Source of the DNA: Streptomyces agglomeratus
GTDB taxonomy: Bacteria > Actinomycetota > Actinomycetes > Streptomycetales > Streptomycetaceae
DNA: 64,000 nucleotides
Reading direction: 5' to 3'
NCBI RefSeq assembly: GCF_001746415.1
Contig: NZ_MEHJ01000001.1
Coordinates: 2,439,001-2,503,000 of the forward strand
Notes under the pieces: model-generated
What the model was told of the DNA's origin: nothing
Databases searched by the model: none
What the model saw: only the letters and a program-made list of their open reading frames with translations
Part shown: positions 1-64,000 of the stretch, piece by piece
How the letters are laid out: the number at the start of each line of letters is the position of its first letter
How positions within the stretch are numbered: the first letter of the stretch is position 1
Position numbers and translations under genes: made by a program

Positions 1-189
1 CCGTGTCTCGTCGCCCTCCACCCCGCCCCCCGGGGTGAACCACCAGGTCAGCGCCGGGTCGTCCGGCTCGTAGCCGTGCATCAGCAGGACCCGGTCGGCC
101 GGGTCGAGCAGGATCACCCGCGCGACCTTCCGGTGCCCGCCCCGGGCCTCGGCCTGCGCTTGCGTCTCCACGGTCACCTCACCGTCCAC
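1..189 (-). CDS. Nudix hydrolase, N-terminal part (runs off the window)
   Basis: The first 63 codons of a minus-strand gene are visible. The translation contains a V-A-R-V-I-L-L-D segment, then TWWFTPGGGVEGDET, which is the strand and glycine entry into a Nudix box (GGGVEGDE). Nudix proteins hydrolyse nucleoside diphosphates linked to another group; the substrate cannot be told. GTG starts at 189 and 177 are both possible; the first overlaps the stop of the signal peptidase upstream, suggesting translational coupling at the end of that operon. The Nudix REXXEE half lies outside the window, so the family call rests on the first half only. Confidence 0.8.
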   Translation of the reverse strand, partial: MDGEVTVETQAQAEARGGHRKVARVILLDPADRVLLMHGYEPDDPALTWWFTPGGGVEGDETR

Positions 190-910
190 CGGTACCCGCC
201 TTCCGCCGCCCGACCCGCTTGGCGACCGGTCCGTACGCCGCTCCGCCGAAGATCAGCACCACCCCCGCCGCCACGGCGGCCAGCACCGGGACGACCGGTC
301 CGGGCTGCGAAACGCCGCCGGGCAGGGTCTCGAATCCGTCCGGCCGCTCCAGGGTCCCGCCCCACGGCCAGGCGACGGCGTCGACGCGCGCGTCCACATT
401 GCCCACCGGGACCGTGCCCTTCGCGGCGTCCTCGATGTGCCCGCGCGAGTCGACCGACGTACGCCGTTCGTCACCCAGCAGGAAGAGGTGCCCCTCGGGC
501 ACCTCGGACGTGAACGGGGTGGTCGACGCGGGCTCTCCGCCCGCCAGGTAGGGCTCGTCCAGGGGTTTGCCGTTCAGCGTCAGCCGGCCGTCCTTGCCGC
601 AGCAGGCGACCTTGTCGCCGCCGACCCCGACCACACGCTTGACCATCGGCAGATTGCCCCACACGGAGTCGGTGAAGATCACCACGTCTCCGCGCCGCAC
701 CTCGCCGCCGTCTATTCGCTGGGCGAGCACCCGGTCGCCCGCCTTGATCGAGGGGGTCATCGAATCGGTCGGCACCGTGTACGGCTTGTACTGCACCGCT
801 CCCCAGGCGAAGCCGCCGAGGAAGAGCACACAGCCGACGGCCACGGCCAGCCCGGACAACGCGTTGCCGAGCCGGCCGCGGCCGCCTTCTGTACGTCCTG
901 TTCCGCTCAT
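179..910 (-). CDS. lepB: Type I signal peptidase (fourth of four tandem paralogues)
   Basis: 243-residue membrane serine protease that removes signal peptides after Sec or Tat export. An N-terminal membrane segment (about residues 19-40) precedes the nucleophile motif PTDSM (Ser50) and the general-base motif KRVVGVGGD (Lys91). The C-terminal region has GDERRTSVDSR and a second membrane segment near residues 213-232, so both ends are anchored and the catalytic domain faces outside. The start at 910 is chosen for its GGTGGGAG ribosome site; the frame stays open upstream to 958. It is the last of four consecutive lepB genes, like the sipW-X-Y-Z cluster known from S. lividans; the exact assignment is inferred from order only. 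Confidence 0.95.
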   Translation of the reverse strand: MSGTGRTEGGRGRLGNALSGLAVAVGCVLFLGGFAWGAVQYKPYTVPTDSMTPSIKAGDRVLAQRIDGGEVRRGDVVIFTDSVWGNLPMVKRVVGVGGDKVACCGKDGRLTLNGKPLDEPYLAGGEPASTTPFTSEVPEGHLFLLGDERRTSVDSRGHIEDAAKGTVPVGNVDARVDAVAWPWGGTLERPDGFETLPGGVSQPGPVVPVLAAVAAGVVLIFGGAAYGPVAKRVGRRKAGTGGR

Positions 911-959
911 CGCAGCGCTCCCACCTCGGAGATCGAAAATCGCTGATCCGAGCGGCACC

Positions 960-1880
960 CTACCCGGCGGTACGCCCGCCGGTCAGCCTTCTCCTGCGCC
1001 ACAGCACCAGCGGCACCGCACCCGCGAGCCCCAGCGCCCCGGGCGCCGCCGTCATCGCGACACCGGCGGCATTGAGGCCCTGCTGGTCGAACGTGGCGGG
1101 AACCGACAGCGCGGCCCAGCGGTTGACCGGCCACGCCACCACGACGGCCCGGCCGACGACCTCGTCGTTCGCGACCGTGCCGTGGCCCGGCAGCTCCTGG
1201 TGGTAACGCGAGTCCAGTGAGTTCTGGCGGTGGTCGCCCATCACCCAGATCCGGCCGTCCGGCACCTTGAGCGGCCCGAAGGGCTCGTCGTTGCACGGGG
1301 TGTCGCCGGGGAAGATGTACGACTTCTCGTCCAGCACCTTCCCGTTGACCTTGACCGGGCCGTTCTTCTTGCACTCGACCGTGTCTCCGCCGACCGCGAT
1401 GACCCGCTTGATCAGGTCCTTCTCCTCCGCGGACGGCATCAGGCCGATGAAGCTGAGGAACTTCTGGACGACGTTCGGGTCGGGTGCCTCGGTGGTCTCC
1501 AGCCAGCCGCCCGGGTCGTGGAAGACCACGACCTCGCCGCGCTCCGGCTCCGAGCCGAACCACGGTGTCAGCTTGTCGACCAGCACCCGGTCGCCCCGCT
1601 GCAAGGTGTTCTGCATCGAGTCCGAGGGGATCGAGAACGCCTGCACCAGGAAGGTCTTGATCAGCAGCGCCAGCACGAGCGCGATGCCGATCAGCAGCGG
1701 AAGCTCCTTCCAGAACGAGCGCGGCTTCTTCCGCCCCGCGCTGTCACCACTGCTGTTGTCGTTGCTGTCGCTGCTGGACGGGTCTTCGCCCCGTACGTCA
1801 TCGCTCACGGCTGCGGGTGACTCCGGTCGTTCCTCGGGCTCGTCGCGTTCGGATCGTGCGCCGACCGCCAAATCCCCCAC
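960..1880 (-). CDS. lepB: Type I signal peptidase (third of four)
   Basis: 306 residues. A long acidic, Ser/Asp-rich cytoplasmic N-terminus (about 50 residues) leads to a membrane segment (residues 60-78), then the nucleophile motif PSDSM (Ser88) and LIKRVIAVGGD with the catalytic Lys158. The lid region GDHRQNSLDSR follows, and a C-terminal hydrophobic stretch ends in an arginine-rich tail, giving a second membrane anchor. The GTG start at 1880 has a GAGGAG ribosome site and lies two bases after the stop of the upstream paralogue, so the two are translationally coupled. It processes exported preproteins at the membrane; substrate preference among the four paralogues cannot be read from sequence. 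Confidence 0.95.
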   Translation of the reverse strand: MGDLAVGARSERDEPEERPESPAAVSDDVRGEDPSSSDSNDNSSGDSAGRKKPRSFWKELPLLIGIALVLALLIKTFLVQAFSIPSDSMQNTLQRGDRVLVDKLTPWFGSEPERGEVVVFHDPGGWLETTEAPDPNVVQKFLSFIGLMPSAEEKDLIKRVIAVGGDTVECKKNGPVKVNGKVLDEKSYIFPGDTPCNDEPFGPLKVPDGRIWVMGDHRQNSLDSRYHQELPGHGTVANDEVVGRAVVVAWPVNRWAALSVPATFDQQGLNAAGVAMTAAPGALGLAGAVPLVLWRRRRLTGGRTAG

Positions 1881-1881
1881 A

Positions 1882-2847
1882 TCAACTCCTCACTCCGTTC
1901 CACCGCCGGCGCCATACCTGACGCAGGCCCACCACTCCCATAACGAGCGGGAGTTCCGCAGGGGTCGGGAGCAGGATCATCGCGTTCGGGTCCTGGGACG
2001 ACACCCTATTCGACGGGCCGGCCGCCGAGGCCGCCCCGCCGCGCGGGTCAGGGACGCCGGCGTACGTCTCGGGCTCCTCCAGCTTCCGCCAGTGGCTGAA
2101 CGGCCACACGATGGCGACGGCCCGCCCGACGACCTCTTCCTCCCCGACCGTGCCCTCGAACCTCTCGTTGAGGTGGAAGCGCGAATCGGCGGAGTTCGAC
2201 CGGTGGTCACCCATGACGAACAACCGCCCGGCCGGAACCGTCACATCGAACTTCAGCTCGGAGGGCCGGTCGCCCGGATTCAGATACGGCTCCGCGAGCG
2301 GTACGCCGTTGACGGTGACCCGCCCGTCCTCGTCACAGCACTTGACGGTGTCCCCGCCGACCGCGACCACCCGCTTGATCAGGTCCTGTTCGTCTTCGGA
2401 CGGCAGCAGTCCGATGAAGGTCAGAGCCTCCTTGATCTGCTTGACCACGACCGGATCGTCCTTGATCTCGGTGTTCTCGTCCTGAAGCCAGCCGCCCGGG
2501 TCCTTGAAGACCACCACGTCACCGCGGGCCGGCTTCGACCCGAACCACGGGGTCAGCTTGTCGACCACCACCCGGTCGCCGATCCGGATGGTCTGCTCCA
2601 TCGAACCCGACGGGATCACGAAGGCCTGCACCAGGAAAGTCTTGAGGACGAGCGCGATCAGCAGCGCCACGGTGATCAGGATCGGTATCTCTTTCACGGC
2701 CGACCTCTGCCGCCGCCGCTTCACCCGCTTCGCCAGCTTGCGCCGTTCCGCCCGGCCCGGCAGCGCGGGCCCGGTCGTCGGCCGCGTACCGGTGGGCAGC
2801 CGGGTGTCCGCGCGGTGGCTGGCCCGCGCCCGCCCCCGGTTACCCAT
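1882..2847 (-). CDS. lepB: Type I signal peptidase (second of four)
   Basis: 321 residues. A strongly basic cytoplasmic N-terminus of about 50 residues (many Arg/Lys) leads to a membrane segment (53-69), then PSGSM with nucleophile Ser82 and LIKRVVAVGGD with catalytic Lys158. GDHRSNSADSR follows, and a C-terminal hydrophobic run before an RRRW tail may be a second anchor. ATG at 2847 overlaps the end of the preceding lepB by 8 bases, so I chose it over the much longer open frame upstream, which has shadow-like composition. Same operon and role as its neighbours: removal of signal peptides from exported proteins. Confidence 0.95.
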   Translation of the reverse strand: MGNRGRARASHRADTRLPTGTRPTTGPALPGRAERRKLAKRVKRRRQRSAVKEIPILITVALLIALVLKTFLVQAFVIPSGSMEQTIRIGDRVVVDKLTPWFGSKPARGDVVVFKDPGGWLQDENTEIKDDPVVVKQIKEALTFIGLLPSEDEQDLIKRVVAVGGDTVKCCDEDGRVTVNGVPLAEPYLNPGDRPSELKFDVTVPAGRLFVMGDHRSNSADSRFHLNERFEGTVGEEEVVGRAVAIVWPFSHWRKLEEPETYAGVPDPRGGAASAAGPSNRVSSQDPNAMILLPTPAELPLVMGVVGLRQVWRRRWNGVRS

Positions 2848-3631
2848 GGGACCCGACCGGTCCCGGCGCGGTGACGCGCGTGGCCGGGCTCTGCGGGGCA
2901 CCGCCCCCGGAACCCCTGCCGGCCCCGTCCAGCGTGGACCAGCGGCCCACCGGCCAGCCGATCCAGTCCGCCCGGCCCACGACCTTTTCGACGGGCACCA
3001 TGCCACCGCCCGGCTCGCCCAGGTGGTCGCGGGAATCGCGCGACTGCGACCTGTGGTCGCCCATGACCCACAGCGTGCCCTGCGGGACGACGATGTCGAA
3101 CGGGACGCGCGACGGGGCGTCACCGGGGAACAGGTACTCCTCGTCCACCGCCCGGCCGTTCACCTCGACCCTCCCCCGCTTTTCGCAGCACACGACCCGG
3201 TCGCCCCCCACGCCCACCACGCGCTTGATGTAGTCGGTCTCGGCAGGTTCGGCCAGTCCCACGGCCGCTGCCGCCCACCGCACCAGCCCGGTGACCGGAT
3301 TCCCGCCCGGCTCCTCGCGTACGAAGGACCCGGTGCCGTCGAAGACGACCACGTCTCCGCGCTGCGGTACGGACCCGAAACGGTACGCCAACTTGTTGAC
3401 GAGGACCCGGTCGCCGATCTCCAGGGTGGGCCGCATCGAGCCGCTGGGGATGAGGAAGGGCTGCATGAGGAAGGTGCTGAAGAGCAGCAGAAAAGCCGCG
3501 CACGCGGCGCCGAGCAGAGCCGGCCCGCGCCACGGGGCGTCGAGAAAACGCACGGAGCGCGACCCCTCCTCCACCCCTGCTTGGGGGTCGGAGGAGCGGT
3601 CGCGCTCCGTGTCGTGTGCTTCGGTGTCCAT
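2840..3631 (-). CDS. lepB: Type I signal peptidase (first of four)
   Basis: 263 residues with one N-terminal membrane segment (about 37-56), nucleophile motif PSGSM (Ser65) and YIKRVVGVGGD with Lys136. Unlike its three neighbours it has no C-terminal membrane segment; the tail is Gly/Pro/Ser-rich. The ATG at 3631 has no clear ribosome site, and a 25-bp GC hairpin (3552-3610) covers codons 8-27. An alternative GTG at 3553 lies just after the hairpin, preceded by GGAGGAGGGG at good spacing, and would still leave a short cytoplasmic tail before the membrane segment. The start is therefore uncertain. It follows rplS by 46 bases on the same strand. Confidence 0.92.
   Translation of the reverse strand: MDTEAHDTERDRSSDPQAGVEEGSRSVRFLDAPWRGPALLGAACAAFLLLFSTFLMQPFLIPSGSMRPTLEIGDRVLVNKLAYRFGSVPQRGDVVVFDGTGSFVREEPGGNPVTGLVRWAAAAVGLAEPAETDYIKRVVGVGGDRVVCCEKRGRVEVNGRAVDEEYLFPGDAPSRVPFDIVVPQGTLWVMGDHRSQSRDSRDHLGEPGGGMVPVEKVVGRADWIGWPVGRWSTLDGAGRGSGGGAPQSPATRVTAPGPVGSHG
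3552..3610 (-). terminator. Long GC hairpin with short T-run: terminator or attenuator after rplS
   Basis: Outer arms of 13 bp match perfectly (3552-3564 with 3598-3610). Inner arms continue for about 12 more pairs with one mismatch and one bulge, closing on a 6-base loop. Read on the minus strand the stem is followed by TGCGTTTTCTCG. It lies 70 bases after the rplS stop, yet inside the annotated 5' coding part of the first signal peptidase gene. It could terminate or attenuate transcription leaving the ribosomal operon. Confidence 0.65.
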
Positions 3632-3677
3632 CGGGACGTGAGCCTATCCGGCCGGTCCCGGGCGCCGAGAGCGCGAC

Positions 3678-4028
3678 TTAGCGGTCGCGCTTCTCCTTGA
3701 TCTTCGCGGCCTTGCCGCGCAGCTCACGGAGGAAGTACAGCTTCGCGCGGCGGACGTCACCGCGGGAGATGAGCTCGATCTTCTCGAAGATCGGGCTGTG
3801 CACGGGGAAGGTGCGCTCGACGCCGACGGAGAAAGAGACCTTGCGGACCGTGAAGGTCTCGCGGACGCCCGCACCCTGGCGGCGGATGACTACACCCTTG
3901 AACTGCTGCACACGCGAGCGGTTGCCCTCGATGACGCGAACGTGGACGTTCACGGTGTCACCGGGGCGGAACGCGGGGAGGTCGGTACGCAGCGATGCGG
4001 AGTCGACGGAGTCGAGAAGGCTGGACAT
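3678..4028 (-). CDS. rplS: 50S ribosomal protein L19
   Basis: 116 residues, the normal size for bacterial L19, which sits at the 30S-50S interface. The sequence contains the family-typical [48 protein letters not shown] and [16 protein letters not shown]. The start MSSLLDSV at 4028 follows AGGAAG; an in-frame ATG nine codons upstream lacks a ribosome site. It closes the rpsP-khpA-rimM-trmD-rplS operon arrangement common in bacteria. Confidence 0.98.
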
Positions 4029-4159
4029 GTGAGTCTGCTTCCTCGCCGATGCCACAGGTCATCGACGGAATTCGATAAGAGAGTTTCGGGGTGCTGTCCG
4101 CGTCGGGCGGGCGTCGTTCCCCCTGTGGCAGGGGCGCACGCCGGACGTACAGCAGCGGC

Positions 4160-4981
4160 CTATTCTTCCACGGCCTCGGGGTTACGCCCAAATCGGCCGT
4201 CGGGGCCGGGCCGCCAGCCCAGGATGCTCAGCATCTCGCGGTCCTTCTTGTCGAAGACCGCGGGGTCGCAGCGCTCGATGAGGTCCGGCCGGTTGGCGGT
4301 CGTACGCCGCAGCGCCTCGTCCCGCCGCCACCGGGCGATCTTCCCGTGGTGGCCGCTGAGCAGCACGTCCGGGATGCCCCGGTCGCGCCACTCGGGCGGC
4401 TTGGTGTAGACGGGGCCTTCGAGAAGGTTCGCCATCGCGCCGGGCGCGAAGGAGTCGTCACGGTGCGATTCGGCGTTGCCGAGCACGCCGGGCAGCAGCC
4501 GGGCGACGGCCTCGGTGATCACCAGTACGGCGGCCTCACCGCCCGCCAGGACGTAGTCCCCGATGGAGACCTCGTACACCGGCATGCGGGTCGCGTACTC
4601 GTCGATGACGCGGCGGTCGATGCCCTCGTAGCGCGCGGGCGTGAAGACCAGCCAGGGCCGCTCCGAGAGTTCGACGGCGAGTTCCTGGGTGAAGGGGCGC
4701 CCGCTGGGCGTCGGAACGACCAGGACCGGGCCGTGCGCCCCGCTCTCGTAGCCGTCGGCGAGGGCGTCGTCGAGCGCGGCACCCCACGGCTCGGTCTTCA
4801 TGACCATGCCGGGGCCGCCGCCGTAGGGGGTGTCGTCGACCGTGTTGTGCCGGTCGTACGTCCAGTCCCTGAGGTCGTGCACGTGCACGTCGAGCCGCCC
4901 CCGCGCGCGTGCCTTCCCGACGAGCGAGACGTTCAGCGGCTCCAGGTACTCGGGGAAGATCGTGACGACGTCGAGTCGCAT
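4160..4981 (-). CDS. trmD: tRNA (guanine-N1-)-methyltransferase
   Basis: 273 residues. Methylates G37 next to the anticodon using S-adenosylmethionine, preventing frameshifts. The N-terminus [16 protein letters not shown], the DDTPYGGGPGMVMK motif and the trefoil-knot SAM site (IGDYVLAGGEAAVLVI) are all typical of TrmD; the C-terminal RWRRDEALRRT is the tRNA-binding part. Its ATG overlaps the rimM stop codon by one base (TGATG), so the two are translationally coupled, consistent with rRNA and tRNA maturation factors encoded with ribosomal proteins. Confidence 0.98.
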   Translation of the reverse strand: MRLDVVTIFPEYLEPLNVSLVGKARARGRLDVHVHDLRDWTYDRHNTVDDTPYGGGPGMVMKTEPWGAALDDALADGYESGAHGPVLVVPTPSGRPFTQELAVELSERPWLVFTPARYEGIDRRVIDEYATRMPVYEVSIGDYVLAGGEAAVLVITEAVARLLPGVLGNAESHRDDSFAPGAMANLLEGPVYTKPPEWRDRGIPDVLLSGHHGKIARWRRDEALRRTTANRPDLIERCDPAVFDKKDREMLSILGWRPGPDGRFGRNPEAVEE

Positions 4982-5562
4982 CAGCCCTCGTCCCGGCCGG
5001 ACTCTTCGTCGCCGCCGGACTCCTCGTCCCGGCCGGACGCCACCTCTGCCTCGCTGTCGTCGATCAGGCCCGGCGGCGGGGTGATGACCGCGCGCTGCTC
5101 CTCCAGGTCGATCTCGGTGACGATCTCCTCCACGAAGGGGATCATCACCTCGCTGCCGTCGGGGCGCTTCACGATGAACAGGTCCTGCGAGGGCAGGTGG
5201 GTGATCTCGGTGATCCGGCCGATCTCGGTGCCGTCGACGAGGACGACGTCCAGATCCATCAGCTGGTGGTCGTAGAACTCCTCGGGGTCCTCCGGAGTCG
5301 CCTCGGGGTCGACCTCGGCGATGAGGAGCGTGTTGCGCAGCGCCTCGGCGGCCGTGCGGTCCTTGACGCCCGCGAAGCGCAGCAGCAGCCGGCCGCTGTG
5401 CACCCGGCCGGTCTCGACGGTCAGCGGCCCGACGGAGGCCGGGTCCGTGGCGAGTACGGCGCCGGGCCCGAGCCGCAGCTCCGGCTCGTCCGTACGCACC
5501 TCTACGGTGACCTCGCCCTTGATCCCGTGGGCGCGGCCGATCCGCGCGACTACGAGCTGCAC
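4981..5562 (-). CDS. rimM: Ribosome maturation factor RimM
   Basis: 193 residues. RimM binds ribosomal protein S19 and helps assemble the 30S head. The N-terminal barrel begins [20 protein letters not shown], a family signature; the PRC-barrel half has [14 protein letters not shown] and [25 protein letters not shown]. The C-terminus carries a low-complexity [14 protein letters not shown] tail of about 25 residues not needed for the fold. It lies between khpA and trmD, separated from khpA by 96 bases containing a 16-bp perfect hairpin. Confidence 0.97.
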
Positions 5563-5589
5563 TTGATGTTTCTCCTGTCTTACGACTAC

Positions 5590-5623
5590 GGGCCGGGAAG
5601 GGCTCGTGAGCCCTTCCCGGCCC
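5590..5623 (-). terminator. Perfect 16-bp hairpin between khpA and rimM
   Basis: Arms 5590-5605 and 5608-5623 are exact reverse complements with a 2-base gap. No T-run follows on the minus strand, so this is either a Streptomyces-type U-less terminator or attenuator, or a processing site adjusting rimM-trmD-rplS expression relative to rpsP-khpA. Confidence 0.6.
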
Positions 5624-5658
5624 GAGCCGGCGTATCTAGGTAAAAACGGCCAACTTGT

Positions 5659-5898
5659 TCAGCGGACCTGGTCCACGTCGACGAGGTCGACGCGAATGCC
5701 CCGGCCGCCGATGGCACCCACGACCGTACGCAGAGCGCGAGCGGTGCGGCCGTTGCGGCCGATCACCTTGCCGAGGTCGTCCGGGTGAACCCGGACCTCC
5801 AGCACGCGTCCGCGGCGCAGGTTGCGCGAGGCGACCTGCACATCGTCGGGGTTGTCGACAATGCCCTTCACGAGGTGCTCAAGAGCCTCCTCGAGCAT
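5659..5898 (-). CDS. khpA: KH-domain RNA-binding protein KhpA
   Basis: 79 residues, a single KH domain with the RNA-binding loop GRNG (residues 47-50) in HPDDLGKVIGRNGRTARALR. In other bacteria KhpA pairs with KhpB/Jag as an RNA chaperone affecting cell growth and division; function here is inferred. The start MLEEALEHLV lies three bases after the rpsP stop, a conserved rpsP-khpA arrangement. Followed by a strong hairpin before rimM. Confidence 0.95.
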   Translation of the reverse strand: MLEEALEHLVKGIVDNPDDVQVASRNLRRGRVLEVRVHPDDLGKVIGRNGRTARALRTVVGAIGGRGIRVDLVDVDQVR

Positions 5899-5900
5899 GC

Positions 5901-6347
5901 TCAGGCCTCGGTCGACTCAGCGGACTCGGCCGCGGGAGCCTCGTCAGCCTTCTTGTCGGCCTTCTTCGCCTTCTGGGTGATCGCCTCGCCCTTGGACTCG
6001 TCGCCACCCTCGAGACCCTTGGCGAACGCGTCGAACGCGGCACGCTTGTCGGCCTTCGGCTCCGGCTGGAGCAGCGGCGCGGGGGCCGGGAGGCCCTTGT
6101 GCGCCTGCCAGTCGCCGGTGAGCTTCAGGATGGCCATGACCGGCTCGGTCGGCTGGGCGCCGACGGACAGCCAGTACTGCGCACGCTCCGAGTTGACCTC
6201 GATGCGCGACGGGTTCTGCACCGGGTGGTACAGACCGATCTCCTCGATGGCCCGGCCGTCACGGCGGGTACGGGAGTCGGCGACGACGATGCGGTAGTGA
6301 GGCGAACGGATCTTGCCCAGACGCTTCAGCTTGATCTTGACTGCCAC
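5901..6347 (-). CDS. rpsP: 30S ribosomal protein S16
   Basis: 148 residues. The N-terminus [20 protein letters not shown] and [17 protein letters not shown] are diagnostic for S16, which stabilises the 30S platform. Actinobacterial S16 often has a long Lys/Ala tail, and here about 60 residues of that kind ([20 protein letters not shown] at the end) are present. The GTG start at 6347 has AGGAGA eight bases upstream; the longer open frame upstream looks noncoding. First gene of the operon running down to the signal peptidases. Confidence 0.97.
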
Positions 6348-6595
6348 TGGAGTGGTGTCTCCTGGTCTCTGACGTGGTTGGGCACAACGAAGATGCCACG
6401 TGGGGTTGCGGTACTCGGGGTGCCCGATGGACGCGTCAGCCGGAGGCGAGAGGGTTCCTGTGCGGCTGTCGAGTACAGCTAGCCATTGTGCCACATACCT
6501 GTGGCACGGACGCCACCCGGCCGGTACGGCCCAGCACGCGACCACCACCCGGCCGGCACGGCTCCGTACGGGCGTGAAAGGTAGGCAAAACGCGG

Positions 6596-7189
6596 TCAGC
6601 TCGCTGCGGCCACCACTTCCGGGATACGGAACGGCTTTCCGCAGCCCCCGCACACGATCGGGGCCTGGGCCAGGACCGACGGCACGACGCGGACGTTGCG
6701 TCCGCAGTCGCAGACGGCCTTGACCCGCACCCCGCCGCCGGACGAGCCGTGCCGGGCGGCCGGCCCCCGGAAGGAGCGCTTGGTGTCCGACGCGGTCGCG
6801 ACCGTGTGCGCCTTGAGGGCGCGCTGGAGCCGTTCGATCGTCGGGCGGTAGCGCCGCCTCGCCTCGGGGTTGAGCGAGACCAGTGAGAAACCGCTGCTCG
6901 GGTGCGGTTCATCGGGGTGGTCGAGGCCCATCTCCTCGGCGATCGCGAGGAATCTGCGGTTGTGGTAGCGGCCGGCGCGCGAGGTGTCACGGACGCCGCG
7001 CGCGGCGGCGATGCCGTGGACTGCCTCGTGCAGCAGGCGTTCGAAGGAGAGCTCGGCGCCACAGGCGGACGAGGACTCTCCGATCAGGGATTCGGGCGCG
7101 GCTAGGTCTGGCAGCTCGGGGTGGTACCGCTGAATGTCGGCCCACGCCTGCGCCAGCTCTGCGGCGAGAACAGGTGGTGTCGTGCTCAC
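6596..7189 (-). CDS. SprT-like zinc metalloprotein with C-terminal zinc ribbon
   Basis: 197 residues. HEAVHG at residues 54-59 is an HExxH-type metal site with downstream RYHNRRF, as in SprT-like proteins, some of which are DNA-protein crosslink proteases. The C-terminal 40 residues have two cysteine pairs (CDCG and CGGCG), a probable zinc ribbon. The GTG start at 7189 follows an AT-rich stretch that could be its promoter. Conserved-looking actinobacterial hypothetical; proteolytic activity is inferred from the motif only. Confidence 0.8.
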
Positions 7190-7754
7190 GTCGTGACAAC
7201 GAGCCGGGGTGCCCCGGTGTTCCTATTCCGGGCCATCCCAAATAATTTGCACGTACCAGTCAGTTGCCCTTGATGCGTCCTGACGAGGGCGGGTGCGCTG
7301 ATCTGCGGAGGAGACGCCCAGCGCGCATCATCCCGGGGCGTACCCGCGCGTACGCCCCGGCGCGTAGAAAAAGGCCGCACGCCGGGGCATCGGTCGCTCC
7401 AGGGGCGCGGACGACGCCCCGGGCGCCGACGGACGGGGCCGCGAGCCGGCCGCGGACGAAGCCGCAGACGGCGACAGTACCGGGGGCGCGTGCCGCACCG
7501 GGCACCGCCCCGTCCCCGGTGTCCCGCGGCCGGACGGCCGCCGGACCTTCCCGTGGCGCGATCCGCCCGGCGGCGGCACTCTGGAATCTGGATCCGCTCC
7601 GGTGCGGAGCCCGGGTCCACTCCGGCGCGGGGGCGCACGGCAGGGGCATACAAGCATTGCCATACAACCCCTGGACTTGCCGCCGGATGCGGAGTTCCCT
7701 GGCTACGGGGAGTACAGGCGCACGCACACGGGGGAACGTCCATCAGGACACGTC
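7190..7754. other. Gene-free interval of about 565 bases
   Basis: Very GC-rich sequence between two divergent genes. Open frames here overlap on several strands and lack ribosome sites or recognisable motifs, so none is called. One AT-rich island near 7235-7255, with the near-palindrome CAAATAATTTG at 7239-7249, could serve as promoter for the SprT-like gene. I see no RNA gene or repeat. Confidence 0.5.
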
Positions 7755-8672
7755 ATGACCTCTCGGCGGATTGGGGCGCTTTCGATGACACCTACGCTCG
7801 TCCGGCACCACCGGCACGGTCCGAACACAGCCTCGTCGCCGGCGACCGACGCGGGCGCGCGCGCCCGCGACTGGGCCGAGATCCAGGAGCGGATGCTGGT
7901 GCCGCTCTACGAAGCGGCGTACGAACGGCTCGAGGTGGGCCCCGCCACCCGGCTGCTCGGCCTCGGCTGCGGCTCGGGGCTCGCCCTGCTGATCGCCGCC
8001 TCGCGCGGCGCGCACGTGACAGGCGTCGAAGCCGATCCCGGCCGGGTCGCGCTGGCCCGTGAACGTCTGAGGGCCGACGGGGCGCGCACGGGTGGCAGCG
8101 CCGGTGGCAGTCCCGGCGAGGACACGCGCCTGTACGAGGGCGAATCGGCGGCGGTCTGTGACGACGGCCCCCGGGCGTACAACCTCGTCACCGCCTTCGA
8201 ACCGCTCGGGTGCGCGGCAGGCGACTCCGAGGAGCTCGCCACGGCTCTCGAAAGCGCGATACCCCTCGCCGAGCGCGGCAGCGAAGTGGTTCTGGCGGGC
8301 TGGGGCCCGCCCGAGCGCTGCGCGACATCGTCGGTGCTGCGGGTCGCTTCCCGGCTGACCGAGACCCTGCGCGCCACCGGCGGCGGCCGCGGCTGGCGTC
8401 CGGCGCTCCGGGACGACCTGGAGGACGTGGCGTCGCGGGCCGGGCTGAAGCCGGACGGCTCGGGACGGGTGGCGTGCCCGTTCGGTTACGCCGACATGGA
8501 CAGCGCCGTACGCGGCCTGCTGTCGACCGGGCTGTTCGACGCGGCGGCACGGGCCACGGACCCGGGACAGGTGGAGAAGGAGCTCACCGAGGCGCTGCAC
8601 CCGCACGTGCGGCGGGACGGAACGGTCTGGATGTCGAACGTCTTCCGCTATCTGATCGCGCGCACGCCGTGA
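7755..8672 (+). CDS. SAM-dependent methyltransferase, class I
   Basis: About 305 residues from the ATG at 7755; a second ATG at 7785 is an equally good start. The SAM-binding motif LLGLGCGSGLALLIAA is followed by an acidic VTGVEADPG, typical of Rossmann-fold methyltransferases. An ARDWAEIQERMLVPLY segment precedes it. The substrate is unknown. Transcribed alone, convergent with ffh; the intergenic DNA holds a strong bidirectional hairpin. Confidence 0.85.
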   Translation: MTSRRIGALSMTPTLVRHHRHGPNTASSPATDAGARARDWAEIQERMLVPLYEAAYERLEVGPATRLLGLGCGSGLALLIAASRGAHVTGVEADPGRVALARERLRADGARTGGSAGGSPGEDTRLYEGESAAVCDDGPRAYNLVTAFEPLGCAAGDSEELATALESAIPLAERGSEVVLAGWGPPERCATSSVLRVASRLTETLRATGGGRGWRPALRDDLEDVASRAGLKPDGSGRVACPFGYADMDSAVRGLLSTGLFDAAARATDPGQVEKELTEALHPHVRRDGTVWMSNVFRYLIARTP

Positions 8673-8683
8673 GCACCTGAGCG

Positions 8684-8724
8684 GCTGTGGGCGCCCGCTC
8701 CGGCAAGGAGGGGGCGCCCACAGC
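8684..8724. terminator. Bidirectional terminator between methyltransferase gene and ffh
   Basis: Arms 8684-8701 and 8707-8724 pair at 17 of 18 positions around a 5-base loop. It lies between two convergent stop codons (8672 and 8745), the expected place for a shared terminator. No long T-run on either side. Confidence 0.75.
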
Positions 8725-8744
8725 GCTGGACGTGCCTTCGGGCG

Positions 8745-10298
8745 TCAGCCCATGAACTTCTTGAACTCGTCGGGCAGTTCGAAGTCCTTCGCGCCCTGAC
8801 CGGCCGGCAGACCCAGCGCGCCGCCGGACTGGGCGGCCTGCTCGCGGCGCTCGGCCGCGGCCTGCTCCTCCAGCTTGCGCTTCAGCGGGTTGCCGCTCTT
8901 GCGCTTGCCCTTGGCCTGCTTCTGCTGCTTCTTCTGACGGCCGGGGCCGCCACCCATGCCCGGAATCCCCGGCATACCGGGCATTCCGCCGCCCTGGGCC
9001 ATCTTCGACATCATCTTGCGCGCCTCGAAGAACCGCTCCACGAGGTTCTTCACCGCGCTGACCTCGACACCCGAACCCTTGGCGACACGGGCCCGGCGCG
9101 AGCCGTTGATGATCGTCGGGTCCTGGCGCTCGGCGGGGGTCATCGACTTGATGATCGCGGCGGTACGGTCCACGTCGCGCTCGTCGATGTTGGCGATCTG
9201 CTCCTTGATCTGCCCCATGCCGGGCATCATGCCGAGCAGCTTGGAGATGGAGCCCATCTTGCGGACCTGCTCCATCTGGGCCAGGAAGTCGTCGAGCGTG
9301 AAGTCCTTGCCCTTGCTGCTCGCCAGCTTGGCCGCCATCGCTTCGGCCTCTTGCTGGCTGAAGGTCTGCTCGGCCTTCTCGATGAGCGACAGCATGTCGC
9401 CCATGCCGAGGATGCGGGACGCCATGCGGTCCGGGTGGAACGCGTCGAAGTCGTCCAGCTTCTCGCCGTTGGAGGCGAACATGATCTGGCGGCCGGTCAC
9501 CTTGGCGATCGACAGCGCGGCGCCACCACGGGCGTCACCGTCGAGCTTGGAGAGCACCACGCCGTCGAAGCCGACGCCGTCGCGGAACGCCTCCGCGGTG
9601 TTGACCGCGTCCTGGCCGATCATCGCGTCGACGACGAAGAGGACCTCGTCGGGGCTGACGGCGTCGCGGATGTCCGCGGCCTGCTGCATCAGTTCCTGGT
9701 CGATACCGAGGCGGCCCGCGGTGTCGACGATGACGATGTCGTGCAGCTTGTTCTTGGCGTACTCGACCGAGTCCTTGGCGACCTTGACCGGGTCACCGGT
9801 GCCGTTGCCCGGCTCGGGCGCGTAGACCGCGACGCCGGCGCGCTCGGCGACGACGCTGAGCTGGTTCACGGCGTTGGGACGCTGGAGGTCGCAGGCGACC
9901 AGGATCGGCGAGTGGCCCTGGCCCTTGAGCCACAGGCCGAGCTTTCCGGCGAGGGTCGTCTTACCGGCGCCCTGGAGACCCGCGAGCATGATCACGGTGG
10001 GCGGGTTCTTGGCGAACCGCAGGCGGCGGGTCTCGCCGCCGAGGATGCCGATGAGCTCCTCGTTGACGATCTTGATGACCTGCTGCGCGGGGTTCAGCGC
10101 CTGCGAGACCTCGGCCCCGGCGGCACGTTCCTTGACTTGCTTGATGAACGCCCGGACGACGGGCAGCGCGACATCCGCTTCCAGCAGCGCGATACGGATC
10201 TCACGTGCCGTGGCGTCGATGTCCGCCTCGGACAGGCGGCCCTTGCCCCGGAGGCTCTTGAATGTCGCTGCGAGGCGGTCGGAAAGAGTATCGAACAC
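8745..10298 (-). CDS. ffh: Signal recognition particle protein (SRP54/Ffh)
   Basis: 517 residues. GTPase that binds signal sequences with 4.5S RNA and delivers ribosomes to FtsY (also in this window). The N domain starts VFDTLSDRLAATFKSLRGKG; the P-loop GLQGAGKTT is at residues 107-115; DTAGRLGID and TKLDGDARGG-type G motifs follow (here SKLDGDARGG). The methionine-rich M domain contains KLLGMMPGMGQIKEQ, then a Gly/Met and Lys-rich tail. The GTG start at 10298 matches family starts better than the GTG 13 codons upstream. Confidence 0.98.
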   Translation of the reverse strand: MFDTLSDRLAATFKSLRGKGRLSEADIDATAREIRIALLEADVALPVVRAFIKQVKERAAGAEVSQALNPAQQVIKIVNEELIGILGGETRRLRFAKNPPTVIMLAGLQGAGKTTLAGKLGLWLKGQGHSPILVACDLQRPNAVNQLSVVAERAGVAVYAPEPGNGTGDPVKVAKDSVEYAKNKLHDIVIVDTAGRLGIDQELMQQAADIRDAVSPDEVLFVVDAMIGQDAVNTAEAFRDGVGFDGVVLSKLDGDARGGAALSIAKVTGRQIMFASNGEKLDDFDAFHPDRMASRILGMGDMLSLIEKAEQTFSQQEAEAMAAKLASSKGKDFTLDDFLAQMEQVRKMGSISKLLGMMPGMGQIKEQIANIDERDVDRTAAIIKSMTPAERQDPTIINGSRRARVAKGSGVEVSAVKNLVERFFEARKMMSKMAQGGGMPGMPGIPGMGGGPGRQKKQQKQAKGKRKSGNPLKRKLEEQAAAERREQAAQSGGALGLPAGQGAKDFELPDEFKKFMG

Positions 10299-10387
10299 GG
10301 CGGTCGCGAATCCTCGGGTCAGGGGGCGGGTGGACACAGATGCCCCCAGGGTATCTGTCCGTCTGCGGTGGGGTCTGCCCCCTTCCC

Positions 10388-12868
10388 CTACCGCAGCGCG
10401 CCCTCCAGCGCCCGGGCCACCTCGGCCGCCTCGATCTCCGGAAGCGGGGCGCCCTCGGGGCCTGTGACGTAGAACGCGTCGACCGCGTTCGCGCCCAGCG
10501 TCGAGACGTGGGCGCTGCGCACCCGTACCTTCGCCGCCTCCAGCGCGTGGCCGATGCGGTGCAGCAGCCCCGGGGCGTCCTGGGCGCGCACCTCGATCAC
10601 CGTCGCGAGGCTGGAGCCGGCGGGTGCGACCGTGACGCGCGGCGGCGGTGCCTGGGCACCGCGCCTGCGCGGGTTCTTCTCGTACGCGCGCTCCCGCTCC
10701 GCCAGTCGCGCGGGGATGTCCAGCGAGCCGTCCAGGGCGCGTACGAGATCCGCCCGCAGGCGGGCTGCCTGCGGCAGCGCCCCGTACTCGGCCGCCACCC
10801 GCCAGTCGAGCAGCAGGACGCCGCTGGGTCCGCGCGTGCCTTCGGCCGCCACCGAGTCGGGGAGTCCGGCGGCCCGCAGCTCCGCCGTGCGGACGGTCAG
10901 CCGGTGCATCGCCAGTACACCGGCCACGGCCGGCAGCACACCGGGCTGGTCCGGTACGGCGATCAGCAGCTCGACGCCCAGGGGCTCGGGCTCCTCGCCG
11001 GCGTCCTCCTCCTGCGCCTCGGGCTGCGCGCGCAGTGACAGGACGGGCCCGCCGGTACGGAAAGCCTCGATGGCGAGACGTTCCTGCTCGGCGCTGGGGG
11101 CGGCGGGCTCCGGTGCGGCCGGTTCCTCGCCCGCGAGGACGGCGGCCACGCGCTTGACCAGGTCGGTGACGAGCGAGGCGCGCCAGGTGGACCAGGCGGC
11201 GGGCCCGGTGGCCAGGGCGTCGGCCTCGGTGAGCGCGTGCAGGAGTTCCAGGGTGCCGGTCGCGCCGACCGCGTCGGCCACCGCGCGGACGGTGGCGGGG
11301 TCGTCCAGGTCGCGGCGGGTCGCGGTGTCGACGAGGAGGAGGTGGTGGCGTACGAGCGTGGCGATCACTCCGACGTCCGCCCGGTCGAAGCCGATCCGGG
11401 TGGCGACGTCGCGCGCGATGATCTCGCCGGCCACCGAGTGGTCACCGGGCCAGCCCTTGCCGAAGTCGTGCAGGAGGGCCGCGATCAGCAGCAGGTCGGG
11501 GCGGTGGACGCGGCGGGTGAGCGCGGCGGCCCGTACGGCCGTCTCGACGAGGTGGCGGTCCACGGTCCAGGTGTGCACGGGGTTGCGCTGGGGACGGCAA
11601 CGCACCCGCTCCCAGTCGGGCAGCAGCCGGGTGATGAGCCCTTCGGCCTCCAGCGCCTCCCACACGCCGATCGTGGCCTCGCCGGCGCCGAGCAGCGTGA
11701 CCAGTTCCTCCCGCGCCTCCGCTGGCCACGGCACCGGCAGCGGCCGCGCGACGGCCGCCAGGCGGCGGACGGCGTGCAGCGAGACCGGCAGTCCCGACTG
11801 GGCCGCCGCCGCTGCGGCCCGCAGCGGGAGCACCGCGTCGCGCTCGGGGCGGGCGGTACGGGCGAGCACCACCTCGCCGTCCTGCTCGACCACGCCCTCC
11901 GCGAGCGGGGTGCGGTCCGGCGCCGTCTTGCCGCCGAGCATGGCGCGCAGCCTCGGCCGGACCGACCGGGCGCGCAGGACCCGGTGGACCTCGCGCCAGG
12001 TGACGTCGCTGGCGTACGAGATGGTGCGGGCCGCTTCGTACACCTCCCGCAGCAGGGTGTCCGCGTCCAGCAGCCCGAGGGCGGCGGCGACCTGGTCCTG
12101 CTCCTGGAGGGCGAGGCGGTCGGTTGCGCGCCCGGTGGTCAGGTGCAGTGCGTCGCGTACGTCGAGGAGCCGGCGGCGCGCCGCGTCGAGCCCCTCACGG
12201 GGGGCGTCGGCCAGCCAGGAAGCGGCGACGGCGCGCAGCGCGGTCGCGTCGCGCAGGCCGCCGCGGGCCTCCTTGAGGTCGGGTTCGAGGAGGTACTGCA
12301 ACTCACCCGACCGCGCCGCCCGGTCCTGGCACAGCTCGTGGAGTTCGGGCAGCCGCTTGGGGGCGAGGTTGCGCCAGTCGGCCAGTACGGCGGTGCGCAG
12401 CCCGGCCGTGACGCCGAGGTCGCCGGCGATGTGGCGGGCGTCGAGGAGCCCGAGGTGCACCTTGAGGTCCTCGCCGGCGGTCCTGCGGGCCTCGGCGGGC
12501 GTACGTACGGAATGGTCAAGGGCCATGCCCAGGTCCCAGACGGGGTACCAGACGCGGTCGGCGAGCGCCGCGACGGCTCCCTTGTCGGCGCCGCCGTCGT
12601 GCAGCAGCAGCAGGTCGAGGTCGCTGCGCGGGGACAGCTCGCCCCGCCCGTATCCCCCGACGGCGACCAGGGCCGCGCCGCGCACCTCCGCCTCGCGGGC
12701 GGCCGTGGTGAACAGCGCCGCCAGCCAGTCGTCGGTCAGCCGGGCGAGGCCGGACCGGCGCGACGGCCCGGACCGCGACTCCTCCTGGAGAAGTCGCAGC
12801 CGGGCCGCCGCGTAGCCGCTGGGTCCCGAGTCGTCGGACGGTTTCGTGGTCTCTCGTGCGCTCGTCAC
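10388..12868 (-). CDS. glnD: PII-protein nucleotidylyltransferase GlnD
   Basis: 826 residues. Modifies and demodifies the PII protein in response to nitrogen; in Streptomyces the modification is adenylylation of GlnK. The nucleotidyltransferase motif GGYGRGEL (71-78) with SDLDLLLLH supplies metal-binding acids; a central HD domain has LLHDFGKGWPGDHS; two C-terminal ACT domains (LLIAVPDQPGVL and EVRAQDAPGLLHRIG) bind glutamine in the family. The GTG start has GGGAG six bases before it. Third gene of amtB-glnK-glnD on the minus strand, 51 bases after glnK. Confidence 0.97.
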   Translation of the reverse strand: MTSARETTKPSDDSGPSGYAAARLRLLQEESRSGPSRRSGLARLTDDWLAALFTTAAREAEVRGAALVAVGGYGRGELSPRSDLDLLLLHDGGADKGAVAALADRVWYPVWDLGMALDHSVRTPAEARRTAGEDLKVHLGLLDARHIAGDLGVTAGLRTAVLADWRNLAPKRLPELHELCQDRAARSGELQYLLEPDLKEARGGLRDATALRAVAASWLADAPREGLDAARRRLLDVRDALHLTTGRATDRLALQEQDQVAAALGLLDADTLLREVYEAARTISYASDVTWREVHRVLRARSVRPRLRAMLGGKTAPDRTPLAEGVVEQDGEVVLARTARPERDAVLPLRAAAAAAQSGLPVSLHAVRRLAAVARPLPVPWPAEAREELVTLLGAGEATIGVWEALEAEGLITRLLPDWERVRCRPQRNPVHTWTVDRHLVETAVRAAALTRRVHRPDLLLIAALLHDFGKGWPGDHSVAGEIIARDVATRIGFDRADVGVIATLVRHHLLLVDTATRRDLDDPATVRAVADAVGATGTLELLHALTEADALATGPAAWSTWRASLVTDLVKRVAAVLAGEEPAAPEPAAPSAEQERLAIEAFRTGGPVLSLRAQPEAQEEDAGEEPEPLGVELLIAVPDQPGVLPAVAGVLAMHRLTVRTAELRAAGLPDSVAAEGTRGPSGVLLLDWRVAAEYGALPQAARLRADLVRALDGSLDIPARLAERERAYEKNPRRRGAQAPPPRVTVAPAGSSLATVIEVRAQDAPGLLHRIGHALEAAKVRVRSAHVSTLGANAVDAFYVTGPEGAPLPEIEAAEVARALEGALR

Positions 12869-12919
12869 CCAGCAGCTCCCGTTGTCATGCGGTCCGGTCG
12901 GAGGATCCGGTCGGTCGGG

Positions 12920-14776
<1,857 letters not shown>

Positions 14777-14944
14777 TTACGTGCGGGTGAACCGCCGGAC
14801 CGGAAGCCGCGCCCCCGTTATCGTGTCGCAACCATCAAAAACCGGCCGCGACCGACACCCGGTTGACCTGGCGCGGGGGAGCCGAGTCGGGCTTCACGGG
14901 GTGACTGTCGCGGCCGGCGTCTTTGGCGGCCGTCGGCCGGGCCC

Positions 14945-16420
14945 TCAGACCGCCTCGGCGGCTTCGGGCAGCTGGGCTGCGAGCTGGTCGGTGAGGTCGA
15001 CGACCTCGGCCACGTCGCCGAAGTCGCGGGCGGCGGTGTCCACGGTCTTGCGGAGCCGGGTGTTCACCCGCTCGGAGCGCACGCGCCTGGCGACCCCGAG
15101 GGCCTGTTCGGCCAGTACGACGGACTGCTCGGGCTCGCGCTTCAGCAGGTGCACGGTGGCCATGCCGATGAGGTTCAGGGCGTACGAACGCTGGTGCTCC
15201 TCGTCCTTGCCGAAGAGCTCGACGGCCCGCCCCATGACCGGCTCGGCGAGCGAGGCGTAGGTGGGGCTGCGGCCGGCGACATAGGCCAGGTCGCGGTACG
15301 AGTGGGCGTTCTCGCCGTTCAGCTCCGCCTCGGAGAAGAAGCGGATCCAGTCGGGCTCGGGCTCGCCGTCCAGGCCCGCGTCGGAGAAGGTGTCCTCGGC
15401 CATCCGGACCGCCCGCTTGCACTTGCTGGGCTGCCCGATGTTGGCGTAGGCGCGTGCCTCCATCGCATACAGCATCGCCTGGGTCCTGGGCGTGGCGCAG
15501 TCGCGGCTGCCGTACTGCGCGAGGTGGATGAGTTCCAGCGCGTCGTCGGGGCGGCCGAGGTGGATCATCTGGCGGCTCATGCTCGACAGGACGTACGAGC
15601 CGAAGGGCTTGTCGCCCGCTTCCTTGGCGGCGTGCAGCGCGAGGACGAAGTACTTCTGGGCGGTGGGCTGGAGGCCCACGTCGTAACTCATCCAGCCGGC
15701 CAGCTCGGCCAGCTCGGCGGCGCACTTGAAGAGCCGCTTCGAGGTGGCCTGCGGCTGCGGTTCCTGGAGAAGGTCCGTTACTTCGTGCAGCTGTCCGACG
15801 ACGGCCTTGCGCCGCAGCCCGCCGCCGCACTGGGCGTCCCACTGGCGGAACATCATGGTGGTCGACTCCAGCAGGTCCAGCTCGGGCCTGGAGAGCCGGG
15901 ACGGCCGCCGCGACGATCCGGCCGGCTCCTGGCGGCCGGGCTCGCCGGGGGGCGAGGGCACCAGCCAGCGCTGCATGGGTTCGATGAGGGCGGGCCCGGC
16001 GGCGAGCGCCAGGGACGTGCCGAGAAAGCCGCGCCGGGCGAGCATCAGGTCGCTGCGGGAGAACTCGCTGAGCAGGGCGACCGTCTGCGGGCCGGCCCAG
16101 GGCAGGTCCACGCCGGACACCGAGGGTGACTGGTGGGCGGAGCGCAGCCCGAGGTCCTCGATGGCCACGACGCTGCCGAAGCGCTCGGAGAAGAGCTCGG
16201 AGAGGATGCGCGGGATCGGCTCGCGCGGCTGCTCGCCGTCCAGCCAGCGGCGCACGCGTGAGGTGTCCGTGCTGATGTGGTGCGCGCCCATCTGGCGGGC
16301 CCTGCGGTTCACCTGCCGCGCGAGTTCGCCCTTGGACCAGCCGCTGCGCACGAACCACGAACCCAGTTGCTCGTTCGGGCGCTTCCCAGCGTTCGTACCG
16401 CCTGCGCCACTGCCGCTCAC
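14945..16420 (-). CDS. nsdA: NsdA-like regulator of sporulation and antibiotic production
   Basis: 491 residues. An N-terminal helix-turn-helix-like region (about 29-65: SKGELARQVNRRARQMG, TSRVRRWLDGEQPR) is followed by TPR-like helices (for example LHAAKEAGDKPFGSYVLSSM, AMLYAMEARAYANIG). This matches NsdA, named for negative effects on sporulation and antibiotic production in S. coelicolor, where it also lies next to amtB. An odd ARRGFLGTSLALAAGPAL stretch sits at residues 128-145. The GTG start at 16420 follows GGGGGCG; a longer frame exists upstream. Confidence 0.88.
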   Translation of the reverse strand: MSGSGAGGTNAGKRPNEQLGSWFVRSGWSKGELARQVNRRARQMGAHHISTDTSRVRRWLDGEQPREPIPRILSELFSERFGSVVAIEDLGLRSAHQSPSVSGVDLPWAGPQTVALLSEFSRSDLMLARRGFLGTSLALAAGPALIEPMQRWLVPSPPGEPGRQEPAGSSRRPSRLSRPELDLLESTTMMFRQWDAQCGGGLRRKAVVGQLHEVTDLLQEPQPQATSKRLFKCAAELAELAGWMSYDVGLQPTAQKYFVLALHAAKEAGDKPFGSYVLSSMSRQMIHLGRPDDALELIHLAQYGSRDCATPRTQAMLYAMEARAYANIGQPSKCKRAVRMAEDTFSDAGLDGEPEPDWIRFFSEAELNGENAHSYRDLAYVAGRSPTYASLAEPVMGRAVELFGKDEEHQRSYALNLIGMATVHLLKREPEQSVVLAEQALGVARRVRSERVNTRLRKTVDTAARDFGDVAEVVDLTDQLAAQLPEAAEAV

Positions 16421-16847
16421 TGGAACGCCCCCATCCCGCCGAAAGCCTCTTTGCCCGGACCCCTGACAGAATGCCGTGAGTTGGGGCCTGTTGTCCCGGG
16501 GATGCGCCCCTTCGAACAGGAAACCGGCTTGCCTCCGGCATACCCACACGCGCAGTTATTCCGGGGTTCGCGTACCGAAAGTAATCCTACGATCACCCCT
16601 CCGGCCATGGCGATTCCACAAACGCCACCATTCGCCACCCCATCGAATGAACTCCCCTGCCGCCGGGCGCGATTCACTTGACATACGCCGATCGGGAGTC
16701 GGCGGAGCGATGTGCGCCGGGGCGCTCGTTCCGGCCCGCACCACCTCGGATGCCTCGATGCGCCGCCAGTCCGCCTCGACGGCAGCGGAGCGTAACAGGT
16801 TGACTCCAAGTCGTAACCACCGGCGCACTGGACCCGTTGGAGGGGGC
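16421..16847. other. Divergent intergenic region, nsdA / primase-like gene
   Basis: About 427 bases between divergent genes. It must hold both promoters. It is less GC-rich than flanking coding DNA in 16540-16680. I see no ribosome-site-supported small gene, no tRNA and no long inverted repeat. Confidence 0.5.
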
Positions 16848-17525
16848 ATGGGCTTCACGATCGGCCGGGAGACACGGTCCGGCTCACGGCGTCGCGGCCG
16901 CATGTCGGACTGCACAACGGTGGCCGAGTACACCGGGCTCTGGGGCTGGGCGGTCGTGCCGGGCGCCAGAGCGGGTTCCGCCGCGGCCGGTTCGGGTGCG
17001 GCGGGAGCGCGGGTCTGTTCCTGCGGCGTTACGCAGTGCCGGGCACCCGGCGCCCATCCGCTGGACTTCGCGCCCGAGGTGCCGGCGGGTGCCACCCTCG
17101 ACGAGGTGACGAAGACCTGGTCGGACTTTCCCGGCGCGTCGGTGCTGCTGGCCGTGGGGCGTTCGTTCGACGTGATCGAGGTCGCCGAGGCCGCGGGGAG
17201 GCGGGCGATCGTACGGCTGGAGCGGATGGGGCTGCCGCTGGGCCCCGTGGCCGCGACGCCGGACGGCCGCGCGCACTTCTTCGTCGCTCCCGGAGCCGCC
17301 GCGGGGCTCCCCCACCTGCTCTACCGGATGGGCTGGGACGACGCGGATCTCGACCTGCGCGGGCTCGGCGCCGGCGACCACATCACCGCGCCGCCCTCGG
17401 ACCTGGCGGGACTCGGCCCGGTCCGCTGGCTCCGCCCGCCCTCCCTGGACACGGCCCAGGCGCCGCCGCAGGCGCGGCTGCTGCTGGGCACGCTGGCGTA
17501 CGTGGCGCACCGCTCTCCGGCGTAG
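16848..17525 (+). CDS. Bifunctional DNA primase/polymerase-like protein
   Basis: 225 residues, the size of a single prim-pol domain. The N-terminal cysteine cluster C-S-C-G-V-T-Q-C followed by GAHPLDF (residues 57-73) is typical of the prim-pol domain found in many actinobacterial proteins. WGWAVVPG precedes it. No helicase domain is attached, so it is a stand-alone version and its in vivo role is unknown. The start at 16848 has a clear GGAGGGGG ribosome site. Confidence 0.8.
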   Translation: MGFTIGRETRSGSRRRGRMSDCTTVAEYTGLWGWAVVPGARAGSAAAGSGAAGARVCSCGVTQCRAPGAHPLDFAPEVPAGATLDEVTKTWSDFPGASVLLAVGRSFDVIEVAEAAGRRAIVRLERMGLPLGPVAATPDGRAHFFVAPGAAAGLPHLLYRMGWDDADLDLRGLGAGDHITAPPSDLAGLGPVRWLRPPSLDTAQAPPQARLLLGTLAYVAHRSPA

Positions 17526-17543
17526 CGCGGCGTTGGGCGGAGC

Positions 17544-17567
17544 GGCGTAACGGCGTAACGGCGTAAC
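17544..17567 (+). repeat. Three tandem copies of an 8-mer (GGCGTAAC)
   Basis: Perfect tandem repeat directly after the primase-like gene stop and just before the shared terminator. Copy number may vary between strains. No function assigned. Confidence 0.9.
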
Positions 17568-17569
17568 GA

Positions 17570-17609
17570 AAACGCCGGACGGGCTCGACAGCGAGCCCGT
17601 CCGGCGTTT
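17570..17609. terminator. Bidirectional terminator, primase-like gene / ftsY
   Basis: Perfect 18-bp arms (17570-17587 and 17592-17609) around a 4-base loop, with A-rich and T-rich edges on opposite sides, between convergent stops at 17525 and 17624. Confidence 0.85.
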
Positions 17610-17623
17610 CGCGTACCGCTTCG

Positions 17624-18847
17624 TCAGTCGCCGATCAGCGCGTCCACGAACGCCTCCGGCTCGAACGGCGCCAGATCGTCCGCGCCCTCCCCGAGGCCGA
17701 TCAGCTTCACCGGTACGCCCAGTTCGCGCTGCACCGCGATCACGATGCCGCCCTTCGCCGTGCCGTCCAGCTTCGTCAGCACGATGCCGGTGATGTCGAC
17801 GACCTCGGCGAAGACCCGCGCCTGGACGAGACCGTTCTGGCCGGTCGTCGCGTCCAGCACGAGCAGCACCTCGTCGAGCGGACCGTGCTTCTCCACGACG
17901 CGCTTGACCTTGCCGAGCTCGTCCATGAGGCCGGCCTTGGTGTGCAGTCGGCCCGCCGTGTCGATGAGCACGACGTCCGCGCCCTCGGCGATACCTTCCT
18001 TCACCGCGTCGAAGGCCACCGACGCCGGGTCGCCGCCCTCGGGTCCGCGCACGGTGCGCGCGCCCACCCGGTCGCCCCAGGTCTGGAGCTGGTCGGTGGC
18101 CGCCGCGCGGAAGGTGTCCGCCGCGCCCAGCACCACGCTGCGGCCGTCGGCCACCAGTACGCGGGCGAGCTTGCCGGTCGTGGTGGTCTTTCCGGTGCCG
18201 TTGACGCCGACGACCATGACGATGCCGGGGACGTCGGCGGCGCTCTCGGTCTTCACCGCGCGGTCCATGTCCGTACCGAGCAGGTTCAGCAGCTCCTCGC
18301 GGAGCAGGCCGCGCAGCTCTTCGGGCGTACGCGTGCCGAGCACCCGTACGCGCTCACGCAGGCGCTCGACCAGTTCCTGGGTGGGGGCCACGCCGACGTC
18401 CGCGGTGAGCAGGGTGTCCTCGATCTCCTCCCAGGTGTCCTCGTCGAGGTGCTCGCGGGAGAGCAGGGTCAGCAGACCCTTGCCGAGCGTGTTCTGCGAG
18501 CGGGCGAGCCGGGCGCGCAGCCGCACCAGGCGGCCGGCGGTGGGCTCGGGGATCTCGATCTCGGGCGCGACGGGTTCGGCTACGACCGGGTCCTCGAGGG
18601 CGACGGGCTCCTCGACTGCGGTCGACGCGTCGGGGAGGTCCACCTCCTCGATGGTCCGGCGCGCTTCGTCGCGCGGTGGCGCCGCGTCCTCGCCGACCTG
18701 CGGTTCGGCGGGCGGGGCGGTGATGGTCGGCGTGGTCGGCGGCGCCTGCGGCGGCAGCTGCTTCTTCTTGCGGCTGCTGACCACGAGCCCGCTGATGGCG
18801 CCGATCGCGACCAGGGCGATGACTACAGCAAGGATGACGATTTCCAT
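17624..18847 (-). CDS. ftsY: Signal recognition particle receptor FtsY
   Basis: 407 residues. Membrane-bound GTPase receptor for SRP. Residues 2-24 form an N-terminal membrane anchor ending in SSRKKKQ, followed by an acidic Pro/Glu-rich A domain (to about 105), then the NG domain with P-loop GVNGTGKTTT (214-223), DTFRAAATDQL, LIDTAGRLHT and LTKLDGTAKGG. The start MEIVILAV at 18847 is preferred because the hydrophobic anchor begins there. Pairs functionally with ffh about 8 kb away. Divergent from the permease gene. Confidence 0.97.
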   Translation of the reverse strand: MEIVILAVVIALVAIGAISGLVVSSRKKKQLPPQAPPTTPTITAPPAEPQVGEDAAPPRDEARRTIEEVDLPDASTAVEEPVALEDPVVAEPVAPEIEIPEPTAGRLVRLRARLARSQNTLGKGLLTLLSREHLDEDTWEEIEDTLLTADVGVAPTQELVERLRERVRVLGTRTPEELRGLLREELLNLLGTDMDRAVKTESAADVPGIVMVVGVNGTGKTTTTGKLARVLVADGRSVVLGAADTFRAAATDQLQTWGDRVGARTVRGPEGGDPASVAFDAVKEGIAEGADVVLIDTAGRLHTKAGLMDELGKVKRVVEKHGPLDEVLLVLDATTGQNGLVQARVFAEVVDITGIVLTKLDGTAKGGIVIAVQRELGVPVKLIGLGEGADDLAPFEPEAFVDALIGD

Positions 18848-19000
18848 AACGCACCCAGTATCAGTCACAGCGGTGTACGCAGAGCCTTGTCGGAGGATCA
18901 CACGAGGGGCTTCCGTAGGATTTGGACCTTTTGGGGGGACCGTACGGAGCCGTGCCCGTAAGATGCTGTTCGTTCCCCCCACCCCTGCACGGAGTTCCCC

Positions 19001-20463
19001 ATGCCTGAAACCGCCGCCCCGAGTCCGAGGGCGCGATAGAGACCCGCGGTCTTGAGCCCGTCCCCGACAACGAGCGCTCGGGCCGCGTCCGTGAACTCTT
19101 CCCTACCTGGGTCGCCGCCAACATCAGCGTGCTTCTGCTCACCATGGGCGCCGGTCTGGTCGTCTTCAACGGTCTGAACTTCTGGCAGGTGCTGGGCGTG
19201 GCCGTCGCCGCGCCCGTCGTGTCGTACGGACTCGTCGGCCTGATCTCGATCGCGGGCAAGCGCGGCGGTTCCCCCGGCATGGCGCTCTCCCGCGCCGTCT
19301 TCGGCCAGCGGGGCAACCTCTTCCCCGGCTCCCTGATCTGGGTCGCGCGCTGGGGCTGGGAGACGATCAACGCGGTGACCGGCGCGTACGCCGTGCTGAC
19401 CGTGCTCGATCTGCTCTTCGGCATCAAGAGCAACACCGCGCTCATCGTGGTGACGCTGCTGCTCTTCGTCGGCTGCACGTTCCTCGTCTCGGGCCTCGGC
19501 ATCAACGCCCTGCGCCGGTGCAGCACCTGGTCGACGTACCTCTTCGGCGCCTTCAGCGTGCTCGTGCTGGTCTATCTGATCGCCGGCACCGACTGGTCCG
19601 CCGTGTTCGCCAAGCCCGCCGGCTCGACCGCGATGATGATCGCGGGCATCGGCACCATCGCGGCCGGCGGCATCAGCTGGGTCCCCTCGGGCCCGGACTT
19701 CACCCGTTACCTGCCGCGTACGGCGTCGAGCAAGGGCCTGGTCTCCGCCACCGTGGGCGGCGCGGGCGTCGTCGTCCTGCCGATGGTCCTGATGGGCGCG
19801 GTCATGGCCGTCAGTACGCCGAGCCTGGCGTCGGCGGCCGACCCGGTGTCCTTCATCGGCGAGCTGCTGCCGACCTGGATCGCCGTTCCGTACCTGCTGA
19901 TCGCCCTCGTCGGCATGCTGCTGATCAACTCGATGTCGATGTACTCGGCCGGGTTCACCGCGCAGACGCTCGGCATCAAGGTGTCGCGCGCCTGGGCCGT
20001 GAGTGTCAACGCCGTCATCAGCCTGATCTTCGGCTTCCTGCTGATGGTGGTCGCCACGAGCTTCTTCGGTTCTTTCATCTCCTTCCTGACGCTGCTGGCC
20101 GTGGCGTTCTCCGCGTGGATCGGCGTCTTCGGTGTGGACATGCTGAGCCGTCGTACGTACGACGGCGAGGCACTCATGGACACCACCCGCACCAGTGGTT
20201 ACTGGTACCGGGGCGGTTTCGCCTGGCAGGCCATGACGGCGTGGGGCCTCGCGCTGGTGGCGGGCCTGCTGTTCACCAAGGTCGACTGGTTCACCGGGCC
20301 GCTCGCCGGTTCCTGGATCGGGCGCAACGGCCTGGGCTGGGCGGCGACGGTCGTCGTGGCCGCGCTGCTGTACGCGGTGCTGCCGAGGACGAAGGCCGTG
20401 GCGCCGGAGCGGACGGCCGAGGCGGAGAAGGCGCCGGAGACCGCCGGAAGCCTGTCCATCTGA
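19001..20463 (+). pseudogene. Purine/cytosine-type NCS1 permease with apparent N-terminal frameshift
   Basis: The best start, ATG at 19001 with GGAG six bases upstream, reads MPETAAPSPRAR and hits TAG at 19037. From about 19021 the next frame reads ESEGAIETRGLEPVPDNE and continues unbroken into LFPTWVAANISVLLLTMGAG and a 12-segment transporter (NCS1 family, nucleobase uptake) ending at 20463. Adding one C to the CCCC run at 19017-19020 joins the two. The only in-frame start otherwise is GTG at 19129, which would cut into the first membrane segment. Either a real disruption or a base missing from the sequence. Domain content beyond the frameshift is intact. Confidence 0.75.
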
Positions 20464-20525
20464 CGTAACGTCAACTAACGTCCCTCTTCGCCACATCGAC
20501 ACCCGGCGGAGGGGGACGACTCGTC

Positions 20526-21497
20526 ATGGCCTTCACAGTGGTCCGCTTCAACCTCGTCGATCCCGACGCGACCCCCGACACGCACGCGGCCCGCTACCGC
20601 GCCGCCCTGGAGATGGCCGCCTACGCCGACGACCGCGGCATCGGCACCGTCCAGACCGAGGAGCACCACGGCGCCGCCAACGGCTGGATCCCCTCCCCGT
20701 TCGTCTTCGCGGGCTCGGTCCTCGGCGCGACCCGGCGCATCACCGTCACCGTCTCCGCCGTCATCGGGCCGTTGTACGAGCCGCTGCGGCTGGCCGAGGA
20801 CATCGCCGTACTGGACCTGATCGGCAAGGGACGCCTGGTCACGGTCGCGGGCATCGGCTACCGGCCCGAGGAGTACGAGCAGCTGGGTGTGGACTGGGGC
20901 CGGCGCGGCAGGCTCCAGGACGAGGTCCTCGAAACACTGCTGCTGGCATGGACCGGCGAGCCCTTCCCGTACCGGGGCCGTACCGTGCGCGTGACGCCGC
21001 GCCCGTACTCCCGGCCGCATCCGCCGCTGCTGGTCGGCGGTTCCTCGCGGGCGGCCGCCCGGCGCGCCGCCCGTTTCGGGCTGCCGTTCTTCCCGAGCGC
21101 GCACCTGCCCGAGCTGGAGGCGTACTACCACGAGCGGCGGGCCGAGTTCGGGACGGACGGCTTCTGCATGATGCCGGCGGCCGAGACGCCGCTGCTGCAT
21201 GTCGCCGAGGACCCGGACCGGACGTGGGCCGAGTACGGCGAGTACTTCCTGCACGAGGCGCAGACGTACGCCTCCTGGCAGTCCAAGGACATCACGTCGG
21301 CCGTACGTTCGCGGGCGACCGGCGTCGAGGAGCTGCGGGCCGAAGGGGTCTACCGCGTCGTGACGCCGGACGAGTGCGTGGGGCTGGCCGCCGGCAGTCT
21401 CGTACTGCATCCGCTGTGCGGCGGGATGCCGGTCGACGAGGGCTGGCGCAGCCTCCATCTGTTCGCGGAAAACGTACTGCCCCGGCTCAACGGGTGA
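20526..21497 (+). CDS. LLM-class flavin-dependent oxidoreductase
   Basis: 323 residues of the luciferase-like monooxygenase fold (flavin-dependent TIM barrel). Supporting segments: TVQTEEHHGAANGW, LYEPLRLAEDIAVLDLIGKGR, VAGIGYRPEEYEQLGVDW and PPLLVGGSSRAAARRAARFG. Substrate unknown; relatives include alkane and F420-dependent enzymes. ATG at 20526 follows CGGCGGAGGGGGACGACTCGTC, which contains a strong ribosome site. Last turn of the gene overlaps a terminator hairpin. Confidence 0.9.
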   Translation: MAFTVVRFNLVDPDATPDTHAARYRAALEMAAYADDRGIGTVQTEEHHGAANGWIPSPFVFAGSVLGATRRITVTVSAVIGPLYEPLRLAEDIAVLDLIGKGRLVTVAGIGYRPEEYEQLGVDWGRRGRLQDEVLETLLLAWTGEPFPYRGRTVRVTPRPYSRPHPPLLVGGSSRAAARRAARFGLPFFPSAHLPELEAYYHERRAEFGTDGFCMMPAAETPLLHVAEDPDRTWAEYGEYFLHEAQTYASWQSKDITSAVRSRATGVEELRAEGVYRVVTPDECVGLAAGSLVLHPLCGGMPVDEGWRSLHLFAENVLPRLNG

Positions 21498-21508
21498 GCC
21501 GGGGCAGT
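21476..21508. terminator. Terminator overlapping the end of the LLM oxidoreductase gene
   Basis: Perfect 14-bp arms (21476-21489 and 21495-21508) around ACGGG; the TGA stop at 21495 is inside the right arm. Located between convergent genes ending at 21497 and 21538. Confidence 0.75.
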
Positions 21509-21537
21509 GCCGTGTCCGAGGAGCGGGGCAGCGGGGA

Positions 21538-22956
21538 TTAGCCCATCTCCTCCAACGCCTTGCCCTTGGTCTCCTTCACGAACTTGAGCACGAAGGGGAT
21601 CGAGAGCACGGCGAAGAATGTGTAGATCACGTACGTCCCCGAGAGGTTCCACTCGGAGAGGCTGGGGAAGCTCGCCGTGATCGCCCAGTTGGCGATCCAC
21701 TGCGCGGAGGCGGCGACGCCCAGCGCGGCGGCGCGCAGCCGGTTGGGGAACATCTCGCCGAGGAAGACCCAGACCACGACACCCCACGAGAGGGCGAAGA
21801 AGAGCACGAAGACATGCGCGGCGATCAGCGCGACGATGCCCTGGGTGTGCGGCAGCCTGCCGTCGATCAGGTCGGCGGAGAAGGCCCATGCCTCGAAGGC
21901 GAGGGCGAGCGCCATGCCGGTCGAGCCGATGAGGGCGAGCGGGCGGCGGCCGATCCGGTCGACGAAGATCATGGCGATCACGGTGCCGATGATGTTGATG
22001 ATCGACGTGGTGAACGAGTAGAAGAAGGAGTCGCTCGGGTTGATGCCGACCGACTGCCACAGCGTCGCGGAGTAGTAGAAGGCGACGTTGATGCCGACGA
22101 GCTGCTGGAAGACCGAGAGGCCGATACCGACCCAGACGATGGGCAGGAAGCCGAAGCGGCGGCCGAGCAGGTCCTTGAACGTGGACTTGTGCTCACTGCG
22201 CATCGCCAGCTCGATCTCGTTGACGCGCGCGTCGAGGTCGATGGTCTTGCCTTCGACGTCGGCCAGGATCTCCTTGGCCCTGTCGACCTTGCCCACGGAG
22301 ATCAGGAAGCGCGGCGACTCGGGGATGGCGAACGAGAGCAGGCCGTACAGGACGGCCGGGACGACCATGACGCCCAGCATGACCTGCCAGGCTTCGATGC
22401 CGAGCAGCTCGCCGCGCTGGTCGCCGTCGGCCAGGTTGAGGATGCCCCAGTTGACGAGCTGCGAGACGGCGATGCCGATGACGATCGCCGCCTGCTGGAA
22501 GGCGCCGAGGCGGCCGCGGTACGCCGGCGGGGCGACCTCGGCGATGTAGGCCGGGCCGATGACCGAGGCCATGCCGATGGCGATACCGCCGAGCACGCGC
22601 CAGAAGGCGAGGTCCCACAGGGCGAACGGGAGCGCGGAGCCGACGGCGCTGATCGTGAAGAGCGCGGCGGCGATCTGCATGACGCGGATGCGGCCGATGC
22701 GGTCGGCGATGCGGCCCGCGGTGGCGGCACCGATGGCGCAGCCGATCAGGGCGATGGCGATGACCTGGGCGAGGGTCGCGGAGCCCACGTCGTACTTGCC
22801 CCGGATGCCTTCGACCGCGCCGTTGATGACCGAGCTGTCGTAACCGAAGAGGAAGCCGCCCATCGCGGCTGCCGCCGTGATGAAGATGACGTGGCCGAGG
22901 TGGTCCGGGTGGGCCTCGCGGGCTCCGGACGCCGTGGGTTGCGCAGTGCTGGTCAC
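21538..22956 (-). CDS. glcP: Glucose permease, MFS sugar porter family
   Basis: 472 residues with 12 membrane segments. Sugar porter signatures are present: GGFLFGYDSSVINGA in segment 1, GRIADRIGRIRVM after segment 2, PESPRFL after segment 6, QQLVGINVAFYYS in segment 7 and DRIGRRPLALIG. It matches GlcP, the main glucose/H+ symporter of Streptomyces, by content and position next to smc. The GTG start at 22956 follows CAGGAG. Expected at the cytoplasmic membrane and glucose-inducible in the genus; no operator is evident upstream. Confidence 0.92.
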   Translation of the reverse strand: MTSTAQPTASGAREAHPDHLGHVIFITAAAAMGGFLFGYDSSVINGAVEGIRGKYDVGSATLAQVIAIALIGCAIGAATAGRIADRIGRIRVMQIAAALFTISAVGSALPFALWDLAFWRVLGGIAIGMASVIGPAYIAEVAPPAYRGRLGAFQQAAIVIGIAVSQLVNWGILNLADGDQRGELLGIEAWQVMLGVMVVPAVLYGLLSFAIPESPRFLISVGKVDRAKEILADVEGKTIDLDARVNEIELAMRSEHKSTFKDLLGRRFGFLPIVWVGIGLSVFQQLVGINVAFYYSATLWQSVGINPSDSFFYSFTTSIINIIGTVIAMIFVDRIGRRPLALIGSTGMALALAFEAWAFSADLIDGRLPHTQGIVALIAAHVFVLFFALSWGVVVWVFLGEMFPNRLRAAALGVAASAQWIANWAITASFPSLSEWNLSGTYVIYTFFAVLSIPFVLKFVKETKGKALEEMG

Positions 22957-23178
22957 ATCAACTCCTGAGGCCTGGCCGCGTCGCCTGGCGTGGGGGGCAA
23001 GCACTCCAAGTGGGGCACAACATCGCGCCGCGCACCACTTGAAGGTAAAAACGACGTTGCCGAGACTATGCCTTCAGGTTTCGAAGTCAAGAGCAAGAGA
23101 TTGTGAAATTCATGGACCTGGCGTGAGGGCTTGTGTTCACCTTTTGAAGAGAGGGCGGCGGGAAGGCAGCGCCCGTGG

Positions 23179-26100
23179 TCAGCGCAGTCGCTGGCTGATG
23201 ACCTTGGAGACGCCGTCCCCCTGCATGGAGACGCCGTACAGCGCGTCGGCGACCTCCATCGTCCGCTTCTGGTGAGTGATCACGATCAGCTGCGAGCTCT
23301 CCTGGAGCTCCTCCATGATCCGGATCAGCCGCTGGAGGTTGGTGTCGTCGAGCGCGGCCTCGACCTCGTCCATCACGTAGAACGGACTCGGCCTGGCCTT
23401 GAAGATCGACACCAGCATGGCCACCGCGGTCAGCGACCGTTCGCCGCCCGAGAGCAGTGAGAGGCGCTTGACCTTCTTGCCCGGTGGCCTGGCCTCGACG
23501 TCGACGCCCGTGGTCAGCATGTTCCCGGGATCGGTCAGGACCAGCCGGCCCTCACCGCCCGGGAAGAGACGCGAGAAGACGCCCTCGAACTCCCTCGCCG
23601 TATCCCGGAACGCCTCGCCGAAGACCTGCTCGACGCGCTCGTCGACCTCCTTGATCACCTGCATGAGGTCGGTGCGCGTCTTCTTCAGGTCTTCAAGCTG
23701 CTCCGAGAGGAACTTGTGGCGCTCCTCCAGCGCCGCGAACTCCTCCAGCGCCAGCGGATTCACCTTCCCGAGCTGCTGGTACGCCCGTTCGGCCGCGCGA
23801 AGCCGCTTCTCCTGCTCTCCCCGTACGAAGGGCCGGGGCCGGTTGCGGGGATGCTCCGGGTCCTCCGGCACGTCCTCGCCCTCGGCGGGCGGCGACGGCG
23901 GCACGGGCTGGGCGGGCCCGTATTCCGCGACCAGCCCGGCCGGTTCCACGCCCAGTTCCTCCAGCGCCCTGGTCTCCAGCTGCTCGATGCGCAGCCGCTT
24001 CTCGGCGCCCAGCACCTCACCCCGGTGCACCGAATCCGTCAACTTGTCGAGCTCGCCCTTGAGATCGCGTCCCCGGCCGCGTTCGGCCGTCAGTTCCCGC
24101 TCGCGCTCCGCCTTTGCTGCCTCGGCCGCGGCGCGCTCCGCGTCGGCGCGTACGAGTGAGACCTCGACGTGGGCGAGCAGCTGACGCGCACCGGAGGCGA
24201 CCGCGGCCGCGACCTGCGCCTCGTGGCGCAGCCGGGCCCGCCGCTGCTCGGCGCGCGCCCGCGCCTCACGCTCCGCCCGCGCTCCGCGGTCGAGCGCGTC
24301 GGCCCGCCCGGCGAGGCCCTTCACCCGCTCCTCGTGCGTACGGACCTGGAGCCGGGCCTCCATCTCGGTCTGGCGGGCGTTGGCGCCGTCGGCGGCGAGG
24401 CGGTCTCGTACGGAGGTGTCCGGCTCCTCCTGTACGGGCGCTTCCTCGGCCACTAGCAACCGCTCGGCCAGCTCCTCGGCCTCCTCCATCGCCCGCTCCA
24501 GCGCGTCCTGGGCGCGGGCGGCGGCCGCGGCCGACCGCTCGGCCTCACCGGCGGCGCCGCGCGCCTGCCCGGCGAGCCGGCCGAGCTGCTGGGCGACGCC
24601 GGACTTCTCGCGGTCGGCGGCGCGACGCCGCTGCGCCAGCTCCTCGACGAGCGCGGCGCACGCGTCGCGCCGCTCCCCCGCACGGTGCTGCGCGGCCGCG
24701 AGCTCCTCGCACCGTACGGCCAGTTCCTCCAGTTCGGCGGCGGCCTCGTCGACGGACGCCTGCACCTCCAGCAGGCTCGGCGCCCCGGCCGAGCCGCCCT
24801 GAGCGAAGTACGCCCCGAGCACATCTCCCTCGGCGGTCACGGCGGTCACCGCGGGCCGGGCGGCGACCAGGTCCTCGGCGTCCTCCAGTGTTCCGACGAC
24901 GACCATGTCCCGTACGAGCCGCCGCACCGCGGGCATCAGTTCGGCGGGCCCCCGCACCAGATCGGCGACGGCTGTCGCGGACGCGTCCGCCGTGCCGGGG
25001 CCGGCGTCAGCGGCCAGGGAGGCCGGGGCGTCGGCGGCGGCGGGCGCGCCCGGCAGCAGTACCGCCCGGCCCGCGTCCTGTTTGCGCAGCAGCCGGATCG
25101 CCTCGGCCGCCGTGGCCGGGTCGCTCACCGCGAGGGCGTCCGCCGCCGCTCCCAGCGCCGCCGCCACCGGGACCTCGAAGCCGGGGGTCACGGTGAGAAG
25201 CTCCGCCGCCGGTCCCAGCAGGCCCGTGAGCCGGGGCTGCGCGGCGAGCAGCACGCCCGTGCCGTCCTTGCGCCGCAGGCCGAGGGCCAGCGCGTCGTGC
25301 CGCGCGGACGTCGCGGCCCGGCGGCGCTCGGCGGACGTCGCCGCCTCCCGGGCCGCCGTGAGGCCGGCCTCCGCCTCGGCAAGCTCCCGGCGGGCCGCCT
25401 CGTCCTGCTCGGCGAGGTCGGATTCGCCCGCGTCCAGCCCTTCCACCTCGGCCCTGAGCTGCTCGTACTCCTCCTGCGCCGCGACGGCCCGCTCCTGGGC
25501 GCCCTCGTGCGCGGCGGTCAGCCGGTCGATCTCCGCCTGGGCGGAGCCGGCCCTGCTGCGGGCCGCGTTGACCTGGCCGCTGAGCCGGGCGAGCCCCTCG
25601 CGCCGGTCGGCGATGGCCCGCGCGGCGTCCTTGAGCCTGCGTTCCTCGGCCGCGAGTTCCCGTTCGAGTTCGGCCCGGTGTCCGACCGTGTCCTCCAGCG
25701 CGCGCCGCGCCGCCTCCAGCGCGGCTTCCAGCTCCGCCTCCTGCTCACGGACCCGCGCGGCCTCGCGCTCCATGTCCTCGGGATCGCGCCCGCGCCGCTC
25801 TTCCTCCTGTGGCGCCGTGGCGCTCTTGACCCGTGCGTCGGCGAGCGAGACCGTGCCCCGCACCCGCTCCGCCAGCTGCGACAGCTCGTACCAGGTCTGC
25901 TGCGCCCGCTGGAGCCGCGGGGCGAGGCGGCGTACCTCTTCCTCCAGTTCCGCCTCGCGCGCCAGCGCGGCCCGGAGCTGCGCCTCGGCGGCGTCCTTGC
26001 GCTCCTTGAGCGCCTCCTCGTCCGCGATCTCCGCGCTCAGGGCCTCGCGCAAGGTCACCAGGTCGTCGGCGAGCAGCCGCAGCCGCGCGTCGCGCAGGTC

Positions 26101-26760
26101 GGCCTGAATGACGGCGGCCCGCCGCGCGACCGCCGCCTGCCGCCCCAGGGGCTTGAGCTGCCCGCGCAGTTCGTCGGTCAGATCCTGTATGCGCGAGAGG
26201 TTGGCCCGCATGGCGTCGAGCTTCCGCAGCGCTTTCTCTTTCCGCTTGCGGTGCTTGAGTACGCCGGCGGCCTCCTCGATGAATGCCCTGCGGCCCATCG
26301 GATCGGCGTGCAGTACGGAGTCGAGCTGGCCCTGCCCGACGATCACGTGCATCTCGCGCCCTATCCCGGAGTCCGAGAGCAGCTCCTGGATATCGAGCAG
26401 CCGGCACGTGTCGCCATTGATCTGGTATTCGCTGCCGCCGTTGCGGAACATGATCCGCGTAATGGTGACTTCGGCGTAGTCGATCGGCAGCGCGCCGTCG
26501 GAGTTGTCGATGGTCAGCGAGACCTCGGCCCGTCCGAGCGGCGGCCGCCCGGTGGTCCCGGCGAAGATCACGTCTTCCATCTTGCCGCCGCGCAGCGACT
26601 TCGCGCCCTGCTCTCCCATGACCCAGGACAGGGCGTCCACGACGTTGGACTTGCCCGATCCGTTGGGGCCGACGACGCAGGTGATGCCTGGTTCGAACCG
26701 GAGTGTCGTGGCCGATGCGAATGACTTGAAACCGCGGAGAGTCATGGCCTTGAGATGCAC
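23179..26760 (-). CDS. smc: Chromosome segregation protein SMC
   Basis: 1193 residues, full-length SMC ATPase that compacts and segregates chromosomes with ScpAB. Walker A GPNGSGKS is at residues 31-38, followed by LSWVMGEQGAKSLRGGKMEDV. Two long Glu/Ala/Arg-rich coiled coils flank a hinge (around residues 510-660). The C-terminal head has LSGGERSLTAVAML (signature) and FYVMDEVEAALDD (Walker B). ATG at 26760. Separated from the small upstream gene by a hairpin terminator, so it likely has its own promoter. Confidence 0.98.
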   Translation of the reverse strand: MHLKAMTLRGFKSFASATTLRFEPGITCVVGPNGSGKSNVVDALSWVMGEQGAKSLRGGKMEDVIFAGTTGRPPLGRAEVSLTIDNSDGALPIDYAEVTITRIMFRNGGSEYQINGDTCRLLDIQELLSDSGIGREMHVIVGQGQLDSVLHADPMGRRAFIEEAAGVLKHRKRKEKALRKLDAMRANLSRIQDLTDELRGQLKPLGRQAAVARRAAVIQADLRDARLRLLADDLVTLREALSAEIADEEALKERKDAAEAQLRAALAREAELEEEVRRLAPRLQRAQQTWYELSQLAERVRGTVSLADARVKSATAPQEEERRGRDPEDMEREAARVREQEAELEAALEAARRALEDTVGHRAELERELAAEERRLKDAARAIADRREGLARLSGQVNAARSRAGSAQAEIDRLTAAHEGAQERAVAAQEEYEQLRAEVEGLDAGESDLAEQDEAARRELAEAEAGLTAAREAATSAERRRAATSARHDALALGLRRKDGTGVLLAAQPRLTGLLGPAAELLTVTPGFEVPVAAALGAAADALAVSDPATAAEAIRLLRKQDAGRAVLLPGAPAAADAPASLAADAGPGTADASATAVADLVRGPAELMPAVRRLVRDMVVVGTLEDAEDLVAARPAVTAVTAEGDVLGAYFAQGGSAGAPSLLEVQASVDEAAAELEELAVRCEELAAAQHRAGERRDACAALVEELAQRRRAADREKSGVAQQLGRLAGQARGAAGEAERSAAAAARAQDALERAMEEAEELAERLLVAEEAPVQEEPDTSVRDRLAADGANARQTEMEARLQVRTHEERVKGLAGRADALDRGARAEREARARAEQRRARLRHEAQVAAAVASGARQLLAHVEVSLVRADAERAAAEAAKAERERELTAERGRGRDLKGELDKLTDSVHRGEVLGAEKRLRIEQLETRALEELGVEPAGLVAEYGPAQPVPPSPPAEGEDVPEDPEHPRNRPRPFVRGEQEKRLRAAERAYQQLGKVNPLALEEFAALEERHKFLSEQLEDLKKTRTDLMQVIKEVDERVEQVFGEAFRDTAREFEGVFSRLFPGGEGRLVLTDPGNMLTTGVDVEARPPGKKVKRLSLLSGGERSLTAVAMLVSIFKARPSPFYVMDEVEAALDDTNLQRLIRIMEELQESSQLIVITHQKRTMEVADALYGVSMQGDGVSKVISQRLR

Positions 26761-26855
26761 CGCCGCACTCTACCTTTCACCGTCGGTTTCACCCATGAAC
26801 GTGCAGGGCACATCAGACGGTAAGGGAAGAGGCCTATCCAGAGGCCGAAAGAAAG

Positions 26856-26877
26856 AAGGGACGCCGAAGCGTCCCTT
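26856..26877 (-). terminator. Terminator after the small coiled-coil gene
   Basis: Arms of 9 bp (26856-26864 and 26869-26877) around CGAA; on the minus strand followed by CTTTCTTTC, a good U-rich tail. Separates the 71-residue gene from smc. Confidence 0.7.
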
Positions 26878-26962
26878 GCAATGTCTTGCTGATAGATCTT
26901 GAGCAGATCTCAAGCGGCTGATACGGACAGCCTGACGGGCTCGGATTCTCCTACGAGCCGTG

Positions 26963-27178
26963 TCAGGTGAGCGCAGGCTCCGCCTGGGGTACGTCGATGT
27001 CGATGCTGTCGAGCAGCGAATCTCCGCGGTGGTGAGCGGCGGCGCTCAGCGCGTCGTTCTCGGACTGAATCCGGTTGAGCTCGGACTCAAGATCCTGGAC
27101 GCGCTGCTGAAGCCGTCGCATCTCGGCGAGGAGTCGCGGGTCGGAGCCGCCGACGTAACCGAGAAGCGCCTTTGCCAT
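26963..27178 (-). CDS. Small coiled-coil protein of unknown function
   Basis: 71 residues. MAKALLGYVGGSDPRLL is followed by a heptad-like helix (EMRRLQQRVQDLESELNRIQ) and an acidic tail. ATG at 27178 has GGAGGA in its leader. Looks like the small conserved Streptomyces protein upstream of smc; function unknown. Probably dimerises through the coiled coil. Confidence 0.8.
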   Translation of the reverse strand: MAKALLGYVGGSDPRLLAEMRRLQQRVQDLESELNRIQSENDALSAAAHHRGDSLLDSIDIDVPQAEPALT

Positions 27179-27549
27179 GATGGATGGTCCTCCACACTGA
27201 GTGACCGACCGAAGCGGTGGTGGGTCGTGAGGGAATCGCACCCGCGGTGCTTGTCATCTCTGTTGTTCTCAATGCCAAACAGCTAAGGTGCGCGGGGCTT
27301 CCAGAGTCTCACCAAAAAGTTTGACGGTCAACACGATCACGCCCCGTATCGCGGGGCAGCCCGGGGGCGCGCAGCCGCGGAATGCGCGGTGCCGCCTCTT
27401 CTGCGGGGCCCTGGGGGCGTAGAGATCATCCGTACCTCGGCAGCTTTCCACGACAAGCGTTTCTTGGCAACCACCAGGTTGTTTCTGTCCCAGGCGCCCG
27501 CCACGGGCATCCGCGGAATGCGCCGGAGGCGCCCCCGCGACGCGAATGA
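27179..27549. other. Intergenic region between the small coiled-coil gene and acyP
   Basis: About 370 bases, lower in GC than neighbours around 27285-27330 and 27440-27480. It includes a short GC hairpin (near 27341-27357, GCCCCG/CGGGGC arms) that may terminate acyP. I see no credible gene. Confidence 0.45.
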
Positions 27550-27831
27550 TCACCGGATGGCGAAGCCCGTATAACCGCCGCGCGGTGTGCCCCAGATCTC
27601 CGTCACACCGTCGACCCGCCCGGGAGTGTCGTCCGAGCGCAGCCATTCCAGGAGACGGTGGCAATTCTCACGCGGCCCCTCTGCCACAACCTGCACACGG
27701 CCATCGTCCAGATTGAGGGCGAAGCCGGCGAGGGCTCCGATCTCCAGCGCGTTTGCCCTGGTGAACCAGCGGAAGCCCACTCCCTGTACTCGGCCGCGCA
27801 CCCAGGCGGTGAGCCGTACATCTTCGTTCAT
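27550..27831 (-). CDS. acyP: Acylphosphatase
   Basis: 93 residues, the standard size. [16 protein letters not shown] contains the phosphate-binding loop and catalytic Arg21; [10 protein letters not shown] contains catalytic Asn40; the C-terminus GYTGFAIR closes the ferredoxin-like fold. Hydrolyses acyl phosphates such as acetyl or carbamoyl phosphate. Divergent from the CAP-domain gene. Confidence 0.96.
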
Positions 27832-27909
27832 GAGCGCACGCTAACCGGCCAATAGCTCACGGGGCACTTCGCCCCCACGCGTCATGGCGTACAGTCCCGA
27901 CGAAATAAA

Positions 27910-27932
27910 GGGCCTCACTCGTTCGGGTGAGG
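27910..27932 (+). promoter_or_regulatory. Small hairpin in the leader of the CAP-domain gene
   Basis: GCCTCAC and GTGAGGC arms pair around an 8-9 base loop, about 50 bases before the start codon. Just upstream is an A-rich CGAAATAAA. It is too short and unstructured around for me to call a known riboswitch. Confidence 0.35.
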
Positions 27933-27979
27933 CGCATTGACGTTGACCACGTCGAGCAAGCATGAGGAAGGCACAGCAG

Positions 27980-28918
27980 ATGGGACGCCATCGTCGCTCC
28001 GCCGCCGGACCCGTAGCAGCAGACCACGCGGACGCACCGGCAGGCCGGTACCAGGGTGGCGCGCGCCGCCGGAAGAAGCGGGCCGCACCCGTACGCACGG
28101 GCCTGCTCGGCGTCTCCGCCGCAGTGGCCATGGGCGCCGTCGCCGTCACCTCCGGGCTCGTTCCCGGCGGGGAGAACTACTCCTTCAGCGGCGGCTCGGG
28201 TGACCGGGTGAGCGCCGAGGGCCCGGCCGGACTCGAAACGCAGGGCGGCGGCACCGTGCGGCCCACGGACCGCGCGACGACTCCGGCGGCCGAGGACACC
28301 GGACGGCCCGACGCGCCGTCGAAGGCTCCTTCCGCGAAGCCCTCCAAGCCCGCCGAGCCGTCCAAGTCCGCCGAGAAGCCGTCCGCCAAGCCCTCGGCGA
28401 AGCCTTCCGAGCGGAAGACGGCCCCGGCCGAGCGCACGGAGAAGCCGGCCGCGCCGCCGAAGACGGCGAAGCCCGAACGCGTCGTACCGGCCCCCACCAC
28501 GAAGGCTCCCCAGCCCGGCAACGCGGTCGGCTCCGGCGCCGAGGCCACCGCCGAGGCGGCCGTCCTGGCCCTGGTGAACCAGGAGCGGGCGACGGCCGGC
28601 TGCTCGCCGGTACGGGCCGACCGGTCACTGGCCGCGCTGGCCGGGGACTTCAGCGAGGACATGGCCGCTCGCGGCTTCTTCGACCACACCGACCCGGACG
28701 GGGCGAGCCCGTGGGACCGCGCCGAGAAGGCGGGCATAGCGGGCCTGGGCGGCGAGAACATCGCCCGGGGCCAGGCCGACGCACAGGCGGTGATGGACGC
28801 CTGGATGAACAGCGAAGGCCACCGGGCGAACATACTGAACTGCGAATTCAAGACCCTCGGCGTCGGCGTGCACATGGCGCCCGGCGGCCCCTGGTGGACT
28901 CAGAACTTCGGCTTCTGA
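27980..28918 (+). CDS. Secreted or anchored CAP-domain (SCP/PR1-like) protein
   Basis: 312 residues. A basic N-terminus (RRRKKRAAPVRTG) precedes a hydrophobic segment (LLGVSAAVAMGAVAVTSGLV), a signal peptide or anchor. A Lys/Pro/Ala/Ser-rich linker of about 110 residues, with PSAKPS and PAEPSK repeats, suggests a wall-spanning stalk. The C-terminal CAP domain has LVNQERATAGC, FFDHTDPDG, GENIARGQ and MNSEGHRANILN. The start at 27980 has AGGAAGG at 8 bases; ATG at 27962 is possible. Its last codons, FGF-stop, are the left attachment repeat of the integrated element, which leaves the protein sequence intact but separates it from its likely native terminator. Confidence 0.93.
   Translation: MGRHRRSAAGPVAADHADAPAGRYQGGARRRKKRAAPVRTGLLGVSAAVAMGAVAVTSGLVPGGENYSFSGGSGDRVSAEGPAGLETQGGGTVRPTDRATTPAAEDTGRPDAPSKAPSAKPSKPAEPSKSAEKPSAKPSAKPSERKTAPAERTEKPAAPPKTAKPERVVPAPTTKAPQPGNAVGSGAEATAEAAVLALVNQERATAGCSPVRADRSLAALAGDFSEDMAARGFFDHTDPDGASPWDRAEKAGIAGLGGENIARGQADAQAVMDAWMNSEGHRANILNCEFKTLGVGVHMAPGGPWWTQNFGF
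28906..28918 (+). repeat. attL core: 13-bp repeat at left end of the integrated element
   Basis: CTTCGGCTTCTGA is identical to 39751-39763. It is the last four codons plus stop of the CAP gene. An 11-mer CAGGTCAGCGA at 28927-28937, just inside the element, also recurs inside the right end (39725-39735). Confidence 0.7.
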
Positions 28919-28938
28919 GATTTCCGCAGGTCAGCGAC

Positions 28939-30177
28939 CTAGTCTGACGCTCGGGCCGTGTCAGGGCCGTCGGCGGCCCGAGTTTGGTGAGCGAAGACCC
29001 CATCAACGGCTGCCCGCGTCCGGGTCTCGCTGCTCGGCATCAGGTGCGTGTACGTCCGGAGGGTGTAGCCCGGATCGTGGTGTCCCAGGTATTCGCTCAG
29101 TGCCTTGATGCTCTCCCCCGCGTCCAGGAGGACCGAGGCGTAGAAGTGCCGCAGCGCGTGCATGCCGTTCTCGCGTCCGGTCGTTATGCCGGCCGAACGC
29201 AGGGCGGGACGCCAGACGCGATCGTTGAAGCGGTTCCGGTTCAGCGCCAGCCCTTCAGCGCTGACGAAGATGAGCGTTGCCGTCACCGGCGGCCCGTCCA
29301 CGGTCTTCCACGGCAGCGTGACCTCAGTGGGCTGGTGCCGAGTGATGTGAGCCGCAAGCGCGAAGGCCACCGACTCGGGAAGCGGTACGTCACGCTCCTT
29401 GCCACCCTTGGGCGGGGCGAAGACCGCGCGACTGCCGAGCAGCTTGACTTGCCGAACGGCGTGCACGACGCCACCGAGGAAGTCGACATCTTCGACAGCG
29501 AGCCCGAAGACTTCCCCCTGTCGCAGCCCACATCCGGCGGCAACCTCGATCATCTCGCAGTAGCGGTCGGGGAGCTCCGAGCGAACGCTCATCACGCGTT
29601 CGTACGTCCAAGGCTTGGTCTTACGAGGGTCCAGCCGAGGAGCCTTGACCGAGCGGGCACGGCACGGGTTGTCCTTGATTAAGCGGTCTTCCGCAGCAGC
29701 GGTGAAGACGGTCGAAACGTGCGCGAAGATCACACGCCGGTAGCCAGCCGAGAGTCCGGCGTCCTCCATCTGCCGCATCCAGAGCCGCAGGTGCGAGGGC
29801 TGGATAGCCCCCATGGTGCGCGAGCCCAAGTAAGGGACAGCGTGCAGGCGAAGCCGCATATCGACGGCGGCCCGCGTCGCCGGGTCCGTGGTCTGTGTCT
29901 TCAGCCAGCCCGCCACGTACTGCCGAAACGTGACCTTTCCCGCCTGCGGATCGATGTAGTCGCCCCGCGTCATGTCGGCTTCGATGGTGGCTAGCCAGGC
30001 ATCCGCCTTGCGCTTCTGCTTGTCAGGGAATGCCTTGCTCTTCTCCGTGCCATCCGGAGCGACGTACCGGGCGCGGTAGCGCAGGCCGACGCCGAAGCGG
30101 TCGGTCTTGACTCTGGCGGGCTTGCCGTCCGGCCCCGGCTCGCTCTTGTACCAGCGGTCTTGAACGTGTCCAGCCAT
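28939..30177 (-). CDS. int: Tyrosine site-specific integrase
   Basis: 412 residues. An N-terminal SAM-like arm/core-binding domain (FRQYVAGWLKTQTTDPAT) is followed by the catalytic domain with GCGLRQGEVFGL (catalytic Arg), HALRHFYASVLLDAG (His-x-x-Arg), YLGHHDPG (His) and TLRTYTHLM with the tyrosine nucleophile. It catalyses integration and excision at att. ATG at 30177 overlaps the xis stop by one base. The gene ends 20 bases from the attL repeat, the usual int-att arrangement. Confidence 0.96.
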   Translation of the reverse strand: MAGHVQDRWYKSEPGPDGKPARVKTDRFGVGLRYRARYVAPDGTEKSKAFPDKQKRKADAWLATIEADMTRGDYIDPQAGKVTFRQYVAGWLKTQTTDPATRAAVDMRLRLHAVPYLGSRTMGAIQPSHLRLWMRQMEDAGLSAGYRRVIFAHVSTVFTAAAEDRLIKDNPCRARSVKAPRLDPRKTKPWTYERVMSVRSELPDRYCEMIEVAAGCGLRQGEVFGLAVEDVDFLGGVVHAVRQVKLLGSRAVFAPPKGGKERDVPLPESVAFALAAHITRHQPTEVTLPWKTVDGPPVTATLIFVSAEGLALNRNRFNDRVWRPALRSAGITTGRENGMHALRHFYASVLLDAGESIKALSEYLGHHDPGYTLRTYTHLMPSSETRTRAAVDGVFAHQTRAADGPDTARASD

Positions 30178-30371
30178 CAGGCAGCCTCTTCCATGAGGGT
30201 GGAGACCCAGGCGCGTACGTCTTCCGGGTCGTAGCGGAGGTGTCGGCCGACACGGAAGCCGCGGGGCCCGGTGTCCTTCCGGCGCCACTGGTAGACCGTC
30301 TCGACAGGGACGCCGAGGAGGTCGGCCAGGTCGAGCGGTGTCAGGTAGCGATCGGGAAGCGGTCGCTTCAT
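30177..30371 (-). CDS. xis: Excisionase, MerR-like helix-turn-helix
   Basis: 64 residues. RYLTPLDLADLLGVPVETVYQWRRKDTGPRGFRVGRHLRYDPEDVRAW is the winged helix shared by AICE excisionases (quoted here as consecutive segments: LTPLDLADLLGVP, ETVYQWRRK, GFRVGRHLRY). It directs the integrase toward excision. The ATG overlaps the rep stop codon (ATGA) and its own stop overlaps the int start, so rep-xis-int are coupled. Confidence 0.93.
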   Translation of the reverse strand: MKRPLPDRYLTPLDLADLLGVPVETVYQWRRKDTGPRGFRVGRHLRYDPEDVRAWVSTLMEEAA

Positions 30372-31846
30372 GCCCACGCCTCCACGTCGGAAGCAGGCAT
30401 GGTCGCGAGTGCTTCGCGGGCGGTTTCGCGGTTGAGCTGTAGGTCCCGGGCGATCGAAGCGGCGAGGGCGGATTCGCCGGGGGTGTGGCCGTGGCCGGCG
30501 TACTGCCAGTCGGCGAGGACGAGTACGGTGTCCGGCTCGCGGTCGTCGAGTCCGAGTGCTTCGCGTTCTTGGGCGGCGCGGTAGTCGGCGCGGATCTGGC
30601 GCAGGGCGCCGAGGGTGGTGGAGTAGCGGCGGGACTTGGACGAAAAGTGACCGCGAAAGCCGAGCATGTGGGCCCAACGGGTGAGGGCGCGGTCTGGGTA
30701 GAGGGGTTGCAACGCGGCGCAGGCCCCCATGAGGCGGCGGGCGTGCTCCGTGATGGGTAACTGGGCGAGGTCCTCGCCGAGGCCGGATCCGTGGCAGCGG
30801 GCGCAGCGGCTCAGTGCGGAGCCGGGGCGGTTGTAGCGGTCGGAGAGGCCAGTTCCGCGGCATTTGCGGCAGTGCACGGCCGTGTCGGTCGCCCCGGTGT
30901 TCTCGGCTGCCTTGGTCGCGTACTTGGCGACGTAGGAGGCAACGGCCTGCTCGGTGATGTCAGCTCCGTCGTCGAAGGCGCGGATGGGGCGAACGTCGAG
31001 TTGGGTGCCCCAGCGAAAAGGCCGGCGCGGCTGCCCGTCGGCGGCGGGCACGGTCACCGTCGTGTACGCGTGGACGGCGGCAGCGCGTATCGCGTCGGTC
31101 AGCAGGGTCACGGAGGCCCACGAGGGCGGGGCACTCTCGGGTCCGTCGGGTCCGTCGAGACGGATCACGGCATGGAAGTGGATCGCTCCGCGCTTCTGGA
31201 ATTCGGCGACTTTGCCGTACGAGACGCGCGCGGCTTCCGTCAGCTCGCGTTGGGTGAGTCCGGCGCGGGTGGCGATCTCCCGGCGGAGCCGGGTGGTGAA
31301 GCGCTGCCAGAGTTCTCCGGCGTGGTTGTTGAAGAGCACCGTGCCCGCGTAGTCGTAGGTTGCCGGGTCGAGGGCTGTGCCGAGGATCGGGTCATCGTCC
31401 GGGTGGTTGGTGCCGCAGCGGCAGCGGCCGTTGGAGGGCTGGTTGTGGACGGGTCCGAAGGAGGGGGCGGTGAGGGTGGTGAAGACCCGGGGGTGTTCGC
31501 GCACGGTCGCGGGAATGTCCTTGGTGTCGTCTCCGGCGAGTCCGGCGCGGATCAGGTGGTAGGTGTCTCCGGCGTAGGTCCAGGCGCAGGCCGGGCAGCG
31601 TGAGGCGCGCCGGTTGCCGCAGGCGACCCGTAGCCGTCCGCCGGGCTCGTGCTCGGTCGTGTAGTGGCGGAGGGTCTCGCCGGTGGTCTTGTCCTTGGCG
31701 AGGGTCCAGCCGGTGAGGTGGATGGGGTTGGCGCAGCCGCCGGTGCGGCGGATCTGGTCTTGCCAGCGGTCGAAGCCGGGGGACCCGGCCACCTTGAGGA
31801 TGTCCCCCAGGGTGGCCGGGTCCAGACCGGTGAGGGTCTCGGTCAT
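30368..31846 (-). CDS. repSA: RepSA-like replication initiator
   Basis: 492 residues. AICE replication initiator of the rolling-circle type. An HUH motif is visible in KRGAIHFHAVIRLDG, and VASYVAKYATKA carries the candidate nicking tyrosines. A zinc-ribbon-like pair CRKCRGTG and CARCHGSG lies between, and an N-terminal CGNRRASRCPACAWTYAGD cluster suggests another metal site. The start MTETLTGLDPATL at 31846 overlaps the stop of the preceding small gene (ATGA). Expected to nick the double-strand origin after excision. Confidence 0.9.
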   Translation of the reverse strand: MTETLTGLDPATLGDILKVAGSPGFDRWQDQIRRTGGCANPIHLTGWTLAKDKTTGETLRHYTTEHEPGGRLRVACGNRRASRCPACAWTYAGDTYHLIRAGLAGDDTKDIPATVREHPRVFTTLTAPSFGPVHNQPSNGRCRCGTNHPDDDPILGTALDPATYDYAGTVLFNNHAGELWQRFTTRLRREIATRAGLTQRELTEAARVSYGKVAEFQKRGAIHFHAVIRLDGPDGPESAPPSWASVTLLTDAIRAAAVHAYTTVTVPAADGQPRRPFRWGTQLDVRPIRAFDDGADITEQAVASYVAKYATKAAENTGATDTAVHCRKCRGTGLSDRYNRPGSALSRCARCHGSGLGEDLAQLPITEHARRLMGACAALQPLYPDRALTRWAHMLGFRGHFSSKSRRYSTTLGALRQIRADYRAAQEREALGLDDREPDTVLVLADWQYAGHGHTPGESALAASIARDLQLNRETAREALATMPASDVEAWA

Positions 31847-32031
31847 GCGCGGCTTCCGGCCGTCGCGCGGGAGGAGGCGGGGCGGGTGCCGGTGCCGTGG
31901 CAGGTCGGGCAGTGCGCGGTGATGGTGCGCCGGTTGCCGGTGCGGTCGCGTCCGCCGAGGGTGATGGCGGCGGAGGCGAACCCGTCGCAGTCCGGGCAGA
32001 TGCGGGCCGTGGTGGTCGGGCGGTGGGCCAT
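31843..32031 (-). CDS. Small zinc-ribbon protein of the element
   Basis: 62 residues. Two cysteine knuckles, CPDCDGFA and CPTCHGTG, resemble half of a DnaJ-type zinc ribbon and match the ones in Rep. The ATG at 32031 follows GGAAGGAACC in its leader, and the stop overlaps the rep start. Function unknown; such small genes precede rep in AICEs. Confidence 0.75.
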   Translation of the reverse strand: MAHRPTTTARICPDCDGFASAAITLGGRDRTGNRRTITAHCPTCHGTGTRPASSRATAGSRA

Positions 32032-32123
32032 GATGGGTGGTTCCTTCCGGATCAGTGGTTCGGGCAGGGGCACGGCTCCCGGGGCGGACGAAACTTGGCG
32101 GTAGAGGCCGCCCCGGGGGCCGG

Positions 32124-32429
32124 TCAGCGGTGCAGGTGGCTGGAGTGCAGGAGCGAGCGCAGGACGACGGCGCAGACCGCGACGGACACGGCGGTGATGG
32201 CGACTGCGAGGAGCATGGAGACCAGCACGGCGCCGACGACGAGCACGGCCGTGAGGCCACCGCCGACGAGGGCGACCAGCGCGCCGGGGGTGAGCTGTAC
32301 TGCCGGAGCCGGGCGGGTGGGCACCGGGGCCGGGGCGGGCACCGTGTGCTGCACGGGGGCCGAGGCCGGGGCGGCGGGTGCACGGGGCGCGGTGTAGGTG
32401 TCGGGGGCCGGGTACTTGGGCTTGAACAT
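32124..32429 (-). CDS. Membrane protein, Spd (spread)-like
   Basis: 101 residues. A Pro/Ala-rich N-terminal half (APRAPAAPASAPVQ) is followed by a long hydrophobic stretch (about residues 47-92) forming two membrane helices. ATG at 32429 follows AAAGGAGC. Small membrane proteins at this place in AICEs are spread proteins helping distribution of the element along recipient mycelium; that role is inferred from position. Confidence 0.75.
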   Translation of the reverse strand: MFKPKYPAPDTYTAPRAPAAPASAPVQHTVPAPAPVPTRPAPAVQLTPGALVALVGGGLTAVLVVGAVLVSMLLAVAITAVSVAVCAVVLRSLLHSSHLHR

Positions 32430-32451
32430 CGGTGGTGCTCCTTTCAGCGGG

Positions 32452-32607
32452 TTACTTGATGGCGGTGTCGATGACGGGGGCGAGCAGGCTGTCGGCGAGG
32501 AGGTAGCCGCCGAGCAAGAGCACGACCACGAGCCACAGCGGCGGGCGGATGAGCTTGATGCCGAGGTAGCCGACGGCGATCAGGGCGATCCAGAGCGGGA
32601 CGTCCAT
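32452..32607 (-). CDS. Small membrane protein, Spd-like
   Basis: 51 residues, almost entirely hydrophobic: MDVPLWIALIAVGYLGIKL then PPLWLVVVLLLGGYLLADSL, two membrane helices. ATG at 32607 overlaps the upstream stop by one base (TGATG), so it is coupled to the transfer protein gene. Inferred spread function from context. Confidence 0.75.
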   Translation of the reverse strand: MDVPLWIALIAVGYLGIKLIRPPLWLVVVLLLGGYLLADSLLAPVIDTAIK

Positions 32608-32798
32608 CAGCGGACCCGGCAGCGGTGGGTGCGGGCGGCGAGCTGGGCGGCGGACTGGCTGGAGAAGTCGGCGGACCAGCCGCAGCGGTCGGAGGTGCAG
32701 ACGGCGGCGTGCTTGGTGCGGCCGTTGCGGTCGCGGTGCGTGCCGATCTGCACCGGCCCGATCCGCATCACGGAGTGAAAGAAGTCGCGAGAAGGCAT
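32607..32798 (-). CDS. Mobile element transfer protein
   Basis: 63 residues. FFHSVMRIGPVQIGTHRD and HAAVCTSDRCGWSADFSS, then AARTHRCRVR: a Cys/His pattern consistent with a small zinc-binding protein typical of AICE transfer regions, where such proteins are annotated as mobile element transfer proteins. ATG at 32798; a later ATG at 32768 is possible. Confidence 0.8.
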   Translation of the reverse strand: MPSRDFFHSVMRIGPVQIGTHRDRNGRTKHAAVCTSDRCGWSADFSSQSAAQLAARTHRCRVR

Positions 32799-32803
32799 GG
32801 AGA

Positions 32804-32986
32804 TCAGTTCTCCGTTCGCAGGCTGGGGCCGGGGTGGTCACTGAGGATGCGGGCCGCCTCAGCCGGGTCGGCGGTGCGGTCGGCGGCTTCCTCGGCGAGT
32901 AGGCGGGCCAGGGTCGGGCGGCCGGTGTCGGCCATCTCGCGGGCAGCGGCGAGGTATTCGTCTCGGGTCGGGTCACTTCCACGCAT
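32804..32986 (-). CDS. Small hypothetical protein of the element
   Basis: 60 residues, acidic and helical (EYLAAAREMADTGRPTLARL, ADPAEAARILSD). ATG at 32986 follows AAAGGAC at good spacing. No recognised domain. Part of the tightly packed transfer array. Confidence 0.65.
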   Translation of the reverse strand: MRGSDPTRDEYLAAAREMADTGRPTLARLLAEEAADRTADPAEAARILSDHPGPSLRTEN

Positions 32987-33001
32987 CGGTGATCAGTCCT
33001 T

Positions 33002-33637
33002 TCAGGCGAGTTGGGCGGCGATGGCGTCGGCCATCGGCGCGGGGACACCGAGGCGGGCGCGCAGGGTGTCGGGGTCGATCTCGGAGCCTGTGCGGGTGCG
33101 GTGGTCGTCGGCGACCTTGCGGGCGTGCTCCACCAGCGCGGGCGGAACCGAAGGAACCGAGGGCGGTGCAAGCAGGGCGGGGGCCGCTTCCGGGGCCGGA
33201 GGCTGATCACGTTCGACCAGCTCAAGGCCGAGGTCATCGGCCGGGACCGAATCGGCCGGCGCTGCCGGGGCCGGGGTGGGTGTGTGGGCGAGGAGGGTGC
33301 CGCCGAGGAATGCGAGGGCGGGCCATCCGGCGACGCTGAAGCGCAGCCAGGCCGGGGGGTTGGCCAGGTCGAGGAATCCGGCGGTGGCGACGTTCGCGCC
33401 GAGCGAGGCGACCAGAGCGATCAGGAACCAGCACCACGCCAGACGGGACCGGCCACCACCACGAAGCCGTCGCCAGGCCGCGACCAAGAGCAGGTCCACG
33501 CTGATCGGGTAGGCCCACGCCTTCCAGCCGGTCTGCCCTGCGGCGGCGGCCAGGTCGTGCAGGTGAGCGAAGGACAGAGCCCCGGCAATGACGGCTTGTA
33601 CGAGGACAGCGTCGGGGCGAATCGAGGGACGGAACAT
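33002..33637 (-). CDS. DUF2637-type membrane protein (SpdB3-like)
   Basis: 211 residues. Four hydrophobic segments in the first 110 residues (VLVQAVIAGALSFAHLHDLA, AYPISVDLLLVAAW, WCWFLIALVASLGANVATAG, GWPALAFLGGTLLA), then a Pro/Ala linker and a C-terminal helical piece PDTLRARLGVPAPMADAIAA that resembles a helix-turn-helix. DUF2637 proteins with this layout are common in AICE spread regions. The start at 33637 has GAAGGAGG. Confidence 0.85.
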   Translation of the reverse strand: MFRPSIRPDAVLVQAVIAGALSFAHLHDLAAAAGQTGWKAWAYPISVDLLLVAAWRRLRGGGRSRLAWCWFLIALVASLGANVATAGFLDLANPPAWLRFSVAGWPALAFLGGTLLAHTPTPAPAAPADSVPADDLGLELVERDQPPAPEAAPALLAPPSVPSVPPALVEHARKVADDHRTRTGSEIDPDTLRARLGVPAPMADAIAAQLA

Positions 33638-33654
33638 CGAGTCCTCCTTCCTGG

Positions 33655-33831
33655 TCACTGGTCGTCCGGTCCGTCGGCGGCACGCGGGCCGAGGCAGAGG
33701 AGCAGTTCGGCGCGCTGCGTTTCGTCCGCCGCCTGGTAGGCAGAGCGGGCGACGCGGAGAGCCGTGGTGCGGTCGTCTGCGTCGATGGCTTGGAGGACTT
33801 CGCGGACCGTGCTTTCGCTCTCGGCTCGCAT
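33655..33831 (-). CDS. Small helical protein (58 residues)
   Basis: Reads MRAESESTVREVLQAIDADD, then TTALRVARSAYQAADET and a Gly/Pro tail. ATG at 33831 has AAAGGT seven bases upstream, and it fills the gap between two element genes on the same strand. No known domain. Confidence 0.65.
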   Translation of the reverse strand: MRAESESTVREVLQAIDADDRTTALRVARSAYQAADETQRAELLLCLGPRAADGPDDQ

Positions 33832-33900
33832 GGAGGGTGACCTTTCGCGAGGCGGGTCCCGGGCGGGGAAGGTTCTTCGGCCGCCCGGTCCCGGCGGTGA

Positions 33901-34086
33901 TCAGTTGGTGGGGGCGTGGCCGGTGCCGATGCAGGCCAGGCACAAGGCGGACTGCCGATCTTCGGTGTCGCGGTGCTTGCGGGCGGAGCCGACGCGGACG
34001 GTTTCGGTGATCTCGCCTGTGCCCTTGCAGTCCGTGCACTTCTTCGCCGGGCGCTTGCGGGCGGTGGTGGTCTTGCGTGCGGTCAT
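33901..34086 (-). CDS. Small zinc-ribbon protein of the element
   Basis: 61 residues, basic N-terminus (TARKTTTARKRPAKK) then CTDCKGTG and CLACIGTG, a two-knuckle DnaJ-like zinc ribbon. ATG at 34086 follows GGAAGGAGC. A second protein of this kind lies before rep, and Rep itself carries the same motif. Confidence 0.75.
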   Translation of the reverse strand: MTARKTTTARKRPAKKCTDCKGTGEITETVRVGSARKHRDTEDRQSALCLACIGTGHAPTN

Positions 34087-34171
34087 GGGTGGTGCTCCTT
34101 CCGGGATCAGGCATGGAGCGGGTAGGGACCTGGCGTGATGGGGTCACGCCGACCGATAAAGCGGGGGTTGA

Positions 34172-35527
34172 TCAGGCTGTAGCCGGGGTCGTCTCGATGG
34201 CCGGGGTGGGGGTCAGGGCCAAGTGCGGGAGCACGGGCCTGAAGGCCGCGAGTTCGGGCACGTCCGGGGTGCGGTCGGCGTGCCGGTTGCAGGCGTTGAC
34301 GGCCTGGCGCAGCGTGGTGTGCGGTGCGCGGATGCGGGCCCATCCGCCGGTGGAGTCGCCGGTGACGGCGAGGCCGGGGGCGTCGGTGGGGATCTGGATC
34401 GCGGCGAGTACGGCGTCCGGGGAGATGTCGCCGAAGGCCATGTTGGCCGAGGTCTCGTCGTTGACGCGGTGGGCGGTGCGGTCGGTGAGCTGGGCGCGGA
34501 GCATGGTGATGCCCTTGCCGAGTTCGGAGCCGAAGCGCTGTCCGCAGATCTCCAGATGGATGCCGGCCGCGCGTCCGAGCTGGGCGAGGCGAACCAGGGA
34601 GGTGATGATCCGGTCCCTGCGCTTCTCCTCCTCCTTGGACGCGAACAGGGCCAGCTCGGCGACCTCATCGACGAGGACGACGATCGGGGTGGGGCGTAGG
34701 TGGTCGGGAAGGTCCCAGATCTCGGCGGCGATCTCCGCATCCGGCACGTCCGAGGTGATGCGCTGCTCGGCCCGTATGAGTTGGTAGACGCTCTCCATGC
34801 GGGTCACCAGGGCATCGAGGAGTGCGGCGGCGGTGTCGGGGTTGTCGGCGAGCGCGGTGAACCGGCGGGCCAGTGGGAACAGCTCCACACCCTGCTTGCA
34901 GTCGATGCCGACCAGGGCGACATCCTGTGCGGCGAGTTCGGCGACCAGGTTGCGTTGGTAGACCGACTTGCCCGACATGGTGGCGCCAAGGGTCAGGGCG
35001 TGTGGCATCTGCCGGTAGTCGCGGTAGTGCACGGCCCCGTCCTCCCGCAGCGCCACCGGGACCCGCATCGGGGCACGGTCGACCTTGACGGGCATCTGCA
35101 CCCGCTTGAGGACGTCGTAGCCGGTCATCCGCAACTCGACGATTCCGGAGCGCAGTTCGCGGGAGGTGACGCCGTACATGGCGAACGAGTGGCGTAGCCG
35201 GTCCGTGGCCGCAGCCACATCGAACGCGTCCTGACCGGGGCGAAGCTTGATCCGCAGGACCAGGCCGGTGCGTGTGGGGCGAAGCCGCAGGATCTGCGGC
35301 GGGCGACTTTCGGGTGCCGGGCGGTGGGTTGCCCGGGCCAGGTGGAGACGCCAGCGTGAGGGCGGGACAGTCAGTCCGCAGGCGTCCATGACCGAGGCGT
35401 AGCGGACCAGGACCCGCAGCGCGGCGAAGGTGACCCCGAAGGTCAGCCAGTACCAGGCCGGGCGCTGCCACCGCAGGAGACCCGCAGCGACAACGACCAG
35501 CAGCAGTAACGCAGTCAGCCACGACAT
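34172..35527 (-). CDS. traSA: FtsK/SpoIIIE-type DNA translocase, TraSA-like
   Basis: 451 residues. Two N-terminal membrane segments (about 3-19 and 26-41), then an FtsK-like ATPase with Walker A GATMSGKS (181-188), TPIVVLVDEVAELALFA (Walker B) and ICGQRFGSELGKGI. This is the single protein that moves double-stranded DNA between mycelia in AICE conjugation. ATG at 35527 lies just after the stop of the upstream gene; a TTG two codons earlier is possible. Confidence 0.93.
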   Translation of the reverse strand: MSWLTALLLLVVVAAGLLRWQRPAWYWLTFGVTFAALRVLVRYASVMDACGLTVPPSRWRLHLARATHRPAPESRPPQILRLRPTRTGLVLRIKLRPGQDAFDVAAATDRLRHSFAMYGVTSRELRSGIVELRMTGYDVLKRVQMPVKVDRAPMRVPVALREDGAVHYRDYRQMPHALTLGATMSGKSVYQRNLVAELAAQDVALVGIDCKQGVELFPLARRFTALADNPDTAAALLDALVTRMESVYQLIRAEQRITSDVPDAEIAAEIWDLPDHLRPTPIVVLVDEVAELALFASKEEEKRRDRIITSLVRLAQLGRAAGIHLEICGQRFGSELGKGITMLRAQLTDRTAHRVNDETSANMAFGDISPDAVLAAIQIPTDAPGLAVTGDSTGGWARIRAPHTTLRQAVNACNRHADRTPDVPELAAFRPVLPHLALTPTPAIETTPATA

Positions 35528-35529
35528 GA

Positions 35530-35874
35530 TCAAGCAGCCTTCGACTTCGAAGCGCCCTCAGCCAGCGACGTGACGGCGACGGCGCGGAACGCGATCCCGT
35601 GACGACCGTCTCGTTCCCACGGGCGGGCCGTCAGGCCGGTCAGCGCGACCGGGCTACCCATGACCAACTCACCGGTGACGCCCGGCTGAGGAACCGTGAC
35701 GGCCAGGACCTCAGCCTCACCGTTGGCGGCGAACAGCACGCCCACCGTCATCAACTGGGCACCGGTCTCGACATCCAGGGCGAGCTCACCGGTGCGACGG
35801 TCTTTGACCTTGGGCTGCGGCGGCTGGGCCACCATCACCATGGCGGCGGAAGTGTCGACGGGAATCTGACGCAT
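35530..35874 (-). CDS. SCO3933-family regulatory-like protein
   Basis: 114 residues, beta-rich: KVKDRRTGELALDVETGAQL, TVGVLFAANGEAEVLAVTVP and VALTGLTARPWERDG, an OB-fold-like pattern. It is the gene regularly found between the korSA and tra genes of AICEs, annotated as SCO3933-family regulatory protein. Directly downstream of two operator-like palindromes and two bases from tra, so it probably leads the transfer operon. Confidence 0.8.
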   Translation of the reverse strand: MRQIPVDTSAAMVMVAQPPQPKVKDRRTGELALDVETGAQLMTVGVLFAANGEAEVLAVTVPQPGVTGELVMGSPVALTGLTARPWERDGRHGIAFRAVAVTSLAEGASKSKAA

Positions 35875-35881
35875 CTAGATC

Positions 35882-35961
35882 ACTCCTGTAGAGGGGTTGG
35901 ACTCCGCCACTCATGTACATGAGTGACATTGAGAAGAGTGCCTGACTCCTATACATGAGTC
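35882..35961. promoter_or_regulatory. KorSA-type operators in front of the transfer operon
   Basis: A perfect palindrome ACTCATGTACATGAGT lies at 35909-35924 (18 bp with flanking C/G). A second site, GACTCCTATACATGAGTC, is at 35944-35961. A weaker half-like copy ACTCCTGTAGAG begins at 35882. They sit between korSA stop and the 114-residue gene start, where a repressor would shut the transfer operon. Confidence 0.75.
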
Positions 35962-36012
35962 AACCCGCTGCGAAGAAGAAATCGCGGCGGGTTGAGGGGA
36001 GTTGAGCGAGCG

Positions 36013-36792
36013 TCAGTCGGCAGCAGGGATGCGGTAGCTGAAAACGAACTGGTCAGCAGCCATGAGCGTGTCGCACACCTCCACTACGCGACCGGCGTCG
36101 GTGACCGCGTCACGGATCAGGTGAACGACGGGTGCGCCGGGGCTCAGCGCCAGTTCGGATGCCTCAGCCTTGGCGGCCGGGCGCGCTTGCAGCGTCTCAA
36201 CGAACTCGGCGAAGGTGTGGCCGTCGTCCTCCAGCCGGGCGTAGATTCCGCCGGGGCCAGGGTTCTCGGCGAACAGTTCGGGGATGTCCTTGACCACGTC
36301 CCAGGGCAGGTACGAGGTGGCCGTCTCCACCGGGACACCGTTACGGAAGTAGAGCCGCCGCCGGGCGAGGACCTGAGTGCCGGCCGGAATCCCGAGCCGT
36401 TCGCCGATCTCCTCCGGGGCCTCCATTGGGCCGATGTAGAGGACGCTCACCTTGGCCGTGGCTCCGGACTGCGCAGACTCGGCGAGGTACGCGGCCTTCC
36501 CGCCCCGGCGATGCGATGCCCGGAAGCGGTCCGAGGAGCGCAGCCGCACGGGCGGGCGGTCCTTCACGATCGAGCCCTTGCCGTGGCGGGTGTCCACCAG
36601 GCCGCTCGCCCGGACTTCCACCATTGCCTTGCGGATCGTTCCGCCGGAGACGCCGTAGCGCTCAACGAGCTCCGACTCACTCGGCACCATGTCACCAGGC
36701 TTGAGGACACCCGCCCGGATCTGTTGAATGATCTCTTCGGCGATCTGAACGTATCGAGGTACGGCCCTGCCACCTCCTACCGCTGTTCCCAT
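36013..36792 (-). CDS. korSA: GntR-family (HutC-type) regulator, KorSA-like
   Basis: 259 residues. An N-terminal winged helix (YVQIAEEIIQQIRAGVL, PSESELVERYGVSGGTIRKA) is followed by a UTRA ligand-binding domain (VLARRRLYFRNGVPVETATS, VVHLIRDAVTDAGRVVE). In pSAM2 the GntR protein KorSA represses transfer. ATG at 36792 follows AAGGA. It is flanked on both sides by the same operator-like sequence, so it probably autoregulates. Confidence 0.88.
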   Translation of the reverse strand: MGTAVGGGRAVPRYVQIAEEIIQQIRAGVLKPGDMVPSESELVERYGVSGGTIRKAMVEVRASGLVDTRHGKGSIVKDRPPVRLRSSDRFRASHRRGGKAAYLAESAQSGATAKVSVLYIGPMEAPEEIGERLGIPAGTQVLARRRLYFRNGVPVETATSYLPWDVVKDIPELFAENPGPGGIYARLEDDGHTFAEFVETLQARPAAKAEASELALSPGAPVVHLIRDAVTDAGRVVEVCDTLMAADQFVFSYRIPAAD

Positions 36793-36812
36793 AGTCCTTC
36801 TCACTCTCCTAT

Positions 36813-36829
36813 GCTCCTGTATATGAGTA
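36813..36829. promoter_or_regulatory. KorSA-type operator over the Nudix gene start
   Basis: CTCCTGTATATGAGT repeats the pattern of the two operators at 35909 and 35944. Its ATGAGT is the first two codons of the Nudix gene, so a bound repressor would cover the start of that gene and sit next to the korSA start (36792). Confidence 0.65.
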
Positions 36830-37278
36830 ACAGCGCCTGCGAGACCCAGTCAACGCCACTGCACTCCGTGTCGGTTGCGGGAGCGGTGGTGCGCGAGGAC
36901 GGGCGACTCCTGGCGATCCGCCGAGCGGACAACGGAAGGTGGGAACTCCCAGGCGGAGTCCTCGAACTCACCGAGGCCCCGGAGGAGGGCGTAGCCCGCG
37001 AGGTCTGGGAAGAGACCGGCATCCGGGTCGAGGTAGACGAGCTGACCGGGGTCTACAAGAACACGACGCGAGGCATCGTGGCCCTGGTGTTCAGGTGCAA
37101 GCCTGCCGGAGGCAGCGAACGAACCTCCACCGAGTCGACGGCAGTTGATTGGCTCACGCCCGCTGAAGTCTCCGAGCGGATGGCCGAGGTCTACGCGATC
37201 CGGCTGCTCGACGCTCTCGACGGGGGCGGGCCCCATGTCCGGAGCCATGACGGCAAGCACCTGATCCAAGCGCGGTAA
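36823..37278 (+). CDS. Nudix hydrolase, Pif-like candidate
   Basis: 151 residues. A complete Nudix box GX5EX7REUXEEXGU is present: it begins GGVLELTEAPEEG and ends REVWEETGI (about residues 44-67). The pSAM2 immunity protein Pif, which blocks redundant transfer between carriers, also has a Nudix motif, and this gene occupies the divergent position next to korSA; that match is inference. No ribosome site precedes the ATG at 36823, which lies inside an operator-like sequence, so the mRNA may be leaderless; ATG at 36811 is an alternative. Confidence 0.85.
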   Translation: MSNSACETQSTPLHSVSVAGAVVREDGRLLAIRRADNGRWELPGGVLELTEAPEEGVAREVWEETGIRVEVDELTGVYKNTTRGIVALVFRCKPAGGSERTSTESTAVDWLTPAEVSERMAEVYAIRLLDALDGGGPHVRSHDGKHLIQAR

Positions 37279-37315
37279 GAGTTTCCCTACTTCATCAAGC
37301 ACCCGGCTCCGCGTT

Positions 37316-37380
37316 CCGCTCCGCCGGGCGGGCTTCCCGGCTCCGCTCCGCGCGACGCTCCTGCCTTCGGCCCGCTCCGC
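37316..37380 (+). repeat. Three direct repeats of CCGCTCCGC
   Basis: Perfect copies start at 37316, 37343 and 37372 (spacing 27 and 29). A further CGCTCCG is at 37493. Clustered short direct repeats are the form of sequence recognised by TraB/FtsK-type translocases in Streptomyces plasmids. Confidence 0.8.
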
Positions 37381-37558
37381 GCGCGCTGCGCCGACGCCCG
37401 CCCCTGCGAGTGGGACAGGCCCGAGGGCATGAGCCGAGCCCCCAACCGGCGCCGCGGTTCCCTCTCCCTCACCGACATGCCTCCGGCGGGGGCGCTCCGG
37501 CTCCGGGATGGCGGGGGCGCCGCACGCGGGTGTCGGCCGGTGGGGTGTGGCGGTGGGG

Positions 37559-37710
37559 AACTCCCATCCCGTCCGCCATCGACCCAGGACAAGCCGAGCA
37601 GACACGGCACCGGGCGTCCAGGTCGTTCGTACAGTGGCGCGCTCCACCTGGACGCCCGGCACCGCGCCTGCTCCACGGTGTGTGGGTCGACGGCAGACGG
37701 GATGGGAGTT
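37559..37710. repeat. 65-bp imperfect inverted repeat with 22-base spacer
   Basis: Left arm 37559-37623 and right arm 37646-37710 match at 51 of 65 positions by eye: the outer 15 bp and the inner 13 bp are perfect, with most mismatches in one internal block. It could extrude as a cruciform or fold as a long hairpin in single-stranded DNA. Confidence 0.9.
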
Positions 37711-37821
37711 GGGGGCGAGCTGATCGGGCGGATGCTCTCCTTAGTCGTCGCCCCAGATATGCGGTAGCCACCTGACAACTGGTTCTGTAGCTTGCCCCCA
37801 TGACCTACAACCGAAGGGGCA

Positions 37822-38244
37822 ATGCCGCGTAGGCGCCCCTCAGCCCTCCGGGGCGAGTTCCCCATCCACCTTCTGCGACAGCGACGGTACCCGCTCATAG
37901 ATCGCCTTTCGGGGTCTTGCACAGCCGACCTGCGCCGCTTGGAGCGGACCCGCTTCTGGCCCGAGGCCACAGAGGAAGCGTTCTGGCACTGGCAGGCCTT
38001 TGCCCATGGCCCCGTCAGACAACTTGTAGATCCACTCTTAGGTCCTGATTGCGGCATTCCTGAGTGTGGGTGCTACGGCGCCGGCTTCCGTGAGCACCTC
38101 GAAGCCGTGCTTCACGCGCTGCCCAGGAAGAGCGCACGTGAGTTGCGCGCCCTTGTGCGGACCCTCGATGAGAAGATTCTGGCAAGGGCCAAGGTCATCC
38201 CGGCTGACAGCCTGGACGCGCCCTGGTGGCGAGGCCAGCTCTAG
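37822..38244 (+). CDS. Hypothetical cargo protein
   Basis: 140 residues. Contains FWPEATEEAFWHWQAFAHG, then a short cysteine cluster (CGIPECGCYG) and a helical Arg/Leu-rich part (HALPRKSARELRALVRTLDE). ATG at 37822 is preceded by GAAGGGG at slightly short spacing. I do not recognise a family. Codon use looks less GC3-biased than host genes. Confidence 0.6.
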   Translation: MPRRRPSALRGEFPIHLLRQRRYPLIDRLSGSCTADLRRLERTRFWPEATEEAFWHWQAFAHGPVRQLVDPLLGPDCGIPECGCYGAGFREHLEAVLHALPRKSARELRALVRTLDEKILARAKVIPADSLDAPWWRGQL

Positions 38245-38425
38245 GATCAAGGGCGGCCGTCTCGGTTTCCTTCTCATTCAGCCCCGTTCAGGGCCGTTCA
38301 GACGGGACGTGCAGCGCTCCCAACACCGGTGACTAGCCGCCCATGAACGCAGGCGAACGGCCCTGTGCGCAGCCCACCACCCACCACCACAGTTGGAAAG
38401 AGCGCTGTTCGCCGGCCAGACGTGG
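38245..38425. other. Short intergenic region with CCGTTCAG direct repeats
   Basis: Between convergent cargo genes. Two copies of CCGTTCAG lie near 38282-38300. No terminator of clear form seen. Confidence 0.35.
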
Positions 38426-38971
38426 CTACAAATGGCGGGCGTCCGGGCTGAGGATGGCTGGATCTTCGGATCGCAGCCGGAACTTTGCATGGACGCCGAG
38501 GCTGTTGCGTGCGGCAATGTAGAACTCATCACGCTTCTCCTGAAACTCCCGGAACGCCCTCATCCAGTCGTCTGACGTACCTGGGCGCATGTCTCGAACG
38601 AACTGTTCCAGTACCCAGGCATGCCGCTGTAGCGATCTGGCTGCCGAGATGGATTCCGCGTCTCCCATAAGGAGCACGGCTTCGAACGCATAGCCACGCT
38701 CAAGCTCAGCTTCGGCCAGCAGCTCCAGGCCGGCCTCCCTGGCGAGTGGCTGAGGCAGGTCGAAGAGTCCCTTGCCTGCAGCCAGACGACCTGCCAGCGA
38801 GGTGAACCTCTTGACCGCGTCGGCAAACCGGAGATAGCACTCCAGGCGACGTTCGTCCCACCGTGTGGAAAGTTGGCGCCGCCACCGAGATCTCTCCATC
38901 AGGGCTCCACCGACGTACGACGCAACCGCGCCGACGAGCACACCGATCAAGGTGAACAATTGTCCTGACAT
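38426..38971 (-). CDS. Single-pass membrane protein with helical cytoplasmic domain (cargo)
   Basis: 181 residues. N-terminal membrane helix (LFTLIGVLVGAVASYVGGAL) followed by basic ERSRWRRQL and a long helical domain (DERRLECYLRFADAVKRFTS, SLQRHAWVLEQFVRDMRPG). ATG at 38971 follows GGCGGGGGC; ATG at 38986 has no ribosome site. Unknown function; membrane-tethered helical proteins of this size are frequent accessory genes in Streptomyces elements. Confidence 0.75.
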   Translation of the reverse strand: MSGQLFTLIGVLVGAVASYVGGALMERSRWRRQLSTRWDERRLECYLRFADAVKRFTSLAGRLAAGKGLFDLPQPLAREAGLELLAEAELERGYAFEAVLLMGDAESISAARSLQRHAWVLEQFVRDMRPGTSDDWMRAFREFQEKRDEFYIAARNSLGVHAKFRLRSEDPAILSPDARHL

Positions 38972-39286
38972 GCCCCCGCCTATCATGTATCTGTCAGGAG
39001 AGAACATACGGCCGGAGGCTCTGACGCGTAAGGGCCTCAGGCTGGTATGAGAGCTGAACGGCCTTCTCAGCGGAGCCGGGATCAACGGCCGAATGCCACT
39101 ACATCTCCGGAGCCCTCGGGCAGTTGCTGTACCGCAGCGAAGTACAGCAACCCCAGCAACCGGCAGCACCCAGTACAGGCCCTCAGGGACTTCCGGGCGG
39201 CCTGTATGACCTCAAGTGACCGATCTTGCTAGAGCTACGGATCAGAAGGTGGCACCTTGGGCCGGTTGGCTGCCTCAGCAACCGAG
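38972..39286. other. Intergenic region of the element, with a 10-bp hairpin
   Basis: About 315 bases, visibly less GC-rich. A perfect inverted repeat (GTTGCTGTAC/GTACAGCAAC, 39123-39151) lies in it, followed by loose CAGCAACC and CAGTACAGG repeats. No gene called. Confidence 0.45.
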
Positions 39287-39583
39287 CTAACGTACCCGGA
39301 AGTAGGGGATTTGGCCGGGCGGACAGACGATCACCGAGTCGGGCCCACGCAGCACAAGCGCCCGCCCCACATGCTCTTCCAGGTAAGCCCTCAGCTTCTC
39401 AGCAAGCCCTTTGCGGATCTCGTCTTCACTCCCTCCCTGTCCCGGCTCCAGCGTGGTCCACGGGTCCTGGTGCTGGAACGCTGTGATGGCAGTTACCTGC
39501 ACGGTCTGGCCGTCTTCCATCAACGCCGTCACACGAAGCTGAGTCATGCCGTCCACCATGAGGTCTCGCAGGTGCTCACGCAC
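39287..39583 (-). CDS. Hypothetical protein near the right end of the element
   Basis: Up to 98 residues. VTALMEDGQTVQVTAITAFQ, then an acidic helix (SEDEIRKGLAEKLRAYLEEH) and VLRGPDSVIVCPPGQIP: a mixed alpha/beta small domain. GTG at 39583 has no clear ribosome site; ATG at 39559 or 39547 are alternatives. No family recognised. Confidence 0.5.
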   Translation of the reverse strand: MREHLRDLMVDGMTQLRVTALMEDGQTVQVTAITAFQHQDPWTTLEPGQGGSEDEIRKGLAEKLRAYLEEHVGRALVLRGPDSVIVCPPGQIPYFRVR

Positions 39584-39750
39584 GGGAGCCGGTCCGAATG
39601 GGTTCGATCATGTCTGGGAATTCCGGGCCGTCGCCGGGCCGTCCGAGAGCAGCCGAAGACGACCAACGTTGACAACCATCGACGGATAAGCCACAGGTCA
39701 CAGCGTTGGTCGCTCAAGAGGCCCCAGGTCAGCGAGGCCCCGCGTCACTT

Positions 39751-39763
39751 CTTCGGCTTCTGA
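39751..39763 (+). repeat. attR core: 13-bp repeat at right end of the element
   Basis: Identical to 28906-28918. Just beyond it lies a 12-bp terminator hairpin (39796-39825) that would follow the CAP gene directly if the element were removed. Confidence 0.7.
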
Positions 39764-39795
39764 TCCCGCTGCCGAGCCGGCACCCGCACAGCACG

Positions 39796-39825
39796 AAGGC
39801 CCCCGTCCACGACGACGGGGGCCTT
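39796..39825. terminator. Terminator, probably the native one of the CAP gene
   Basis: Perfect 12-bp arms (39796-39807 and 39814-39825) around CACGAC, followed on the plus strand by TGCTTT. It serves the convergent minus-strand flavodoxin gene now; before integration it would have lain about 33 bases after the CAP gene stop. Confidence 0.8.
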
Positions 39826-39857
39826 TGCTTTCGCGCATCGGCGCATTGCTCGCGGGG

Positions 39858-40460
39858 TCAGACGGTGACGGCTTCCCGGCCCGACGTGAAGACCCTGGCG
39901 GTCTGTGCGACCCGGCGCCCGAGGTGCTCGGCGGTGGCGATGTCCGCCTTGTGCACGCCCTCGGGACCCTCGTCCGAGTTGGTCTGGGCGCCGGCGCCGG
40001 AGAAGAAGCCGAGACGGTTGAGGTCGTTCTCGGAGCCCTCGGTCGAGTTCCAGCCGGGCTTGAGACCGAGGTTCACCCAATGCATGGCGTGCTGGGCGGC
40101 CAGCGTCTGGAAGTACTGGAGCGTGTGCAGCTTGTCGCCGCTCTTCGAGCCGCTGTTGGTGAAGCCCGCGGCGAGCTTGTCGTGCCAGGCCCCGGTGAAC
40201 CAGCGCTTGGAGGTCTCCTCGGCGAACCGGTGGAAGGCGCCGGACGCCGTCCCCATGTAGGTGGGCGAGCCGAAGACGATCGCGTCGGAGACGTCGAGCA
40301 GCTCCCACTGGTCGTCGGTGATCCCGTCGACGTTGATCAGGTGGACGATGGCGCCGACGTCGGCGGCACCGGCGCGGACGGCCTCGGCGATGACGGCCGT
40401 GTGGCCGAAGCCGGAGTGGTAGGCGATCGAGACAACGGGCTGAACAGCGGGGGTGGTCAC
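39858..40460 (-). CDS. Flavodoxin-like NAD(P)H-dependent oxidoreductase
   Basis: 200 residues. VSIAYHSGFGHTAVIAEAV is an FMN phosphate-binding loop, and AIVFGSPTYMGTASGAF and GFTNSGSKSGDKLHTLQYF are typical of WrbA/flavodoxin-family reductases. The GTG start at 40460 follows GAGGAGA. Divergent from an HxlR regulator that probably controls it; such pairs respond to quinone or electrophile stress in other bacteria (inferred). Confidence 0.9.
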   Translation of the reverse strand: MTTPAVQPVVSIAYHSGFGHTAVIAEAVRAGAADVGAIVHLINVDGITDDQWELLDVSDAIVFGSPTYMGTASGAFHRFAEETSKRWFTGAWHDKLAAGFTNSGSKSGDKLHTLQYFQTLAAQHAMHWVNLGLKPGWNSTEGSENDLNRLGFFSGAGAQTNSDEGPEGVHKADIATAEHLGRRVAQTARVFTSGREAVTV

Positions 40461-40512
40461 GGTGACGGTCTCCTCGTCGGCGCTTCTGCTCAATGGCGGA
40501 CACCAGAAGAAA

Positions 40513-40552
40513 AGCACTAACTTTCAGAAAGCGCAACCTGCTGGTTAGCGCT
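40513..40552. promoter_or_regulatory. Candidate HxlR operator in the divergent promoter region
   Basis: Half-sites AGCACTAAC (40513-40521) and GTTAGCGCT (40544-40552) match at 8 of 9 positions; the palindrome CTTTCAGAAAG lies between them. Located between the oxidoreductase and its divergent regulator. Confidence 0.55.
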
Positions 40553-40573
40553 ACCCCGGAGTATGCTGGCCCC

Positions 40574-40987
40574 ATGGACAGCACAGGGCAGCAGATTTGC
40601 GGCGACTTCGACTTCGACGTGTTCTCCCGGCTCTGCCCGTCGCGGGGCACGCTGGAGGACGTGACGGGACGCTGGGGCAGCCTGACGATCGGCGCCCTGC
40701 GCGAGGGCGGCACCCTGCGCTTCAACGAGCTGCGCCGCCGGGTCGACGGGGTGAGCGAGAAGATGCTGTCCCAGACGCTGCACGCGCTGGAGCGCGACGG
40801 GCTCGTCAGCCGGCAGGCACAGCCGACCAACCCGCCGCGCGTGGACTACGAGCTGACGCCCCTGGGGCAGGAGATCGGAGAACGGCTGCTCGCCCTCATC
40901 GAGCTGGTGGAGGGGCGCATGCCGGAGGTGCTGACGGCGCGGTCGCGCTACGACGAGAAGCACGGCGACCCGGGAGCGCGCGCCTAG
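40574..40987 (+). CDS. HxlR-family transcriptional regulator
   Basis: 137 residues. Winged helix typical of HxlR: VTGRWGSLTIGALREGG, RFNELRRRVDGVSEKMLSQTL, ALERDGLVSRQAQPTNPPRV and ELTPLGQEI. One cysteine in QQICGDFD and one in SRLCPSRG could act as redox sensors, as in several HxlR proteins (inferred). ATG at 40574 has little ribosome site, so the mRNA may be leaderless. Confidence 0.92.
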   Translation: MDSTGQQICGDFDFDVFSRLCPSRGTLEDVTGRWGSLTIGALREGGTLRFNELRRRVDGVSEKMLSQTLHALERDGLVSRQAQPTNPPRVDYELTPLGQEIGERLLALIELVEGRMPEVLTARSRYDEKHGDPGARA

Positions 40988-40989
40988 CT

Positions 40990-41859
40990 CTACAGAGGGC
41001 GGCGGCGGGAGACGGGCGGGCGCTGGCAGCGCGGGCAGAAGCAGCTGGAGCGATTCATCCAGGGGCGCCGGCGCATCGCCGTGCCGCAGCGCCGGCAGGG
41101 CTCGTCCTCACGCCCGTACGCGTCCAGGGACCGCTCGAAGTAGCCCGATTCGCCGTTCACGTTGACGTACAGGCTGTCGAAGCTGGTCCCGCCGACGGCG
41201 AGCGCGGCGTTCATGACGTCGCGCGCGTGGCCGAGCAGCTCGGCCGCGCGGGGGCGCGTGAGGGTCGCGGTGGGGCGGTCGTAGTGCAGCCGCGCGCGCC
41301 ACAGAGCCTCGTCCGCGTAGATGTTGCCGACGCCGCTGATCAGCGACTGGTCGAGCAGGGCGCGCTTGACGGTCGTACGTCGCAGGCGCAGCGCCGCGCA
41401 GAACGCGTCGTCGTCGAAGAGCGGGTCCAGCGGGTCCCGCGCGATGTGCGCGATGACGTCGGGAAGCCCGTCGGGCGCGTTGTCGTGCAGCGACAGCCCG
41501 CCGAAGGTGCGCTGGTCGACGAAGCGCAGCTCCGTACCGAGGGCGTCGTCGAAGCGCACCCGGATGCGCAGGTGCTTCTCGTCGGGGACGGTTTCCGGCT
41601 GCACCAGCAGCTGGCCGCTCATCCCGAGGTGGCCGAGTACGGAGGCGGCGGTGTCCTCCAGCGGCAGCCACAGGTACTTGCCGCGGCGGCGCGCGGCCCC
41701 GATGCGGTGCCCCTTGAGGCGTACGGCGAAGTCCTCACCGCCGGCGAGGTGGCGGCGTACCGCCCGGGGGTGCAGGACCTGCACCTCGGAGACGGTGCGG
41801 CCGGTGACCCAGCGCTCCAACCCGCGGCGCACGACTTCGACTTCGGGCAGCTCGGGCAC
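40990..41859 (-). CDS. mutM: Formamidopyrimidine-DNA glycosylase
   Basis: 289 residues. Removes oxidised purines such as 8-oxoguanine. The essential N-terminal PELPEVE (Pro2 nucleophile, Glu3) follows the GTG start at 41859; later [27 protein letters not shown], and the C-terminal zinc finger CRRCGTAM plus CFCPRCQRP. Same order mutM-rnc-rpmF as in other actinobacteria, transcribed with rnc. Confidence 0.97.
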
Positions 41860-41927
41860 GTTCGCAGCATACCGCTGTGCCCCCTGCCGGAGTCCGGCAG
41901 GGGGCACAGCGAGCCGTGCCGGCTGGC

Positions 41928-42752
41928 TCAGGCGGTGGGCTGGGCCGACGACGTCACGTCGTCGGCCGTGGCCTTGACCGGCGTCGCCGCGGCGGTGGCT
42001 TCGGCCGCCGCCGCGCGCTCGTCCGCGTCCGCGCGAATCGCGCGCCACGCGGACTCCGCCGCCTGCTGTTCCGCTTCCTTCTTGCTGCGGCCGGTGCCGG
42101 TGCCGTACGAGACACCACCGACGCGGGCAGCAGCAGTGAAGGTCTTCTCGTGGTCGGGTCCGGTCTCCGACACGAGGTACTCGGGAACACCGAGGCCCTC
42201 GCTCGCGGTGAGCTCCTGGAGACTGGTCTTCCAGTCCAGGCCCGCACCGAGGCTCGAAGACTTCTCGATCAGCGGGTCGAAGAGCCGGTGCACCAGTTCC
42301 GATGCGGCTCCGAGACCCTGGTCGAGATAGACCGCGCCGATCACCGCTTCGAGGGTGTCGGCGAGGATGGATGCCTTGTCCCTGCCACCCGTGCCCTCTT
42401 CGCCCCGGCCGAGCCGGATGAAGGAGCCGAGTTCGAGGCCGCGGCCCACCTCCGCCAGTGCACGAGAATTGACCACCGCGGCCCGCAGTTTGGCCAGCTG
42501 GCCTTCCGGCAGATCGGGGTGGGTCCGGTACAGCGTGTCCGTGACCACCAGCCCGAGCACGGAGTCCCCGAGGAACTCCAGACGCTCGTTGGTGGGCAGG
42601 CCGCCGTTCTCGTACGCGTACGAACGGTGGGTCAGCGCGCGCACCAGAAGGGCGGACTCGAGCTGATACCCGAGCCGCCCTTCCAGAAGCGTGTGGGACG
42701 AGGCCGTGTTCTCCGCCGGCTTCTTGGCGTTGTCCGCCTTGGCGTCAGACAT
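41928..42752 (-). CDS. rnc: Ribonuclease III
   Basis: 274 residues. Cleaves double-stranded RNA in rRNA processing; in S. coelicolor the gene is also called absB because it is needed for antibiotic production. The signature [16 protein letters not shown] holds metal-binding acids, [15 protein letters not shown] the second set; the C-terminal double-stranded RNA-binding domain has DWKTSLQEL and [21 protein letters not shown] 35-residue Ala/Thr tail follows. ATG at 42752 follows GAGAGG. Confidence 0.98.
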
Positions 42753-42771
42753 CGTGCCTCTCACCAGCCGC

Positions 42772-42945
42772 TCAGACCTCGAGGACCTGGCGCTTGTTGT
42801 ACGTGCCGCAGCTCGGGCACGCGATGTGCTGGAGCTTCGGCTCCTGGCAACGCTCACACGAAACCAGGGTGGGGACCGCAGCCTTCCACTGCGACCGGCG
42901 GTGGCGCGTGTTGCTGCGCGACATCTTCCGCTTCGGAACAGCCAC
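42772..42945 (-). CDS. rpmF: 50S ribosomal protein L32
   Basis: 57 residues. [20 protein letters not shown] is the L32 signature, followed by a zinc ribbon CERCQEPK and [15 protein letters not shown] (the zinc-containing form). GTG at 42945 has AGGAGAAG upstream. Lies between DUF177 and rnc as in many bacteria. Confidence 0.97.
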
Positions 42946-42947
42946 GG

Positions 42948-43589
42948 CTACTTCTCCTGCTTCTCGTCGACGCCCGACTCGGCGGCGTCGCCAATGTTGT
43001 CCTTCTCGCCGTCCTGGTTGGTCCCGGCGAGTCCTTGCAGTGCCGCCCATCGAATGTCGACGGCGTCATGGTTGTGATCGGGGTTCTCGTCCAGCCTGAT
43101 CCCGCACTGCGGGCACAGGCCGGGGCAGTCCTCCCGGCACACCGGCTGCATCGGCAGTGCGAGCACTACCGCATCACGCAGCACGGACTCGAGGTCGAAC
43201 AGACCGTCCTCGAGGTAGAGCGTGTCCTCGTCGTCCTCGTCGTCGTCGGCCGGTTCCGCTTTTGAGCGGCCACGGTCATCGGCGGCAGGGTACGAGAACA
43301 TCTCCTGGAAGTCCGCTGCAACGTCCAGCTCCAGCGGCTCCAGACACCTTACGCACTCCCCCTCGGCCGTCGCACGGGCGGTGCCTGTGACAAGCACCCC
43401 TTCCATGACGGATTCGAGGCGGAGCCTGAGATTGACCGGCGCGCCCTCGGGCACTCCGATGACCCCGTCGAGACCGAGGTCCTTGGGGGCGCCCACCGAG
43501 CGGGTCAGCCGCTGGAGCGCACCGGGACGCCGACCCAGCTCGTGCGTGTCGAACACGAGGGGGTTGCGGTGGTCGAGGTGGGCGTTCAG
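42948..43589 (-). CDS. YceD/DUF177-family protein
   Basis: 213 residues. Conserved companion of rpmF, involved in 23S rRNA metabolism in other bacteria. Core: [48 protein letters not shown] and CPGLCPQCG, with an Asp/Glu-rich insert. The expected family start aligns to LNAHLDHRN, whose first codon is CTG at 43589 with GCAGGAAGA four bases upstream. ATG at 43673 in frame gives 28 more residues without a ribosome site. The start is therefore unsettled. Stop is two bases from rpmF. Confidence 0.85.
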
Positions 43590-43729
43590 GGGTCTTCCTG
43601 CTTTCGGTTCGCTGTGGTGGGCCGCCGTGTCGCCGTCGCGGAACGCGAAGCGGGCAGCCGTGATCGCGGGCATACGCGCGACCGAAGAGCCAGGATACTT
43701 GACGCTTCGCCCAGCGCCCAATCGGCGGC

Positions 43730-44797
43730 CTAGCGCCCCTGTTCGTACTCCCGCAGCTGATCGAGGTCGATCATGCTCGTGTCGAACAGGCTCGTCTCGT
43801 CGAGCGCGCCCTGCTGCTGGGGGACGTGCCCCTGCTGCTGGTGACCGTAGTCCTGGCCCTGCCCCTGGCCCTGGTCGTAGCCCTGCTGCTGGTACGCGTA
43901 GGGGTCCTGCTGGTAGCCGTACGGATCCGGCTGCTGGGCGGCGTACGGGTCCTGGGGCTGCTGGTACGCGTAGGGGTCCTGCTGCTGTGGCTGCTGCTGG
44001 TAGGCGTACGGGTCGTACGGCTGCTGCGCGGGGATCTGCGGGGCCTGCTGGTGCCCGCCGGCCGGTACGAGGGACTGCGGCTCGGCCAGGTCGGCGAGGA
44101 AGTCGGCGTCGCTGCTGTGCTGCGCTCCGGCCTCGTCCTGGGCCACCATGTGCGCGCCGAGCTCGTCCGAGGCCACCCGCCCGTGCAGCTTCTGCCGGCC
44201 CCGGCCGACCGCTTCGAGGGTCTTCGAGAGGACGGCCTCGAAGGCGCCGAGCTTGGTGTCGACGTACTCGTCCGCGCGCTGCCTGAGGGTCTCCGGGTCG
44301 TGGCTGCGCTCGGGCGCCTCCTCGTCGGCGTACCCCTGGTCGTCGAGGCCGGGGCCCCGGCCGAGCAGCTTCTCGCGGCCACGGTCGACGGACCCGAGGG
44401 TCTTGGTGAGGACGACCTCGAAGTTCGCGAGCTTGGAGTCGACGTACTCGTCGGCCTCGGCGCGGATCTCCTCGGCGTCCCGGCGGGCCTCGCCGAGGAT
44501 CCGGTCGGCCTCCTCCTGGGAACGGCGGGCGACCTCGGTGTCGGAGATGAGCGAAGCGCGCTCGGCGTGTGCGGACTCGATGATCCGCTCGGCCTCCTGG
44601 CGGGCCTGCTCGGTCATCTGCTCGTGGCCGCCGATCAGCTCCTGGGCCTGCGCGAGCGAGCCGGGCAGAGCCTGGCGCACCTCTTCGAGCATCGAGAGCA
44701 GATCGGCGCGGTTGACCACGCACGAGGCCGACATGGGCATGGACCGGGCGCTGCCCACCGCTTCGACGATCTCGTCGAGCTTCTTCTGCACGTCCAC
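43730..44797 (-). CDS. Coiled-coil protein with Gln/Tyr/Pro-rich repeat tail
   Basis: 355 residues. N-terminal half resembles DivIVA/ATP-synthase-b-like coiled coil (QKKLDEIVEAVGSARSMPMS, EQARQEAERIIESAHAER). Two homologous modules follow: ADEYVDSKLANFEVVLTKTL and ADEYVDTKLGAFEAVLSKTL, each ending in GRGR-K-L-GR. The last 130 residues are low-complexity, built from DPYAYQQQ and QGQGQ-like units. Its place between coaD and DUF177 is conserved; likely a cell-envelope or growth-pole organising protein, but function is inferred. GTG at 44797. Confidence 0.85.
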   Translation of the reverse strand: MDVQKKLDEIVEAVGSARSMPMSASCVVNRADLLSMLEEVRQALPGSLAQAQELIGGHEQMTEQARQEAERIIESAHAERASLISDTEVARRSQEEADRILGEARRDAEEIRAEADEYVDSKLANFEVVLTKTLGSVDRGREKLLGRGPGLDDQGYADEEAPERSHDPETLRQRADEYVDTKLGAFEAVLSKTLEAVGRGRQKLHGRVASDELGAHMVAQDEAGAQHSSDADFLADLAEPQSLVPAGGHQQAPQIPAQQPYDPYAYQQQPQQQDPYAYQQPQDPYAAQQPDPYGYQQDPYAYQQQGYDQGQGQGQDYGHQQQGHVPQQQGALDETSLFDTSMIDLDQLREYEQGR

Positions 44798-44894
44798 CGT
44801 GTGCTCGCCACCTGTTCTTCCGGCTGGAGACGGACGGGACGACTGTACGGGCAGTCGGCCCCCGTCCGACAGCTGGTGACGCTCTGTCAGATTG

Positions 44895-45374
44895 TCACTT
44901 CTTGGCGAGACGCTCGGTGAGCGCGCCGAGCACCCTCGGGGGGACCAGGTGGGAGACGTCGCCGCCCCAGGCCGCGACCTCCTTGACCAGGCTGGAGGAG
45001 AGGAAGCTGTAGGTGGGATTGGTGGGGACGAACAGGGTCTCGACACCCGAGAGGCCGTTGTTCATCTGGGCCATCTGGAGCTCGTAGTCGAAGTCGCTGA
45101 CCGCGCGCAGGCCCTTCACGATGGCCGGGATGTCGCGCTCCTTGCAGAAGTCGACGAGGAGGCCGTGGAACGACTCGACCTCGACGTTGCCGAACTCCGC
45201 GGTGATCTCGCGGATCAGGTCGATCCGCTCCTCGACCGTGAAAAGACCCTGCTTCGACTGGTTGATCATCACCGCGACGTGTACGACGTCGTACAGCTTG
45301 GAGGCGCGGGCGATGATGTCGAGATGTCCATTGGTGATCGGGTCGAATGACCCGGGACAGACTGCGCGGCGCAT
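44895..45374 (-). CDS. coaD: Phosphopantetheine adenylyltransferase
   Basis: 159 residues. Transfers AMP from ATP to 4'-phosphopantetheine in coenzyme A synthesis. [16 protein letters not shown] has the nucleotidyl-transferase TNGH motif (14-17); [17 protein letters not shown] and [12 protein letters not shown] are family signatures. ATG at 45374 follows GAGGGA. Directly follows rsmD. Confidence 0.97.
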
Positions 45375-45400
45375 CTGTAGTCCCTCGCTCTCCGGTCCGG

Positions 45401-45985
45401 TCATCGTGCGTCTTCGCACGTAGAGGCGGCGCGACCGTACCAAAGCGTGCCCTCGCCGTAGCGACGGGCCCGCAGTGGCTCAAATCCCTTGGGCCAGTTG
45501 AACTCTCCACCTCTTGTGCTGCGCTCCACGGTGGCGACGGCATCGTCCGTGAGCCAGCCCTGAGTGCGGAGTGTGAGCAGGATCTCCCCAAGATCGTCAT
45601 CGGTGACGGCGTACGGCGGGTCGAGGAAGACCACGTCGTACGGCTCTTCGGGCGCCGGTCCTGTGATGATCTGCTCCGCTTTGCCCGCCCGGACTTCGGC
45701 GCCGGGCAGGCCCAGGGTGCGGACGTTGTCCCGGACCGTGCGGGCGGCCCGGCTGTCGGCCTCGACCAGCAGGGCGTGCACGGCGCCGCGGGACAGCGCC
45801 TCCAGGCCGACGGCCCCGGAGCCCGCGTACAGGTCGGCGATCCTGATGCCCTCCAGCGTGCCGAGGAGGGACTCCCAGGTCGAGAACAGGCCCTCACGCG
45901 CGCGGTCGGAGGTGGGGCGGGTGCCGTTGCCCGGCGGGACGGCCAGGCGGCGTCCGCCGGCCGTGCCGGCGATCACGCGGGTCAT
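45401..45985 (-). CDS. rsmD: 16S rRNA (guanine-966-N2)-methyltransferase
   Basis: 194 residues. [17 protein letters not shown] start; [19 protein letters not shown] motif [18 protein letters not shown]; catalytic DPPYA in [14 protein letters not shown]. Methylates the small-subunit rRNA. Next to coaD, the usual actinobacterial arrangement. Confidence 0.96.
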
Positions 45986-46049
45986 GGGTGTCGGGTCCTA
46001 GGGTCGTAGTGGCGAAGCGGCGAGCGGAACGGATTCCGCTCCCCCATTG

Positions 46050-48275
46050 TCAGCCCTTGTCGAGGTACTGCTCCCTCTCCTTGTCGAGCAGCGCGTCCAG
46101 GGCGGTGCGCAGCTCCGGGAGCCCTTCGAGCTCGGGGTCCGCGGTGACGACGGCGACGGCCTCCTCGCGGGCGGCCACGATGACCTCCTCGTCGTCGATG
46201 ACGGCGAGCATCCGCAGGGACGACCGGACACCCGACTGGGCCTGCCCGAGCACGTCGCCCTCGCGGCGCTGTTCGAGGTCGATGCGGGAGAGCTCGAAGC
46301 CGTCGAGGGTGGCGGCAACGGCGGCCAGCCGGGCACGGGCCGGGCTCGCCTCGTGCATCTCGCTGACCAGCAGACACAGTCCGGGCGCCGAGCCACGGCC
46401 GACCCGGCCCCGGAGCTGGTGGAGCTGCGACACGCCGAACCGGTCGGCATCCATGATCACCATCGCGGTGGCGTTGGGGACGTTCACGCCGACCTCGATG
46501 ACGGTGGTGGCGACCAGGACGTCCACGTCGCCCGCGGAGAAGCGGCGCATCACGTCGTCCTTGTCGTCGGGCTGCATCCGCCCGTGCAGGACCTCGACTC
46601 GCAGCCCCTTGAGGGGGCCGGCGGCGATCTGCTCGGCGATCTCCAGGACGGCGAGCGGCGGCCGCTTCTCGGGATCGTCCTCGGCCTGCTTCTTCGTCGC
46701 CTTCGCGGTCGCCTTCGCGCCCTTCGGGTCGTCCTCGTCGTCGCCGATGCGGGGGCAGACGACGTACGCCTGATGCCCGTTCTCCACTTCCTCGCGCACG
46801 CGCTCCCACGCGCGGGCGAGGAAGTGCGGCTTGTCCTTGGCCGGGACGACGTGGGTGGCGATGGGCGAGCGGCCGGCCGGGAGCTGGTCAAGGACCGAGG
46901 TCTCCAGGTCGCCGAAGACGGTCATCGCGACCGTGCGCGGGATGGGGGTCGCCGTCATCACCAGCAGGTGCGGGGGCTGCCTGCCCTTCGAGCGCAGGGC
47001 GTCGCGCTGCTCGACGCCGAAGCGGTGCTGTTCGTCGACGACGACCAGGCCGAGGTCGTGGAACTGCACCTTGTCCTCGATCAGCGCGTGCGTACCGATG
47101 ACGACGCCCGCCTCGCCCGTCGCCAGGTCGAGGAGGGCCCGGCGGCGGGCCGGCATGCCCATGGACCCGGTGAGCAGTACGACCTTGGTGCCCTGTTCGG
47201 CGCCGCCGAGCATGCCGCCCTCGGCCAGCTCGCCCATCATCTCGGTGATCGACCGGTGGTGCTGCTGGGCGAGCACCTCGGTGGGCGCGAGCATCGCGGC
47301 CTGGCCGCCCGCGTCGACGACGGCGAGCATCGCGCGCAGCGCCACCATGGTCTTGCCGCTGCCCACCTCGCCCTGGAGGAGGCGGTGCATGGGGTGCTCG
47401 GTGGCCAGGTCGTCGAAGATCTCCTTGGAGACCTTCTGCTGGCCGTCCGTGAGGGTGAAGGGCAGCTTGGCGTCGAAGGTGTCGAGCAGGCCGCCGGGGG
47501 CGGGCCTGCGCGCGACGGCGGGAAGCTGGGTGTCGGCGAACCGGCGCCGGGCGAGCGCCACTTGGAGCACGAACGCCTCGTCCCACTTCAGCCGGTCCCG
47601 CGCCTCGGCGATGTCCGCCTTCGTACGCGGCCGGTGGACCTTGCGGAACGCGTCGGGCAGGCCGGTGAGCCCGCGGCCCTCGCGCAGGGCGGGCGGCAGC
47701 GGGTCGGCGATCTCCTTCCAGCCGGTGGCCTCCATGGACGCCAGGACCACGTCGACCGTCTTGGCGATCTTCCAGCTCTCCATCTGGGCACAGGCCGGGT
47801 AGAGCGGGATCAGCTGGTTGGCCCACGCCTCGACGGCGTCCTCGCCGCTGTCCTTGCCGAGCATCTCGTACGCCGGGTGGGAGAGCTGGCGGATGTTGCG
47901 GAACATGCCGACCTTGCCGGAGAACATGCCGCGGCGGCCCGGCAGCAGTTCCTTCTGGTGGTGGTAGATCGACTTGCCGAAGAAGACCAGCTGGAGCCGT
48001 CCGCTGCCGTCGGTGAGGGTGACCTCCAGGCGCTGGCCCTTGCCGTTGTTGAACCGCAGGACGCGGGCGTCGGCGACCTGCGCCACGACGGTGGCGTGCT
48101 CGTCGAGCGGGAGGTCGGCGAGCTGGGTCAGCTCGCCGCGCTCGGCGTACCGCCGGGGGTAGTGGTGCAGCAGGTCTCCGACCGTGTGCAGGTCGAGGTG
48201 CTCGGCCATCACCTTCGCGGTGGTGCCGCCGAGCGTCTTCTTGAGTGGTTCGTCGAGCGCGGGCACGGGATCCAT
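46050..48275 (-). CDS. recG: ATP-dependent DNA helicase RecG
   Basis: 741 residues. Remodels stalled forks and branched DNA. N-terminal wedge/OB region (LHHYPRRYAERGELTQLADL), then helicase motifs: GEVGSGKTMVALRA (Walker A), VVDEQHRFGVEQR (II), VMTATPIPRT (III), VEVLHGRMQPDDKD, TTVIEVGVNVPNA, QLRGRVGRG. An unusual insert of charged ATAKATKKQAEDDPEKRP lies in the second helicase domain. ATG at 48275 chosen; GTG seven codons upstream is weaker. Confidence 0.97.
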   Translation of the reverse strand: MDPVPALDEPLKKTLGGTTAKVMAEHLDLHTVGDLLHHYPRRYAERGELTQLADLPLDEHATVVAQVADARVLRFNNGKGQRLEVTLTDGSGRLQLVFFGKSIYHHQKELLPGRRGMFSGKVGMFRNIRQLSHPAYEMLGKDSGEDAVEAWANQLIPLYPACAQMESWKIAKTVDVVLASMEATGWKEIADPLPPALREGRGLTGLPDAFRKVHRPRTKADIAEARDRLKWDEAFVLQVALARRRFADTQLPAVARRPAPGGLLDTFDAKLPFTLTDGQQKVSKEIFDDLATEHPMHRLLQGEVGSGKTMVALRAMLAVVDAGGQAAMLAPTEVLAQQHHRSITEMMGELAEGGMLGGAEQGTKVVLLTGSMGMPARRRALLDLATGEAGVVIGTHALIEDKVQFHDLGLVVVDEQHRFGVEQRDALRSKGRQPPHLLVMTATPIPRTVAMTVFGDLETSVLDQLPAGRSPIATHVVPAKDKPHFLARAWERVREEVENGHQAYVVCPRIGDDEDDPKGAKATAKATKKQAEDDPEKRPPLAVLEIAEQIAAGPLKGLRVEVLHGRMQPDDKDDVMRRFSAGDVDVLVATTVIEVGVNVPNATAMVIMDADRFGVSQLHQLRGRVGRGSAPGLCLLVSEMHEASPARARLAAVAATLDGFELSRIDLEQRREGDVLGQAQSGVRSSLRMLAVIDDEEVIVAAREEAVAVVTADPELEGLPELRTALDALLDKEREQYLDKG

Positions 48276-48344
48276 TGCACACCACACCACTGACAACGGG
48301 CCACGTTCCCCCGCCGCGGGCGCCTCGGCGGGGCGGAAAAGGCG

Positions 48345-49982
48345 CTACTCGACGCCGATCAGCAGCGGGGAGGACTGGCGGCCGCCGTCGTACGTCACCG
48401 TGTCCACCGCCAGGTGGGACTCCCGGACGTGGGCTTCCAGGTACTCCGCGAGGCCCGCCGGGGCCTCTTCGCCCAGGACCAGCGTGACCATCTCGCCGCC
48501 CGCGGCCAGCATCCGGTCCAGGACCGTACGGGCCGCCGCCGTGAGGTCGGAGCCGATCACGACCACGTCGCCGTCGATCAGGCCGAGCACGTCGCCGGCC
48601 TGGCAGATGCCGGCCATCGTCCAGGACTGCCGTTCCGCGACGGTCAGTTCGCCGTAGCGGGTGGCGCCGGCCGCCGATGTCATCGCGACGACGTCCTCGT
48701 CGAAGCGCCGCTCCGGTTCGTGGACGGCGAGGGCCGCGATGCCCTGGACCGCCGCGCGGGTGGGGATGAGGGCGACCCGTACCCCTTCGGCGCGGACCTG
48801 CTCCGCCGCCGCGGCCGCGGTGTGCCGCAGATCGGCGTCGTTCGGTAGCAGCACGACCTCACGCGCGTGGGCGCGCCTGATCGCCTCCGCCAGCTCCCCG
48901 CTGGCGGGCGGCTCCCCGGGGCGCGCCAGCACGGTGGTGGCGCCGGCCTCGGCGCAGAGCCCCGCGAGCCCCTCGCCGGGTACGACGGCGACGACGGCCC
49001 GCTGGGCCCGTTCCCGGGGCGGTGCGAGGCGGTCGGCGGCGAAGTGCGTGATGCGGATCCGGTACGGCCGGCCGGCCTCGACGCCCGCCTCGACGGCGGC
49101 TCCCGGGTCGTCCACGTGCACATGGACGTTCCACAGACCGTCGCCGCCGACGACGACGAGCGAGTCCCCGAGGCCGTCCAGCCGTCTGCGCAGCCGGGCC
49201 ACCGCCGCGTCGTCCGCCTCCAGCAGGTAGATCACCTCGAAGGCGGGGCCGCCCTCCTGCACCGCGTCCGCCCACTCGTCCGCCGGACAGTCGTCGCCGG
49301 CCGGCAGGGGCGCCGGCGGCCGGCGCCGGTGTACGGCGACGGCCTCGCCCGAGACGGCTTCCACCAGCGCGCCGAGCACGGCCACCAGGCCCCGTCCGCC
49401 GGCGTCGACGACGCCCGCGCGGCCGAGCACCGCAAGCTGGCCGGGGGTCAGGTCGAGTGCGGTACGCGCCCCCTCGTACGCCGCGCGCACCACCGCGGCG
49501 GCGTCCCCACGGGTCTGCTCGGCGGCCTCGGCCGCCGCCGTGGCGACCGTGAGGACGGTTCCCTCGACCGGGTGCGCGACCGCCTGGTACGCCGATTCGG
49601 CGGCCCTGCGCAGCGCCCGGCGCAGGGCCTCGGCGTCGGCGGCCGGGCCGGAGAGCACCTGCGCCATGCCGCGCAGGAGCTGCGCCAGGATCGTTCCCGA
49701 GTTGCCCCGGGCGCCGATGAGGGCGCCGTGCGCCATCGCGCGCACCGTGTCGGCGAGCGCCGGCACCGAGGGCTCGGCGCCCGTGACGGTCCCGTGGGCG
49801 GTGAACACCGCCTCGACGGCCTGAACGGCGGATTCCACGGTCAGGTAGAGGTTCGTACCGGTGTCCCCGTCCGCGACCGGATAGACGTTGATCGCGTCGA
49901 TCTCCTCGCGGGCCTTCCCCAGGGCCTCCAGGGCCAGCGAGCACCAGGTGCGTACCGCGACGGCGTCGAGGGTCTGCGGCAC
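48345..49982 (-). CDS. DAK1/DegV-type kinase protein, FakA-like
   Basis: 545 residues. N-terminal Dak phosphatase-like domain with NVYPVADGDTGTNLYLTV (metal/ATP site), HGALIGARGNSGTIL and VDAGGRGLVAVLGAL; a middle domain and a C-terminal DegV-like half (LLPNDADLRHTAAAAAEQ, DGDVVVIGSDL). FakA homologues phosphorylate fatty acids with FakB; no FakB gene lies adjacent. GTG at 49982 has a strong AAGGAGG site. Upstream of recG, transcribed in the same direction. Confidence 0.9.
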   Translation of the reverse strand: MPQTLDAVAVRTWCSLALEALGKAREEIDAINVYPVADGDTGTNLYLTVESAVQAVEAVFTAHGTVTGAEPSVPALADTVRAMAHGALIGARGNSGTILAQLLRGMAQVLSGPAADAEALRRALRRAAESAYQAVAHPVEGTVLTVATAAAEAAEQTRGDAAAVVRAAYEGARTALDLTPGQLAVLGRAGVVDAGGRGLVAVLGALVEAVSGEAVAVHRRRPPAPLPAGDDCPADEWADAVQEGGPAFEVIYLLEADDAAVARLRRRLDGLGDSLVVVGGDGLWNVHVHVDDPGAAVEAGVEAGRPYRIRITHFAADRLAPPRERAQRAVVAVVPGEGLAGLCAEAGATTVLARPGEPPASGELAEAIRRAHAREVVLLPNDADLRHTAAAAAEQVRAEGVRVALIPTRAAVQGIAALAVHEPERRFDEDVVAMTSAAGATRYGELTVAERQSWTMAGICQAGDVLGLIDGDVVVIGSDLTAAARTVLDRMLAAGGEMVTLVLGEEAPAGLAEYLEAHVRESHLAVDTVTYDGGRQSSPLLIGVE

Positions 49983-50238
49983 CTGGCGTCCTCCTTGAGA
50001 GCGGTTGAACGGCAGGGTAGTCCCGCGGTGTGCCACCACGGCGGCGGGGGCGGCCCAGGGGGACGGGGGGCGGGGTGCCTCGGGAGCCGTGGTAGTTTCG
50101 TTCTACGGGAGCAGCCGATGTATGCTGCTCCGGTTGCCCGATGAAAATCGGGACATTCCCCCGGCTACGCCACTCGATTCTTCGATCCCGGCATGCCGGG
50201 ATCCACTGTAAGTGCATCTGAAGTCTTTGGAGTGACCC
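49983..50238. other. Divergent promoter region, DAK gene / rpmB, with inverted repeat
   Basis: A perfect 8-bp inverted repeat GGAGCAGC-n8-GCTGCTCC is at 50108-50131, and GATGAAAATCGGG follows at 50140. No clear Zur-type palindrome found. Confidence 0.45.
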
Positions 50239-50424
50239 GTGGCTGCCAACTGCGACGTCTGCGGCAAGGGGCCGGGCTTCGGCAACAACATTTCGCACTC
50301 GCACCGCCGTACGTCCCGTCGCTGGAATCCCAACATCCAGCGCGTGCGTGCAGTGGTCGGTCGGACGCCGAAGCGGCTCAACGTCTGCACCTCGTGCATC
50401 AAGGCCGGCAAGGTCTCGCGCTGA
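50239..50424 (+). CDS. rpmB: 50S ribosomal protein L28 (zinc-binding form)
   Basis: 61 residues. [34 protein letters not shown] and [15 protein letters not shown]. Four cysteines in two CxxC pairs make this the zinc (C+) form; Streptomyces also keep zinc-independent copies under Zur, elsewhere. GTG at 50239 with GGAG six bases before. Confidence 0.97.
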
Positions 50425-50458
50425 CGTATGCCAAGCGCGGCCACCTAGCTGGTTGCTT

Positions 50459-50497
50459 AAGAACCGGTCCACCCTTGTGGTGGGCCGGTTCTTTTTT
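50459..50497 (+). terminator. Rho-independent terminator of rpmB
   Basis: Arms AAGAACCGGTCCACC and GGTGGGCCGGTTCTT pair at 14 of 15 positions and are followed by six T. One of the clearest terminators in the window. Confidence 0.95.
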
Positions 50498-50559
50498 GTC
50501 CCGGTGCCGTACGCCGCCTTGTTCGGAACAGGGCGGCGGCTTGTCGGAACTGGCCGGCG

Positions 50560-51363
50560 TCAGGACGAGGGACTGTTCCTGAGCCGCCAGCCGTGGTCCA
50601 CCGGTCCGATCCCGGCGCCGAGCGCGAACCCGGCGGCGATCGCCTCGGTCACGTACTCCTTGGCGGCCGACACGGCCTGCGGTACGTCGAGGCCCTTCGC
50701 CAGGCCCGACGCGATCGCGGACGCCAGCGTGCAGCCCGTCCCGTGCGTGTGCCGGTTGTCGTGGCGGGGGGCGCGGAGCCAGTGCTCCTCGGTGCCGTCC
50801 GTGAGGAGGTCGACCGCGTCGCCCGGCAGGTGCCCGCCCTTGACGAGGACCCAGCGCGGCCCGAATTCGAGCAGCGCGCCGGCCGCCCGCCGCAGTCCGG
50901 CCTCGGACTCCACGCGTACGCCGGTGAGCTGGGCCACCTCGTCCAGGTTGGGGGTGGCGACGGTCGCCGTGGGGAGCAGCTTCGTCCGTACGGATTCCAG
51001 GGCGGACGTGGCGAGCAGCGGGTCCCCGTGCTTCGAGACGCCCACCGGGTCGACGACCACCGGGGCGTCGGTGCCTGCGAGCAGCTCCGCGACCGCCTCG
51101 ACGAGTTCGGCCGAGGACAGCATGCCGGTCTTCACGGCCTGTACGCCGATGTCGTCGACGACGCTGCGGTACTGGGCCCGTACGGCCTCCACCGGCAGGT
51201 CCCAGGCGCCTTGCACGCCCACGGAGTTCTGCGCCGTCACGGCGGTGAGCACGCTCATGCCGTGCACGCCGAGGGCCAGCATGGTCTTGAGGTCGGCCTG
51301 GATACCCGCACCGCCGCCGGAGTCGGAGCCGGCGACGGTGAGGACGCAGGGAAGTATTCGCAT
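50560..51363 (-). CDS. thiD: Hydroxymethylpyrimidine/phosphomethylpyrimidine kinase
   Basis: 267 residues. [21 protein letters not shown] is the ribokinase-like substrate loop; [25 protein letters not shown] (family metal site) and [17 protein letters not shown] (anion hole, catalytic Asp replaced context typical). Phosphorylates HMP and HMP-P in thiamine synthesis. Follows thiL on the same strand with 37 bases between. Confidence 0.96.
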
Positions 51364-51400
51364 ACGGCGAATCTAGTACGCGCCGGGTCGGCGGCGGGTC

Positions 51401-52387
51401 CTACGGTCCCGTCTCGATGTCCCCGAAGTGGTCGTTCCCGAAGTGGTCCCAGCCGCCCTTGCTCGTCCAGGGCGCCCCGTCGACCGTCACCTGCGGCAGC
51501 GCCGACGGGTTGAGGACCTCACCGATGATCTTCCAGCGGGCCGGAAGTTTCGTGTCCGGCGGGAACGTCGCGACGATCGCGTGGTCCTCTCCCCCGGTCA
51601 GTACCCACTGGAGCGGGTCCACGCCGACGGCCTGCCCGATGTCGGACATCTGCGTCGGGATGTCGATGAGACCGGACCGCAGGTCGATACGGACCTTGCT
51701 GGCCTCCGCGATGTGCCCCAGGTCGGCGACGAGTCCGTCACTGACGTCCGTCATGGCGGTGGCGCCGAGCCCGGCGGCGGCGGGGCCCGCGTGGTACGGC
51801 GGTTCGGGGCGCCGGTGCGCCTCGACGAAGGCACGCGGCGAGCGGAAGCCGCGCGAGAGCACCGCGAGACCCGCCGCCGACCAGCCCAGCCAGCCGGTGA
51901 CCGCGACGACGTCGCCGGGCCGGGCGCCGCCCCGGGTCACCGGTTCGTGGTTGCGCAGGTCGCCGAGCGCGGTGATCGCCACCGTGATCGTCTCGCCGCG
52001 CACGACGTCACCGCCGACGACGGCGGCGCCCGCCACCTGGCACTCGTCCCTGATGCCGTCCATCAGCTCGGTCGGCCAGCTCACGGGGAGTTCGGCGGGG
52101 ACGACGAGGCCGAGGAGCAGCGCGGTCGGCACGGCCCCCATGGCGGCGATGTCGGCCAGGTTCTGCGCGGCGGCCTTGCGGCCCACGTCGTACGCCGTCG
52201 ACCAGTCGCGCCGGAAGTGACGCCCCTCGAGCAGGATGTCCGTACTCGCCACGACCCGCCGGTCGGGTGCGGCCACGACGGCGGCGTCGTCGCCGGGCCC
52301 CAGCCGAACCGCCGGGGTGGAGGTGAGCCGGGAGGTGAGCTCTCGGATGAGGCCGAACTCCCCCAGTTCGCCCACAGTGCCCTTCAT
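51401..52387 (-). CDS. thiL: Thiamine-monophosphate kinase
   Basis: 328 residues. Makes thiamine diphosphate. LGPGDDAAVVAAPDRRVVAS (metal-binding GDDAA), DILLEGRHFRRDW, AQNLADIAAMGAVPTALLLG and TDVSDGLVADLGHIAEAS are ThiL signatures. ATG at 52387. Divergent from the Lrp-like gene. Confidence 0.96.
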   Translation of the reverse strand: MKGTVGELGEFGLIRELTSRLTSTPAVRLGPGDDAAVVAAPDRRVVASTDILLEGRHFRRDWSTAYDVGRKAAAQNLADIAAMGAVPTALLLGLVVPAELPVSWPTELMDGIRDECQVAGAAVVGGDVVRGETITVAITALGDLRNHEPVTRGGARPGDVVAVTGWLGWSAAGLAVLSRGFRSPRAFVEAHRRPEPPYHAGPAAAGLGATAMTDVSDGLVADLGHIAEASKVRIDLRSGLIDIPTQMSDIGQAVGVDPLQWVLTGGEDHAIVATFPPDTKLPARWKIIGEVLNPSALPQVTVDGAPWTSKGGWDHFGNDHFGDIETGP

Positions 52388-52592
52388 GGATGTGCCCCTT
52401 CTGCCCCAGTGCGCTTGCGGTCGCGAGCCATCACTGCTGTAGGTACCGTCAACACATAAGTCAACTTCTGGTCTCCGTACGCCGTGCTCCGTGCGCCGAC
52501 GGCCGCGCAGGTCTCCCCGCTGCCCGCGACGACGCGATACGGTGGCGTCTCTTTATCTCCCACATGATCCTCGTGGCCGCCCTGGAGGTTCC

Positions 52593-52826
52593 GTGGTACA
52601 GGCGTACATCCTCATTCAGACCGAGGTGGGCAAGGCGTCGTCCGTCGCCGAGACCATCGGCAAGATTCCGGGAGTGATCCAGGCCGAGGACGTGACCGGA
52701 CCCTATGACGTGATCGTGCGGGCGCAGGCCGACACGGTCGACGACCTCGGCCGGCTGGTGGTCGCCAAGGTCCAGCAAGTGGACGGGATCACCCGTACTC
52801 TGACCTGCCCGGTCGTGCACATCTAG
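52593..52826 (+). CDS. Lrp/AsnC ligand-binding domain protein (no DNA-binding domain)
   Basis: 77 residues. QAYILIQTEVGKASSVAETI, GPYDVIVRAQADTVDDLGRL and TRTLTCPVVHI form one ACT/RAM-like domain. It is the amino-acid sensing half of Lrp regulators alone. GTG at 52593 has GGAGG five bases before. Such stand-alone sensors may bind Lrp partners or other proteins; role unknown. Confidence 0.92.
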   Translation: MVQAYILIQTEVGKASSVAETIGKIPGVIQAEDVTGPYDVIVRAQADTVDDLGRLVVAKVQQVDGITRTLTCPVVHI

Positions 52827-52846
52827 CCCCCGTCTACTCTTGGCCG

Positions 52847-53347
52847 GTGACTTCCACTTCCCGCCGGCTCCTGTCGCGTTCGTCGGTGCCGGGACTGTCG
52901 GCGCTGTCGTGTGCCGCCCTGCTCCTCGCTGCCGCCGGATGCTCCTTCACGGACGGTGCCGTGGCGATCCCGGTTCCCACCCCGGCCCCGGAAGGGGCCG
53001 AGCTGTGCCGGGCGCTGCACCGTGAGCTGCCGGAGTCCGTCGAAGGGCAGAAGCGGCGCACCGCGGACCCGGAGTCGGATCTCACCGCCGTATGGGGAGA
53101 TCCGGCGATCGTACTGCGCTGCGGCGTCCCGCGGCCGGAGAAGATGAACGATCCGGCGGCGCAGGCGGTGGAAGCGGACGGCGTCAACTGGATGCTGGAG
53201 CGGCAGAAGGACGGCAGCCCGCGGTTCACCACCACGTACCGCGAGGTGTACGTCGAAGTCACGCTCCCCGCGAAGTACGCCCACGACGTCACGACGTTGG
53301 CGGCCTTCGCGGAGCCGGTGAGGAAGACGGTGCCGGACAGCGTGTAG
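52847..53347 (+). CDS. DUF3515 lipoprotein
   Basis: 166 residues. N-terminal lipoprotein signal peptide with basic start, hydrophobic ALSCAALLLAAAGC and lipid-attachment cysteine (about residue 32). The DUF3515 domain follows (LCRALHRELPESVEG, DLTAVWGDPAIVLRCG, TYREVYVEVTLPAKYAHD). Attached to the membrane outer face; function unknown. GTG at 52847. Next to ddl in the usual actinobacterial order. Confidence 0.92.
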   Translation: MTSTSRRLLSRSSVPGLSALSCAALLLAAAGCSFTDGAVAIPVPTPAPEGAELCRALHRELPESVEGQKRRTADPESDLTAVWGDPAIVLRCGVPRPEKMNDPAAQAVEADGVNWMLERQKDGSPRFTTTYREVYVEVTLPAKYAHDVTTLAAFAEPVRKTVPDSV

Positions 53348-53385
53348 TGCTGGCCGCCCGGCCCCGTGTCACGTCGCGCCGTTCG

Positions 53386-54543
53386 CTAGCGCAGGCCCGT
53401 CGGGCGGCGCAGCGCGGCCTGGATCAGCCGGTCGACGAGTTCCGGGTACGACACCCCGGTCTCCTGCCACATCCGCGGGTACATGGAGATCGGCGTGAAG
53501 CCCGGCATCGTGTTGATCTCGTTGATGACGAACTCGCCGCTGTCGAGCAGGAAGAAGTCGGCCCGTACGAGACCCTCGCAGGACGCGGCGTCGAACGCGT
53601 CGACCGCGAGCTTCCGCACCTCGGCGGTCTGCTCCTCGGTCATCGGCGCGGGCACCAGGCCGGCCGCCGAGTCGATGTACTTCGCCTCGAAGTCGTAGAA
53701 GTCGTGGGACGTGACCGGCGGGATCTCGGCGGGCACGCTCGCGCGCGGTCCGTCCTCGAACTCCAGCACTCCGCACTCGATCTCACGGCCGCGCAGCAGC
53801 GACTCGACGAGGATCTTGGGGTCGTGGCGCCGGGCCTCCTCGATGGCCTCGTCGAGGCCGGAGAGGTCGTCGACCTTGGTGATGCCCATGGAGGAGCCGC
53901 CGCGGGCCGGCTTCACGAAGAGCGGCCAGCCGTGCTCGCCGGCGAAGTCGACGATCTTCTTCCGGGCGGCGGAAGGATCGTTTTCCCAGTCCCGGGGGCG
54001 GATGACCTCGTACGGGCCGACCGGCAGCCCGAAGGAGATGAACACCCGCTTCATGTACTCCTTGTCCTGGCCGACGGCCGAGGCGAGCACGCCGGAGCCG
54101 ACGTACGGGACACCGGAGAGCTCCAGGAGGCCCTGGAGGGTGCCGTCCTCGCCGTACGGGCCGTGCAGCATGGGGAAGACGACGTCGACCTCGCCCAGCG
54201 CCTTGGGCACCGAGCCCGGCTCGCTGAGGACGACTTCACGGTTGCCCGGATCGACCGAGAGGACGACGCCGCCCTCGGTCGACTCCGCGAGGCTCTCGAC
54301 GCTCGGCAGGGCCCGGTCGGCGATCGCCATCCGGTCGGGCTCGTCGGCGGTCAGCACCCAGCGGCCGTCCGTCGTGATCCCGATGGGCAGTACGTCGTAC
54401 TTCTCGCGGTCGATGGCCCGCAGTACGGCGCCGGCCGTGACGACCGAGATGGAGTGCTCGGAGCTGCGGCCGCCGAAAACGACGGCCACGCGCGGCTTGC
54501 GGGGCTCCTGCGCGGGGCTCTGGGGGAGGTTCTCGCTGCTCAT
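53386..54543 (-). CDS. ddl: D-alanine--D-alanine ligase
   Basis: 385 residues. ATP-grasp ligase making the D-Ala-D-Ala dipeptide for peptidoglycan. RVAVVFGGRSSEHSISV start motif; LHGPYGEDGTLQGLLEL; FVKPARGGSSMGITKV; RADFFLLDSGEFVINEINTM with metal ligands. Tail FTPISMYPRMWQETGVSYP is as in other Ddl proteins. Convergent with the DUF3515 gene. Confidence 0.97.
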   Translation of the reverse strand: MSSENLPQSPAQEPRKPRVAVVFGGRSSEHSISVVTAGAVLRAIDREKYDVLPIGITTDGRWVLTADEPDRMAIADRALPSVESLAESTEGGVVLSVDPGNREVVLSEPGSVPKALGEVDVVFPMLHGPYGEDGTLQGLLELSGVPYVGSGVLASAVGQDKEYMKRVFISFGLPVGPYEVIRPRDWENDPSAARKKIVDFAGEHGWPLFVKPARGGSSMGITKVDDLSGLDEAIEEARRHDPKILVESLLRGREIECGVLEFEDGPRASVPAEIPPVTSHDFYDFEAKYIDSAAGLVPAPMTEEQTAEVRKLAVDAFDAASCEGLVRADFFLLDSGEFVINEINTMPGFTPISMYPRMWQETGVSYPELVDRLIQAALRRPTGLR

Positions 54544-54689
54544 ATCGCGTTGAGACTACCGTGCACATCCGGCGCCGGGGAGTGCGGGCGCGGGCGCGGC
54601 GTGCTGCCCGGCTCCCCGGGGCCGGTGGCGGAGGCCGCCGCGGCGCCTCGAGGCCCGCGAAGCGGCGCGGGAGGTGCCCGGGGAAGGGA

Positions 54690-55703
54690 TCAGCGGCGCT
54701 CGGGCTTGGCGCTGCGAGACATCAGTTCCTTCAGCGCGACGATCGGCGGCTTCCCGTTGTGGACGATGTCGACGACCGTGTCCGTGATCGGCATGTCGAC
54801 GCCGTGGCGGCGGGCCAGATCGGCCACCGACTCGCAGGATTTGACCCCCTCGGCGGTCTGCCGGGTGACGGCGATGGTCTCTTCCAGCGTCATCCCGCGG
54901 CCCAGGTTGGTGCCGAAGGTGTGGTTGCGCGAGAGCGGCGACGAGCAGGTGGCGACCAGGTCGCCGAGGCCCGCGAGACCGGAGAAGGTGAGCGGGTCGG
55001 CGCCCATCGCCAGGCCCAGGCGGGTCGTTTCGGCGAGGCCGCGGGTGATGAGGGAGCCCTTGGCGTTGTCGCCGAGGCCCATGCCGTCCGCGATGCCGAC
55101 GGCGAGGCCGATGACGTTCTTGACGGCGCCGCCGAGTTCGCAGCCGACGACGTCGGTGTTGGTGTACGGGCGGAAGTACGGGGTGTGGCAGACGGACTGG
55201 AGCCGGGTGGCCACCGACTCGTCGCTGCACGCGACGACCGCGGCGGCGGGCATGCGGGCCGCGATCTCCTTGGCGAGGTTGGGGCCCGTCACCACGGCGA
55301 CCCGTTCGGCGGGCGCCTTGGCGACCTCCTCGATGACCTCGCTCATCCGCTTGGCGGTGCCGAGTTCGACGCCCTTCATCAGGGAGACGAGGACGGTGTC
55401 GGAGGGCAGCACCGGCGCCCAGGCGGCGAGGTTGACGCGCAGGGTCTGCGAGGGGACGGCGAGCACCGTGAAGTCGGCGCCCTCGGCGGCCTCGGCCGGG
55501 TCGGTGGTGGCGCGCAGCGAGGGGGGCAGCTCGACACCCGGGAAATAGTCCGGGTTCGTACGGCCGTTGTTGATGGCGTCGGCGACTTCCGCGCGGCGGC
55601 CCCACAGGGTCACCTCGCAGCCCGCGTCGGCCAGCACCATGCCGAAGGCCGTGCCCCAGGAGCCTGTTCCGAATACGGCCGCCTTGACCGGCTGGCGTGT
55701 CAC
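54690..55703 (-). CDS. gpsA: Glycerol-3-phosphate dehydrogenase [NAD(P)+]
   Basis: 337 residues. Makes glycerol-3-phosphate for phospholipids. AAVFGTGSWGTAFGMVLADAG is the NAD(P) fold; SLMKGVELGTAKRMSEV; GPNLAKEIAARMPAAAV; GAVKNVIGLAVGIADGMGLG; GLAGLGDLVATCSSPLSRN. GTG at 55703 overlaps the plsC stop by 4 bases (GTGA), so translation is coupled: together they make lysophosphatidic/phosphatidic acid precursors. Confidence 0.97.
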   Translation of the reverse strand: MTRQPVKAAVFGTGSWGTAFGMVLADAGCEVTLWGRRAEVADAINNGRTNPDYFPGVELPPSLRATTDPAEAAEGADFTVLAVPSQTLRVNLAAWAPVLPSDTVLVSLMKGVELGTAKRMSEVIEEVAKAPAERVAVVTGPNLAKEIAARMPAAAVVACSDESVATRLQSVCHTPYFRPYTNTDVVGCELGGAVKNVIGLAVGIADGMGLGDNAKGSLITRGLAETTRLGLAMGADPLTFSGLAGLGDLVATCSSPLSRNHTFGTNLGRGMTLEETIAVTRQTAEGVKSCESVADLARRHGVDMPITDTVVDIVHNGKPPIVALKELMSRSAKPERR

Positions 55704-56452
55704 TTTGCGTTCTCTCCCTCGGCTTTGCGCCGCTGCTGCGCGCGCGCCCTGCGGTGGTCGTACAGCGTGGCGGGCGCGGGCTCGCCGCGCAGCTCGGCCA
55801 GCTGCCGCGTGATGGCGGACATGATGGCCTCGGTCGCCTCGCGCAGCACTTCGGGCGTCGGTTCCTTGTCGTAGAACCGGTCGAGGTCGACCGGCGGACC
55901 CGCCTGCACCTGAAGCGTCTTGCGCGGGAAGAGCCGAAGCTTGTTCTCCTTGGCGTACGGCGGCATGGCCAAGTTGGCGCCCCACTGGGCGACCGGAATG
56001 ACGGGGGCCTTCGTCATGAGGGCCACGCGTGCCGCACCGGTCTTTCCCGCCATCGGCCACATGTCGGGGTCGCGGGTGAGCGTGCCTTCGGGGTAGAAGG
56101 CGACGCATTCGCCGCGCCGGATGGCGTCGACCGCCGCGCGGAAGGCGTCGAGCGCGTCGGTGGTCTCGCGGTAGACGGGGATCTGGCCCGTACCGCGCAG
56201 CATCATCCCGACGAAGGGCGTCTTGAAGAGGCCCGCCTTGGCCAGCAGCCGGGGAACGCGTCCGGTGTTGAACTGGAAGTGCCCGTAGGAGAGCGGGTCC
56301 AGGTACGAGTTGTGATTGACCGCGGTGATGAATCCGCCCTCGGCCGGAATGTTCTCCATTCCTCGCCAGTCCCGCTTGAACAGAACCACCAGCGGCGGTT
56401 TTGCGATGACCGCCGCCAGGCGGTACCAGAAGCCGATTCTGCGGCGGGACAC
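55700..56452 (-). CDS. plsC: 1-acyl-glycerol-3-phosphate acyltransferase, PlsC-like
   Basis: 250 residues. The acyltransferase motif NHNSYLDP (His47, Asp52) and FYPEGTLTRDPDM (substrate site) are present, with a short hydrophobic N-terminal segment (LAAVIAKPPLVVLF). GTG at 56452 follows GAGGAAGG. Forms an operon with gpsA. Acyl donor specificity unknown. Confidence 0.93.
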   Translation of the reverse strand: MSRRRIGFWYRLAAVIAKPPLVVLFKRDWRGMENIPAEGGFITAVNHNSYLDPLSYGHFQFNTGRVPRLLAKAGLFKTPFVGMMLRGTGQIPVYRETTDALDAFRAAVDAIRRGECVAFYPEGTLTRDPDMWPMAGKTGAARVALMTKAPVIPVAQWGANLAMPPYAKENKLRLFPRKTLQVQAGPPVDLDRFYDKEPTPEVLREATEAIMSAITRQLAELRGEPAPATLYDHRRARAQQRRKAEGENAK

Positions 56453-56599
56453 TCGGACACCTTCCTCTAGGACCGGGCTGCTTGTACGTATGTGCCTGGT
56501 CAGCCGCACAAGTGTCGCGCCAGGTCCCCTGTCTGTCGAGAACACCGTACGCCCCGGGCCGGGCCCCGGACCCCGTGCCCGCCGTACCCGCAGGCCACA

Positions 56600-57499
56600 A
56601 TGGGGCCCGACGCGCACTGGACGGAGGACTGGCCACTGAACACGCTCCGGACCGCTCCCTGGTCCCTGGTCGTCCCTCTGAAGCCCTTGGTGCTGGCCAA
56701 GAGCAGGCTCGCCCGGTCGGCGGGCGACGCCCTGCGCCGGAGGCTCGCTCTGGCCTTCGCCGAGGACACCGTGGCCGCCGTGCTGGCCTGCGAGGCCGTA
56801 CGGGATGTGGTGGTCGTCACGGACGACGGCCCGGCGGGCGCCGCGCTGGCCGCGCTCGGCGCGCGCATCACGCCGGACACCCCGGCGGCGGGTCTCAACG
56901 CGGCTCTGGCACACGGGGCACGCACGGTGCGGGCCGGACGCCCCGGCGCGGCCGTCGCGGCGCTGAATGCGGATCTTCCCGCTCTGCGGCCGGCCGAATT
57001 GCAGCAAGTGCTCGATTATGCGGCCGTATTTCCCCGCGCATTTCTGGCTGATGCGACCGGAATCGGTACGACACTGCTTTCCGCGGCTCCGGGGGTGGAA
57101 TTGGCGCCGTTCTTCGGCGGCCCTTCGCGGGCCCGGCATTCGGCCGCGGGAGCCCGGGAAATACCGCTCGCCGGAGTCGATTCCGTACGCCAGGACGTGG
57201 ACACCGGCGACGATCTGCGGGCGGCGCTGGCGCTCGGCGTGGGCCCGCGCACGGCCCGGCTGAGCGGGGCGGTCACCGGAAGATACGCTGCGGTCATGCA
57301 GGCGACCGCGTACACGTACGACTCCGAGACCCGCAGCGGCAGTGTGCTGCTGGACGACGGCACCCCGGTGGACTTCGACGCCACGGCCTTCGACGCGGGC
57401 GGCCTGCGGCTGCTGCGTCCCGGGCAGCGGGTGCGGATCGAGGGCGAGGGCGAGGGCGCGGGCCTGCGCATCACCCTGGTGACGCTGCAGACCTTCTGA
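56600..57499 (+). CDS. cofC: 2-phospho-L-lactate guanylyltransferase CofC with C-terminal extension
   Basis: 299 residues. CofC domain: SLVVPLKPLVLAKSRLA, VVVVTDDGPAGAALAALG, ALNADLPALRPAELQQVL, PSRARHSAAGAREIPLAG and RQDVDTGDDLRAALALG. It activates a three-carbon phosphoacid for cofactor F420. After the usual end (near GVGPRTARLSG) about 68 residues form a separate small beta-rich domain beginning MQATAYTYDSETRSGSVL. An internal ATG at 57295 with GGAAGA upstream could start that domain as its own gene. Start at 56600 is the best available, without strong ribosome site. Confidence 0.85.
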   Translation: MGPDAHWTEDWPLNTLRTAPWSLVVPLKPLVLAKSRLARSAGDALRRRLALAFAEDTVAAVLACEAVRDVVVVTDDGPAGAALAALGARITPDTPAAGLNAALAHGARTVRAGRPGAAVAALNADLPALRPAELQQVLDYAAVFPRAFLADATGIGTTLLSAAPGVELAPFFGGPSRARHSAAGAREIPLAGVDSVRQDVDTGDDLRAALALGVGPRTARLSGAVTGRYAAVMQATAYTYDSETRSGSVLLDDGTPVDFDATAFDAGGLRLLRPGQRVRIEGEGEGAGLRITLVTLQTF

Positions 57500-57621
57500 G
57501 GAAGGGCCGGCCGCACCGCCCGGCGGGCTGTCCGGGACCGGCCCGGCGGGCTCTGCCCGGTCCCGGCCGGGGCACGGGCTCGCGGCCCTTGCCGGCGGCT
57601 CCCTGCGCCCAGGACGCACCG

Positions 57622-57653
57622 CGGGCCGGGCTCCCCGGAGGGAGCCCGGCCCG
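57622..57653. terminator. Bidirectional terminator between cofC and hupS
   Basis: Perfect 14-bp arms (57622-57635 and 57640-57653) around CGGA, between convergent stops at 57499 and 57678. Confidence 0.8.
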
Positions 57654-57677
57654 GCGCGTGGATCGTTGCCGCCCCGG

Positions 57678-58367
57678 CTACTTCCCGGCGGCGGTCTTCT
57701 TCGCGGTGGTCTTGCGCGCCGTGGCCTTCTTGGCGGGCGCCTTCTTCGCGGTGGCCTTCTTGGCCGGCGCGGTCGTCTTCGCGGCGGTCTTCTTGGCGGC
57801 GGGCGTGGCCTTCTTGGCGCCGGCCGTCTTCTTCGCCGTCGCCGTCGTCTTCTTGGCGGTGGCGGTGGTCTTCTTGGCGGCGGCCGTGGTCTTCTTGGCC
57901 GGGGCCGCCTTCTTCGCGGCGGCCGTGGTCTTCTTGGCCGGAGCCGCCTTCTTCGCGGGGGTCGTCTTCTTGGCGGCGGCCCGCTTGGTGGCCGCCTTCT
58001 TGGCCGCGGACTTGGCAATGGTGGGGGCCGGGCCCGAAAGGCTGCCCTTGGGCGCCTTCTTGACGGCGACCTCGCCACCCTTGGGGAGCTTCTTCGAGCC
58101 GCTGACCAGGTCCTTGAAGCCCTGACCTGCACGGAAGCGCGGAACCGAGGTCTTCTTGACCCGTACCCGCTCGCCCGTCTGCGGGTTGCGGGCGTAACGG
58201 GCCGGACGGTCGACCTTCTCGAACGATCCGAAGCCGGTGACCGACACACGGTCGCCGGCGACCACTGCACGGACGATCGCGTCGAGTACCGCGTCGACCG
58301 CGTCCGCGGCCTGCTGACGGCCGCCGACCTTGTCTGCAATCGCTTCTACGAGCTGCGCCTTGTTCAC
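57678..58367 (-). CDS. hupS: HU-family nucleoid protein with lysine-rich tail (HupS-like)
   Basis: 229 residues. Residues 1-95 are a normal HU fold: [40 protein letters not shown] and [17 protein letters not shown]. The remaining 130 residues are Lys/Ala/Thr/Pro repeats ([12 protein letters not shown]) like histone H1 tails. This is the actinobacterial HupS type linked to spore nucleoid compaction in Streptomyces. ATG at 58367, preceded by an AT-rich leader that is unusual for this genome (58425-58450), a likely promoter. Confidence 0.96.
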
Positions 58368-58510
58368 GTCTTCCCCTTCGGAGACATTGCCAGAACGAAT
58401 GTGTTCAAGCTTTTTCGCACGTTAGGCAGATATATACCGCAAATCAAACACGAAACGGGCTAATCACCCTAGTGCCGCAACGAAGTAGACCTTGAGGACT
58501 TCCACAGGTC

Positions 58511-58738
58511 TCAGTCACCTTCAGGGAATCGACCCTCATCGAGGTCCTTCATCAACCTGTCCAGGCGCCTTGCCGCATCGGCGAGATCGTGTTTCGCCGC
58601 AGCCGTTATGACCAGCAGCTTCCGGGTCAGCGCCATCCGTACGCCCTCCGGGACTTGCAGTGTGCGCACCCTTGTGTGTGCTTCTTTCAACCGGTCCGCG
58701 ACCACCTCATAGAGCTTGAGTTGGCTGTCGCGTTCCAT
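58511..58738 (-). CDS. Small conserved helical protein
   Basis: 75 residues. ERDSQLKLYEVVADRLKEAH and RVRTLQVPEGVRMALTRKLL, then DLADAARRLDRLMKDLDEG: all-helical. ATG at 58738 with a weak ribosome site. Lies upstream of hupS in the usual Streptomyces order; function unknown. Confidence 0.8.
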   Translation of the reverse strand: MERDSQLKLYEVVADRLKEAHTRVRTLQVPEGVRMALTRKLLVITAAAKHDLADAARRLDRLMKDLDEGRFPEGD

Positions 58739-58930
58739 GCACCGATTGTGCCATCTGGGGCGAGTTGTCGCCTCCGGCGGGGGCAACTAATGGAATCCGG
58801 GCGGCCAAAAGACGCCCTGGACACCGACGGCTCCGTTCTCATCTTCCTCACGTACCACCGGAGTTGCCCCCCAAACACACCGATGCCCCCCACCGCGGAC
58901 GGCAGGGGGCAACAGAGTGATGCGAAGGCG

Positions 58931-59530
58931 TCAGACCTGCACCGTACTGGGCTTGAACGACGGCCTCGCGGCCTCGTAGGCGGCGATGGACGGCTCGTTC
59001 TGGAGGGTGATGCTGATGTCGTCCAGACCATTCAGCAGCCGCCAGCGGGCATTCTCGTCAAGTTCAAAATCAGCCGTAATGCCTTCGGCACGGACTTGAC
59101 GGTCCTGGAGGTCCACCGTGATCTCCGCCGTGGGGTCGGCGTCGACCAGGTCCCAGAGGGCGTCCACGGTCTGCTGGTCCAGTACGACCGTCAGCAGGCC
59201 GTTCTTGAGCGAGTTGCCGCGGAAGATGTCCGCGAACCGCGAGGAGATCACGGTTTTGAAGCCGTAGTTCTGGAGGGCCCACACGGCGTGCTCGCGCGAG
59301 GAGCCGGTGCCGAAGTCCGGGCCGGCGACCAGAACGGTGGCACCTTCCCGCTCCGGGCGGTTGAGCACGAACTGCGGGTCCTTGCGCCATGCCTCGAAGA
59401 GCCCGTCCTCGAAACCGTCGCGGGTGACCTTCTTCAGCCAGTGGGCCGGGATGATCTGGTCGGTGTCCACGTTGCTGCGGCGCAGCGGAACGGCCCGGCC
59501 GGTGTGTGCGGTGAAAGCTTCCATTGCCAT
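58931..59530 (-). CDS. leuD: 3-isopropylmalate dehydratase small subunit
   Basis: 199 residues. Swivel domain of isopropylmalate isomerase in leucine synthesis. [41 protein letters not shown] and [11 protein letters not shown] are family signatures. ATG at 59530, five bases after leuC. Confidence 0.97.
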
Positions 59531-59535
59531 GATGC

Positions 59536-60960
59536 TCAGGCCTCCACGAGCGTCGGAGCGTCGGACAGGTCGACGGGCGCGGCCAGGTGGCCCAGCACCG
59601 CCGTCGCGGCGGCGACCTGCGGCGACACCAGGTGGGTGCGGCCGCCCTTGCCCTGCCTGCCCTCGAAGTTGCGGTTGGAGGTGGACGCGGAGCGCTCACC
59701 GGGGGCCAGCTGGTCGGGGTTCATGCCCAGGCACATCGAGCAGCCCGCGTGCCGCCATTCGGCCCCGGCGGCCGTGAACACCTTGTCCAGGCCCTCTTCG
59801 ATGGCCTGGAGGGCGACCCGCACGGAACCCGGGACGACGAGCATCCGTACGCCGTCGGCGACTTTGCGGCCGTCCATCAGCGCGGCCGCGGCCCGCAGGT
59901 CCTCGATGCGGCCGTTGGTGCACGAACCTACGAAGACGGTGTCGACCTTGATGTCGCGCAGCGGCTGTCCCGCGGTCAACCCCATGTACTCCAGGGCCTT
60001 TTCGGCGGCGAAGCGCTCCGAAGGGTCCTCGTACGAAGCAGGGTCGGGGACGTTCGCCGACAGCGGCGCGCCCTGGCCGGGGTTGGTGCCCCAGGTGACG
60101 AACGGCGCCAGTTCGGCGGCGTCGATGACGACCTCCGCGTCGAAGACGGCGTCGTCGTCGGTGCGCAGCGTCTGCCAGTAGGCGACGGCGGCGTCCCAGT
60201 CCTCGCCCTTCGGGGCGTGCGCACGGCCCTGGAGGTAGTCGAAGGTGGTCCGGTCGGGGGCGATCATGCCCGCACGGGCGCCGGCCTCGATCGACATGTT
60301 GCAGATGGTCATCCGGGCCTCCATCGAGAGCTTCTCGATGGCGGAACCGCGGTATTCGAGTACGTAGCCCTGACCGCCGCCGGTGCCGATCTTCGCGATG
60401 ATCGCCAGGATCAGGTCCTTGGCGGTTACGTCGGCGGGCAGTTCGCCCTCGACCGTGATCGCCATGGTCTTCGGCGGGGCCATCGGCAGGGTCTGGGTGG
60501 CCAGCACGTGCTCCACCTGCGACGTACCGATGCCGAAGGCCAGCGCGCCGAACGCGCCGTGCGTGGAGGTGTGGCTGTCGCCGCAGACCACGGTGGTGCC
60601 GGGCTGGGTCAGGCCCAGCTGCGGTCCCACCACGTGGACGACGCCCTGCTCGACGTCGCCGAGCGGGTGCAGCCGTACGCCGAAGTCCGCGCAGTTCTTG
60701 CGCAGCGTCTCCAGCTGGACCCGGGAGACCGGGTCCGCGATCGGCTTGTCGATGTCGAGGGTCGGAGTGTTGTGATCCTCGGTGGCGATGGTGAGGTCGA
60801 GCCGCCGCACCTGGCGGCCGCTCTTGCGGAGGCCGTCGAAGGCCTGCGGGCTGGTCACCTCGTGCAGCAGGTGCAGATCGATGAAGAGGAGGTCCGGCTC
60901 GCCCTCGGCGCGCCTGACGACATGGTCGTCCCAGACCTTCTCCGCAAGTGTCCTACCCAT
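59536..60960 (-). CDS. leuC: 3-isopropylmalate dehydratase large subunit
   Basis: 474 residues. Aconitase-family subunit with a 4Fe-4S cluster: [15 protein letters not shown] supplies one cysteine, and [14 protein letters not shown] the other two. [18 protein letters not shown] is the substrate region. ATG at 60960. Divergent from ndgR, with a candidate operator between them. Confidence 0.98.
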
Positions 60961-61100
60961 CGCTTTCCCTTCGACCGGCGTCTTCGCCGGCCCATCTAGA
61001 GATCGGATCGCCCCCGCTGAACCCCCGTGCGGGGCGGTGGCTTGCTGAGCCGTTGTGCGGCCTCACTACAGATTCGCAAGTTCCCGGAAAAATTGAACTT

Positions 61101-61121
61101 GCGTTTCACAGAGTGAGACGC
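61101..61121. promoter_or_regulatory. Candidate NdgR/IclR operator
   Basis: GCGTTTCAC and GTGAGACGC pair at 8 of 9 positions around AGA, 13 bases upstream of the ndgR ATG and between divergent ndgR and leuC. NdgR is known in Streptomyces to control leuCD, so this is the natural site. Confidence 0.6.
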
Positions 61122-61133
61122 GAGTATCGACGC

Positions 61134-61853
61134 ATGGACAACTCTAGCGGCGTCGGCGTTCTCGACAAGGCAGCTCTGGTATTGAGCGCACTGGAGTCCG
61201 GTCCGGCCACCCTCGCCGGGCTGGTCGCGGCGACAGGGCTCGCACGACCCACGGCACATCGCCTTGCCGTGGCACTGGAACACCACCGGATGGTGGCGAG
61301 GGACATGCAGGGCCGGTTCATCCTCGGTCCGCGGCTGTCGGAGCTCTCCGCGGCGGCGGGCGAGGACCGGCTGCTGGCGACGGCCGGCCCCGTACTGACG
61401 CACCTGCGCGACGTGACCGGCGAGAGCGCGCAGCTCTACCGCCGGCAGGGCGACATGCGCATCTGCGTCGCGGCGGCCGAGCGCCTGTCCGGACTGCGGG
61501 ACACCGTCCCGGTGGGCTCCACGCTCACCATGAAGGCGGGCTCCTCCGCCCAGATCCTGATGGCCTGGGAGGAGCCGGAGCGGCTGCACCGGGGCCTCCA
61601 GGGCGCCCGCTTCACGGCGACGGCGCTGTCCGGCGTACGCCGCCGGGGCTGGGCCCAGTCGATCGGCGAGCGGGAGCCGGGCGTGGCGTCGGTGTCCGCG
61701 CCGGTGCGCGGGCCGTCGAACCGCGTGGTCGCGGCCGTCTCGGTATCCGGACCGATCGAGCGCCTGACCCGCCACCCGGGCCGGATGCACGCCCAGGCGG
61801 TCATCGACTCGGCGGCCCGCCTCTCCGAGGCGCTGCGCCGCTCGGGCGGCTGA
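61134..61853 (+). CDS. ndgR: IclR-family regulator NdgR
   Basis: 239 residues. Winged helix (LAGLVAATGLARPTAHRLAV), then the IclR effector domain (VGSTLTMKAGSSAQILMAW, REPGVASVSAPVRGPSNRVV). NdgR regulates leucine synthesis and amino-acid-dependent growth in Streptomyces. ATG at 61134 lacks a ribosome site, so the mRNA may be leaderless. Followed by an 18-bp perfect hairpin terminator. Confidence 0.94.
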   Translation: MDNSSGVGVLDKAALVLSALESGPATLAGLVAATGLARPTAHRLAVALEHHRMVARDMQGRFILGPRLSELSAAAGEDRLLATAGPVLTHLRDVTGESAQLYRRQGDMRICVAAAERLSGLRDTVPVGSTLTMKAGSSAQILMAWEEPERLHRGLQGARFTATALSGVRRRGWAQSIGEREPGVASVSAPVRGPSNRVVAAVSVSGPIERLTRHPGRMHAQAVIDSAARLSEALRRSGG

Positions 61854-61906
61854 GCCGGACCGAAGAGCGGACGCCGGGGTGCGGCTCGCTCGCGGCGCCG
61901 CCCCGA

Positions 61907-61944
61907 ACGCCGGCAGGGGCCGTGTTCACGGCCCCTGCCGGCGT
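61907..61944 (+). terminator. Terminator of ndgR
   Basis: Perfect 18-bp arms (61907-61924 and 61927-61944) with a 2-base loop, followed by TTTCC. Confidence 0.85.
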
Positions 61945-62047
61945 TTCCGTCGCTCCCGGCCCCGAACTCGGGCCCCGAGAGGCCCGGTTCGACGTACGCG
62001 AGGTTCGGTGACGGGCGGATGCCGGTCGACGGGTGCGACCACATGCG

Positions 62048-62080
62048 AGAAGGCCCTCCGCGTAGTGCGGAGGGCCTTCT
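62048..62080 (-). terminator. Terminator of the tRNA cluster
   Basis: Perfect 14-bp arms (62048-62061 and 62067-62080) around GTAGT, eight bases beyond the last tRNA on the minus strand. Works in either direction; on the minus strand CTTCTCG follows. Confidence 0.85.
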
Positions 62081-62087
62081 CTGTACG

Positions 62088-62160
62088 TACCCCCGACCGG
62101 ATTCGAACCGGCGCTACCGCCTTGAGAGGGCGGCGTGCTAGGCCGCTACACAACGGGGGC
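62088..62160 (-). tRNA. tRNA-Glu (CTC)
   Basis: 73 bases, cloverleaf with acceptor GCCCCCG, D-arm, anticodon loop CTCTCAA and T-loop GGTTCGAATCC. Anticodon CTC reads GAG. CCA is not encoded. First of three identical Glu copies in the window, last on the minus-strand transcript. Confidence 0.97.
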
Positions 62161-62182
62161 CTTGCAGAATTAGCTCTGCGAG

Positions 62183-62254
62183 CTGGGCTACCAGGACTCG
62201 AACCTAGACTAAGGGAACCAGAAACCCTCGTGCTGCCAATTACACCATAGCCCA
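62183..62254 (-). tRNA. tRNA-Gln (CTG), copy 1
   Basis: 72 bases, acceptor TGGGCTA, T-loop GGTTCGAGTCC, anticodon CTG (reads CAG). The anticodon stem has AGGGT/TCCCT. It differs from copy 2 by one compensatory base-pair swap. Confidence 0.96.
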
Positions 62255-62285
62255 AAATGGTTTAGACCAATATGGTTTCAACCCG

Positions 62286-62358
62286 TACCCCCGACCGGAT
62301 TCGAACCGGCGCTACCGCCTTGAGAGGGCGGCGTGCTAGGCCGCTACACAACGGGGGC
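62286..62358 (-). tRNA. tRNA-Glu (CTC)
   Basis: 73 bases, identical to the copies at 62088 and 62422. No CCA encoded. Part of the five-gene tRNA cluster on the minus strand. Confidence 0.97.
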
Positions 62359-62421
62359 CCTAGCGATCCTCGCGTCAGCGCATCCGGGAGCGACCCGAAG
62401 GCGATGGAAAGAAAGGATCTG

Positions 62422-62494
62422 TACCCCCGACCGGATTCGAACCGGCGCTACCGCCTTGAGAGGGCGGCGTGCTAGGCCGCTACACAACGGGGGC
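62422..62494 (-). tRNA. tRNA-Glu (CTC)
   Basis: 73 bases, identical to the other two Glu copies. Separated from the next by 63 bases (to the left) of ordinary sequence. Confidence 0.97.
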
Positions 62495-62533
62495 CTTGCA
62501 GAGTGCTGCATGTACTTCAACAGCTCCTGCGAG

Positions 62534-62605
62534 CTGGGCTACCAGGACTCGAACCTAGACTAACGGAACCAGAAACCGTCGTGCTGCCAATTACACCATA
62601 GCCCA
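62534..62605 (-). tRNA. tRNA-Gln (CTG), copy 2
   Basis: 72 bases, same body as copy 1 but with ACGGT/TCCGT in the anticodon stem. First gene of the cluster on the minus strand, preceded by a GC hairpin. Confidence 0.96.
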
Positions 62606-62612
62606 CCAAAAC

Positions 62613-62640
62613 ACAACCCCCTGGTGGGGGTTTGTTTGGT
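62613..62640 (-). terminator. Terminator-like hairpin between the HAD gene and the tRNA cluster
   Basis: AACCCCC-TGGT-GGGGGTT core with ragged A/T-rich flanks, followed on the minus strand by TGTGTTTTGG and then the tRNA-Gln 5' end. It probably ends the HAD hydrolase transcript; the tRNA precursor must start after or run through it. Confidence 0.5.
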
Positions 62641-62692
62641 TTGCGCTTCCCGGCCAGACCTTTCGGCCCTCGCGGGCGGCGCAGAAAGAACA

Positions 62693-63415
62693 TTACCCGA
62701 ATGTGGACGGCGCTCCAAAACGGGTATCGCCCCGCAACAGCCCAGGTAGCTGCTCAAGGCCCGTGATCCGGACGAGCTCCGGACGGCCGCCCAGTCCCCC
62801 GCGGTCGAGCCAGATCCCGGCCAGGCCGGCGGCGTCGGCGCCCCGGGCGTCGATGTCGGGCTGGTCACCGACGTACGCGACCTCGTGCGGAGGCAGGGCG
62901 AGCGCGTCGCAGGCGGCGTGGAACGCCTCGGCGGCGGGCTTGGAGAAGCCCAGCTCGGCGGCGCACAGCAGCACCTCGAAGCGGTCGCGTACGCCGAGGA
63001 TCCGCAGCTTGCGGTCCTGGTTGCGCACGCTGGAATTGGACAGCACGGCGTGGCGGTAGTCGGCCGCCAGGACGTCGAGCACCGGGACGGTGTCGGGGAA
63101 GAGCTTCCACGCCGCCTCGTAGTGGGCGACGTACCGCAGGAACCACTCGTCCGCCGCCTCGTCACTCATGAGCGGCGTACCGAGAAAGCCGCGCACCCGC
63201 TCGCGCCGCTGCTCCTCGAAGTCCACCTCTCCGGCGGCGAACCGCGCCCAGTGCAGCTCGGTGGTCTCGCGCCAGCGGTCGAGGGCCTGCTCGACGGTCC
63301 CGTACCCGTCGAGCAGGCCCTCGACCGTGAGGTGATCGCGCATGCCGGCGGTGTCGGCGCTCGCGTAGTCGAAGATCGTGTCGTCGATGTCCCAGACCAC
63401 GGCGCGGATCGGCAT
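62693..63415 (-). CDS. HAD-superfamily hydrolase
   Basis: 240 residues. DIDDTIFDY (nucleophile Asp), VLSNSSVRNQDRKL (motif II), GFSKPAAEAFHAAC (Lys of motif III) and YVGDQPDIDARGADAAGL (motif IV). Cap domain between, so a phosphatase-like enzyme; substrate unknown. Ends just before the tRNA cluster. Confidence 0.92.
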   Translation of the reverse strand: MPIRAVVWDIDDTIFDYASADTAGMRDHLTVEGLLDGYGTVEQALDRWRETTELHWARFAAGEVDFEEQRRERVRGFLGTPLMSDEAADEWFLRYVAHYEAAWKLFPDTVPVLDVLAADYRHAVLSNSSVRNQDRKLRILGVRDRFEVLLCAAELGFSKPAAEAFHAACDALALPPHEVAYVGDQPDIDARGADAAGLAGIWLDRGGLGGRPELVRITGLEQLPGLLRGDTRFGAPSTFG

Positions 63416-63432
63416 GGACCCAGACTAGGTGT

Positions 63433-64000
63433 CTACGCGGCCAGTGTCGTGGGCTTCGCTCTCGACCGGATACGGACGAAGACGATTTTCAAGTCGTCGA
63501 TCTCCTCCGGAGTGAACAGGTCGTCCGGGCCACCGGGCGCCCGGTCGAGGAACGCGCTGCCCGGCTCGTAGAGGTCACCGAGGTCGAGCATGCCCCGCTT
63601 GGCGACGACCTCGATGATCAGCGTGAGGAAGTCCAGCTGCGCGGCGCTCAGCCGCTTGTCCGCGACGAAGCCCTCGAACGCCTTCCGCGCCGCCCGCCGG
63701 TCCAGCCCGCACAGCGTGCGCACGAACACTCCGAGGCCACCCGTCGCCCGTACCTCGTCTAGGTCTTCCGGTGAGGCCACGGCCTCGGCGAGGAAGATCT
63801 CCTCCAGGCCGGCGAGGTCGTCGCTGGTGATCTGTTCGTTGTGGCGCAGCTTGCGCACGACCGGCAGGTCCTCGTGACGCAGCAGGTACGCGCGGGCCTT
63901 CTGCCGGAAGCGGTGCTCGTCGGTGCCGGTGGGGACACCGCGGATCGCGGCCTCGGTGATCTCACCGAGTTCGTCCTCGAAGTCGGTGAAGACGACTTTC
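63433..64000 (-). CDS. Type I restriction HsdR-like protein, C-terminal part (cut by window edge)
   Basis: Open to the window end; 188 codons visible. KVVFTDFEDELGEITEAA, RQKARAYLLRHEDLPVVRKL, SDDLAGLEEIFLAEAVASPE and ARKAFEGFVADKRLSAAQLD resemble the C-terminal domain of EcoEI-type HsdR or DEAD/DEAH-box restriction helicases. Nuclease and helicase motifs would lie upstream, outside. If so, a restriction or defence gene adjoins this core region. Confidence 0.75.
   Translation of the reverse strand, partial: KVVFTDFEDELGEITEAAIRGVPTGTDEHRFRQKARAYLLRHEDLPVVRKLRHNEQITSDDLAGLEEIFLAEAVASPEDLDEVRATGGLGVFVRTLCGLDRRAARKAFEGFVADKRLSAAQLDFLTLIIEVVAKRGMLDLGDLYEPGSAFLDRAPGGPDDLFTPEEIDDLKIVFVRIRSRAKPTTLAA

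Follow-up and report, generated by a model that had tools for sequence, protein, structure and literature searches.

AICE surveys emphasise tRNA genes as targets. Insertion at the 3′ end of a protein gene is familiar from phage 21/e14 in icd and from SGI1 in trmE, and the element described here resembles these, although the hosts and elements are unrelated, in that insertion rebuilds the 3′ end and the protein stays functional. Among AICEs, the sites occupied in 11 Streptomyces strains comprise 36 in tRNA genes, 14 in protein-coding genes, and 1 in an intergenic position, according to the portion of that study considered here, which also describes rlmN as a site with an 11-nt repeat and reports accretion and decay at shared sites (PMC9513070). 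The protein genes named in that portion are rlmN and a glycosyltransferase gene, and the CAP gene that concerns us is not among them (PMC9513070). Likewise, in the consulted part of another account, AICEs with integrases of the pSLS subfamily are all exceptions to tRNA insertion (PMC3218068); pSLS itself was absent from the 10 plasmid records that we retrieved at E 1e-20. Thus, the sequence-only reading of our locus, which took tRNA genes to be the normal target of pSAM2-type AICEs, has to be qualified, given that insertion into protein genes had already been reported for 14 AICE sites (PMC9513070, as above). No AICE site in a CAP gene is named in the literature that we searched (partial coverage, main texts without supplements). 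AICE insertion in protein genes is already published, and what is new here is the co-variation of attL and attR.

The window, i.e., the whole 64-kb (64,000-nucleotide) stretch of Streptomyces agglomeratus DNA that was analysed, contains a 10.8-kb element that is a pSAM2-type AICE, as the sequence-only reading had proposed; Pfam families for its modules were recovered. A tyrosine integrase of 412 aa (int, 28939..30177, minus strand; Phage_integrase E 2.1e-19), 94% identical to that of the relative L056, lies beside one att site and is followed by a xis-like excisionase gene (30177..30371, minus; HTH_17 E 2.1e-11) and by repSA, encoding the element's own pSAM2-type rolling-circle replication initiator (30368..31846, minus, with an inferred start codon; PF20199 E 6.5e-143, scored on the longer frame 30368-32383). 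Further along are genes for an SpdB-type spread protein (32607..32798, minus; PF05122 E 3.4e-30), an FtsK/SpoIIIE-type transfer protein, Tra (34172..35533, minus; PF01580 E 2.3e-45), and a GntR/UTRA regulator (36013..36792, minus; Pfam GntR and UTRA) that, going by its position, we take to be KorSA-like. The Nudix protein gene (36823..37278, plus; E 1.5e-18) is Pif-like by position, Pif being, in the part of the source considered, the NUDIX protein of pSAM2 (PMC3218068). Tra is the single FtsK/SpoIIIE-type transfer protein among the scanned ORFs, which include no T4SS, and the Pfam scan, covering part of the small ORFs, returned no further transfer families. A cargo region (37822..39169) holds two ORFs (37822-38244, plus; 38426-38971, minus) for which the Pfam scan at E 0.05 gave no family. 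As typical of AICEs, the Xis-like and spread genes are accompanied by flanking direct repeats, with the site empty in relatives. The module set, Int-Xis-RepSA-Spd-Tra-GntR-Nudix, and the direct-repeat att sites are shared with pSAM2 and pSAM3, the latter of similar size in the portion of its description considered here (18,965 bp, with int, xis, repSA, tra, spd, and pra; PMC4891641). By contrast, pSAM3 resides in a tRNA-Arg gene between 21-bp repeats, whereas our element occupies the last codons of a protein gene between 13-bp repeats, so that the tRNA-gene insertion characteristic of pSAM2-type integrases is not seen at the CAP site.

The target is a CAP-domain protein gene (27962..28918, plus; PF00188 E 1.2e-23), the product of which is a secreted protein ending in WWTQNFGF. 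Its final 13 bases, including the stop codon, constitute the left copy of CTTCGGCTTCTGA (28906..28918, plus), and the only other copy in the window, also exact, lies at 39751..39763 (plus), with no third copy at one mismatch; int ends at 28939, 20 bp past the left copy. The five tRNA genes of the window are all at 62.1-62.6 kb, distant from the element, and the identification of a protein gene rather than a tRNA gene as the target holds. Beyond the left core, the arm profile delineates an element arm (28919..28970, plus) that comprises CCGCAGGTCAG and two arm-type GGGCCGT repeats, 11 bp apart (28953-28959 and 28964-28970, the second within the int 3′ end), a pair that, at +34/+45, is conserved in most of 21 attL/attR pairs. 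On the right, two GGGCCGT repeats, again 11 bp apart, are found at 39625..39642 (plus; −139/−128 relative to the core end), and an arm conserved among relatives, CAGGTCAGCGA...GTCACTT (39725..39750, plus), adjoins the core, which probably represents the original last bases and stop codon of the chromosomal gene. The attP junction of the excised circle is predicted to read TCACTT-CTTCGGCTTCTGA-GATTTCCGCAGG. Just past the right copy there is indeed a hairpin with a perfect 12-bp stem (39796..39825, plus), likely the former CAP terminator, shared with a convergent gene. Among relatives lacking arms, 5 of 17 have a stem of at least 12 bp directly behind the CAP stop, as against 0 of 8 among those with arms, making it plausible that the hairpin is the native terminator of the CAP gene; a scan for T-tailed terminators scored nothing at either element end, this hairpin included.

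Taken by itself, the 13-mer is weak evidence because five other exact repeats of 13-14 nt link the same zones (28.4-29.4 kb with 33-50 kb), which lends some colour to the idea that it is a chance repeat and that the true att site is a longer repeat elsewhere. Two matches to CTTCGGCTTCTGA arose in 0 of 100 sequence shuffles. Comparison with other genomes is decisive here. In 4 clean empty-site relatives (L004, L009, L011, and L024), all of them species other than S. agglomeratus, the CAP stop is followed directly by the sequence that starts at 39764 in the window, and the joined CAP and right flanks form one alignment block across the junction; at several empty sites, the right neighbour of CAP is the chromosomal flavodoxin/NADPH-dependent FMN reductase gene (39858..40463, minus). 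Among 80 named int relatives, 23 end within about 50 bp of a CAP 3′ end, one is split from it by an assembly gap (L067), one is displaced (L135), and 55 have no CAP match. The canonical single-copy CAP end is present in 265 of 295 genus genomes, and 27 of the 295 (25 plus 2) have element arms directly behind the CAP stop, the reversed control of the search pattern that yielded the 25 giving 0 matches. The empty sites, the same-site integrases, and the arms conserved at both ends rule out a chance 13-mer, the probability of which we consider negligible; this comparison of sequences proves the insertion junction at the CAP end and backs the claim that insertion preserves the CAP protein.

Natural variation of the gene end allows the crossover to be located. 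Among 25 attL/attR pairs, each on a single contig, positions 7 and 9 of the 13-mer both agree in 24, against a mean of 8.3 and a maximum of 17 in 20,000 shuffles, whereas positions 10, 12, and 13 show no association (agreement in 19 versus a shuffled mean of 19.3). The stop codon is TAG at 64 of 265 CAP ends, but no TAG is found among the 27 ends that bear arms (Fisher p 5.7e-4, independence assumed), although both the shuffles and the Fisher test overstate independence because the genomes share kinship. A host TAG persists at attR next to a TGA at attL in G325, on one contig, and in G323, on separate contigs. The first count comprised 21 pairs, in which identity at positions 1-6, 8, and 11 was by construction because the search patterns fixed these positions; re-reading with arm profiles, themselves built from the pattern-derived rows, relaxed them and added 4 pairs (G019, L061, L096, and G237). 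The last of these, a remnant without int, is mismatched at positions 8 and 9 and contradicts the crossover reading. Another mismatch at position 9 is found in G311/L056, the two ends of which lie on separate contigs; three arm matches without a readable core (G020, L130, and L135) were dropped. Together with the lack of TAG in arm-bearing ends, the co-variation at positions 7 and 9 indicates that strand exchange probably falls within positions 1-9 (28906-28914 at attL), with the stop codon and the wobble base that precedes it (28915-28918) probably coming from the element. Thus, of the 13-mer that the sequence-only reading took as the shared att repeat, positions 1-9 behave as exchanged, but the stop codon appears to be supplied by the element. 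The co-variation, like the att junctions and the relatives that carry them, is read directly from the compared genomes, and 3′-end variation in nature narrows the crossover to a few bases without experiment.

We therefore consider it highly probable that the element's own tyrosine integrase recombines with an attachment site in the last codons of the near-genus-wide, single-copy CAP gene. Strand exchange would fall in bases 1-9 of the 13-mer (CTTCGGNTN), so that the final residue of the protein, Phe or Tyr, would remain the gene's own, and the third base of its codon and the stop codon would come from the element; the original chromosomal gene end would be moved to the far side of the element, leaving the CAP protein unaltered and the native terminator hairpin displaced. 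Gene families suggest that the integrase catalyses this reaction, that Xis assists excision, that RepSA drives rolling-circle replication, and that the FtsK-type protein mediates transfer. A narrower exchange, confined to the 7 bp CTTCGGC, framed in attB by the inverted repeat TCAGAA/TTCTGA and leaving the last codon and stop wholly element-derived, draws on the rejoined site of the window, where TCAGAA-CTTCGGC-TTCTGA reads as an inverted repeat without mismatch. However, this repeat is imperfect in the many hosts with a TACTGA ending, and position 9, which lies outside the 7 bp, carries the same base at attL and attR in 24 of the 25 pairs despite T/A variation among genomes; because of this co-variation, we reject CTTCGGC as the likeliest overlap and regard it as rather improbable. 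Somewhat less improbable, if still unlikely, is an element with correct boundaries that has lost excision: decay is frequent at the CAP site, of the 25 arm-bearing genomes, only 5 match int over about 400 residues, 5 do so in part, and 15 show no match. Nevertheless, the window element has open frames for int, xis, rep, spdB, tra, GntR, and Nudix, together with two intact arm pairs and an intact att core. Integrase-mediated insertion with exchange in positions 1-9, our preferred reading, yields a testable rule, namely, that positions 7 and 9 must be identical at the two ends and that the stop codon is element-derived.

A single-copy protein-gene end thus emerges as a recurrent attachment site across Streptomyces, and the CAP 3′ end becomes a candidate site at which Streptomyces vectors could integrate neutrally. 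In the integrase tree, from which 15 of 81 rows were excluded as short or broken, the 20 CAP-site rows require one label change (support 94, not starred). Phage and plasmid records contained no integrase of at least 60% identity, and a Pfam search of the 344-348-aa ORFs of small relatives gave no match. Sister integrases appear to be located at the 3′ ends of further protein genes, the targets being dapD-type, inositol monophosphatase, NusG, phosphoglycerate mutase, and Mrp genes; GlnA, read from DNA in L098, where the scanned frame has no Pfam match, and isocitrate dehydrogenase are probably also targets. The integrase lineage may shift between protein-gene targets while retaining its arm sites. 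There is perhaps an even chance that a whole actinomycete tyrosine integrase clade is specialised on protein-gene 3′ ends, swapping nothing but the stop codon and one synonymous base, with the last-codon match acting as a host filter, targets switching clade by clade, and most CAP-site elements being mobilised by others. The last part of this proposal stems from the 15 long CAP-site elements searched, 12 of which have no FtsK-type transfer gene, so that most may rely on mobilisation by other elements.

The target of the element is the 3′ end of a CAP-domain ORF (27962-28918), whose last codons and stop form the left copy of CTTCGGCTTCTGA (28906-28918); a second exact copy lies at 39751-39763, and a search of the window allowing up to 1 mismatch found no third. 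The stop codon of int is located 20 bp past the left copy, so that both the repeat and the adjoining integrase gene are as described in the sequence-only reading. Another five exact repeats, 13-14 bp long, link 28.4-29.4 kb with 33-50 kb, and therefore the 13-mer repeat alone is unconvincing. The region between the two copies encodes a tyrosine integrase, an excisionase-like protein (HTH_17), the pSAM2 replication initiator RepSA (E 6.5e-143), SpdB, an FtsK/SpoIIIE transfer protein, a GntR/UTRA regulator and a Nudix protein, along with a cargo zone of ORFs of unknown function, a gene set that is that of a pSAM2-type AICE. The five tRNA genes of the window (62.1-62.6 kb; Glu CTC x3 and Gln CTG x2, minus strand, 62087-62605) are unrelated to the element.

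Comparison with loci retrieved by means of the CAP 3′ end revealed the empty site. The rejoined flanks, that is, the CAP end and the sequence from 39764 onward, form a single alignment block over the junction in L004, L009, L011 and L024, as anticipated for CAP loci free of the element. The L012 alignment also spans the junction, but with a short arm-like scar; in these loci, a short spacer separates the CAP stop from a convergent flavodoxin-like gene. Among 295 genomes of the genus, the canonical CAP end is present in 265, and a pattern search detected this end followed by the CCGNAGGTC arm, a conserved element sequence beside the core, in 25, compared with 0 matches in the same 295 genomes for a reversed control pattern. 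A version of the pattern with TAA or TAG stops added 2 genomes, both with TAA and both with ...GGPWWTQ[ND]FG[FY]* before the arm; the resulting 27 arm-bearing CAP ends are a lower bound because the 25-genome pattern demanded C at position 10 of the core. Of those 25 genomes, 5 contain an int match of ~400 residues, 5 a partial match and 15 none; 5 of the 25 (G013, G221, G114, G242 and G079) escaped the longer arm profile and are possibly short scars. Among the best 80 of 141 integrase relatives from one scan of the genome contigs, the int end abuts the CAP 3′ end in 23, whereas L067 is broken by an assembly gap, CAP is displaced in L135, and 55 have no CAP match.

A first comparison of attL (the core at the CAP end) with attR (the far core) covered 21 same-contig ends and was limited by the search patterns used; reading the core beside core-free arm profiles yielded 25 same-contig pairs, with the arm hits of G020, L130 and L135 dropped because their cores were unreadable. 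Across these pairs, there are no mismatches at positions 1-7, and 1, 1, 3, 1, 3 and 2 mismatches at positions 8 through 13, respectively. Positions 7 and 9, which vary among genomes, agree in 24 of the 25 pairs, the sole exception being a remnant (G237), whereas 20,000 shuffles gave 8.3 agreeing pairs on average and never more than 17. By contrast, positions 10, 12 and 13 agree in 19 pairs, as many as shuffling gives on average (19.3). Among the pairs on different contigs, G312, G323, G331 and G324 match at positions 7 and 9 and G311/L056 does not; G332/L130 was too tangled to be read. On the simplest reading, the exchanged segment would lie within positions 1-9, and from position 10 on, attL would carry bases of the element and attR those of the chromosome.

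Stop codons provide an independent test of this reading. TAG terminates 64 of the 265 CAP genes vs 0 of the 27 arm-bearing ones (Fisher p 5.7e-4 if the genomes are independent), and at attL of 23 named CAP-site loci, the stops are TGA in 21, TAA in 2 (L061 and L080) and TAG in none. Furthermore, G325 and G323 have TAG at attR and TGA at attL. It would seem, then, that the stop codon of an occupied CAP gene comes from the element and that the protein is not altered, consistent with the earlier proposal that insertion preserves CAP. The hairpin noticed just past the right copy of the 13-mer is real: the 12-bp stem of the window sits beyond attR. Of 17 relatives that lack arms, 5 (L004, L007, L010, L011 and L024) have a perfect stem of at least 12 bp no more than 90 nt from the CAP stop, compared with none of the 8 arm-bearing loci, window included; a scar, L006, has no stem of this kind but still shows strong folding (z -5.1). 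CAP termination may be lost after insertion.

The arms carry GGGCCGT repeats in pairs with 11-bp spacing, near +34/+45 relative to attL and near -139/-128 relative to attR, with mean copy numbers per end of 1.86 and 1.52 over 21 pairs vs 0.40 per kb inside the elements; the attR arms of G133 and G260 contain no copy. The left attR arm ends with CACTT in 23 of 25 pairs, the others being the GCACTT remnant (G237) and an AGTT variant (G019).

In the integrase tree, which comprises 66 of 81 rows, the 20 CAP-site rows require one label change (SH-aLRT 94, not starred). Taken together, the 12 target labels require 11 changes, which is the fewest possible, whereas shuffled labels need 30.1 on average; near-copies, however, inflate clustering of this kind. 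Two changes were counted for each of the GlnA and TAP-like groups. Genes abutting or flanking the other integrase clades encode inositol monophosphatase, NusG, glutamine synthetase, isocitrate dehydrogenase, a histidine-phosphatase-family enzyme of the phosphoglycerate mutase type, acyl-CoA dehydrogenase, an Smr protein, a THDPS/dapD-type succinyltransferase and an Mrp-like NTPase. Cores of 12-18 bp repeated at both ends, among which those of 12-14 bp at a single locus can be due to chance, were found for the dapD type (14-mer; L077, L078, L079, L095 and L111), phosphoglycerate mutase (18-mer; L102), NusG (L093 and L107), inositol monophosphatase (L090) and Mrp (L094). A search for far-end cores of GlnA, Icd, acyl-CoA dehydrogenase and Smr found none, so these targets are assigned by adjacency alone. 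In Pseudonocardia, an RNase P RNA gene (L121:2154-2556, Rfam RF00010) bears at its 3′ end the far copy of a 17-mer core that is repeated next to a related integrase; L124 resembles this locus but has no Rfam match.

The 3′ ends of tRNA genes are the sites of most tyrosine-integrase AICEs, the pSLS subfamily excepted (PMC3218068), and, in the strains of PMC9513070, 36 insertion sites of chromosomal elements fall in tRNA genes, 14 in protein-coding genes and 1 in an intergenic region. AICEs in protein genes are thus of a known kind; the available portions of these two sources do not name the CAP site, the clade-to-gene pattern or the stop-codon exchange.

Accretion and decay of elements, likewise described in PMC9513070, are suggested at the CAP site by a second attL-type arm directly after the attR core in L141 (G256; near 3127-3150) and L137 (G228; near 1980), as in tandem insertion. 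A hint that elements at the CAP site may be mixed or nested comes from L130, in which the core at the end of an attR-type arm (GTGGCTGTACTGA; ~12.7 kb, reverse complement) is like that of the dapD clade.

Three of 15 CAP-site elements with lengths of 5.3-10.8 kb, those of the window, G313 and G314, contain an FtsK-type gene; the remaining 12 have none. The scanned ORFs of three small relatives encode GntR/UTRA, CutA1, Fic and the Imm10 immunity protein, the others having no family; Fic/DOC and Imm10-type proteins (L200:1922-2989 and L197:17918-18331) occur in small CAP-site elements without the FtsK gene. Outside the window, the S. agglomeratus genome contains two FtsK-family matches with equal scores (G000:C1:2294978-2295573 and G000:C1:7711695-7712290), far apart on the chromosome and each split into two overlapping frames, which are probably near-identical, frame-broken copies of a transfer gene.
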